A DNA stretch of 36,072 nt, taken from contig CAMIWE010000020.1 in assembly GCA_946402335.1 (NCBI GenBank), positions 1 through 36,072 on the forward strand. The letters are read 5' to 3'. Under the pieces are notes generated by a model. It saw nothing but the letters and a program-made list of their open reading frames with translations. It searched no databases and was not told the DNA's origin. This DNA is from an uncultured Lachnoclostridium sp. (GTDB lineage: Bacteria > Bacillota > Clostridia > Lachnospirales > Lachnospiraceae). A program made the translations under genes and the position numbers. This document shows positions 1-36,072 of this stretch, in pieces; the stretch's first letter is position 1; the number at the start of each line of letters is the position of its first letter.

Positions 1-337
1 CATCGAAGGACTTGCTGGAAGCATCGATCATAACGGAAGTGAAACCGCCGTCGATGCAGGACTTACAAAGCTCGAAGGTGTCACCATGATCAAGGTGAAG
101 AGCGATCGGAATCTGAGGATTCTCGATTACAGCAGCCTCAACAAGTTTTACAAGGTAGGTGTGGTTTGCATAAGCGCGAGCACCCTTGGATACCTGAAGG
201 ATAACAGGGCTGTTCAGCTCGCCTGCAGCCTCAGTGATACCCTGAACGATTTCCATGTTGTTTACATTGAAAGCACCGATAGCGTAGCCGCCGTCATAAG
301 CTTTTGCAAACATTTCTTTTGTGGTAACTAAAGCCAT
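1..337 (-). CDS. fba: Class II fructose-bisphosphate aldolase, 5' part only
   Basis: The gene runs off the left edge of the window, so only the first 112 codons are present. The protein starts MALVTTKEMFAKAYDGGYAI, followed by GAFNVNNMEI and ALHLDHGDTFELC. The HLDHG segment carries the catalytic aspartate and a zinc-binding histidine typical of class II aldolases, which cleave fructose 1,6-bisphosphate to dihydroxyacetone phosphate and glyceraldehyde 3-phosphate in cytoplasmic glycolysis. The ATG at 337 has a GAAAGGAAG ribosome binding site just upstream and a very good promoter at 398-426, so the gene is transcribed on its own. The related GatY/KbaY tagatose-bisphosphate aldolases share these motifs, but the N-terminus fits the FbaA/Fba type best. 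Confidence 0.93.
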   Translation of the reverse strand, partial: MALVTTKEMFAKAYDGGYAIGAFNVNNMEIVQGITEAAGELNSPVILQVSKGARAYANHTYLVKLVEAAVIENPQIPIALHLDHGDTFELCKSCIDGGFTSVMIDASSKSFD

Positions 338-373
338 AATATATCTTCCTTTCTTTAATAAAATACTGTTTAT

Positions 374-389
374 TTATGCTTTCGCATAA
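374..389 (-). other. 5'-terminal mRNA hairpin in the fba leader
   Basis: Read on the minus strand, TTATGC-GAAA-GCATAA forms a perfect 6-bp stem closed by a GNRA-type GAAA loop. From the -10 position, transcription should begin near 391, which puts the hairpin almost at the 5' end of the fba mRNA. Such a position is known to protect transcripts from 5'-dependent decay; that role is inferred here. Confidence 0.5.
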
Positions 390-397
390 CCGAAACA

Positions 398-426
398 ATT
401 ATAGCAGAAACCCTTAGCCTTTGCAA
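398..426 (-). promoter_or_regulatory. Sigma-A promoter of fba
   Basis: On the minus strand, TTGCAA (421-426) is followed by a 17-bp spacer and TATAAT (398-403). The -10 is extended by TG one base upstream (TGCTATAAT). It lies 61 bp upstream of the fba start codon. Confidence 0.8.
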
Positions 427-467
427 TACGGAAAATCCGCCCCGCCAGGCCTCGGCCAATGCTCCTC

Positions 468-1280
468 CTACCGCTTCTTTCCCCAGAGGAAGAACAGCAT
501 TTTACACTTCATTTCCGAGCGCTTGATCGCGCCGAAATACCGTCCGTCCATCGAGTGATAGCGGTTGTCACCGAGCACAAGGTATTCTCCTTCCCCGAGC
601 TCGATATGCTGCGTTATCCCCGTCTTATTCGGGTACTGGGTATCATAATAGGCATACTCTTCCGTGAGCAGTTCGCCGTTTCGCACTACAACGCCGTCCG
701 TGATATCAAGGACGTCCCCGGGCTTTCCGACGATACGCTTGATGAAATCGTCATCGTTGGTCTTTCCCTTTTCCCCATGCAGGACAATGATATCGCCGTA
801 GTCGGGCGTGAACCAGATCACGCCGAAGCCAAATGCCTTGTCCTTAAGCGTCATATTCATGGAGTCTCCGCTGACGCGGTACGGCGGGAAAATCTTAAAT
901 AACGTAAAGATGATGATGAAGCTTACCACAAAGAAAACAACGTCTCCGATCAGTTCCTTCTTTCTGCGGAGTCTTCTTTCTTCTGCGGTTTCCTCCGGCT
1001 CGGATTCTTCTTCGGCACCTTCATCCCCGTTTACGCTTCCATTGTCCGCGGTTTCGCCTTCCTCGTTTCCGGGTATGCCTTCCCCGTCATCGTCTCCGTC
1101 AAAGCGGAGCAGCGGCTCTGCTTCCATGGCAACGCTTTCATCCGCAATCGTTTCTGCTTCCGCAATGTTATCCACTTCCGAAGATACGCCGTCCGCAACC
1201 GATTCCGTCACATCATCGTCCGGAACCGGAGCGCCGTTCTCTTCCTTATCTACCGTATAATCCGTATTCTCGTTCGTCAT
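468..1280 (-). CDS. lepB: Signal peptidase I with a long acidic N-terminal extension
   Basis: A 270-residue type I (SipS/LepB family) signal peptidase, which removes signal peptides from exported proteins on the outer face of the membrane. The catalytic serine is Ser140 in VSGDSM and the general-base lysine is Lys181 in FIKRIVGKPGD. The GDNRYHSMDGR box (238-248) is also present. A single membrane segment lies at about 111-131. Residues 1-105 are unusual: a low-complexity region very rich in Asp, Glu, Ser and Ala that precedes a basic RRLRRKK stop and should lie in the cytoplasm. Most Gram-positive paralogues start within about 20 residues of the membrane segment. The start follows a G-rich site (GGGGG, 5 nt upstream). 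It lies 70 bp downstream of the GH3 gene on the same strand and may be cotranscribed. No clear terminator follows. Confidence 0.93.
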   Translation of the reverse strand: MTNENTDYTVDKEENGAPVPDDDVTESVADGVSSEVDNIAEAETIADESVAMEAEPLLRFDGDDDGEGIPGNEEGETADNGSVNGDEGAEEESEPEETAEERRLRRKKELIGDVVFFVVSFIIIFTLFKIFPPYRVSGDSMNMTLKDKAFGFGVIWFTPDYGDIIVLHGEKGKTNDDDFIKRIVGKPGDVLDITDGVVVRNGELLTEEYAYYDTQYPNKTGITQHIELGEGEYLVLGDNRYHSMDGRYFGAIKRSEMKCKMLFFLWGKKR

Positions 1281-1350
1281 TATATCCCCCTGAAAGGTGC
1301 GGGAACATCTATCCGCTCCCGGCCGTTAATTCGCATTTGCCGCTTATCCT

Positions 1351-3516
1351 TTACTCGACAATCCGTTTCTTTCCGTCATAACGGATGGTAAGACATGCAG
1401 GCGCCTTCTTCATAAGCTTCACGCTTCTTGTATCCGGACCGGACGCGCCGACATAAATCCGATACTCGCCGGGCACGATCACGCGCTCCGCCTTGTCGTT
1501 GTATACGCCAAATGCCTTGGGCGGCAGCGAAATCTTCACGCGCTCGGTCTGTCCGGCCTTCAGATGTACCTTGCAAAGACCTTTCAGCTGCGCATTCGGA
1601 GCTCCCTTCATCGGCGACTTTACATATACCTGAACCGTCTCTGCGCCGTCCATCGCACCGCTGTTGGTAACGGATACCGAAACCTCTGCGCCGCCTTCCG
1701 GTGTTCCCGTAATCTTTGCATTCCGGAACGTAAACTTCGTATAGCTGAGTCCAAAGCCGAACGGATACAGCGCTTCTTTCGTCATGTAGCGGTAGGTGCG
1801 TCCCTTCATCGAATAATCGGTAAATGCGGGCAGTTCCTCGTCCGTTTTATAAAACGTAACGGGAAGCTTTCCTTCGGGGCTGAACTCGCCGAACAGCATG
1901 CGGGCAATCGCTCTTCCGCCCTGCGCGCCGGGATACCATCCCTGTACAATTGCCGGAATGTGCTCATCGGCCCACGTAACCGCCAATGCACTTCCGGAAA
2001 GAAGAACCAGAATGACCGGTTTGCCGCTTTCCGCGAGCACCTTAAGAATATGCTCCTGCAGTCCCGGCAGCTTGAGGCTTCTCTTATCACCGGAAGCGAA
2101 TTCATTGCCCTGATCACCCTCTTCGCCCTCAAGGCCCGGATCCAAACCCATTACTGCAATTACAACGTCGCTCATGTCCGCAACGGCTCTTGCTTCGGCC
2201 GTACGGTCATTTTCCTGCCCGAGACCCTGTACCTTATTCCGAAACAGATGGCAGCCCTCCGAATATACGATTCTGGTGCGGCGGGAATGCTTTTCCACAT
2301 ACTCGCGAATGCCTTCCAAAACGGTCACATACTCGGAAGCGGTGCCTTCATAATTGCCCACAAGGGCTTTCCGGTTATCCGCATTCGGGCCGACAATGCC
2401 GATGGTTTTAATCTCCGAAAGGTCAAGCGGCAGAATGTTTCCGGCATTCTTCAACAAAACAATCGTCTTCTCCGAAACCTTTTGGTTCAGCTTACGGTTG
2501 GCGTTGGTGTCCACCTTGTCAAAGGTAATCCGGTTAAACGGAACCTTTTCGGGCTTATCAAACAGCCCGAGTTTCATACGCGTAGTAAACAGATTCGTCA
2601 GCGCGTTGTCAATGGTCTTCTCCTCAACCAGTCCGTCCCGCACTGCCTGCAGAAGATGCACATACATATTTCCGCAGTTCAGATCGCAGCCGTTGTTCAT
2701 CGCAAGGGCAACGGTCTCCTCTTCGTTTTTGGTTACCATATGGAATTCATGGAAATCCTTCAAAGCCCAGCAGTCCGAGGTAACGTGGCCTTCAAAACCC
2801 CATTTGTCCCGAAGAATATCCTTAAGAAGCGTTTTGCTTCCGCAGCACGGCTCCCCGTTCGTACGGTTGTAGGCACCCATGACAGCTTCCACTTTGGCTT
2901 CCTTTACGCATGCCTCAAATGCCGGCAGATACGTCTCGTAAAGATCCTGCTTCGATACCTCGGCGTTAAACTGGTGACGGAGATCCTCCGGGCCGCTGTG
3001 CACCGCAAAATGCTTCGCGCAGGCAGCGACCTTCATATACTTCGGGTCATGTCCCTGTAACCCTTCGATGAAGCGGACGCCGAGACGGCTGCTCAAATAC
3101 GGATCCTCGCCGTAGGTTTCATGACCGCGGCCCCATCTGGGATCCCGGAATATATTCACATTCGGCGACCAGAACGTAAGTCCTTTATAAATATCGCGGT
3201 CACCGTATTTTGCCTGCATATTGAATTTTGCGCGCGCCTCGGTGGAAATGGTATCCGCAACCTCTTCCATCATGTTTTCGTCAAATGCGGCCGCCAGTCC
3301 GATTGCCTGCGGGAAGACCGTCGCAACTCCCGCCCTGGCGACGCCGTGAAGCGCCTCATTCCAGTAATTGTACGCTTTTACGCCGAGCCGTTTGATTTCG
3401 GGCGCGTTAAAGAGTGTCTGAAAGACTTTCTCTTCCAGTGTCATTTCCGAAACTAATGCCGCCGCACGCTCACGGAAAGACTTCTTTTCGTCTTCGTATG
3501 CTTTTCCTTTACCCAT
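1351..3516 (-). CDS. Glycoside hydrolase family 3 beta-glycosidase (beta-glucosidase/beta-xylosidase type)
   Basis: A 721-residue GH3 enzyme that releases terminal beta-linked sugars from oligosaccharides. It has no signal peptide, so it should be cytoplasmic and act on imported substrate. The N-terminal barrel carries WNEALHGVAR (52-61), NIFRDPRWGR (121-130), KHFAVHSGPED (168-178) and the nucleophile Asp248 in VTSDCWALKD. The second domain carries GLEGEEGDQGNE, and the C-terminus is a fibronectin-III-like domain, the usual order for full-length GH3. The EALHGVAR and SDCWA motifs resemble the beta-xylosidase/beta-glucosidase branch, but substrate cannot be fixed from sequence. I chose the ATG at 3516 over an in-frame start at 3552 because AAGGAGGAG sits 5 nt upstream of it. 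It lies 180 bp downstream of a sugar-binding lipoprotein gene, behind an attenuator-like structure, so it probably digests the sugar imported by that operon. Confidence 0.92.
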   Translation of the reverse strand: MGKGKAYEDEKKSFRERAAALVSEMTLEEKVFQTLFNAPEIKRLGVKAYNYWNEALHGVARAGVATVFPQAIGLAAAFDENMMEEVADTISTEARAKFNMQAKYGDRDIYKGLTFWSPNVNIFRDPRWGRGHETYGEDPYLSSRLGVRFIEGLQGHDPKYMKVAACAKHFAVHSGPEDLRHQFNAEVSKQDLYETYLPAFEACVKEAKVEAVMGAYNRTNGEPCCGSKTLLKDILRDKWGFEGHVTSDCWALKDFHEFHMVTKNEEETVALAMNNGCDLNCGNMYVHLLQAVRDGLVEEKTIDNALTNLFTTRMKLGLFDKPEKVPFNRITFDKVDTNANRKLNQKVSEKTIVLLKNAGNILPLDLSEIKTIGIVGPNADNRKALVGNYEGTASEYVTVLEGIREYVEKHSRRTRIVYSEGCHLFRNKVQGLGQENDRTAEARAVADMSDVVIAVMGLDPGLEGEEGDQGNEFASGDKRSLKLPGLQEHILKVLAESGKPVILVLLSGSALAVTWADEHIPAIVQGWYPGAQGGRAIARMLFGEFSPEGKLPVTFYKTDEELPAFTDYSMKGRTYRYMTKEALYPFGFGLSYTKFTFRNAKITGTPEGGAEVSVSVTNSGAMDGAETVQVYVKSPMKGAPNAQLKGLCKVHLKAGQTERVKISLPPKAFGVYNDKAERVIVPGEYRIYVGASGPDTRSVKLMKKAPACLTIRYDGKKRIVE

Positions 3517-3574
3517 AACCCTCCTCCTTATAATGTGTCCCGGGCTTTTCACCCCCGGTTATTGCGCTTTGAAA

Positions 3575-3661
3575 TAAAAAAAATCCCCTCGGTTGTCTCT
3601 TATCTCAAAAGGCATTACTGCCTTCTGAGATAAGAGGGGAATTTCCGAGGAAATTCCCCTC
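3575..3661 (-). terminator. Terminator or attenuator with competing hairpins between the solute-binding protein and GH3 genes
   Basis: In transcription order, GAGGGGAATTTCC (3649-3661) pairs perfectly with GGAAATTCCCCTC (3634-3646). A second, 18-bp hairpin then forms between 3619-3636 and 3597-3614 with one G-U pair. Finally GAGGGGA (3584-3590) can pair with the same TCCCCTC segment (3634-3640), extending the second hairpin right up to a run of eight T residues (about 3576-3583). The first hairpin and the extended terminator are therefore mutually exclusive at 3634-3640. The sequence shows the pairings; partial termination that lowers GH3 output relative to the binding protein is inferred. 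Confidence 0.75.
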
Positions 3662-3696
3662 CCAAAGGGAAAAGAGTCAAAAATTATTTCAGCTGA

Positions 3697-5100
3697 TTAT
3701 TTCAACTTAGCGTTGAACTCATCAACCTGAGTCTGCCACTCGCTGGAGTAAGCTTCGATGGTCTCCTGAGGAGTCTTTCCACCGCCAAGGTCATACAGCC
3801 AGTTAGGAGCAAAACCGGAAATGTATACGTCAGGAGCTGCCATGTACATATTCCACTTGTTGATCATCCAGTTACAGGTCTCAGTTACGGATCTCTTGTC
3901 CTTGAAACGGTTCTCAAGGTTGCCCTTCCATCTCGCATCATCATCCTTGTAATCATCCGGAACATCAGTGTAGATATTGTATACGAAAGCAATATCATCA
4001 GCTACGCTGGAGATCTTGTCGCAGTTAGCCATAACGAGAATGTTCTCACGACATACAGCAACATAATCCTTAGCGGACGGTCCCTTAGGAACGTTTACAA
4101 AACCGTATTCCATATCAGGAGACTGAGAGTTAATGTTGTCACAAGCATACTGCTCTTCTACGAACATTGCTGCTCTGCCTTCATAGAAATCAGCCTTGAA
4201 GTAATCCCATGCGCCGTCGCCCTGAGGAGAATAGTAACCTTCGGTAATGATTTCATTACCAAAGTTAAGTGCCTCAAGAACCTTCTTGTCGTTAGCGTTC
4301 ATAACGAGCTTACCACCATCGATCGTGATGATGAAAGTATCGTTAGCAATCAGGAGACCCTGGAAGAATACTACGTTCTGACCGGTTACACCGTAAACAT
4401 CGGTAACACCGTCGTTGTTCGTATCTCTGGTAAGAGTCTTACAGATTTCTTTGAACTTAGCGAACGTCCAGTCGCCGGAAGCCTGAAGATCATAAGGAAG
4501 GTCTTCAGAAAGGTTAGCCTGCTTGAAGAGAGCCTTGTTGAAGAACACACCGGTTCTGGGCTCAAGACCAGCTGCGAAACCGTAGATACCGCCGCTGTAA
4601 GACATAACGTCGATTACAGCCTGGTTGAACTTCTTATCGCTCCAGTCAATGGAGGGAAGTTTGGAAACATCAAGGAAAGCACCGGTCGTAAGAAGGGAAG
4701 CTACCCAACGGTTATCGAAAGTAACGATGGAACCCATGGGGTTGTTCTCACTTACACCAACAAGGAATTCCTCAGACCACTCAGTTCTCCAAGAACCGTT
4801 AGCTGCACGCTTAAAGGTGTAGTTGTAGTCCTTCATAGCCTTGTTCTGCATCTCCCAGTAAGCTTCCTGGTATGCATTGTTAGCTGCATTCCAGTCATCT
4901 CCTGACCACCAGTCAATAAGAGTAACCTCGAGACCCTTAAGATCTCTTGCCGGTGCCGTAGGCTCAGCAGTTACCGTTGCAGTAACGGTAGGGGTCGTAG
5001 CCTCTGCAGTCGGAGTAGGCGTGTTGTCTTTACAAGCTACTGCAAGAAGCATGCTTCCTACAAGTGCTGCTGCAAGGACAAGTTTCTTTGCGTTTTTCAT
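3697..5100 (-). CDS. Sugar ABC transporter solute-binding lipoprotein
   Basis: A 467-residue extracellular solute-binding protein of the family-1 (MalE-like) type. The signal peptide MKNAKKLVLAAALVGSMLLA ends in AVAC, so Cys23 should be lipidated and the protein anchored outside the membrane. A Thr/Pro-rich linker (about 27-52) precedes the binding domain, which contains GSIVTFDNRW, YGFAAGLEPRTGVFFNK and FYEGRAAMFVEEQYA. It would deliver an oligosaccharide to a permease pair, most simply the two encoded just upstream. AAAGGAGGATCC lies at the right distance before the ATG. A 158-bp gap with a folded leader (5134-5192) separates it from the permease, and a terminator/attenuator follows it, which suggests its level is set separately from the membrane subunits. 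Substrate unknown. Confidence 0.92.
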   Translation of the reverse strand: MKNAKKLVLAAALVGSMLLAVACKDNTPTPTAEATTPTVTATVTAEPTAPARDLKGLEVTLIDWWSGDDWNAANNAYQEAYWEMQNKAMKDYNYTFKRAANGSWRTEWSEEFLVGVSENNPMGSIVTFDNRWVASLLTTGAFLDVSKLPSIDWSDKKFNQAVIDVMSYSGGIYGFAAGLEPRTGVFFNKALFKQANLSEDLPYDLQASGDWTFAKFKEICKTLTRDTNNDGVTDVYGVTGQNVVFFQGLLIANDTFIITIDGGKLVMNANDKKVLEALNFGNEIITEGYYSPQGDGAWDYFKADFYEGRAAMFVEEQYACDNINSQSPDMEYGFVNVPKGPSAKDYVAVCRENILVMANCDKISSVADDIAFVYNIYTDVPDDYKDDDARWKGNLENRFKDKRSVTETCNWMINKWNMYMAAPDVYISGFAPNWLYDLGGGKTPQETIEAYSSEWQTQVDEFNAKLK

Positions 5101-5133
5101 TTAAGGATCCTCCTTTAAAAAAAGTATTCAACT

Positions 5134-5192
5134 TCCGGAACCACCTCAAGAGTTTTCACTCTCAAGAATGAAGGGCGCCCCCGCGTTCCGGA
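5134..5192 (-). promoter_or_regulatory. Folded intergenic RNA before the solute-binding protein gene
   Basis: On the minus strand, TCCGGAAC (5185-5192) pairs perfectly with GTTCCGGA (5134-5141). Inside it, CTTGAGAGT-GAAA-ACTCTTGAG forms a 9-bp stem with two G-U pairs and a GNRA loop (about 5146-5167). A T7 run follows at about 5117-5123, too far for a standard terminator. A processing site or 5' stabiliser for the binding-protein mRNA is a reasonable guess. Confidence 0.45.
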
Positions 5193-5258
5193 GCTGTTTA
5201 TCTTAAAGCCGTCGTCACGACTTTAATTCGAAAATCGGGAAGTTTTACGCTTCGGTCG

Positions 5259-6275
5259 TCACCCTTTGATACCACTTTGGCTGATACTTTCCACGAAACT
5301 CTTCTGTGCAAGCACATAGATAATAATGAGCGGAACAAGTGACAGCAGGGTACCGGTTGAAAGAATCTGATTGGAACGAGCAACCGGAACGATGTAACCA
5401 CGTCCGATAATTCTTTCCATATCATGACCCATGTTTTCAACCAAACCATTCAGTGCATTTGCGATGGTCATCCAGTTATTACCCTTTGCAAAGAATACAC
5501 GGGAGTAAATACCGTCGGTCCACCACCATACAAACGAGAACAGGAAGCAGGAAACCATCATCGGTACGGCGCCGGGAAGAAGGATTTTCCAGAAGGTCGT
5601 CCATCTGTTACATCCGTCTACGTAAGCAGCCTCTTCCAGTTCCTTAGGCTCGTTACGGAAGTGCTGGCGCATCATGTAAATATACAGACCGCCTTTATAA
5701 CCTGCACAACCTGCACAAACGATGTAGTAAGCAATTTCTTTACCGGTCAGCTTAAGACCGGATCCCTTGATCAGGTGCAGGATACCGATACCCTTGATAC
5801 CCGGGAAGTCCCAGTCTGCAAGCAGCAGCTGCAGGGGGGTGATCAGTGTCTGTGCGGGAACAACGATCAAAAGGATAACACAAGCAAACCAGAAGTTCTT
5901 TAACGGGAACTTATATCTTGCAAATCCGTATCCTACAAGCGTACAGGACAGAACCTGCAAAAGTCCTACAACGATACCGATACGGAGGGAAGTGATGAAC
6001 GGTGTTGCGCCGTGCAAATACTTCCATGCCGTCTTAAGCGGTTCCGTTGAGAAGTGTCTGGGTATATTGATGACGGTCTTATCATAAAGATCGCTTTCCG
6101 TCATCATCGAAATTGACAACTTATGCAGCAGGGGCTGCAAAATCAGGAAACAAAGTCCGAATAACAATACTGCTCGGCAAATACGAAAGATGATATCACC
6201 GATTCTCTTTCGTAACAGATATCCACCGGACTTACGGTTTCTCTCCCAAAATGATGTCTTTTCAGTCTTAGTCAT
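5259..6275 (-). CDS. Carbohydrate ABC transporter permease (MalG-like)
   Basis: A 338-residue integral membrane protein of the binding-protein-dependent permease family. The cytoplasmic EAA loop reads EAAYVDGCNRWTTFWKILLP at about 222-241, the site where an ATPase subunit docks. It ends with the typical FVESISQSGIKG tail of MalG-type subunits. The N-terminus has a basic cytoplasmic stretch of about 28 residues before the first membrane segment. Its start codon overlaps the stop of the upstream permease by 8 bases (ATGACTAA), implying translational coupling and a heterodimer with that subunit. AAGGTGG lies 10 nt before the ATG. No ATPase gene accompanies the pair, so a shared MsmX-type ATPase encoded elsewhere is expected. 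Confidence 0.93.
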   Translation of the reverse strand: MTKTEKTSFWERNRKSGGYLLRKRIGDIIFRICRAVLLFGLCFLILQPLLHKLSISMMTESDLYDKTVINIPRHFSTEPLKTAWKYLHGATPFITSLRIGIVVGLLQVLSCTLVGYGFARYKFPLKNFWFACVILLIVVPAQTLITPLQLLLADWDFPGIKGIGILHLIKGSGLKLTGKEIAYYIVCAGCAGYKGGLYIYMMRQHFRNEPKELEEAAYVDGCNRWTTFWKILLPGAVPMMVSCFLFSFVWWWTDGIYSRVFFAKGNNWMTIANALNGLVENMGHDMERIIGRGYIVPVARSNQILSTGTLLSLVPLIIIYVLAQKSFVESISQSGIKG

Positions 6276-7173
6276 AATAGTATACCCACCTTGTTATAAT
6301 GAATGAGAGAATGCCGAGTATTCCCATTATGATTACAAAGTATACCCACGACATCGCGGCCGTCAGACCGTAGTCGAAATTGAGATACAGTGTATTGGTG
6401 ATCAAAGTCATCAGATCGCTGTTCGACTTCGTACAGAAATCCACGATCGTATAAATCAGGTTTACAAGAATCATGGAGCTGATCATCGGGAAAGTAATCT
6501 TCCAGAAACTCTCCCATGCGGTACAGCCCTCGATCTTAGCTGCTTCATACATGGACGGGGAAATCGTCTGCAAACCGGAAAGGAAGATAATAATCTGAAT
6601 ACCGGATGCAATCGCGATATCGTATACCTGATCAACCAGGTCGATAACGTACTGGAAGAACTTGTTAGCACTCTGTCCGGTTAACAGGATGTCCTCCAGC
6701 GTTTTCGTAATACTTACGGTAGAAGTGTCCTTCGCAATCAGGTCCTTCATGCTGTTCAGAAGGGAGTTGTTGGTTTCCAGACCTACCATGATACCGGAGG
6801 AAAGGATAACCGGAAGGAAGTATACCGCTCTGACAAATGTTCTGCCGGCAAATTTCTGGTTCAACAATACAGCCATGAAGAAGCTGAAAACCAGAATGCC
6901 CGGTACGAACAGTGCCATATTCTTTAACTGCGTTAACAGGTTCGGAACATAGTTTGCGTTGATGAAGAATACCTCATGGTAGTTCTTCAAGCCAACCCAG
7001 GTGTAAGTGAATCCCTGCTTACCAAGTGCATCTACTTCCGTAAATGACATATACAAGGAGCTGGCAAGCGGAATCAGGAGGAACAGGGTGAAACCGATGA
7101 TGAAAGGGAGGATAAACATATATCCTGCTATTGCATTACCTCTCGCCAGGTCTCTGCGTTTTTCTTTCGCCAT
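6268..7173 (-). CDS. Sugar ABC transporter permease (MalF-like)
   Basis: A 301-residue permease, partner of the MalG-like subunit just downstream. It has six predicted membrane segments, and the EAA loop reads EAAKIEGCTAWESFWKITFP at about 213-232. The N-terminus MAKEKRRDLARGNAIAGYMF is typical of the LacF/UgpA branch. The ribosome binding site AAAGGAGG sits inside the last codons of the upstream DUF5696-type gene (stop at 7177-7179, start at 7173), so the two are tightly coupled. That coupling ties the unknown protein to transport. Within the periplasm-facing loop there is an insert of roughly 60 residues (about 126-185) that is longer than in MalF relatives of similar size; its role is unknown. 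Confidence 0.92.
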   Translation of the reverse strand: MAKEKRRDLARGNAIAGYMFILPFIIGFTLFLLIPLASSLYMSFTEVDALGKQGFTYTWVGLKNYHEVFFINANYVPNLLTQLKNMALFVPGILVFSFFMAVLLNQKFAGRTFVRAVYFLPVILSSGIMVGLETNNSLLNSMKDLIAKDTSTVSITKTLEDILLTGQSANKFFQYVIDLVDQVYDIAIASGIQIIIFLSGLQTISPSMYEAAKIEGCTAWESFWKITFPMISSMILVNLIYTIVDFCTKSNSDLMTLITNTLYLNFDYGLTAAMSWVYFVIIMGILGILSFIITRWVYYYD

Positions 7174-7176
7174 CTT

Positions 7177-9726
7177 TTAGTTTCCTCCTTTCACAACTAC
7201 CCAATCTCTTGCCGGGATCGTGAATCCGCCGATCTGGTAATCCGCAGTTCTGTAGTTTACATAAACTACGGTACCATCCGAATACTCGGTAACGAAAACG
7301 TTGTCGTTAATCATTCTGTGATTCTCGATCGTCTCGGAGGTCAGATGTCCAAAGTCCTTCTTGAACCGGTTATAAACCTCGTTCGCCTGCTGCTTCCAGG
7401 TTCCGTAGTTCGCACCGAAGTACTCGGTATGAGCGGATTCCTGAAGCTCTTCCGTTCCTGCATCCATGAAGATGAAGTACAGGCCGGCGCCGGTTTCTGC
7501 GGAGTTCAGAAGATTGGTAATATAGTCGTTAGTAATATTTACGGAATCGCCCGTGTAACGAACATATCCGTGAAGTACGATCGGGAAGAACGGAATGGAA
7601 CGGTCCTCAACGCTCGACTTCGATGCACGAATCGGGAAATCAAGAATGATATCCGCATACGGTACTGCATAAGCATTACCGCCGTAAATAACGTTTCTGT
7701 TCGCCTGCAGGCTCTTCAGTTTCTCCGTCTGGCCCTTCATGGCGGACTGACGGGTCTGAACATTCTTGCGGTAGTAGTCCGCGCCGAGCATGTTTCCGAT
7801 GGAGGCAAATGCAATACTCTTTGTTCCGAGTTTGGATGCATCCTTTAAGAAGCTGTCAATCGTCTTAAGTGTTACGGAAGGCTTAGCGAAGTAGTACTCA
7901 GGCTCATCGTCAAGCTCGCCGTACCAGATATTACTGATCTGCTTAAATTCTGCAACTTCTCTCGAAATGAATCTTGCGGAGTCACGCTTCGTATGGTAGG
8001 AATCCAACAATGTATCCTTCTTGGCGAACATAAAGTCTGCCTTCAATGATACATTATACCCTAATCCTTTCGCGCTGTCCAATAATTGTTTGAAGTTTTT
8101 CTTCTTTCCGAGCTTTCCGATCAGGCTGATGCTGTCCGGCCACTTATGATCGATGCCCTTGTTGAACCATCCGTTCAGGACTACATTGACATTGGTCCAG
8201 CCGTTCTTATTCAGATCCTTGATGATTGCTTCCATCTCGGAGTAGGTCGTCAATGCGTAAGGCTTCTCCTTCGGGAATCCGAGTACGTGCTGCATCTTTG
8301 CAACCGCGCCGAGCAGCTCAACCGCTACCGGTAAGTCTCCGTCTACCTTTGTACCGAAATCCGGGTTCGTATCAATCAGGTACTGACGATATGCCTTGGC
8401 CATATCCACATAGTTCGAGGAATCAACACCGATATAGCGGAGCTGAATCTTTTCGTTACGAGGCAGGTCTTTTTCGTAAACCTGGAAATCGGAGTTTGCA
8501 CGGCTACCGATGTCGGCCTTCTCACTGTGAACCATCGTGAAGAGGTTGGTTACATAGTTGAACAGGTACTGTCTGCCGGCAACGTCGGCTTCGATTGCAG
8601 CGTAGCTGTCGCCTTCTTCGATTACGCAAAGAAGGGAAGCATTCTTATCGGTAAAGGAAGCGCCGTAGATCGGGAAGTTTGCACGAGGGTCATTGATAAC
8701 GACGTCTCTGCTCAAACCGTAATCCCAGCCGTATACCTTTGCCGCATAGTTCTGCGCGGTCTTGCCGTTGTTGAAGTTGATGATCGCGCCGGAACCATCC
8801 GGTACGAACAGGAAACCGTCGGTCTGCATATTGGAAGCGCAGAAGAACGGAAGTACACGAAGTTCGGTGAACTGAGCACTCTGATAATACTCAATCTTAT
8901 CGTAAGGAATCTCAACAACGAGTTCGTCATTCTCCAGTTTCAGGTACATGGAGATGTTAACGGCCGGAAGTGTTTCCTTCTTCTCTTCGGTCTGACCGTA
9001 TTCGATATCCTTTTCCCAGTCTTCATGGGTATATCCGTCTTCAATCAGAAGTCTTTCAAGCTCTTCCTTCTGATAGTTCTGAAGGTTGTCATACAGCTCG
9101 TATACCTTCTTGCCTTCATTCAGATCGGGATATTTCTCAGCAAGGCTCTTCAGTTTCTCGGGGTCGCTCTCCGCGAGTTTTGCGGGATCGTAAGCACGGT
9201 ACTTACTTCTCATCTCGCTCTTCGTTTCAGAAGAACCTGCTTCTCTGAGTTCGTTGTATCTTTCCTCGGACAATACGGTCGGAATGTAGTAGGTCTTTGC
9301 GATCAGACCGATGGTGAAATCGATACGGATCGTGGACTCATTTTCCTTCTCGTATGTATAGTTTCCTTTGTTGACGCTGTGCTCGCGGCTACTAAGGAAG
9401 TTCTTTTTACCGGCATTGTTCTTGTATTCTACCATCAGGAGTGATTTGACAGCTTCACTGCCGCCCTCTTCCGCTCCTTCGGGGCTCGAGAGCCATTCAT
9501 TACCGTACTTGTCGGTATAAACGAAATTCGTTGTGGTCGGATCAAAAACAAGTTTTACTTTGCCGGACTGGATTGTCTGCGGCTCGATATCCATATCGGA
9601 GTCGAAACGATACGCAGTGATCGGTTCCTCTTCCTCATCTTTGGTATTGCCGAATTTGACAATCAGGACAATGAACAGGCCAATAATGACTAAGAGGATT
9701 GACGCTGTTATAATGAATCTTTTCAT
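7177..9726 (-). CDS. Large membrane-anchored extracellular protein, DUF5696-like
   Basis: An 849-residue protein with one N-terminal membrane segment (about 4-24), then a large soluble part that should face outside. Residues about 40-300 look like beta-sandwich sequence with a charged helical insert around 150-220. From about 455 onward, alternating strand/helix segments (VNVVLNGWFNKG, LGYNVSLKADFMFA, LGTKSIAFASIGNML) resemble a TIM barrel, followed by a short C-terminal beta region. I recognise it as DUF5696-type from memory of the family and its operon partners, not from a search. No function is established. A glycosidase-like or glycan-binding role is inferred from the fold impression and from position between two sugar permease pairs. 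I prefer the ATG at 9726 because GGGAGG is 11 nt away, while the GTG at 9735 is only 2 nt from it. Confidence 0.8.
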   Translation of the reverse strand: MKRFIITASILLVIIGLFIVLIVKFGNTKDEEEEPITAYRFDSDMDIEPQTIQSGKVKLVFDPTTTNFVYTDKYGNEWLSSPEGAEEGGSEAVKSLLMVEYKNNAGKKNFLSSREHSVNKGNYTYEKENESTIRIDFTIGLIAKTYYIPTVLSEERYNELREAGSSETKSEMRSKYRAYDPAKLAESDPEKLKSLAEKYPDLNEGKKVYELYDNLQNYQKEELERLLIEDGYTHEDWEKDIEYGQTEEKKETLPAVNISMYLKLENDELVVEIPYDKIEYYQSAQFTELRVLPFFCASNMQTDGFLFVPDGSGAIINFNNGKTAQNYAAKVYGWDYGLSRDVVINDPRANFPIYGASFTDKNASLLCVIEEGDSYAAIEADVAGRQYLFNYVTNLFTMVHSEKADIGSRANSDFQVYEKDLPRNEKIQLRYIGVDSSNYVDMAKAYRQYLIDTNPDFGTKVDGDLPVAVELLGAVAKMQHVLGFPKEKPYALTTYSEMEAIIKDLNKNGWTNVNVVLNGWFNKGIDHKWPDSISLIGKLGKKKNFKQLLDSAKGLGYNVSLKADFMFAKKDTLLDSYHTKRDSARFISREVAEFKQISNIWYGELDDEPEYYFAKPSVTLKTIDSFLKDASKLGTKSIAFASIGNMLGADYYRKNVQTRQSAMKGQTEKLKSLQANRNVIYGGNAYAVPYADIILDFPIRASKSSVEDRSIPFFPIVLHGYVRYTGDSVNITNDYITNLLNSAETGAGLYFIFMDAGTEELQESAHTEYFGANYGTWKQQANEVYNRFKKDFGHLTSETIENHRMINDNVFVTEYSDGTVVYVNYRTADYQIGGFTIPARDWVVVKGGN

Positions 9727-9746
9727 ATTATGCACACCCTCCCGTA

Positions 9747-10424
9747 TTAGCTTGCTCTAAGCGATATTTCTTTATAAAGTGAGATGAAATAGGCAACCGC
9801 ATCACTGATCAAGCTGAAGAACAGCAAGATTACGAAAATAATGATTGCCATGCCCGCAACGGACATGATGGACGATCCGAGACCTTTCAGAAGGCCGTAA
9901 TCGTGAATCATCATCATTGCACAGAGAATCAGGAATACACACCAGATTAATGCAAATGTATTAAAGTAGGTGTAGAAAACTCCCTCTTCCATCGTAACTA
10001 CATTACTTACGAAGATCATCGGGATTCCGATGAGTACATAAGGCGTAAAGCTGTAAGCCGTCGCCATGTAAATATCCCGGAAACGTCCTTTTCCGTCCAT
10101 CAGGGTCGTCAGACACCAGTTGGCAAGTACCCAGATAAACAACGGTACCAGTACGGTGGCAAGTTCCATCAGGATATTGATCTCGCTCCAGCGCGTCCGG
10201 TTAACCATAAAGCTGGAAAACCGTTTATCCCACAACCGGGTCAGCAAAGCGAGGATAACAATCGTGTGTGCAGCCGCCATGGAACCGCGGTTCTCATGGA
10301 TCAGATCCCATGCTCCGTCGAACGGATGAAGGATCATATAAAGGCTGTACTTCAGCGACTTCAGATAGTGCTTCATTCCGTCGCCGGTGAAAAGATCGAA
10401 GAGGTCGGAGATAAAGTTCTTCAT
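9747..10424 (-). CDS. Yip1-like polytopic membrane protein
   Basis: A 225-residue membrane protein with an amphipathic N-terminus containing ILHPFDGAWDLIHENRGS (31-48) and about five membrane segments (near 48-64, 85-108, 124-143, 152-173, 187-210). The size, layout and the proline-containing N-terminal motif fit the bacterial Yip1 family, whose function is not established. Its ATG overlaps the stop codon of the upstream propeller/TPR gene (ATGA), so the two are translationally coupled and probably work as a pair. The DUF5696-like gene follows 20 bp downstream. A scaffold or gate for the two large extracellular proteins is only a guess. Confidence 0.78.
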   Translation of the reverse strand: MKNFISDLFDLFTGDGMKHYLKSLKYSLYMILHPFDGAWDLIHENRGSMAAAHTIVILALLTRLWDKRFSSFMVNRTRWSEINILMELATVLVPLFIWVLANWCLTTLMDGKGRFRDIYMATAYSFTPYVLIGIPMIFVSNVVTMEEGVFYTYFNTFALIWCVFLILCAMMMIHDYGLLKGLGSSIMSVAGMAIIIFVILLFFSLISDAVAYFISLYKEISLRAS

Positions 10425-12223
10425 GCTTCCTTAATCTCCTTTCTCAGTCTGATAACCTTCCGAATTACCTTCGGAAGAACAATAAGCACAATGATAATTA
10501 CTAAGAACAGTACGATGTGCTTTTCTACCTGTTCCTCACGGTAGTGTTTAAATGCCTTGGAGTAGTTGGTCGCATCTCTTACAACTTCGAACTTATCCAT
10601 TGCTTCCTTGTACTTCTCCTGACGGAGCAATGCACGTCCTACACCGACATAAGCCAGATCGTAGTTTCCGTTGTATTTCAATACTTCCGACCAAACGTCT
10701 GCAGAAGCATCGTAGTCGCCGACACGATACAGGTCAATGGCATCCTTGATCAGGGTGCCGAAATCGGATAACGTGAACAGCGTAATGGTTCCGGTCTTCT
10801 TATCCAGAACGATCAAAGTCTTTTCATCCAGCTTGTCAATTGCAACCGGGTTTACGAAGCATCCTGCTTTTACGCCGTAGTTACCGAAAGCATAAAGCAG
10901 ATTGCCCTGGAAGTCGTAGCAGAAGATTCTGCCGCGCGTTGCATCCAGGCAGCAGTAAATCTCATTCTCGTAAATGACAACATCGACAAATGCGGATGCA
11001 CCTTTGATATTCTCAACATCTTCCCATTCAACATCACCGATCGGGAAATGATGACCGTTTCGGATCAGGATATCCTGTCCCATTGCATTAAGCTTACGAA
11101 CGGGCTTTCCGTTTCCGGCTGCAAGTTCGGCTTCCGTAAGCGTCGAAGTCGTTACATACAGGAATCCTTCGGGATCAAGTGCAACGTTGTTATACTCGGT
11201 AGGAACGTACTGCTTCGTCCTGTCTCTCTGCTTCTTTGTCTGGATACGACGCCAGAGTCTCTGAGCAAGAGAAATCGTAACCGGGCTTGCTCCTACGTAT
11301 GTCGTGAATACGCCGCCCTTGTTGAATTCCATCAGACCTGCGTTAATGTTTCTGGTCTGTACATAATAACGGCCTACATCATCAACAACGAACTTCTCGG
11401 GGAAGAATACGAAATCTTCCTTCAAAGTTTCATCTTTCGGGTCCTTTACAACACCGATAACATTCAGATTGTAATCGCAGTGAAGAATACGGTTATTCTC
11501 GGTATCGGAAATATAAATGTCATAATCACGGTCAAGCGTTTTCTTTACGACATTTTCCTTATACTCAACCGGCTTCTCGGCAGCTTCGCCGGTCTCACCG
11601 GCCTCGCCGTCCTCACCGTCCTCACCGTCTTCGCCGTCCTCGCCGTCATCCGCTTCTTCGGAATCGGAGGTCGTTGCTGCCTTATCAGCGTCAGCATTCT
11701 CGTCCGTTCCTTCGCCTTCTTCGGGCTCGGGAGTAGGAGTCGGGATCGGAGGCTCATACATCTTTCCGAGATGATCGGAGCCGAACATCTTCTCACGTTT
11801 CTCTTCATCCATCTTAACAACATGAACGTCGTAAGGGCTGTGCAGCGTGAGCGTGATGTTATCGTCTACCAACAACATTTCCTTGTTCTTCTCGGAAACA
11901 TTCACCGTGTAGATAATCCGTACCAGTTCAAAGGTTCCGTCAACATACTGAGCCTCAACGATACGGTTGTTCTTCGTGTCACATACATAAAGCAGATCGT
12001 CGATAACGAACATGCCTTCCGCATCATTAAACGTGCCTACTTCTTCGCCGAAGCTGCGGCCGTAAAAGATGTTTGTAACGGAATACGAGTCGGGGGATGC
12101 AGTTTCATCTCCCCAGTAATTGTAAGTGTAAGTGTACCACTCATCATCATCTGCCTTAGCAGAAGGAATTCCGGTAATGACAAGGCAAAACAGGATGAGG
12201 AGTGTAAGTATTCTTTTCTTCAT
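10421..12223 (-). CDS. Secreted beta-propeller (NHL-like) protein with TPR region and C-terminal membrane anchor
   Basis: A 600-residue protein. Residues 1-24 form a signal peptide (MKKRILTLLILFCLVITGIP, then SAKA). NHL-like blades are marked by DTKNNRIVEAQ (82-92), DTENNRILHCD (240-250) and DATRGRIFCYD (428-438). A disordered insert at about 156-220 is rich in Pro, Glu, Asp and Gly and contains GED triplet repeats. Residues about 490-560 look like two TPR-type helical hairpins (LYRVGDYDASADVWSEVL; EKYKEAMDKFEVV). A membrane segment at about 569-588 ends in a basic tail, so the bulk lies outside the cell. AAGGAGGCAG precedes the ATG. The beta-propeller suggests ligand or protein binding. It is coupled to the Yip1-like gene and lies between permease pairs; no biochemical role is known to me. 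Confidence 0.8.
   Translation of the reverse strand: MKKRILTLLILFCLVITGIPSAKADDDEWYTYTYNYWGDETASPDSYSVTNIFYGRSFGEEVGTFNDAEGMFVIDDLLYVCDTKNNRIVEAQYVDGTFELVRIIYTVNVSEKNKEMLLVDDNITLTLHSPYDVHVVKMDEEKREKMFGSDHLGKMYEPPIPTPTPEPEEGEGTDENADADKAATTSDSEEADDGEDGEDGEDGEDGEAGETGEAAEKPVEYKENVVKKTLDRDYDIYISDTENNRILHCDYNLNVIGVVKDPKDETLKEDFVFFPEKFVVDDVGRYYVQTRNINAGLMEFNKGGVFTTYVGASPVTISLAQRLWRRIQTKKQRDRTKQYVPTEYNNVALDPEGFLYVTTSTLTEAELAAGNGKPVRKLNAMGQDILIRNGHHFPIGDVEWEDVENIKGASAFVDVVIYENEIYCCLDATRGRIFCYDFQGNLLYAFGNYGVKAGCFVNPVAIDKLDEKTLIVLDKKTGTITLFTLSDFGTLIKDAIDLYRVGDYDASADVWSEVLKYNGNYDLAYVGVGRALLRQEKYKEAMDKFEVVRDATNYSKAFKHYREEQVEKHIVLFLVIIIVLIVLPKVIRKVIRLRKEIKEA
11586..11648 (-). repeat. 9-bp tandem repeat encoding Gly-Glu-Asp triplets
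   Basis: Seven head-to-tail units of the form TCRCCGKYC (plus-strand reading, for example TCGCCGTCC and TCACCGTCC) lie inside the propeller/TPR gene. Because the unit is three codons, gain or loss of copies keeps the frame and only changes the length of the acidic linker. Confidence 0.8.
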
Positions 12224-12237
12224 TCTTAACTGCCTCC

Positions 12238-13104
12238 TTACTCTTTAATACCGGAGCTTGCCATTGTCTCTACGATGTTACTCTGTGCGAGTATGAAGCA
12301 GACAACAGGCAAAATCATCATGAACAGGGTTGAAGCCGAAGATACGCCGGTACGGGCAACACCGCCTGCCGCCAGTGTACGGAGTGCAAACGGAAGGGTC
12401 TTCAATGCTTCGGAATAAATGTACGTCGTTCCTACGTTGTTCCACAATCCCTGAATGGAGAAAATCATCAGGGTCAGGATAGCCGGCTTAACAAGAGGCA
12501 TAACAATCGTAAAGAAGATTCTTGTTTCTCTCGCGCCATCGATCTTGGCCGCTTCCACGAGTACGTCGGGAATACTGGATTCCATGAACTGCTTCATAAG
12601 GAAGAGTCCCATCGGGGAGGCAAATGCCGGGATGATCAATGCGAGGTAGGTATCTACCCAGCCGAGCTTAGCCATGATCAGGTAGCCCGGGATCTGAAGT
12701 ACATAACCGGTGAACATGAGGGCTACCGTAACCATCTTGAAGAAGGTCAGCGAACCCGGGAAGCGGTACTTTGCAAGTACATAAGCTGCCATGGAAGCAA
12801 TCAGGATGTGTCCTGCGGTTCCGACAACCGTGATCAGCAAAGAGTTGAACGCGTAACGGGTAAATGTGATAACGCCCTGCTTGTTCATCAAAAGGAACAT
12901 GTCGCTGATGTTCTTGGTCGTAGGGTTACGAACGAAGAGCTTCGGCGGGAATACGAACAACTCATCGAGCGGTTTAAACGCGGAGTTGATTACGTATACC
13001 AACGGGAATGCGAAAAAGCATCCGAATAATACGAGGACAATTCCTACACCGATATCACCCGCGAGGGATCGGTTAGGCTGTCTTCCAGCTTTAATCTTTT
13101 TCAT
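12238..13104 (-). CDS. Carbohydrate ABC transporter permease (MalG-like)
   Basis: A 288-residue permease with six predicted membrane segments. The EAA loop reads EAAKIDGARETRIFFTIVMP at about 184-203, and the protein ends VETMASSGIKE as MalG-type subunits do. It pairs with the permease gene 15 bp upstream. Two in-frame ATGs (13110 and 13104) are possible; AGGAGG lies 8 nt from the second and only 2 nt from the first, so I chose 13104. The propeller/TPR gene follows 14 bp downstream. It carries no ATPase domain and presumably uses the same outside ATPase as the other permease pair. Confidence 0.92.
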   Translation of the reverse strand: MKKIKAGRQPNRSLAGDIGVGIVLVLFGCFFAFPLVYVINSAFKPLDELFVFPPKLFVRNPTTKNISDMFLLMNKQGVITFTRYAFNSLLITVVGTAGHILIASMAAYVLAKYRFPGSLTFFKMVTVALMFTGYVLQIPGYLIMAKLGWVDTYLALIIPAFASPMGLFLMKQFMESSIPDVLVEAAKIDGARETRIFFTIVMPLVKPAILTLMIFSIQGLWNNVGTTYIYSEALKTLPFALRTLAAGGVARTGVSSASTLFMMILPVVCFILAQSNIVETMASSGIKE

Positions 13105-13119
13105 CGTCATTCCCTCCTA

Positions 13120-14052
13120 TCAGGTTCCAAGTCTGCTGAGTGCCTTCTGAATGAACTTGTTACACAGGTACATTGCAAGGAAGAGCACTGTTGCGATGGC
13201 GGAAGCATATCCCATTTCGAAACGCTGCTGGCCATAGTCGATCAGGTGGGTAACAACGGTACGGGCTGCATAGTCGGTACTCGGGAATCCGCAGAGAGCC
13301 ATTGTTACGTCCGCGGTATTGAATGCGGTCGTGATGGACATTACGGCACCGAACATCAACATGGACTTCATGTTCGGCAGGGTGATGTACCAAAGCTCCT
13401 GCCAACGGTTTTTAACACCGTCAACGTATCCTGCTTCATACTGGTCATCCGGAATGGTATTAAGACCTGCAATGAAGGAAAGGAATCCGGTTCCGAGGGA
13501 TGCCCAGAGGATTACGATGATAACGATCGTCATCATGTATCTCGGGTCTGTCAGCCACATGACTGGTTTCTCCAGTAATCCAAGGTCTACTCCTATTGCG
13601 TTTGCATAACCGTAAGAGTCACCGGAGAAGATGAATGTCCAGATCAGGTAAACCTGACCGGAAATGGTCGGTGCGTAGAAGATCAGCACCGCGATTGCAC
13701 GGATACGTTTCGGCAGCTCATGGATCAGCCATGCAAAAAGGAATGCCGCGATGTATCCGACAGGACCTGTGATTGCTGCAATCAGGAAGGTATTCTTAAC
13801 TGCAGTAAGGAAAATGTCATCAACAAGGATTAGGTTGATGTAGTTCCGCATTCCGATAAAACGTGCGGGCTGCAGAACGTTGTAATAGGTAAAACCGAAC
13901 CAGATGGAAACAACTACCGGAACGATATAAAATAACGTGAAGATGATCGCATAGGGAGCAAGAAAAGCGTAGCATGTTCTGAATGTTCTGATGTCTCTCC
14001 ACATAAATTTGCGCTGAAGCTGTTTGCGTCTGCGCCAATTTGCATAACTCAT
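13120..14052 (-). CDS. Sugar ABC transporter permease (MalF-like)
   Basis: A 310-residue permease. The N-terminus is basic (MSYANWRRRKQLQRKFMWRD) before the first of six predicted membrane segments. The EAA loop is a variant, EAGYVDGVKNRWQELWYITLP, with Gly replacing the second Ala, a change found in some MalF-type subunits. GGAAGGAGG precedes the ATG. It lies 18 bp downstream of the large anchored solute-binding protein, which makes that protein its likely partner, with the MalG-like subunit downstream completing the channel. Confidence 0.92.
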   Translation of the reverse strand: MSYANWRRRKQLQRKFMWRDIRTFRTCYAFLAPYAIIFTLFYIVPVVVSIWFGFTYYNVLQPARFIGMRNYINLILVDDIFLTAVKNTFLIAAITGPVGYIAAFLFAWLIHELPKRIRAIAVLIFYAPTISGQVYLIWTFIFSGDSYGYANAIGVDLGLLEKPVMWLTDPRYMMTIVIIVILWASLGTGFLSFIAGLNTIPDDQYEAGYVDGVKNRWQELWYITLPNMKSMLMFGAVMSITTAFNTADVTMALCGFPSTDYAARTVVTHLIDYGQQRFEMGYASAIATVLFLAMYLCNKFIQKALSRLGT

Positions 14053-14070
14053 ACGTTTTCCTCCTTCCTT

Positions 14071-17061
14071 TTATTCGAGACCGAATTCCTGTCTCTTCTT
14101 CTTAATCTCTTCGTTGATATCACGTGTATAGTCAAGCAGTGTCTCACGTGCATCTTCGTTTGCGTTGATAACCTTACGAACTGCGTTAACGATATGTCTC
14201 GATGTGTAGTAACCGCCGGGAACCTCAGGTGTTCCTACGATCCACTTTCTCTGAGCGAGAAGCGTTGCACGCTGCTCGGTACTCCATGCCAGGCGGTCAA
14301 ATGCCTCAAGGTTTGCAGCTGCATATCTTGCAGACTCACCCATAACGGCTTCAAGTTCCATACCGTACTGAGCCTGAATGTCTGCGCTTGCCCACCACTG
14401 CAGGAAGGTCCAAGCCTCTTTGTGCATATCGGAGTTCTGAAGCATCATCGAGCAAACGCCCCAGCACTGGATGCTTCGGTCGATATCGTACTCGCCGTCA
14501 CCGTCGCGGTCAACCTTGTTGCCGTTCTCATCCGTTACATACGTTCCGGGGATGAGAGCCATATCCCACAAACCACGAATCTCGGGAGCGGATACGCAAA
14601 GGGTATTGAAGGTATTGAAGTCTACGAATCCGAGCGGCATCTCACCGGTACGGAAACGGTCAACGAATGCGTAGTCACGAGGCGTGTTGTAATGTGTAAA
14701 GAACTTGGTATAAGCTTCGAATGCCTCGATGGCGAGTTCCGAATCCAGATTTACTCTGGAAAGGTCATCCGTATAAAGGGAAGCGCCACGCTGATACAAC
14801 TGTGCGTAGAAACCGTTCATATCCGGGTTTGCTACGTTGTTGATCTTACGTTCGGTGGAAGGAATACCGACATCCATGTGCGCTTTCTGTAATTCGGAAA
14901 GAATTACGATTACGTCGTCCCACGTCTGCGGGATATCAAGACCGAGTTCTTCGAAGATATCGGTACGATAGAACATTACGTTGAAGTACTGGGTCTCGGG
15001 AATCGCGTAAACGCCTCTACCATATTTATAAGGAACATACGAAGATTCCATGAAGTCGGCGATGACTTCGTCGAAGCCTCTTACATACATTCCGGTATCT
15101 TCCTGTGTCCAGCCCTTGAACTGCGTCAGGTCGACAGCCGCACCTCGTAATGCGTAGTTAACCGGTTCACCGCCGGCTACGCCGAGCGCTACGTCAGGAC
15201 CGGTTCCTGCAACCGTTGCGGGAAGCAGAACCTCTGCCGTGATCAGGTCAAGGTTAACACCGATGTTGTAGTTGGAAACGAAGCTGGTATCAATCAGCTG
15301 CTTTAAGATCGTACTCTGGTCACGACCGCCGAAGATCCATACGGTGATGATCTTGTCAAGCTCGTCTTCGTATACGTTTCCGATTGCGTTATAGTCAACC
15401 GTGAAGGAAGCAACAAATGCTTTGATTTCATGGAATGCTTTCTGGAACCAGTTCGCGGTATCCTTCTTAACTTTGTAATCCGCACCGGATACAACAACGT
15501 AGTCGATATCCAGCTGGGAATCACTCAGCGTCAGGATTGCGGAACCGAGGGAACTTACATTACCTTTGAAGGAAACAAGGTTCTTCGGAATCTTGTCGGC
15601 ATCCTTCGAGAATTTTTCAAGCTGGTCGGCAAGCGTCAGGCAGGCAGTAACCTGAGAGCCTTTCTCACCGGTATATGCTACAAGGTCATCAATCAGTTTG
15701 TACAAAACCTTGGACTCATCACCCATGGCCTTGATAACGCCGGGGTACTTTTCGTCAAGGTTGTAGTCACGGTATTCATCCGGGTTGGTACCGGTAAGAA
15801 CGAGGATCTGACGATACATTGCGTTCATACGGAACACGCTGTCGTTCATCCGGTTCAGCAGGTCGCCCATCTGGCCGAGCGTAACCTCAAGACGGATGCT
15901 GTTCTTGCCCTGATGCAGATAGAACTTGTAAGGGTTGCCCTTCTCGTCGGCAAGCTTCTGCATCTTCCAGTCACTGCTGTATGCAAACTGGATGGCGGAT
16001 ACTTCGTCAAACGGAATCTCGCCGTTGACATATAAAGTACGGCACGACACATAACCACGGTTGTAGTTCTGTCTTGCCTTAAAGGTGATCTCGTAAAAAC
16101 CATCCTTGGGAACATCAATTTCCCATTCAATCCACTGACCGGCTCTCTTCCAGTTCTCGCCGCCGATCATGTTGAGGACCTGTCTCTTTACGCTGTAAGG
16201 ATAGGTGACTGCGGAGGATCTGTCATAGGTAGGGAACAAAGACTGCTCGGAACGGAGCTGAGCCTTTTCTCCTTCGATACGGACACTGTTCTTATTAGCA
16301 GCCTTGCTCGAACCGTGCTCGCTTTCCATCTTGCCGAGGTAACTCTGGTAGTTATCTCTTTGCTTAACTGCCGTCAGCGCGAGGTCGCTCAGGATAAGAG
16401 TCTCCTGGGTGGCTTCGAAGCGAATCTTGTTTTCGCCCTGCTTGAAATAGAAGCAGTAAGGCTCGGTGATGTAACCGAGGTCATCCTTAATAAAGGTAGT
16501 CTCCCAACGGGGAGCTTCCTTCTGCTTAGGACGGAGCTGGTTGCCCTGGTTGTCTTCCGTGATCTCGCCGGCATCCGTATACATTCTCGGGAATGCAATC
16601 TGGGACGCGCCGTTGTACTGCGCCTCGCCGTTGATCAGAAGCACTCTCTGAATCTCAACGCCACGGGATGTGTTCTTGTTCGTGTCGGGATAGTATGTAA
16701 GCTTGATGTTATACATTCCGGCTTCGGGAACGTTAACGGTAAACTCTACATAACCATTCTCGTAGGACTTTAATACGCCCTTCTTGTCATCAATGTCGGT
16801 GAACTCATACTTCTCGCCGGTCAGCTTCTTAAGGTCGACAACGATATCCCCGGTCGGATACGCAGCATCCTTATAGCGCATCAGGAAAGCAGCATACGAG
16901 TCCTTACGACCCTCAGCCTCGACTGTGGAAAAGTCAAAGCCCTTGTACTTGTCGGAATAGTCTGTCTTCTTCGTCACGCCGTTCCAGATCAGAAGAAATA
17001 CAATGACAGCTATGATGATAGCCGACCAGTATACACTCTTTTTCTTTAAAAGTTTTAACAT
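14071..17061 (-). CDS. Giant membrane-anchored solute-binding protein with two carbohydrate-binding-like modules
   Basis: A 996-residue protein, about twice the usual size of a solute-binding protein. The N-terminus has a membrane segment (11-29) after a lysine-rich start and no lipobox, so it is held by an uncleaved signal anchor. Two similar beta-sandwich modules follow, at about 98-232 and 258-395, recognisable by matching VPEAGMYNIKLTYYP and VPKDGFYEITFKAR strands, each followed by an LLINGE/LYVNGE turn and a Q-G-x-N-x-I-R strand. They resemble CBM6/35-like modules. A helical linker (400-550) leads to a family-1 solute-binding domain (about 570-996; TVWIFGGRDQ, GTGPDVALGV, SIQCWGVCSMML). 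I chose the ATG at 17061 because CGGAGG precedes it; a longer in-frame reading to 17145 has no such site. It is the first gene of the operon. Confidence 0.88.
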   Translation of the reverse strand: MLKLLKKKSVYWSAIIIAVIVFLLIWNGVTKKTDYSDKYKGFDFSTVEAEGRKDSYAAFLMRYKDAAYPTGDIVVDLKKLTGEKYEFTDIDDKKGVLKSYENGYVEFTVNVPEAGMYNIKLTYYPDTNKNTSRGVEIQRVLLINGEAQYNGASQIAFPRMYTDAGEITEDNQGNQLRPKQKEAPRWETTFIKDDLGYITEPYCFYFKQGENKIRFEATQETLILSDLALTAVKQRDNYQSYLGKMESEHGSSKAANKNSVRIEGEKAQLRSEQSLFPTYDRSSAVTYPYSVKRQVLNMIGGENWKRAGQWIEWEIDVPKDGFYEITFKARQNYNRGYVSCRTLYVNGEIPFDEVSAIQFAYSSDWKMQKLADEKGNPYKFYLHQGKNSIRLEVTLGQMGDLLNRMNDSVFRMNAMYRQILVLTGTNPDEYRDYNLDEKYPGVIKAMGDESKVLYKLIDDLVAYTGEKGSQVTACLTLADQLEKFSKDADKIPKNLVSFKGNVSSLGSAILTLSDSQLDIDYVVVSGADYKVKKDTANWFQKAFHEIKAFVASFTVDYNAIGNVYEDELDKIITVWIFGGRDQSTILKQLIDTSFVSNYNIGVNLDLITAEVLLPATVAGTGPDVALGVAGGEPVNYALRGAAVDLTQFKGWTQEDTGMYVRGFDEVIADFMESSYVPYKYGRGVYAIPETQYFNVMFYRTDIFEELGLDIPQTWDDVIVILSELQKAHMDVGIPSTERKINNVANPDMNGFYAQLYQRGASLYTDDLSRVNLDSELAIEAFEAYTKFFTHYNTPRDYAFVDRFRTGEMPLGFVDFNTFNTLCVSAPEIRGLWDMALIPGTYVTDENGNKVDRDGDGEYDIDRSIQCWGVCSMMLQNSDMHKEAWTFLQWWASADIQAQYGMELEAVMGESARYAAANLEAFDRLAWSTEQRATLLAQRKWIVGTPEVPGGYYTSRHIVNAVRKVINANEDARETLLDYTRDINEEIKKKRQEFGLE

Positions 17062-17428
17062 TGGAACCTCCGTTCTGTCGGTGTCCGACACGCCTCTTCG
17101 GTATTTCAGCGCGTAAATCACCCCAGAAATCACCATGATGTGCAAATATTATATAAAATATGTCTTGCAAATGCACTTCATTTTTTGCTATATTATAATC
17201 AAATATTGCTAAAACATTTTTTTCGACGGTTTTTTTTGATGTTTTTTCATCGATTTTGTGCAAAAATCAGGGATGATAAATGGCATTTACCTCTTCCATT
17301 TCCCCTTTCTGTACACAAAATCCCCTAAAAACACCCCTTGTTTTTGTTCATTTTATCCATTTTCCATTTAGCAACATTTGGGTTTGAGGCTTTTTATAAT
17401 GGTAATTAATGAATCGTAAGGAGGCGCC
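17062..17428. promoter_or_regulatory. Divergent regulatory region between the large sugar operon and the AraC-type regulator
   Basis: A 367-bp AT-rich gap with no gene. Minus-strand -10 candidates for the operon are TATAAT at 17148-17153 and 17192-17197, neither with a good -35. The plus-strand regulator has TATAAT at 17395-17400, also with a poor -35, which suits activator-dependent promoters. Three TCCATTT copies (17295-17301, 17356-17362, 17363-17369) and a GATG-T6-CATC inverted repeat (17238-17251) are possible regulator sites. None can be assigned with certainty. Confidence 0.5.
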
Positions 17429-18307
17429 ATGGCACGCGAACTGGAAGGTACACGCGAAAAAGTCGCATATGAGGACAACCGTTCCGTCCTGTTATATGTC
17501 AACCGGCAGAATGTAAATTATGACACGCACTGGCACACAGCAGCCGAAATCATCATGCCGATTGAAAATGATTACCGTGTTTCAACAAACGAAAGAGATT
17601 ACGACCTGAAAAAAGGCGACATCCTGTTTATTCCGCCGGGGGAACTGCATACGCTTCACGCTCCCGCGACCGGGCAGCGTCTCATTCTGATGTTCGACCT
17701 TTCCGTTTTAAGCGCGTTCGAGGATTTCTCCACCATCACGCCGATCCTGTCCCAGCCGATTCTGATCTCGCCGGAATCCAATTCCGAAATTCACGAAACG
17801 GAGGAAAGGATTCTTAAGGATATCATCGAGGAATACCAGCAGCGGTCCGAGCCTATGCGGATTTCCATGATCTACTCGCATCTGATCCGCTTCTTCGTGC
17901 ATCTGGGGCGGCAGCACATCCGGGCCGACGTCATATTCCCGGAGGTCCGCCTCGGGAAACAGATGGAATATGTCGAAAAGCTCAATAACGTCGTTTCCTA
18001 TATTAACTCGAATTTCGCCGAGGAAATATCCCTTGAGAAGGCGGCTTCCCTCGCTGGCTTTTCGAAGTTCCATTTTTCGCGTCTGTTTAAGCAGTTTACC
18101 GGCCAGTCCTTTTATAACTACTTAAACCAGCGGCGCGTAAAGGCAGCCGAATCGCTTCTTCTGAATCCGCATATGTCCGTCACCGATGTGGCAATGCAGT
18201 CCGGATTCACCTCCATTGCAACCTTCAACCGTGTATTCCGCCAGGCCAAGAACTGCACGCCGTCCGAATATAAGATTTATTACCACCGCAGAAGCCGGAT
18301 CCGTTAA
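17429..18307 (+). CDS. AraC-family transcriptional regulator with cupin sensor domain
   Basis: A 292-residue regulator and the only plus-strand gene in the window. The N-terminal cupin domain shows HWHTAAEIIMPIE (34-46) and KKGDILFIPPGELH (61-74), the usual sugar-sensing pocket of AraC/RhaS types. The C-terminal double helix-turn-helix contains SLEKAASLAGFSKFHFSRLF and VTDVAMQSGFTSIATFNRVF, which together bind DNA. The ATG follows AAGGAGG at good spacing. Being divergent from the 13-kb sugar operon, it most likely activates or represses that operon in response to the imported sugar. It has no receiver domain and so is not a partner for the histidine kinase at 27184. Confidence 0.92.
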   Translation: MARELEGTREKVAYEDNRSVLLYVNRQNVNYDTHWHTAAEIIMPIENDYRVSTNERDYDLKKGDILFIPPGELHTLHAPATGQRLILMFDLSVLSAFEDFSTITPILSQPILISPESNSEIHETEERILKDIIEEYQQRSEPMRISMIYSHLIRFFVHLGRQHIRADVIFPEVRLGKQMEYVEKLNNVVSYINSNFAEEISLEKAASLAGFSKFHFSRLFKQFTGQSFYNYLNQRRVKAAESLLLNPHMSVTDVAMQSGFTSIATFNRVFRQAKNCTPSEYKIYYHRRSRIR

Positions 18308-18329
18308 AGCATATAAGCGTTAAGGCATA

Positions 18330-18362
18330 TAAAAAGGAAGCAGAAATTCTGCTTCCTTTTTT
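18330..18362. terminator. Bidirectional intrinsic terminator
   Basis: AAAAAGGAAGCAGAA pairs perfectly with TTCTGCTTCCTTTTT across a one-base centre, giving T runs on both strands. It lies between the ends of the convergent AraC-type gene (stop 18307) and the 519-residue membrane protein gene (stop 18370), and can serve both. Confidence 0.9.
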
Positions 18363-18369
18363 CATGCAA

Positions 18370-19929
18370 TCAGTTCGTCGGTGCGATATATGCCTTTTCC
18401 TCTACCAGACACCAGTGCGGGTTGATCACGCTGTCATCGGAGTCATCGGTATAGACGAAGAAGAAAATACTGTCAGTGGTGTCCGTTCTTGCCCCGCCCG
18501 TCTTATTAAGAATCATGTTTCTCGTGAATTTCACGTGGCAGGAATAGCACACATCGCTGTATTCCGTATATTCCGTTACCGAGATGTCACTGTACTTCGG
18601 ATTCGCAAAGCGATGGTCGCTGATGAATGTAATGTCAACATCGCTTGCGTACTGTCCGGCATAATCATACAGATAGGAATCCTTGGCAAGACGCTTGCGG
18701 ATCTTGCTTAAGCCGTACTGCGCGCCGCTTAAGTCTCTGGTTACGAAGTCCGCCCACATCTGCACGGTTTCGAGGGCAAATTCCCTTCTGTCCTGCGGCA
18801 TAACGTCGGGCGTCACGCCGACCATCGCGTCAATGCGGATATTGCCCTTCTCGTCGGGCGTAAACTCTGCCTCCATGCCGAGGGCATCATAAATCTTGAT
18901 CTCAGGCTTCTCGGCAAGGCCGGTGATCTCATAGGTTACGATGGAAGGAACCCGGACATACTTTAAGATGTTCTCGCTGAGATCGGTCTCAATCTTCTTC
19001 GGATCTCCCTTTTGGAAATCCTCGTTCACATCAATTCCGTTAACGGTAATGCGGTAATCATCCGGAACGGCAATCCGGTAGGAATTGGTCGTGGCGCTGA
19101 ATACCGGCGTAATCGTATCGATTTCCCAGTCGCTGACCGTCAGAATCGCGAAAATCGTCTTGACATTGGTCTGCTTCAGCTGCATCTTGGCAACCATTTC
19201 ACCGGAGGTGGAGTAAATATCAAACTCCGGATGCGTTGTATCGTAACTGTTCTTATCCTTTTCGTACGTAAACGTTCCGCTGGCACGCAGATTGTTCAGA
19301 TACGTCGAACGGTACAGGTCTTCGCTTTCAAAAACACAGGCATGCGCCGGAAGCTCTACCATGTCAAGAACCGTTCCGTCCTTAACCTTCTTTACGAACT
19401 CCGCCATCTTATCGTCGATCACGTTCTCGTAGCGGGAAGCCTCATAACGCTTCAGGCATTTGTCCGTATAACGGAGAAATACGCCGCCGAGGACGATCAG
19501 GATCAACGCATAGATCGCAAGGCAAATGTAAAATACCTTCCGCCCGGTCTTGGCTGCACGCGCCGCCTGGGCTTCCCGGACCGCCTCACGATGGGTCTTC
19601 GAGGAAGTTTCGGAACGGGTAGCTTCCGCGGAAGTACCGCGTGCAGGCTTGGTCTCAACCGGAATCTTACGTCCGCCGCGCTGCTCTTCCTTCTCCCTGC
19701 GCTGCTGCATTGCACCCTGGCGTTTTGCCCGCTCGGCTGCCCTGCGCTGTTCGATCTTCTTTCTGCGCTCCGTGATTGCAATGTACTGCTCGGCCGTAAC
19801 TTCGTCCTCATCCGGATCATAATCGAGATTCGGATTGCGGCGAAGCGCCTCATACAGTCTCCTCTCGCTTTCATCACGGAAGCGCCCCAGGGAGTTCGGG
19901 GAAAATTCATTGTTATCGAAATCCGCCAT
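18370..19929 (-). CDS. Uncharacterised single-pass membrane protein
   Basis: A 519-residue protein I do not recognise. Residues 1-130 are cytoplasmic, highly charged and probably disordered or coiled (long Arg/Glu/Gln/Ala runs at about 54-85 and 113-130). One membrane segment lies at 131-152. The remaining roughly 365 residues should be extracellular and read as mixed beta sequence with several repeated-looking strands (TVSDWEIDTITPVF, SYRIAVPDDYRITVNG, VTYEITGLAEKPEIKIY), perhaps immunoglobulin-like. AAGGAGGGG precedes the ATG. It is the last gene of the PAP2/glycosyltransferase/phosphodiester glycosidase operon, 10 bp after the glycosidase, and ends at a strong terminator. An envelope role is inferred only from position and topology. 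Confidence 0.8.
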   Translation of the reverse strand: MADFDNNEFSPNSLGRFRDESERRLYEALRRNPNLDYDPDEDEVTAEQYIAITERRKKIEQRRAAERAKRQGAMQQRREKEEQRGGRKIPVETKPARGTSAEATRSETSSKTHREAVREAQAARAAKTGRKVFYICLAIYALILIVLGGVFLRYTDKCLKRYEASRYENVIDDKMAEFVKKVKDGTVLDMVELPAHACVFESEDLYRSTYLNNLRASGTFTYEKDKNSYDTTHPEFDIYSTSGEMVAKMQLKQTNVKTIFAILTVSDWEIDTITPVFSATTNSYRIAVPDDYRITVNGIDVNEDFQKGDPKKIETDLSENILKYVRVPSIVTYEITGLAEKPEIKIYDALGMEAEFTPDEKGNIRIDAMVGVTPDVMPQDRREFALETVQMWADFVTRDLSGAQYGLSKIRKRLAKDSYLYDYAGQYASDVDITFISDHRFANPKYSDISVTEYTEYSDVCYSCHVKFTRNMILNKTGGARTDTTDSIFFFVYTDDSDDSVINPHWCLVEEKAYIAPTN

Positions 19930-19939
19930 ATTCCCCTCC

Positions 19940-21040
19940 TTACTGCTTCGGCCTTACGACATATGCCGTGGGCAGTCTCCATGACGAATTCTGGTAGTAG
20001 AACGTCGTACTCGTCATTTCATACTTGTTGTTGTAATACATACTCGAAGAGCTTCCGCCGTCGAGGTTGGCCGCATTGACTGCGCCGTATTTTAACATCA
20101 GGCCAATCAGGTCGGATGCCGTTGCCCCGAGGTGTCCGCTGGCTCCGCGGCCGTCGGTAACAAGCATGAGGATTGCTCCGTCCGCACGCTGTCCGATCGC
20201 GGTTCTCGGATTGGCTCCGGAACCGGCGCCGTTTAATTCACGGCCCTGTCCGTTAATAACAAGCGGAACAAAGTGGTTATTCTTATCGGAAGCCTCTTCC
20301 TGGAAGCATACCGCATCACGGATGCCTTCCTCAGCCACATACTTCTTAATAGCTTCGGTGTTCATCCCCTGAATGTCTTTGATGATCAGCAGATTGTCAT
20401 TGTTCATTGCGATCATGTAAAGACCTTTGTTGGAACCGGGTTTGTTACAGGTAATCTCGCCGTCCTGCACAACGACGCCCAAAGGATGACCGCCCTTGTT
20501 ACCGGTGGACTCATACAGGCCGCCGTTAATGCCGCCGATTGCACCGGCACCCTTTACAACCTGCTCGAGTTCCTTTCCGTATTCACCCCACGGGTAAGTC
20601 GTTCCGACGCATACCTGGGACGGATCCTTAATGATCATCATCGTTGCAAGGAACGAGCTTCCCGCAATCTTTTCAATCCGCACGCCGTTCTCGTCGAACA
20701 CTTCCTCGCTCTGCGGCGCGGGCTGGTCAGGGTCGTCCGGATCGGTCTCGTTGTTAACGATATGAATCAGGTTTTTGTCCAGATTGTCCGTTTCCATTGC
20801 CTTACGGCTGTTTTTGTTCTGGATCTCCTCGATTTCCGCTTTGGAAAGAACCAGACCTGCCACAAACTTCAGCTGGCCGCTCTCCAACAGGGAGGAACCG
20901 AGCTCGTCACGTGCCGCCACGGAAGGACCGTGACAGATTTTGTTCAGGACCAGATACAGCGTTCCGACCAGAATCACCAGTGTGACGAAGATGACCAGAA
21001 ATACTCTCCCCACATACTTTAAAACTTTTTTCGCCTTCAT
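19940..21040 (-). CDS. Phosphodiester glycosidase family protein (NAGPA-like)
   Basis: A 366-residue protein with an N-terminal membrane anchor (about 11-33) and an extracellular NAGPA-type domain. Family hallmarks are GAIGGINGGLYE, HPLGVVVQDGEI, NPRTAIGQRADGAILMLVTD and NAANLDGGSSSSMYYN. The human relative removes GlcNAc from a phosphodiester; bacterial relatives are thought to process exopolysaccharide or teichoic-acid-like polymers. Substrate is unknown here. The ATG follows AAGGAGA. Its neighbours are a GT2-GtrA fusion 69 bp upstream, a PAP2 phosphatase before that, and an unknown membrane protein 10 bp downstream, which fits trimming or transfer of a phosphate-linked surface glycan. Confidence 0.88.
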   Translation of the reverse strand: MKAKKVLKYVGRVFLVIFVTLVILVGTLYLVLNKICHGPSVAARDELGSSLLESGQLKFVAGLVLSKAEIEEIQNKNSRKAMETDNLDKNLIHIVNNETDPDDPDQPAPQSEEVFDENGVRIEKIAGSSFLATMMIIKDPSQVCVGTTYPWGEYGKELEQVVKGAGAIGGINGGLYESTGNKGGHPLGVVVQDGEITCNKPGSNKGLYMIAMNNDNLLIIKDIQGMNTEAIKKYVAEEGIRDAVCFQEEASDKNNHFVPLVINGQGRELNGAGSGANPRTAIGQRADGAILMLVTDGRGASGHLGATASDLIGLMLKYGAVNAANLDGGSSSSMYYNNKYEMTSTTFYYQNSSWRLPTAYVVRPKQ

Positions 21041-21109
21041 TACTGCTCTCCTTTTCGTCCGGCCCGGGCCCTTTGCCTTACGCCGGCGGAAATCTGAATT
21101 GCATTGCTC

Positions 21110-22168
21110 TTACCGGAACACCCACCGCTGCTGAATCTGGTAGCTGATCAGAAAGAGCACGAGATCAACGATCATTTTAATAATGGACTCTAAGAGGCTG
21201 GCGCCGAGTCCGAGCCATTTCTCCGCGATCAGATCCACTAACAGGAACGATACCGTTACCTGGCAGATCGCAAGCAGGAAATATTTGACCAGCGATTTTT
21301 TCACATCCGCATCGGACTTAAATACAACTTTGCGGTTCAGCGTGTAATTGAAAACGGAACTGACCACCCGCGCGCCGACGGTCGCAACCGCGATACGCGT
21401 CGTATCCTCCATGCTGTCGCCGATCAGCAGATTGAGAATCGTAAAGATCAGGAAATCCACCAGGAAGGACGCCAGGGAACTTCCGATGAACTTGAAAATG
21501 GTCATGTATATCCGCATGGAATCGCGGAACGGATGAAAATGCGATGAAGCATTGTCGTCGATGTACACCGTATCGATCACGACTTCGTCAAATCCGATGC
21601 CCAGCTTCTTCATAACCAGAAGCTGGTTCGTCTCGTATTCATACCGGTCACCTTCAATCCCGATCATAACCGGCAGATGCTGATACGGAATCGCACGAAG
21701 CCCCGTCTGCGTATCGCTGATCTTAATCCCGCACGCAAACCGGAATACCGCCTTTGTGATATTGTTGCCCGCCTTTGACTTAAACGGAACCTGCGGCTGC
21801 GAGAAATCCCTCACGCCGAGGATTACCTTGTCCGGATGCGCTTCCATCGCCTGCACGCAGGCACGCATGTCTTTGGGCAGATGCTGTCCGTCCGCGTCGA
21901 CGGTGATCACGCCGAGAATGTCCTTCCGGTTGGCCAGAACATACTCAAAAGCGGTCTTCATGGCACGTCCTTTGCCGCGGTTCACTTCATGCGTCAGGAC
22001 GGTGACTCCGGGAAGCGTCTCCACTTCCGCAAACCGTGCCACATATTCCGGCGCGCTTCCGTCATTGACAACGATAATGTCGTCAAATCCTTCGGCCAGA
22101 ATGTTCTTCACGGTATTCACCATCTTCTCGTCCGGATTCAGGGACGGAACAATTACCGTAGTCTTCAT
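21110..22168 (-). CDS. Family 2 glycosyltransferase fused to a GtrA-like membrane domain
   Basis: A 352-residue fusion. Residues 1-220 are a GT2 domain (VIVPSLNPDE at 5-14, VVNDGS at 33-38, and the nucleotide-sugar and metal-binding VDADGQH at 90-96), of the type that moves a sugar onto polyprenyl phosphate. Residues about 225-352 are a GtrA domain with four membrane segments, including FNYTLNRKVVF, a motif close to the GtrA consensus; GtrA proteins are thought to flip lipid-linked sugars. Together this would make and translocate a polyprenyl-phosphate sugar for modification of a surface polymer. It starts 7 bp after the PAP2 stop codon, so the two genes are cotranscribed. Confidence 0.92.
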   Translation of the reverse strand: MKTTVIVPSLNPDEKMVNTVKNILAEGFDDIIVVNDGSAPEYVARFAEVETLPGVTVLTHEVNRGKGRAMKTAFEYVLANRKDILGVITVDADGQHLPKDMRACVQAMEAHPDKVILGVRDFSQPQVPFKSKAGNNITKAVFRFACGIKISDTQTGLRAIPYQHLPVMIGIEGDRYEYETNQLLVMKKLGIGFDEVVIDTVYIDDNASSHFHPFRDSMRIYMTIFKFIGSSLASFLVDFLIFTILNLLIGDSMEDTTRIAVATVGARVVSSVFNYTLNRKVVFKSDADVKKSLVKYFLLAICQVTVSFLLVDLIAEKWLGLGASLLESIIKMIVDLVLFLISYQIQQRWVFR

Positions 22169-22175
22169 GTCGTAC

Positions 22176-22805
22176 TCACTTTCCTGCTTCGCTTACAGAC
22201 TGCTCCGTTTCGGTGCTTCCCGCTTCCGAAACCGTTTCCGCTTTCAAAGCGTTTCGATTCTCCCACCACTTGATTACGCGGTTGCCGATCACATTGGCCA
22301 TGATGCCGAGGAACAGACCGCTCATAAATCCTCCGAGAATATCGGACGGATAATGAATTCCCACATAGACGCGGGAAAATGCGATCAGGCAGGCCATGAT
22401 GATCAACGGGATACCGTACCGTTTCTTTACGTTCGGCACGATCGCAATACAGGATGCGAAACTGGCTGCCGTATGCCCGGACGGGAAGGATGCGTCCTTG
22501 GCCCGCGCAATGATCAGCTTAAGTTCCGGTATCAGTTCGTAGGGTCTTACTCTTCCGATCGCGTTTTTCAGGATCACATTGTTCAAAAGAACCGATCCGG
22601 CAAGCGCGCCCGCGGAGAAGAACCCCGCTTTTCTCGTCTTTTTGAAGCAGAGCAGCACCAACGTCAGCAGAATCCAGAAGATTCCTGCGTCCCCGAGATG
22701 GGTGACCGCCTTGAAAAATCCGTCCAGGATGCCGGTGCGCCAGTGGTCCTGCACATACAGTAAAATATCTCTGTCAATTTCGAAAATTCCGAGAAAACCG
22801 AACAT
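22176..22805 (-). CDS. PAP2-family membrane phosphatase
   Basis: A 209-residue membrane phosphatase with all three signature motifs: KNAIGRVRP (80-88), PSGH (108-111) and SRVYVGIHYPSD (144-155), the catalytic histidines being His111 and His151. Family members remove phosphate from undecaprenyl pyrophosphate or phosphatidic acid-type lipids at the outer face of the membrane. Beside a polyprenyl-phosphate glycosyltransferase, recycling of the undecaprenyl carrier is the likeliest role. The ATG at 22805 has AAGGGAG at good spacing; an upstream in-frame start at 22847 overlaps the promoter -10 and is rejected. It is the first gene of the operon that continues to 18370. Confidence 0.9.
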   Translation of the reverse strand: MFGFLGIFEIDRDILLYVQDHWRTGILDGFFKAVTHLGDAGIFWILLTLVLLCFKKTRKAGFFSAGALAGSVLLNNVILKNAIGRVRPYELIPELKLIIARAKDASFPSGHTAASFASCIAIVPNVKKRYGIPLIIMACLIAFSRVYVGIHYPSDILGGFMSGLFLGIMANVIGNRVIKWWENRNALKAETVSEAGSTETEQSVSEAGK

Positions 22806-22835
22806 ATTGCTCTCCCTTAGCCCATAATCGGATAT

Positions 22836-22864
22836 ATTATAGCACAACAGCCCCGAGATGTCAC
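22836..22864 (-). promoter_or_regulatory. Sigma-A promoter of the PAP2/GT2 operon
   Basis: On the minus strand, GTGACA (22859-22864) is followed by a 17-bp spacer and TATAAT (22836-22841), with an extended TG (TGCTATAAT). This is one of the best promoters in the window. It starts immediately after the upstream terminator. Confidence 0.82.
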
Positions 22865-22865
22865 G

Positions 22866-22902
22866 AAAAAAAGCTTTTTGTTTGCATCCAAAAAGCTTTT
22901 TT
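22866..22902 (-). terminator. Intrinsic terminator after the CCA-adding enzyme gene
   Basis: AAAAAAGCTTTTTG (22867-22880) pairs perfectly with CAAAAAGCTTTTTT (22889-22902) around an 8-base loop. Each arm is also nearly self-complementary (AAAAAGCTTTTT). The T-rich 3' arm on the minus strand acts as the U tract. Confidence 0.82.
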
Positions 22903-22925
22903 CAAAATCCCTTATTGTTTCCGTC

Positions 22926-24320
22926 TTATGCCTGCTGTCCGTCCCGTCTTTTCGCCGCCGCTGCGAGCAGATATTCCTTCGTATTGTGCTCCGGGAACTC
23001 TAAAACGTCCTCTAACAAAGCTTCTAACGTTTCCCCGAGCTGCGGCCCCGGCTCATAGCCTGCCGCGATCAGATCGGCGCCTTTGACCGCAAGGGTCTTA
23101 AGGCTGACACACTGGCCTTTTGCGAGGATCTCCCGGCAGGCCTCTTCCATCTCCCCGATCATCAAAAGGCTGCCTTCCAGGTACTCAGGTGCCTGCGCAT
23201 AGGCGTCTGCGCGCTGGATCGCATACAAAAGCGCGATATTCTCCGCGCCGATCTTATACATGTCGCACCGCACCGCATGGTCGATTGCTCTGCCCTTAAG
23301 CTTAAGCCGCGAGTCGTGGTTCGCGATCAGCTTTACCGCAAGGTCGATGGTTTCATTGTCAAACTTCAGTCTGCGAAGGATCGTGTGGGCAAGCTTCGCG
23401 CTCGCCTTTCCGTGTCCCTTGAAGTGGGCGGAGCCGTCCTCGTAATACGTCTTGCACTGCGGCTTCGCGCAGTCATGTAAAAGCATGGTATAGTCTAAAA
23501 CCGTCCTGGTATGGCGGTCCGCATTTTGATAGACGGCCGATGCGTGCAGCGCCCGGATGCCCGCAACCGTATGCCTCCCGACATCGTATATGTGATGAAT
23601 GTTCTCCTGTGCGGTCGCAAGCATCACGTCCATCTCCGGAAGCCAGTATGCCGTAAGTCCGGTTTCGGAAGCCCGGATCAGCTCCTCGGGGTGGTCCGAA
23701 CCAAGCAGTTTGGTCAGTTCCTCGCGGATCCGTTCCGCACTGACGGCCTGCAGGTTTTCGGCAAATGCCTGCATGGCACGTTCCGTTTCCGCCTCAATCG
23801 TAAACCCGAGCTGTGCGGCAAAGCGGATGGCGCGGAAGATGCGAAGCGCATCCTCACGGAAACGTTCGGACGGGTCACCGACTGCGCGGATCACGCCTTT
23901 TTGCAGATCCTCGCATCCGCCGAACAGATCCACCAGTCCGGTCTTTTCGTTGTAAGCCATTGCATTGACCGTAAAATCGCGCCGCTTAAGGTCCTCGGAA
24001 AGACTTCTTGTGAACGTCACTTCCTTCGGGTGGCGGCAGTCTTCGTATTTGCCGTCAATCCGGTAGGTCGTCACTTCAAACCCCTGGCGGTTTAAGAGGA
24101 CGGTCACCGTACCGTGGGCAATTCCGGTATCCACCGTGTGGCGGAACAGTGCTTTCACCTGCTCCGGCGTTGCCGAAGTGGTAATGTCCCAGTCCTGGGG
24201 AACACGTCCGAGAAGAGCATCACGAACACAGCCGCCTACCGCATACGCTTCGTAGCCGGCTTTTTCAAGTACCGCGATCAGCTTCGCCACATTGTCCGGA
24301 AGTGTCAGCCGGAATTCCAT
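22926..24320 (-). CDS. cca: CCA tRNA nucleotidyltransferase with HD domain
   Basis: A 464-residue class II nucleotidyltransferase, which builds or repairs the 3' CCA end of tRNA. The catalytic head has AYAVGGCVRDALLGR (25-39) and DWDIT (43-47), with Asp43 and Asp45 binding metal. The template region contains TVNAMAYNEKTGLVDLFGG, and RFREDALRIFRAIRFAAQLG is the neck signature. A C-terminal HD domain (LLHDCAKPQCKTY and LIANHDSRLK) adds likely phosphohydrolase activity, as in many bacterial CCA enzymes. The ATG follows AGGAGGAG. A long structured leader containing two 40-bp repeats separates it from its probable promoter at 24461-24489. Poly(A) polymerase is the alternative, but Gram-positives of this kind generally carry CCA enzymes of this type. 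Confidence 0.92.
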   Translation of the reverse strand: MEFRLTLPDNVAKLIAVLEKAGYEAYAVGGCVRDALLGRVPQDWDITTSATPEQVKALFRHTVDTGIAHGTVTVLLNRQGFEVTTYRIDGKYEDCRHPKEVTFTRSLSEDLKRRDFTVNAMAYNEKTGLVDLFGGCEDLQKGVIRAVGDPSERFREDALRIFRAIRFAAQLGFTIEAETERAMQAFAENLQAVSAERIREELTKLLGSDHPEELIRASETGLTAYWLPEMDVMLATAQENIHHIYDVGRHTVAGIRALHASAVYQNADRHTRTVLDYTMLLHDCAKPQCKTYYEDGSAHFKGHGKASAKLAHTILRRLKFDNETIDLAVKLIANHDSRLKLKGRAIDHAVRCDMYKIGAENIALLYAIQRADAYAQAPEYLEGSLLMIGEMEEACREILAKGQCVSLKTLAVKGADLIAAGYEPGPQLGETLEALLEDVLEFPEHNTKEYLLAAAAKRRDGQQA

Positions 24321-24344
24321 GTGCTCTCCTCCTGTAATACGGCT

Positions 24345-24440
24345 CTTCCCGCAGGCCCTTTATGTCCCTGCAGCCAGTTCCGTTCTTCTTCCCGCGGGCA
24401 CCTTATGTCCCTGCGGGCAGCTCCGTTCTTCCCGCCGGGC
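24345..24440 (-). repeat. Two 40-bp direct repeats plus a partial third in the cca leader
   Basis: Copy 1 (24345-24384) and copy 2 (24388-24427) match at 34 of 40 positions by my alignment; both share the core TTATGTCCCTGC and end in CCGTT. A third start, CTTCCCGC, appears at 24428 before a 7-bp GCCGGGC hairpin. Within each copy, short GC-rich arms (CCCGC/GCGGG, GCAGG/CCTGC) can form hairpins in the transcript. Confidence 0.75.
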
Positions 24441-24460
24441 AGGGAGCCCGGCACAGTCCT

Positions 24461-24489
24461 ATTTTAATACAGAAAAACCGGGGATGCAA
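24461..24489 (-). promoter_or_regulatory. Candidate promoter of cca
   Basis: On the minus strand, TTGCAT (24484-24489), 17 bp, TAAAAT (24461-24466). The -10 is good, the -35 weak. It overlaps the 3' half of the glgP terminator, so termination and initiation share the same bases. Confidence 0.45.
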
Positions 24490-24559
24490 CACCCCTCAGA
24501 AGTCTGCATAGCCTTCTGCGCTTTGCGCCCTGCGGCGCGGGGTCCGTATCTCCGGTTTT
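24474..24559 (-). terminator. Branched terminator after glgP
   Basis: On the minus strand, AAAACCGG (24552-24559) pairs with CCGGTTTT (24474-24481), which runs into a T tract. The 70-base interior holds GCGCC-GCAG-GGCGC, an AGAAG/CTTCT hairpin and a CCCC/GGGG stem that could close over both. The outer stem plus T run supports termination; the branched interior is unusual. Confidence 0.6.
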
Positions 24560-24571
24560 CGAATTCGTCAA

Positions 24572-27022
24572 TTATAATTCCACGGTTACCTTGTCGAGGT
24601 GCCAGATGTCTTCCACATACTCTTCGATCGTACGGTCGGAACTGAATTTGCCGGACTTGGCAACGTTCAGGATTGCCATCTTTGCCCAGCGCGCCTCGTC
24701 GCGGTAAGCAGCCTCAACACGCTCCTGCGCCTGTGCATAAGAGCGGAAATCCTTCAGGATGAAGTACTGGTCTGCCCGCTCGCCGCCGTTCTTCTCGAGC
24801 AAAGAATTGTAAAGCTCGCGGAAGCGGTCCGGATCATCGGGGCTGTAGAAGCCGTTCACCATCTGTGTCATTACCGCACGGATATCCTGGTCGGTATTGT
24901 AAATCTCACGGGGATCGTATCCGCCGTTGTTCTCGTAGTTGATAACCTCGTCGGAGGACAGGCCGAAGATAAATGCGTTGTCCGCACCGACCTCCTCAAC
25001 GATCTCCACGTTTGCACCGTCCATCGTACCGATGGTTACCGCACCGTTCAGCATGAACTTCATGTTACCGGTACCGGATGCTTCCTTACTTGCCGTCGAG
25101 ATCTGCTCGGATACGTCGGCTGCCGCAAAGATCCACTCGGCGTTGCTAACACGGTAGTTCTCGATAAATACGACCTTGAGCTTTCCTTTGATGGACTTAT
25201 CGTTGTTGACAACATCCGCAACGCTGTTGATCAGCTTGATGATTGCCTTCGCACGGCGGTAGCCCGCGCTTGCCTTGGCGCCGAAGATAAACGTTCTCGG
25301 ATAGAAATCCATCTCCGGATTCTCACGGAGCTTGTTGTATAAATACATCACATGCATGATGTTCAACAGCTGGCGCTTGTATTCATGCAGACGCTTAACC
25401 TGCACGTCGAAGATCGATCTCGGATCCACGTCGATTCCGTTATGCTCCTTGATGTAAGCGCAAAGGCGAAGTTTGTTCTGATACTTGATGTTCATGAACT
25501 CCTTCTGGCATTTGGCGTCATCGGCATAAATCGTAAGTCCGTTGATATGCGGCAGGTTCGTGATCCACTCGTCGCCGATCTTGCCGGTTACCCAGTTTGC
25601 AAGAAGCGGGTTGCCGTGCAGCAGGAAACGGCGCTGCGTGATTCCGTTCGTCTTATTGTTGAACTTCTCCGGATAAATCTCATAGAAGTCGCGAAGCTGC
25701 TCCTTCTTAAGGATCTCGGTATGCAGTCTTGCCACGCCGTTTACGGAGAAGCCGGCGATGATTGCCATATTGGCCATGCGTACCTGGCCGTCCATCAGGA
25801 TTGCGGTCTTGCGGATCTTCTCGTAGTTGTCCGGATACCGTTCCTTGATCTGCTCAACGAAGCGGCGGTTGATCTCCTCAACGATCTGGTAAACACGGGG
25901 AAGGAGTCTTGAGAAAAGCTCGATCGGCCATTTCTCCAGCGCCTCGGACATGATCGTGTGGTTCGTGTAAGCGCAGCAGCGGTTTGTGATGCTCCACGCC
26001 TCATCCCAGCTGAGGTAGTACTCATCCATGAGGATACGCATAAGCTCCGGAACCGTAACGGTCGGGTGCGTATCGTTCAGCTGGAAGACAACCTTCTCGG
26101 GAAGTCCGTGGATGTCGTTATGGGTGCTCATATATTTCGCCACCGCACGCTGAACGCTTGCGGAAACGAAGAAGTACTGCTGCTTTAAGCGGAGCTCCTT
26201 GCCGGCGTAGTGATTGTCGTTCGGGTAAAGAACCTCACAGATCAGACGCGCAAGGTTCTGCTGCTCAACGGCCTTGTGGTAATCGCCGCGGTCGAAGCTC
26301 TCGAGGTTGAAGTTGTCGATTGCTTCCGCATCCCAGATACGGAGCGTGTTTACAACGTTGTTGCCGTATCCTACGATCGGCAGATCATAAGGAATGGCAC
26401 GTACGGACTGTGCGCCTTCCTGCGTAAAATGCTCACGGCCGTTCTCGTCTCTGGAGTAGCGCACATAGCCGCCGAATTTTACTTCGCAGGCATATTCCGG
26501 ACGCTTGATTTCAAACGGGTTGCCGTCCGCAAGCCAGTCATCCGGGCGCTCCACCTGGAAACCGTCGCGGATCTCCTGCTTGAACATACCGTACTTATAA
26601 CGGATGCCGCAGCCGTATGCCGGATAGCCGAGAGTGGCAAGGGAATCTAGGAAGCAGGCTGCCAGACGGCCTAAGCCCCCATTTCCGAGCGCTGCATCGG
26701 GTTCCTGATCTTCTATCGTATCAAGGTCAAGACCGAGCTCCTCAAGAGCCTTACGGATCTCCTTGTTCGCTTTCAGATTGATGATAATGTTCCCCAGAGC
26801 ACGTCCCATCAGGAATTCCATGGACAGGTAGTAAACCGTCTTTGCGTCCTGCTTTTCAAATTCCTTCTGGCTGGCCGCCCAACGGTCCACGATATAATCC
26901 TTTACGGCAAATGCCACGGCGGAGAATATCTGCTGCTGGGAAGCATCCTCTACGGTTCTGCGGTAGAACGTCTTTAAGTAATCCTGAACGCTCTTTTTAA
27001 AGTCCTTTTTGTTAATAACCAT
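24572..27022 (-). CDS. glgP: Glycogen/alpha-glucan phosphorylase
   Basis: An 816-residue phosphorylase, the usual length for the family. It removes glucose from the non-reducing ends of glycogen or maltodextrin as glucose 1-phosphate. Motifs include YYLSMEFLMGRALGN, EPDAALGNGGLGRLAACFLD, VFQLNDTHPT and the pyridoxal-phosphate region EASGTGNMKFMLNGAVTIGT, in which Lys655 holds the cofactor, followed by MDGANVEI. It has no N-terminal regulatory extension of the animal type. It sits alone between a promoter with an extended -10 and a terminator, so it appears to be a single-gene unit. Maltodextrin phosphorylase (MalP) activity cannot be excluded from sequence. Confidence 0.96.
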   Translation of the reverse strand: MVINKKDFKKSVQDYLKTFYRRTVEDASQQQIFSAVAFAVKDYIVDRWAASQKEFEKQDAKTVYYLSMEFLMGRALGNIIINLKANKEIRKALEELGLDLDTIEDQEPDAALGNGGLGRLAACFLDSLATLGYPAYGCGIRYKYGMFKQEIRDGFQVERPDDWLADGNPFEIKRPEYACEVKFGGYVRYSRDENGREHFTQEGAQSVRAIPYDLPIVGYGNNVVNTLRIWDAEAIDNFNLESFDRGDYHKAVEQQNLARLICEVLYPNDNHYAGKELRLKQQYFFVSASVQRAVAKYMSTHNDIHGLPEKVVFQLNDTHPTVTVPELMRILMDEYYLSWDEAWSITNRCCAYTNHTIMSEALEKWPIELFSRLLPRVYQIVEEINRRFVEQIKERYPDNYEKIRKTAILMDGQVRMANMAIIAGFSVNGVARLHTEILKKEQLRDFYEIYPEKFNNKTNGITQRRFLLHGNPLLANWVTGKIGDEWITNLPHINGLTIYADDAKCQKEFMNIKYQNKLRLCAYIKEHNGIDVDPRSIFDVQVKRLHEYKRQLLNIMHVMYLYNKLRENPEMDFYPRTFIFGAKASAGYRRAKAIIKLINSVADVVNNDKSIKGKLKVVFIENYRVSNAEWIFAAADVSEQISTASKEASGTGNMKFMLNGAVTIGTMDGANVEIVEEVGADNAFIFGLSSDEVINYENNGGYDPREIYNTDQDIRAVMTQMVNGFYSPDDPDRFRELYNSLLEKNGGERADQYFILKDFRSYAQAQERVEAAYRDEARWAKMAILNVAKSGKFSSDRTIEEYVEDIWHLDKVTVEL

Positions 27023-27079
27023 ACCTAAAACCTCTCTTCCAAAACGTTAGGTTTCGTATTTTTACGCAAAGTCTTTGTC

Positions 27080-27088
27080 ATTATACCA
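27080..27088 (-). promoter_or_regulatory. Extended -10 promoter of glgP
   Basis: TGGTATAAT on the minus strand is a perfect extended -10 about 58 bp before the glgP start codon. No convincing -35 lies 16-18 bp upstream, as is common when the TG extension is present. Confidence 0.65.
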
Positions 27089-27119
27089 CAATCCAAATAG
27101 CGAAACCATACAAAAATTA

Positions 27120-27157
27120 CAAAAAACCACCCCCGTTTTCGGTCAAAACGGGGATGG
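27120..27157 (-). terminator. Intrinsic terminator after the histidine kinase gene
   Basis: On the minus strand, CCATCCCCGTTTT pairs with AAAACGGGGGTGG (one G-U) around GACCG and runs into TTTTTTG. It isolates glgP from the kinase gene. Confidence 0.88.
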
Positions 27158-27183
27158 CTCAAATGACGGAATAATTGTCATGG

Positions 27184-28983
27184 TTATATGGTTTCTTCGG
27201 TCTTGCGAATCGTTTTATCCCTCGGAATGATAAATTCGATCTCGGTATGGTCTCCGATGACGCTTTCGATGCGGACGACGTCTTCTTTGTCGCAGAAATA
27301 CTTCACTCGCTCGATGGTTCCCCAGAGGCCGAAACCGAACTGGTTCAGATCGTCTTCGTTCTTCGCCGTACGCTTCTGCTTAAGGATCTTGTCAATCTCC
27401 TCCTGCGGCATTCCGACACCGCTGTCCCGAACCGTAATGTGCAGATTATGCTCCGACAGGTATGCCTTGATCGTAACCGAACCGGGCTCGCCCTTCATGC
27501 GGATACCGTGATAGATACCGTTCTCAACGAGGGGCTGCAGGATCAGTTTGGGAATTACGCAACTCTTCGCCTCTTCGCTGATCTCGTATTCGTCCGAGAT
27601 AATGTCGCCGTAACGGAGTTTCAACAGTTTCAGGTAGTCCTGGATGATATGTACCTCGCGCTCAAGCGGAATCTCGCGGTCGCCCTTACTAAGGAAGTTT
27701 CTGAAAAAGCTTCCGAGCGTTTCGAGGGCGGAATGCACATCGTCCGCTCCGGCGTCAATTGCCATGGCGCTGATCGTCTCAAGGGAATTGTACAGAAAAT
27801 GCGGCTTGATCTGCTCATGCAGTGCCCACACCTCCGCCTTCTGGATCATTTTCTCTTTTTCAAGCAGGCTGTTGATCAGTTCCTGCAGGTGCGCGATCAT
27901 ATCGTTATAGTTGTCACCGAGTTCGCCGATCTCATTTTCCGGAAGCCGTACGGAAAGCGGCTCCAGGCCTCCGGCCAGTTTCGTACGGTCAATCTCGGCC
28001 GTCAGCTGGGCAAGCGGGCGCGTAATGTTCTTTGAAAGATAAGCTCCGGCGAGGAACACGGCAATGCCGAATGCAATCGCCATCAAAACCAGGCACAGAA
28101 TGCTCTCCCAGGAGATTGCCTTCAGGCTGGACGTGGAGTAACAAAGGATTACGATCGGCAGTTCTTCCACTTTTCCGCCGACGATCGTACCGTGACGAAC
28201 GCCCTGCCAGATGCTTTTCGACTTTGCCTTTTCCGAAAGGAACGACTCGTCATAATATTTCATCAGATTCTCATCGCCGGCGAGGAACATCCCTCGGTCC
28301 GTGAGAATGCATATATGCTCGTTCTTCTGCGCGTGCAGAATCATATTTAACAGGCTGTCGTCAATACTCATCAGAAGGATGCCGTCCTTCTGCTGGTTGT
28401 TAAAGTTATTGATTACCCGGCAGATTGTCATGAGCGTTTTGCCGTCAAAGCTGAACAGCGCGTCATAGCCGTTGATGCGGACAACCGGGCCGCCCTTTCG
28501 GTCCATGATCAGCTTCTGCCATTCCGGCTGCTTCATCCGGTCGAAATCGACGCGGTATTCGGATTTGGAGGTCTTCATGTAGTCGAGATCGTTCCGGAAT
28601 ATGTGCACGGAGTCGATGTTGTTGCAGACGGCAAGGATCTTTAAAACGCTGTACTTTGTATCATTGGTAAGGCCGCGGTCCACCTTTTCCGCGCTGAGGA
28701 ACTTCTGCACGTCGTCATTCATCAGTATGAGGGACGATATTTCGACATAATTGTCCATCGCCGCAAGGATACTGCTCTCGACACTGTTGCGGTACGTTTC
28801 CGCTTCCTTCAGTTCGTGGTCGCGACGTTCTTTCTGTATGATCACGACAAAGGAGACCAGAAACGCGCATGTCAGAATCAACAGTCCGAGCCGGAGCATG
28901 CGGTTTAAGCCGTTTGCCAGAGACTCTTTCTCACGGTCAATGCCGGCTATGCTGATCAGTTTTTCTTTTGCTTTGCCTTTCAC
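27184..28983 (-). CDS. YesM-like sensor histidine kinase
   Basis: A 599-residue kinase of the LytS/YesM class. Membrane segments at 29-50 and 293-315 bracket an extracellular sensor domain of about 240 residues (Cache-like by size and position). A HAMP linker follows (316-370), then the phosphoacceptor His395 in EQIKPHFLYNSLE, and the ATPase domain with LVENGIYHGI (485-494, N box), DSGVGM (520-525) and FGLWG. Such kinases usually sense sugars and signal to an AraC-type response regulator. None is adjacent here, so its partner must be elsewhere. The start is GTG at 28983 with AAAGGAG upstream. It has its own promoter (29022-29050), follows a sugar ABC operon, and probably controls it. Confidence 0.92.
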   Translation of the reverse strand: MKGKAKEKLISIAGIDREKESLANGLNRMLRLGLLILTCAFLVSFVVIIQKERRDHELKEAETYRNSVESSILAAMDNYVEISSLILMNDDVQKFLSAEKVDRGLTNDTKYSVLKILAVCNNIDSVHIFRNDLDYMKTSKSEYRVDFDRMKQPEWQKLIMDRKGGPVVRINGYDALFSFDGKTLMTICRVINNFNNQQKDGILLMSIDDSLLNMILHAQKNEHICILTDRGMFLAGDENLMKYYDESFLSEKAKSKSIWQGVRHGTIVGGKVEELPIVILCYSTSSLKAISWESILCLVLMAIAFGIAVFLAGAYLSKNITRPLAQLTAEIDRTKLAGGLEPLSVRLPENEIGELGDNYNDMIAHLQELINSLLEKEKMIQKAEVWALHEQIKPHFLYNSLETISAMAIDAGADDVHSALETLGSFFRNFLSKGDREIPLEREVHIIQDYLKLLKLRYGDIISDEYEISEEAKSCVIPKLILQPLVENGIYHGIRMKGEPGSVTIKAYLSEHNLHITVRDSGVGMPQEEIDKILKQKRTAKNEDDLNQFGFGLWGTIERVKYFCDKEDVVRIESVIGDHTEIEFIIPRDKTIRKTEETI

Positions 28984-29021
28984 TGCCTGCTCCTTTCATC
29001 CGGGATTTGTATGATTCTTTT

Positions 29022-29050
29022 ATCTTAACACGATTTTTTTCGCTTGACAA
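29022..29050 (-). promoter_or_regulatory. Promoter of the histidine kinase gene
   Basis: On the minus strand, TTGTCA (29045-29050) is followed by a 17-bp spacer and TAAGAT (29022-29027). It begins directly after the terminator of the permease operon and is about 39 bp from the GTG start. Confidence 0.7.
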
Positions 29051-29052
29051 CA

Positions 29053-29083
29053 TAAAACGGGACAGCCCTGGGGCCGTCCCGTC
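29053..29083 (-). terminator. Intrinsic terminator of the second sugar ABC operon
   Basis: On the minus strand, ACGGGACGGCC pairs with GGCTGTCCCGT (one G-U) and runs into TTTTATG. It separates the permease genes from the kinase gene. Confidence 0.85.
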
Positions 29084-29109
29084 ATTATAATCAATCGAAT
29101 TGTACGTAA

Positions 29110-29985
29110 TCAACCTTTGATTGCGCCGGCGATGAAGCTGTCCTGAATTCTTCTGCTCAGAAGAACATATATGATAACCATCGGAATAGTCGCGATGGAA
29201 AGCGCCGCGCCTACGGCACCCCAGTTGGTCGTATGTGTTCCGGTCAGCTGCATGATACCTACCGGCAAAGTCATGTATTTGTCGGCCGTATTGAACGTCT
29301 GGGCAAACATGAGCTCGTTCCAGCACTGCAGGAATGTATAAATGCTCGCCGTAGCCATAGCAGGCTTCATCAGCGGAAGAATAACCTTGAAGAATACGCC
29401 TGCACGGCCGCATCCGTCAATGTATGCCGCTTCGTCAAGCGAAATCGGGATTTCCGTCATGAATCCCGAACAGATCAGTATCGCCATCGCCAAAGCAAAC
29501 GCGGCGTACGGGATAACCAATGCCTGATAGGAATCCAGCATTTCCAGTTTGTTCAAAACAACGAATACCGGAACTACCGATGCCTGAATCGGGATTGTGA
29601 TACCGAGCATGAAAATTCTTTCAACGGTTTTACTGAATCTCCACTGAATACGGCTGATCGCATAAGTTGCCATCAAAGCGGCAATCAGTGTAAGCGCAAT
29701 GGTAAAAAGTGCAACCAGTATACTGTTAAAGAAGTATTTGAAGATCGGACCGGAATCCAATGCTTCTTTATAGTTGCCCCATACCCACGGATCCGGAAGA
29801 CCGAATTTGTTCGTGGTCCAAATCTGAAGATTGTCCTTCAAAGAGAAGGTAAGCATCCAATATAAAGGATAAAGGTTAATACATGCCCAAACAACCATGA
29901 AGATCCAGATGAATACTCTTACAGTTTTGCTGGACTTACCTACCTGGTATTGGGAAAGGTCCATACTTGCTTCTTTTCTGCCCAT
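29110..29985 (-). CDS. Carbohydrate ABC transporter permease (MalG-like)
   Basis: A 291-residue permease whose EAA loop reads DEAAYIDGCGRAGVFFKVILP at about 189-209 when counted from Asp, with the MalG-type tail FIAGAIKG. Six membrane segments are predicted. The ATG follows GAAGG and lies one base after the stop of the upstream permease, so the two form a coupled pair. It is the last gene of the operon before a terminator. It is clearly distinct from the two MalG-like proteins in the 13-kb operon in its N-terminus (MGRKEASMDLSQYQVGKSSK). Confidence 0.93.
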   Translation of the reverse strand: MGRKEASMDLSQYQVGKSSKTVRVFIWIFMVVWACINLYPLYWMLTFSLKDNLQIWTTNKFGLPDPWVWGNYKEALDSGPIFKYFFNSILVALFTIALTLIAALMATYAISRIQWRFSKTVERIFMLGITIPIQASVVPVFVVLNKLEMLDSYQALVIPYAAFALAMAILICSGFMTEIPISLDEAAYIDGCGRAGVFFKVILPLMKPAMATASIYTFLQCWNELMFAQTFNTADKYMTLPVGIMQLTGTHTTNWGAVGAALSIATIPMVIIYVLLSRRIQDSFIAGAIKG

Positions 29986-29986
29986 A

Positions 29987-30907
29987 TCACACCTTCTCTC
30001 TGTCTTTGAAAACTTCCGAGATTATTATTGCAGCAAGGAAGCACATAATAATCAGCAGTACGGCAACCGCGCTGCCTCGTCCGTATTTGCCCCAGTTAAT
30101 CGTCTGGTCAAGCAGCAAAATACTGGGTACTGCTGCCTGTCTGGTCTTATAAGTAGCCAGAATAGCAATCAAATCGTATGCTTTAAAAGAACCGGTAACC
30201 GAGAAGATTACGCAGACTTTAATAATCTGTTTCATGGACGGGAGTACGATGTGACGGTTAATCTGACCGTCCGTGGCTCCGTCGATTTTAGCTGCTTCCC
30301 GAAGTTCCGGGGGAACGCTCTTAACGCCCGCATACATCAAAAGCATATGATAACCTACATACTGCCAGATCATCGGAACAAAAACTGCTCCCAGAATGTA
30401 AGAATAGCGTTTACCGGTCTGAGGATTTATCGCAGACTCCGCAAGCCAGAGGATATCTGCCTGCCCCTTTTTCAAAATGCCCAGCGCTCTTAAAACAGAG
30501 TTCAAAAGACCGCCGGTCGGATAATAAATCTTCTTCCAAAGAGTACCGATAACAACGCTGGAGATAAGAACCGGAAGGAAGTTGACCGACAGGAAAAATC
30601 TCTCACCTTTCACGCCTTTACCAAGCAGCAATGCCAGTCCGAGCGAAAGCGGCAACTGAATAATCAGTGAGAACAATGCCAGTAAAAGAGCATTCTTCGC
30701 CGACAGGAGGAAAGGAACCTCGGTTCCATCAAACAAGTCCTTGTAATTCTGCAATCCGATATATGTTTTGTCTCCAAATCCTTTCCATTCAAAGAAACTG
30801 AAGTATCCGGATGCGATCAACGGCGCAACCAGGATTCCGATAAACAGAATCAATGCAGGAAGAAGGAAAAGGATAATACTGATCCAATCGTTTTTTCTGT
30901 TCGTCAT
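29987..30907 (-). CDS. Sugar ABC transporter permease (MalF-like)
   Basis: A permease of 306 residues (309 if the GTG at 30916 is used). The EAA loop reads REAAKIDGATDGQINRHIVLP in the cytoplasmic turn near residue 210. The N-terminus MTNRKNDWISIILFLLPALI places the first membrane segment at once. AGGAAGG lies 11 nt from the ATG at 30907 and 2 nt from the GTG, so the choice is uncertain. Between it and the binding-protein gene upstream is a hairpin with a T run (30926-30965), which should reduce permease expression relative to the binding protein. Confidence 0.92.
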   Translation of the reverse strand: MTNRKNDWISIILFLLPALILFIGILVAPLIASGYFSFFEWKGFGDKTYIGLQNYKDLFDGTEVPFLLSAKNALLLALFSLIIQLPLSLGLALLLGKGVKGERFFLSVNFLPVLISSVVIGTLWKKIYYPTGGLLNSVLRALGILKKGQADILWLAESAINPQTGKRYSYILGAVFVPMIWQYVGYHMLLMYAGVKSVPPELREAAKIDGATDGQINRHIVLPSMKQIIKVCVIFSVTGSFKAYDLIAILATYKTRQAAVPSILLLDQTINWGKYGRGSAVAVLLIIMCFLAAIIISEVFKDREKV

Positions 30908-30925
30908 AACACGCACTGCCTTCCT

Positions 30926-30965
30926 AAAAAATGTGGCCTCTCCGGTTCATTGGAAAGGCCACATA
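30926..30965 (-). terminator. Partial terminator between solute-binding protein and permease genes
   Basis: On the minus strand, ATGTGGCCT (30957-30965) pairs with AGGCCACAT (30932-30940), followed by T6 (30926-30932). Because the two permease genes have no other visible promoter, some read-through is needed; this is the usual way such operons make excess binding protein. Confidence 0.8.
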
Positions 30966-30993
30966 AATTAATGTCTAATTACCGTGCCCAAAA

Positions 30994-32241
30994 TTATCTG
31001 ATGGCAGCCTTGAGGCCGTCAGTAAACTGCTTGCCGTTTACTTCGCTGGTGTAAACCTTAGCAACGAATTCAAGATACTTCTGTGCTTCATCGGACGGCA
31101 TAGCGGTGTCGCCGAAGAGTACCATGTAATCAGAAGCGGCAACGATCTTAGCTACAGACTGAGTAAGAGCGTTAACCTTAGACTCATCATAGTCAACCTT
31201 CCATGCAGGAAGACCACAACCATCAAGATATCCATACTTGCAGATGAGCTTACCAAGTTCGAAAGTGTACTCAGCAGCCTTCTCAGCGTTCTTGGAAGAC
31301 TTAGCAACAGCGAGGGTATCGGAAGGTCCGCCGATCAACTGGCCAAGCTTAGACTTGCTGGAATCGATAACAGGGAATTCAGCAACTTTTACGTTGATGC
31401 CTGCCTTAGCGAAGTCAGCACAGTTCCAAGTACCGTTCATGTAGAAAGCATACTGACCGGCGATGAAGTTACCCTTAATCTCGTCGTTGGAGAGAGCAAC
31501 ACCATTGGGGTCAAAGTACTTCTTAGTAATCATCTCCTGGAAGATATTAACGGCCTTAGTAACGTCAGCGTTGTCCCAAGTAGCGCCATTTACGAAGATG
31601 TCGTCGAGCGTCTTAGCGCCGCAGCTCTTCTCGATAATGGACTCAAGGTACTCGGTTACACACCAAGTCTCTTTACCAGCACAACCGAAAGGAATCTTGC
31701 CGGCAGCAACGAGCTTATCGCAGCAAGCGATGAGTTCATCATAGGTGCCGGGAACGTCGTTGTAACCAACTTCCTTAAGGATGTCCATGTTAGCGAAGAG
31801 ACCTACGATGTTCATGGTCAACGGAACACCGTACTTCTTGCCGTCATAAGTTGTGTTCTTGCACATCTTCTCATCAAGGTCGTTAGCAAACTTCTTGTAA
31901 GCGTTGTCAAGGCAGTAAACCTTATCAGCCTTTACGAAATCGCCAAGGAATGCGCAGGACCAGGTAAAGAAGATATCAGGCATGCTGTTACCGGAAACAG
32001 CGGTCTTGATCTTGGTCTTGTAAGCCTCGTTCTCGGTAGCGGACCAGTCAAGCTTGATATCAGGATACTTCTTCTCCATATCCTTAATAGCTGCTTCATA
32101 AGAAGCACGGTTGGAGTCACTCTTGGTAGCGATACACCACATGGTAAGAGTGATCTTGTCCTTGTCGCCGTCCCTGCTTCCGCAAGCGCAAAGAGAAATT
32201 GCGGTTACAAGAACCAGCAGTGTTGCAAGAATCTTTTTCAT
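30994..32241 (-). CDS. Sugar ABC transporter solute-binding lipoprotein
   Basis: A 415-residue family-1 solute-binding protein. The signal peptide MKKILATLLVLVTAISLCAC gives Cys20 as the lipidation site. Binding-domain features are ITLTMWCIATKSD near the start, SGNSMPDIFFTWSCAFLGDF, and NFIAGQYAFYMNGTWNCADF. These are typical of the oligosaccharide branch. AAAGGAGGA precedes the ATG. The gene has a folded leader (32273-32322), a lipoprotein gene 90 bp upstream and its permease pair downstream. No ATPase is encoded. Its codon usage (frequent GCA, GTA, AAC) looks like that of a highly expressed gene. Substrate unknown. Confidence 0.93.
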   Translation of the reverse strand: MKKILATLLVLVTAISLCACGSRDGDKDKITLTMWCIATKSDSNRASYEAAIKDMEKKYPDIKLDWSATENEAYKTKIKTAVSGNSMPDIFFTWSCAFLGDFVKADKVYCLDNAYKKFANDLDEKMCKNTTYDGKKYGVPLTMNIVGLFANMDILKEVGYNDVPGTYDELIACCDKLVAAGKIPFGCAGKETWCVTEYLESIIEKSCGAKTLDDIFVNGATWDNADVTKAVNIFQEMITKKYFDPNGVALSNDEIKGNFIAGQYAFYMNGTWNCADFAKAGINVKVAEFPVIDSSKSKLGQLIGGPSDTLAVAKSSKNAEKAAEYTFELGKLICKYGYLDGCGLPAWKVDYDESKVNALTQSVAKIVAASDYMVLFGDTAMPSDEAQKYLEFVAKVYTSEVNGKQFTDGLKAAIR

Positions 32242-32272
32242 GATTTCCTCCTTTAAAGAAATGAAAAATGTT

Positions 32273-32322
32273 GTTCCGGCTTACGCCGGTATATCGAAAG
32301 CGTTTCCGCTTGCGACCGGAAT
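32273..32322 (-). promoter_or_regulatory. Tandem hairpins before the second solute-binding protein gene
   Basis: On the minus strand, AAGCG-GAAA-CGCTT (32298-32311) and CCGGC-GTAA-GCCGG (about 32275-32288) form two GNRA-loop hairpins. Alternatively ATTCCGGT (32315-32322) can pair with the downstream CCGGAA or ACCGG segments, which would disrupt the second hairpin. A structured leader controlling stability or translation is inferred. Confidence 0.45.
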
Positions 32323-32331
32323 CAGATACCC

Positions 32332-32895
32332 CTATTTCGTTGCCTTAACCATCGGCCAAGGGTATTCGACAATCAGGTCTCCGCCCTGTAGGGTATAGTA
32401 GAGAACCGCGTCATCAATCGGTTCGTTGTATACCAGACGGATAGTTCCCTTCTCCTCGTCCACAAAGTAATGTCCGGGAAGAACGCCGTCCTCAAGGAAC
32501 GTTCCCTTTTCGGTAAATTCAAACGACAGATGGTCATCGCTTTCCCAAACGCCGATGACGCCCGATTCGTTCGTACCGAATGTCGTATTAAAATGATAAA
32601 CCGTCTTTTTGAGGATGTATCGCGTTTCGCCCTGGTCAACATATGTCATCTGAAGCGCAACGCCGTTCTCATCGAACAGTTTAATCTCGTTATTTGCGAT
32701 TTCGTACTTTTTGTAATCCTTCTTTTCGAAGGTTGCCGTGCCGTCCTTATAAAAGGAGAGCACCGGTGTTTCGGTATCATGAGGATATGCCCACTGTTCA
32801 ACTGTTTCCTTGGACTTCTTCTTTCCGCATCCGGCAAATGCCAGGATACAGAATGCCAAAACAGAAACAATGGCAAGCAATTTTTTTACTTTCAT
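32332..32895 (-). CDS. Unknown small lipoprotein
   Basis: A 187-residue predicted lipoprotein. The signal peptide ends LAFAGC, so Cys23 should be lipidated, and it is followed by GKKKSKE. The mature part looks all-beta with a doubled motif: LSFYKDGTATFEKKDYKKYE (46-65) and, later, LSFEFTEKGTFLEDGVLPGH, each followed by a short strand pair. This resembles small lipocalin-like or DUF5640-like lipoproteins in general shape, but I cannot name a family. It is the first gene of the second sugar ABC operon and may bind the same ligand or assist the transporter. No strong ribosome binding site beyond GAGAGGCAGT is visible. A -10 at 32998-33003 or 33104-33109 may drive it. Confidence 0.82.
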   Translation of the reverse strand: MKVKKLLAIVSVLAFCILAFAGCGKKKSKETVEQWAYPHDTETPVLSFYKDGTATFEKKDYKKYEIANNEIKLFDENGVALQMTYVDQGETRYILKKTVYHFNTTFGTNESGVIGVWESDDHLSFEFTEKGTFLEDGVLPGHYFVDEEKGTIRLVYNEPIDDAVLYYTLQGGDLIVEYPWPMVKATK

Positions 32896-32997
32896 TCTAT
32901 TACTGCCTCTCCGGTATCGGCAATTTTACCAAATAACAGACAAAAACTGCGGATACATTCTCTTTCTGATAGCTTACCCCATAATCCTTTTAAGTTG

Positions 32998-33109
32998 ATT
33001 ATAGTATTATTTTGAGGCAAGTAAATGTAAATCCTTTACTTTTTCAAGCATGATTTTGACATTTTGTACAGATATCCGCCGTACGCGAAATCTTTTTGGT
33101 CATATTATA
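32998..33109 (-). promoter_or_regulatory. Candidate promoter region of the second sugar ABC operon
   Basis: Two minus-strand TATAAT boxes lie at 32998-33003 and 33104-33109. For the first, TTTACT sits 16 bp upstream; the second has no good -35. An AGTAAA-9-TTTACT inverted repeat (about 33019-33039) just upstream of the first box could be an operator. The gap 32896-33151 holds no gene that I can support. Confidence 0.4.
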
Positions 33110-33151
33110 CAATAGTAGAAAAACCGGCGCCCGAAAATCCTATGCGAAACG

Positions 33152-33179
33152 CAAAAAAAGAAACGGGGAACATCCCCGT
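33152..33179 (-). terminator. Intrinsic terminator after the 63-codon gene
   Basis: On the minus strand, ACGGGGA-TGT-TCCCCGT runs into TTTCTTTTTTT. It lies 6 bp after the stop of the small gene at 33186. Confidence 0.88.
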
Positions 33180-33185
33180 CTCCCG

Positions 33186-33377
33186 TTATCCCGTATATTT
33201 GGAATCCAATGTGCCGAGCAGATACGCCTCCATCTTTTCTTCATCCAGAAAGGCATCCACCCGGTCAAATTCCTCCATGGCCTTTTCCGCGGCCATGGCT
33301 TCCGCCTCATCAAAAAGCGGGACGGTTATTCTCTTTCGCTCGCGATAATCCGCGAGCAGGATCAGTTTATCGTTCAA
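33186..33377 (-). CDS. Small acidic protein of unknown function
   Basis: A 63-residue reading frame beginning with TTG at 33377, preceded by GGGGTGA at about 5 nt. The protein is acidic and probably mostly helical (EAEAMAAEKAMEEFDRVDAF), with no signal peptide or membrane segment. A strong terminator directly after the stop, and another terminator just before the gene, argue that this is a separate transcription unit rather than chance. No family is recognised. The rare TTG start is the weakest point; the next in-frame ATG (codon 28) would leave only 36 residues. Confidence 0.55.
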   Translation of the reverse strand: MNDKLILLADYRERKRITVPLFDEAEAMAAEKAMEEFDRVDAFLDEEKMEAYLLGTLDSKYTG

Positions 33378-33425
33378 TTGCGGTCACCCCATTTCGCAAA
33401 ATTAACCTATTATCATTATGACAGA

Positions 33426-33472
33426 CGAAAAAGGACATTTCAACCCGCGGAATTCGGGCCGAAATGTCCTTT
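33426..33472 (-). terminator. Intrinsic terminator after the FGGY kinase gene
   Basis: On the minus strand, AAAGGACATTTC (33461-33472) pairs perfectly with GAAATGTCCTTT (33430-33441), with an inner CCCG/CGGG pairing, and runs into TTTTTCG. The 160 bp between it and the kinase stop hold a GTTACAT/ATGTAAC hairpin (33522-33551) and no gene. Confidence 0.85.
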
Positions 33473-33632
33473 GGTCACTTTTTTCTCTTTTGCGACTTGA
33501 AATCCGTCAAAGGTAAAGCGGGGTTACATTTGCCGTAAAGGGATGTAACATGCGCTTACAGGCGAGGCTCCGTTATGCGAACCGGAACTGCCGAAGAAGC
33601 GCCCGTCGTTACCGTTTCTTTCCGGTTACCGC

Positions 33633-35207
33633 TTATTTCAGGCCGAGGCCGGCACGGAAGCTGTCCATGAAGGCTTCGAAACCGGCAACGTCTTTTGCGT
33701 CGGGATCGATCGCAACCGCCTTACGGTCGGCAAATACGACTGCATCCAGATATTCCTGAAGCGTTCCCGCATTGCCTGCTTTCTTTGCAAGCATGTATGC
33801 AGCCAGAAGGCCGATGCCCCACGCGCCGCCTTCGCCCGCGGTTTCCATAACGGATACGGGTGCGCCGACTGCCGCAGCGGCAAATTTCTGTCCGACAACC
33901 GGAGTCTTGAAGTATCCGCCGTGTCCGAGCATCTTGTCAACCTTTACGCCCTCTTTCTTAAGAAGCAGGTCAAGGCCGACCTTCAGGGCGCCGAGCGCGG
34001 AATACATATGCATGCGCATGAAGTTGGCAAGTGTGAAGCGGCTTTCGGCCGTACGCAAAACCGCAAGTTTGCTGTCCGCAACGCCGACAACCGGCTCGCC
34101 GGAAAGGAAGTTATAAGAAATCAGCCCGCCGCAGTCAGCATCGCCGTCAAGGGCCACGGAATAAAGCTTTGTAAAGAGATCGCCCGCCGGGATGTCGTAT
34201 CCCATCAGTTTGCCGAATTCACCGAACAGGTTCACCCATGCGTTGATATCGGAAGTACAGTTGTTGCAGTGAACCATCGCAACCGCGGCGCCGTCGGGCG
34301 TCGTTACGAGGTCGATCTCGGGATAAACCTTGCTGAGAGGCTTTTCGAGAACAACCATGGCAAATACGCTCGTTCCGGCGGAAATGTTACCGGTTCTTAA
34401 ACCTACGCTGTTCGTTGCAACCATACCGGTTCCGGCGTCGCCTTCGGGAGGACATACCGGGATACCTGCCTGAAGCATGCCGGATTCATCAAGGAAAGCT
34501 GCGCCTTCCGCACTTAAAACCCCTGCGCTTTCACCTGCGGAAAGAACCTTCGGAAGAATGTCGCGAAGCTTCCACGGAACTGCCTTTGCTTCCGGAAGCG
34601 TATCGAAAATGTCGAGCATCTTCGCATCGTAATCGCCGGTTGCCGAATCAATCGGGAACATACCCGAAGCGTCGCCCACGCCGAGCACCTTCTCGCCGGT
34701 CAGCTGCTCATGTACCCAGCCTGCAAGCGTCGTAAAATGCGCAATGGAATTCACATGGCTCTCGCCGTTGCGCATCGCCTGATACAGGTGCGCAATACTC
34801 CATCTCTGCGGAATGTTGAAATCGAAAGCCTTCGTCAATACGCCGGCCGCATCTTCCGTGATCGTATTTCTCCAGGTACGGAACGGTACCAGAAGCTTTC
34901 CTGCCGCGTCAAATGCAAGATAGCCGTGCATCATGGCCGAAATACCGATTCCGGCAAAGGACGTAACGTCTACGCCATACTCTTTCTTAATATTGTTGCG
35001 CAGGTCGGAGTAGCAGCTGCGAAGACCGCCGCGGATATCCTCCTCGCTGTATGTCCAGACGCCGTTTTCATAGCGGTTCTCCCAGCCGTGACCGCCCTGG
35101 GCCAGAACGTCGCCCTTCTCGTCAATTACAACTGCCTTGATTCTCGTTGAACCGAATTCGATTCCGAGAATTGCCTTGCCTTCTGCAAGAATTGTTCTGT
35201 TATCCAT
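33633..35207 (-). CDS. FGGY-family carbohydrate kinase
   Basis: A 524-residue sugar kinase of the xylulokinase/ribulokinase/gluconokinase superfamily, acting in the cytoplasm to phosphorylate a pentose, ketose or related sugar with ATP. The N-terminal phosphate-binding segment is [18 protein letters not shown] (12-29). The expected catalytic aspartate is Asp257 in [11 protein letters not shown], and [11 protein letters not shown] (274-284) is the second ATP-contact segment. [20 protein letters not shown] and [15 protein letters not shown] complete the C-terminal domain. Substrate cannot be assigned; xylulose or ribulose are the best guesses. The ATG follows AAGGAAGG (10 nt) and AAGGGG. No sugar isomerase is adjacent. 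It ends at a strong terminator and may have its own promoter at 35336-35364. Confidence 0.9.
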
Positions 35208-35335
35208 CCCCTTGTACCTTCCTTTTTCGTAATGATAAATGAGACAAACGGCGTCATCTGCGGGCGCCTGCTCTCACAGCCGGCCCCGAAACGCTGCAGG
35301 TTCCTCTTTCGCGCCATACCGCTTCGCCGCTTCTT

Positions 35336-35364
35336 ATCATCTCACATTTTCCGTGTTTTTACAA
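35336..35364 (-). promoter_or_regulatory. Candidate promoter of the FGGY kinase gene
   Basis: On the minus strand, TTGTAA (35359-35364), 17 bp, GATGAT (35336-35341); four of six bases match in each box. The whole gap 35208-35506 (299 bp) has no supportable gene or terminator beyond this. Confidence 0.35.
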
Positions 35365-35506
35365 GTCAATGCGGCGCGGGCGAGCATACTTTCAATGCGC
35401 CACATCCAGCTTTCTGCCATGCAGGAGCCGGGTTACCTTCACTTCGTCACACCATTCTTTCTGTCGTGTTGTGCTGGCGCCTTTCCGCCACACGTTGCAG
35501 CCGTTC

Positions 35507-36072
35507 TTAACGATACCCCTCATAATTCTCGCCGCCGATCAGGATATCCCGGCGATAAAGCTCCATGAATCGGTCGACCGCCGCGGTCTTCTCATTCCAG
35601 AACGCCAGCGCCTCGGGGCTCACGACCGGGCAGTCGTGCTGCTGCGGGTGCGTGTAAAACATGAAATGATTGTAGCAATCATAAAACGTCGCCTCCGGTT
35701 TCCTCGCGCGGACAATCATGGCGTCCATCACAAGCCCGAGTACGCCCATGTCGTCGAGCAGATCCGCTTCCATCAGCATCAGCAGGTTCCGGTCAATGTC
35801 CGGGTCGCGCATACGCCATTTTTCGGAATGCGCGCCGACAAGGCCCGCAATATACTTCGCACGCTCCTCCGCAAACCCGTTCTTAAGAAGGTATTCTCTG
35901 GTAATCGGAACCCCGGCCTTAGCGTGATCGCCGCCCTGAACCGCGGAAATTGCCCTCCCGACATCATGGAACACAGTCGCGATCATCAAATCCTCGTAGC
36001 AAATTCCGCTCTTGTCCGCGGTGGCGTCGTACAGCCGCTTTGCCCAGCCGAGCACGCGTTTCGTATGCTCGA
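35507..36072 (-). CDS. HD-domain phosphohydrolase, 5' end cut by the window
   Basis: At least 187 codons of an HD-superfamily hydrolase; the frame stays open to the right edge, where it reads EHTKRVLGWAKRLY. That histidine and the later VFHDVGRA (HD pair), GAHSEKW and EADLLDDMG supply the metal-binding residues of the HD fold, so only a short N-terminal part should be missing. Such small HD proteins hydrolyse nucleotides or phosphate esters; the substrate here is unknown. A GTG at 36055 is not the start because the first metal-binding histidine lies upstream of it. The gene precedes the FGGY kinase on the same strand with a 299-bp gap. Confidence 0.88.
   Translation of the reverse strand, partial: EHTKRVLGWAKRLYDATADKSGICYEDLMIATVFHDVGRAISAVQGGDHAKAGVPITREYLLKNGFAEERAKYIAGLVGAHSEKWRMRDPDIDRNLLMLMEADLLDDMGVLGLVMDAMIVRARKPEATFYDCYNHFMFYTHPQQHDCPVVSPEALAFWNEKTAAVDRFMELYRRDILIGGENYEGYR

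Follow-up and report, generated by a model that had tools for sequence, protein, structure and literature searches.

The gpPULs of Lachnospiraceae are the closest described systems to the locus reported here. In the available part of PMC5320581 they are defined as a polysaccharide-degrading enzyme, a transport system and a transcriptional regulator in one locus, and they are substrate-specific. On the transport side stand the CUT1 importers (MalFG/UgpAE type), with two EAA-loop permeases, binding proteins and an ATPase encoded elsewhere. In the Bacteroidetes, SusCD utilisomes join a glycan-specific importer to surface partner proteins (PMC7618045, available part). Precedents for single proteins are YknW, a Yip1-family membrane protein that modulates the assembly of the ABC transporter it works with (PMC4887032, available part), and the glycosidases NagBb (GH129) and ZgGH129/DagB (GH129-like).

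How does the present locus compare? The window, by which we mean the whole stretch of 36,072 nucleotides that was analysed, holds genes for two sugar importers, A and B, arranged around a trio of an NHL beta-propeller/TPR protein, a Yip1-domain protein and a DUF5696 protein. It is a minimal case of a gpPUL, with a GH3 enzyme, permeases and an AraC regulator in one locus and the GH3 gene behind a probable terminator. It differs in having two permease pairs in one operon and in the trio, which goes unmentioned in the available text of PMC5320581. The conserved accessory trio also sets the cassette apart from CUT1 importers. Compared with SusCD utilisomes, it has cytoplasmic-membrane ABC permeases in place of SusC barrels (neither SusC nor SusD families appear in the Pfam tables of 25 window genes), and its complex is putative. 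YknWXYZ exports a peptide toxin, and the available part of PMC4887032 mentions neither a propeller/TPR partner nor a glycosidase fold. Unlike NagBb and ZgGH129/DagB, the cassette DUF5696 protein has a membrane anchor, and its acids are lost in the window and in most copies.

A literature search with subscription papers and preprints outside its scope returned no paper for the term 'DUF5696' and, among the matches listed, no description of the trio; the available parts of PMC6344614, PMC8262883 and PMC10318527 do not mention it, and nowhere in the literature searched did we find sugar importers of the ABC class described together with a conserved accessory trio. Clostridia that degrade fibre play a major part in gut and rumen, and conserved accessory machinery comparable to SusCD is not described for them in the available parts of these sources. 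The same block of plant-fibre sugar importers and three little-known membrane-attached proteins is found in many gut and rumen bacteria. We read it as a membrane-tethered import station for xylan-derived oligosaccharides, in which importer B and the trio would form the core and a pseudo-glycosidase would hold the glycan, and we give this reading a probability of roughly 0.47. The genes are linked, two of them are fused in a number of loci, the folds are predicted, the acid pair is lost and hemicellulase genes lie nearby.

Structure of the operon

All nine open frames of the original prediction are present on the minus strand between 3697 and 17061. Their order of binding protein, permease pair, trio, permease pair and binding protein is matched by Pfam domains and coordinates, with SBPb placed by similarity to solved sugar-binding proteins. 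The features are as follows.

468..1280, minus: S26-type signal peptidase adjoining the GH3 gene (PF10502)
1351..3552, minus: GH3 glycosidase, no hydrophobic N-terminus (Pfam GH3)
3553..3696, minus: branched hairpin with nested arms, then eight U, between the SBPb and GH3 genes (z-score -6.44; 0 of 200 shuffles as stable)
3697..5100, minus: SBPb, lipoprotein solute-binding protein (lipobox-like LAVAC; similar to 6rjy and 4r9f)
5101..5258, minus: gap before SBPb, with branched hairpin and U run (fold z-score -2.58; 2 of 200 shuffles as stable)
5259..6275, minus: PermB2, importer B permease (BPD_transp_1; EAA-type loop by eye)
6268..7173, minus: PermB1, importer B permease (BPD_transp_1; EAA-type loop by eye)
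7177..9735, minus: DUF5696 protein, N-terminal hydrophobic anchor, predicted GH129 fold (Pfam DUF5696, 597 bits)
9747..10424, minus: Yip1-domain membrane protein (PF04893, 41.8 bits, cut-off 28.6)
10421..12223, minus: NHL beta-propeller and TPR protein, with signal peptide and a single membrane helix at the C-terminus
12238..13110, minus: PermA2, importer A permease (BPD_transp_1; EAA-type loop by eye)
13120..14052, minus: PermA1, importer A permease (BPD_transp_1; EAA-type loop by eye)
14071..17061, minus: SBPa, solute-binding protein with N-terminal hydrophobic anchor (RBS and ATG at 17061); SBP_bac_1/8 (Pfam) covers residues 613-927, the C-terminal part of the longer frame
17429..18307, plus: AraC-type regulator, cupin-type sensor and HTH, divergent (Pfam HTH_18, AraC_binding)

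From SBPa to SBPb the gaps are 18, 9, 14, -4 (ATGA), 11, 3, -8 and 158 bases, in agreement with the predicted range from an 8-base overlap to 158 bp. The proposed coupling of the trio to the transporters is likewise seen in the sequence, in the ATGA overlap and in the RBS of PermB1, which lies inside the last codons of the DUF5696 gene. The annotated start of that gene is a GTG, and an ATG at 9726 is better placed. The hydrophobic segments fit the claim that the trio is membrane-attached. The NHL domain is over the Pfam cut-off at 26.6 bits, and TPR_16 in the same protein reaches 29.9 bits, slightly below its cut-off of 32.7. Residues about 160-220 of the NHL protein form an acidic, glycine-rich low-complexity insert that is poorly modelled.

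Paired permeases with EAA-type loops and a solute-binding protein (Pfam; loops by eye) place the importers in the CUT1 class. We take the EAA-type motif of the four permeases to be the ATPase-coupling loop. Elsewhere in the genome lies a gene for a MalK/MsmX-type ATPase that has Walker A and signature motifs. An ATPase as a regular part of the cassette can be ruled out, as any homologue was seen in just 16 of 152 loci within the fetched flanks; one of these (L171) is 56% identical to the MsmX-type gene and the others 22-36%. Although no Pfam family is found in SBPb at E 0.001, its sequence resembles the arabino-oligosaccharide-binding protein 6rjy (E 9e-9). SBPa has its hydrophobic stretch at residues 7-33 and about 550 residues besides the SBP domain. 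CBM_35 stays below cut-off there (21.4 of 28 bits), and there is a weak profile match to PDB 2w47 (E 0.023), which we take to be a CBM35; SBPa possibly carries CBM35-like modules.

The hairpin at 3553-3696 is the probable terminator of the nine-gene operon and may separate the GH3 gene from it. It is absent among the sites of a simple terminator pattern scan; promoter and terminator pattern scans of the window gave no more matches than shuffles did, and Rfam had no match on the window at gathering scores. The S26 signal peptidase beyond the GH3 gene was found by similarity in 4 of 152 loci, the window counted, and is labelled in the near relatives L061, L062 and L064. Elsewhere in the window, a further sugar importer (binding protein and permease pair) lies beside a sensor histidine kinase at 27184-32241, and at 18370-21040 a 519-aa protein with no Pfam match adjoins an NAGPA-type phosphodiester glycosidase.

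How might these parts work together? Importer B (PermB1, PermB2 and SBPb) and the trio are probably the core, with the NHL/TPR and Yip1 proteins as a membrane-held scaffold. The DUF5696 protein, a glycosidase fold minus its acid pair, would keep the glycan close to the importer and would not cut it. Importer A, whose binding protein possibly has CBM-like modules, would be a second, common module; both permease pairs would share one ATPase encoded elsewhere. GH3 is an exo-type enzyme, and the window's GH3, having no signal peptide, would cut the imported oligosaccharides. All the proteins might form one complex. Within this scheme we hold most firmly that the trio would be a physical partner of importer B, and least firmly what DUF5696 would hold and whether the parts would form one complex.

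Recurrence of the gene order

Could the nine genes be a chance run of transport genes? This is ruled out, because the same order recurs in many genomes. Of 150 genomes scanned within the family, 31 matched the Yip1 profile and 32 the NHL/TPR profile (one a weak partial). The 31 with Yip1 are also those with long cassette-type DUF5696 (counted by eye; in G016 the cassette is split over two contigs). DUF5696 matches of any kind were found in 57 of the 150, over the cut-off in 43, the rest being short-type or partial. In 391 Clostridia genomes the Yip1 profile matched 101 places, spread over 78 genomes or about a fifth of the sample, and the cassette may serve as a marker to find and type fibre-uptake loci. 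DUF5696 lies within 3 kb downstream on the same strand at 97 of the 101 places, the exceptions being G186 (at a distance of 3.6 kb), two contig pieces (G311 and G251) and G399:C2. Counted by genome, 77 have both Yip1 and DUF5696, one has long DUF5696 alone and one Yip1 alone; this linkage is taken over 100 long-type DUF5696 rows among the matches listed, with short-type and fragment rows left out, including those of G206 and G422 (fragments with no Yip1 match) and another fragment adjoining the Yip1 gene in G251.

A set of 152 cassette loci was collected via DUF5696: 40 from the family (most, not all, of its strong matches), 80 from named genomes (the best 80 of at least 489 confirmed places), 31 from the class, to which the window is added. 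One of them, L088, belongs to the cultured Eubacterium xylanophilum ATCC 35991. The set contains 149 distinct DUF5696 sequences and its loci are not all independent, since at least two contigs are present twice (L026/L140 and L043/L077, each a single contig that occurs in two collections). Yip1 is present in 148 of the loci, NHL and PermB1 in 147 each, PermB2 and PermA2 in 142 each, PermA1 in 140, SBPa in 131 and an SBPb of the window's type in 101; some absences are explained by contig ends or by other types of binding protein. The full order SBPa-PermA1-PermA2-NHL-Yip1-DUF5696-PermB1-PermB2-SBPb is kept in 85. The original prediction was to be given up if the three families usually occurred apart from each other and from sugar permeases; the opposite was found, with Yip1 and DUF5696 together at 97/101 places and NHL and PermB1 each in 147/152 loci. 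Pairwise-identity matrices of the nine proteins correlate at 0.85-0.96 over 75 complete sets, a figure that still includes species relatedness. SBPb (0.32) and DUF5696 (0.36) are the least conserved of the nine, as expected of substrate-facing parts. Alignments A3, A4, A5 and A6 comprise 59, 52, 41 and 29 sequences, drawn from the frames listed and with the window included. In one family, L151-L154, the DUF5696 protein is about 950-990 aa long and its profile matches fall in two pieces.

The NHL/TPR and Yip1 proteins are one frame in 31 loci, with the Yip1 part C-terminal in 29 of them by the rule of the script, and 45 of the 101 Yip1 matches in Clostridia lie in frames of at least 480 aa. This fusion suggests that the two proteins work together. 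No PDB sequence matched the Yip1 profile at E 1.

Do both importers belong to the core? Twenty places from other classes of the phylum, chosen from Yip1 matches in five genomes, bear on this. At nine of them NHL-Yip1, DUF5696, PermB1, PermB2 and an SBPb-type gene stand with neither pair A nor a complete SBPa nearby; G596 contributes seven of these and G574 the other two, so that all come from two genomes, which slightly lowers our confidence in the main reading. That the trio stays with importer B in these loci suggests that importer A is an addition to the core. The predicted two permease pairs are therefore present in the window and in the usual order, but pair A may be dispensable.

Tight linkage, fusion and the persistence of the trio with pair B where pair A is absent would also fit a trio that acts as an assembly or stability factor of the importer, like YknW, a Yip1 precedent, for YknXYZ (available part of PMC4887032), with DUF5696 structural and binding no glycan. 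We consider this rather unlikely: the predicted model of DUF5696 retains a whole glycosidase fold, the protein is among the most divergent parts, and its tree tracks glycan class (see below). The conserved cassette makes DUF5696, bacterial Yip1 and the NHL/TPR orphans testable parts of sugar import.

Fold and catalytic residues of the DUF5696 protein

The predicted model of the window's DUF5696 protein matches the GH129 fold, followed at lower scores by GH101, GH36, GH31 and GH13, and a protein of unknown fold is thereby ruled out. PF11308 aligned to the cassette profile by hhalign with probability 99.3 and E 7.5e-21, which indicates homology, and the A1 profile of DUF5696 matched 5opq and 5wzn in hmmsearch. 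The Pfam scan of the window protein at E 0.001 listed DUF5696 alone and no GH129 family. The catalytic Asp of GH129 presumably follows barrel strand 4 and the Glu strand 5. Nine short DUF5696 proteins have Asp at the column of window residue 645 and Glu at that of 684 in 9/9, and in the alignment of GH129 with them these columns line up with Asp in 'FID' and Glu in 'GSE', the Glu being one residue off in one of three hhalign comparisons. By sequence alignment the window protein has Ser645 and Tyr684 in place of the acid pair; in the model, Ser645 stands just after strand 641-643 and Tyr684 ends strand 682-684. Position 684 meets Glu517 of DagB by eye, in a sub-threshold alignment tail. According to the available part of PMC5698469, which proposes a separate family for DagB, the candidate catalytic residues of DagB are Asp486, Glu517, Glu531 and Asp202, and of the two catalytic residues of NagBb Asp435 alone is conserved in DagB, as Asp486. 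The Asp position is thus surer than that of the Glu, because the second NagBb residue is not conserved there.

Both acids are kept in 6 of 152 cassette copies (gaps scored as no acid) versus 9/9 of the short proteins; one residue of slack, with gaps scored alike, raises the former to 16 of 152. Among 20 further cassette copies read, two were unreadable at these positions and 5 of the other 18 have both acids. Most cassette copies, that of the window included, are therefore probably pseudo-glycosidases, and a minority may not be. The original prediction had offered processing of a polymer as one role of the trio; for the window's DUF5696 this is unlikely, because the catalytic acids are lost. 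The cassette DUF5696 likely adds a new example of an enzyme fold recruited for binding or docking.

Alternatively, DUF5696 would be catalytically active, as a glycosidase whose catalytic residues are shifted or unorthodox, and would trim side chains of oligosaccharides at the membrane. The predicted GH129 fold, the retention of both acids in some copies and the conservation of two other acids would speak for it, Glu747 being kept in 145/152 copies and Asp711 in 113/120 separate-type and 23/31 fused-type copies. We hold it unlikely, given Asp and Glu in 9/9 short proteins against Ser and Tyr in the window and a pair seldom kept in cassettes; moreover, the activities named in the available part of PMC5698469 are on alpha-GalNAc and 3,6-anhydrogalactose, which are not parts of xylan.

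The short DUF5696 proteins (L143-L150 and L155; 561-630 aa) were excluded from the cassette counts and have an AraC-type regulator nearby. From the kept acid pair they are predicted to be undescribed active glycosidases, which is probable. In L155 the short acid-keeping gene, with neither NHL nor Yip1, lies beside an ordinary importer of binding protein and one permease pair.

Glycan class of the cassettes

The payload genes vary between loci. GH130, GH26 and CBM65 are read as mannan, GH51, GH43 and LamG as arabinan or arabinoxylan, and GH10, GH67, UxuA and GH3 as xylan; GH31, GH36 and GH2 also occur. Labelled by enzyme similarity, the 152 loci comprise 41 xylan, 17 mannan, 11 arabinan, 10 with GH3 only, 1 mixed and 72 with no typed enzyme, 17 gene types having been looked for in short flanks. 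On the DUF5696 tree (FastTree, with some long branches), glycan labels change 3 times over 69 labelled rows versus 21 or more in 300 shuffles, organism relatedness being included in this difference. Four of nine examined multi-cassette genomes (G127, G045, G068 and G039) carry both mannan and arabinan cassettes.

What does the cassette of the window import? Its set on the tree has 78 rows, of which 35 are labelled xylan, one arabinan plus xylan and none mannan, at a branch support of 25; the next well supported set (support 100) has 92 rows with 37 xylan and 6 mannan labels. GH3 alone is carried by the rows nearest the window. Next in identity come L065, L066 and L067 (40, 38 and 38%), all with GH10, and L066 also with GH67. 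The GH3 of the window has its best PDB matches in 7zb3 and 8c7f, named beta-xylosidase and xylosidase, then in beta-glucosidases. GH10 matches lie on three contigs of the window's genome; GH67 had no match in this genome, which is 86% complete. The tree set, the GH10 and GH67 of relatives, the beta-xylosidase-like GH3 and the GH10 in the genome make xylan the likely, though not proven, substrate.

Hosts, capture and copy number

Among the 80 named loci (the best 80 of at least 489 places), 15 are in records titled Treponema or Spirochaetia (L069, L070, L073, L080-L083, L086, L095, L100, L109, L112, L115, L118 and L130). On the DUF5696 tree these copies fall into two groups that adjoin Clostridia, and the cassette has probably been transferred into a two-membrane host, the spirochaetes. 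If the binning is right, the proteins of these records would be periplasmic, which favours oligosaccharides over polymer.

This bears on the form in which the idea was first put, that a surface complex catches a polymer and feeds both importers. The membrane anchors, the possible CBM-like modules on SBPa and the GH10, GH26 and CBM proteins of some loci, whose secretion is putative, would agree with it. It is nevertheless improbable, as nine-gene cassettes in Treponema records would face the periplasm, pair A is absent from some loci, and the Pfam-scanned genes of the window include no endo-acting enzyme. A sensor role for the trio, which would report glycan or importer status to the cell, is very improbable: propeller proteins with a membrane helix can serve as sensors and a PknD propeller domain is among the matches, but Pfam finds neither a kinase nor any further known output domain in the three proteins, and the window-type AraC regulator is no more than a frequent neighbour. 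Of the 81 loci whose upstream sequence is long enough to show it, 32 have it at most 2.5 kb upstream of SBPa, 31 of these in divergent orientation.

The import station for xylan-derived oligosaccharides may work in outline like a utilisome. In its widest and more doubtful form, the proposal would be of a widespread, undescribed counterpart of the utilisome in Gram-positives, in which binding proteins specific for a glycan would be docked onto an ABC importer by two partners, a catalytically dead protein of GH129 fold and a membrane scaffold of propeller/TPR and Yip1 parts. This modular complex would have been copied and adapted to xylan, mannan and arabinan, in some cases inside one genome, and would have reached the spirochaetes by transfer. 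In the phylum search Yip1 was found in 35 of 368 genomes; five of them, G574, G596, G615, G668 and G697, have at least eight matches each, mostly in NHL-fused frames, which may be a multiplication of the cassette analogous to that of SusCD. Directly downstream of the cassette in L085 (16374-22347) lie HlyD-like and FtsX-like exporter genes, and genes of similar size stand downstream of the cassette in L096, L105, L120 and L129.
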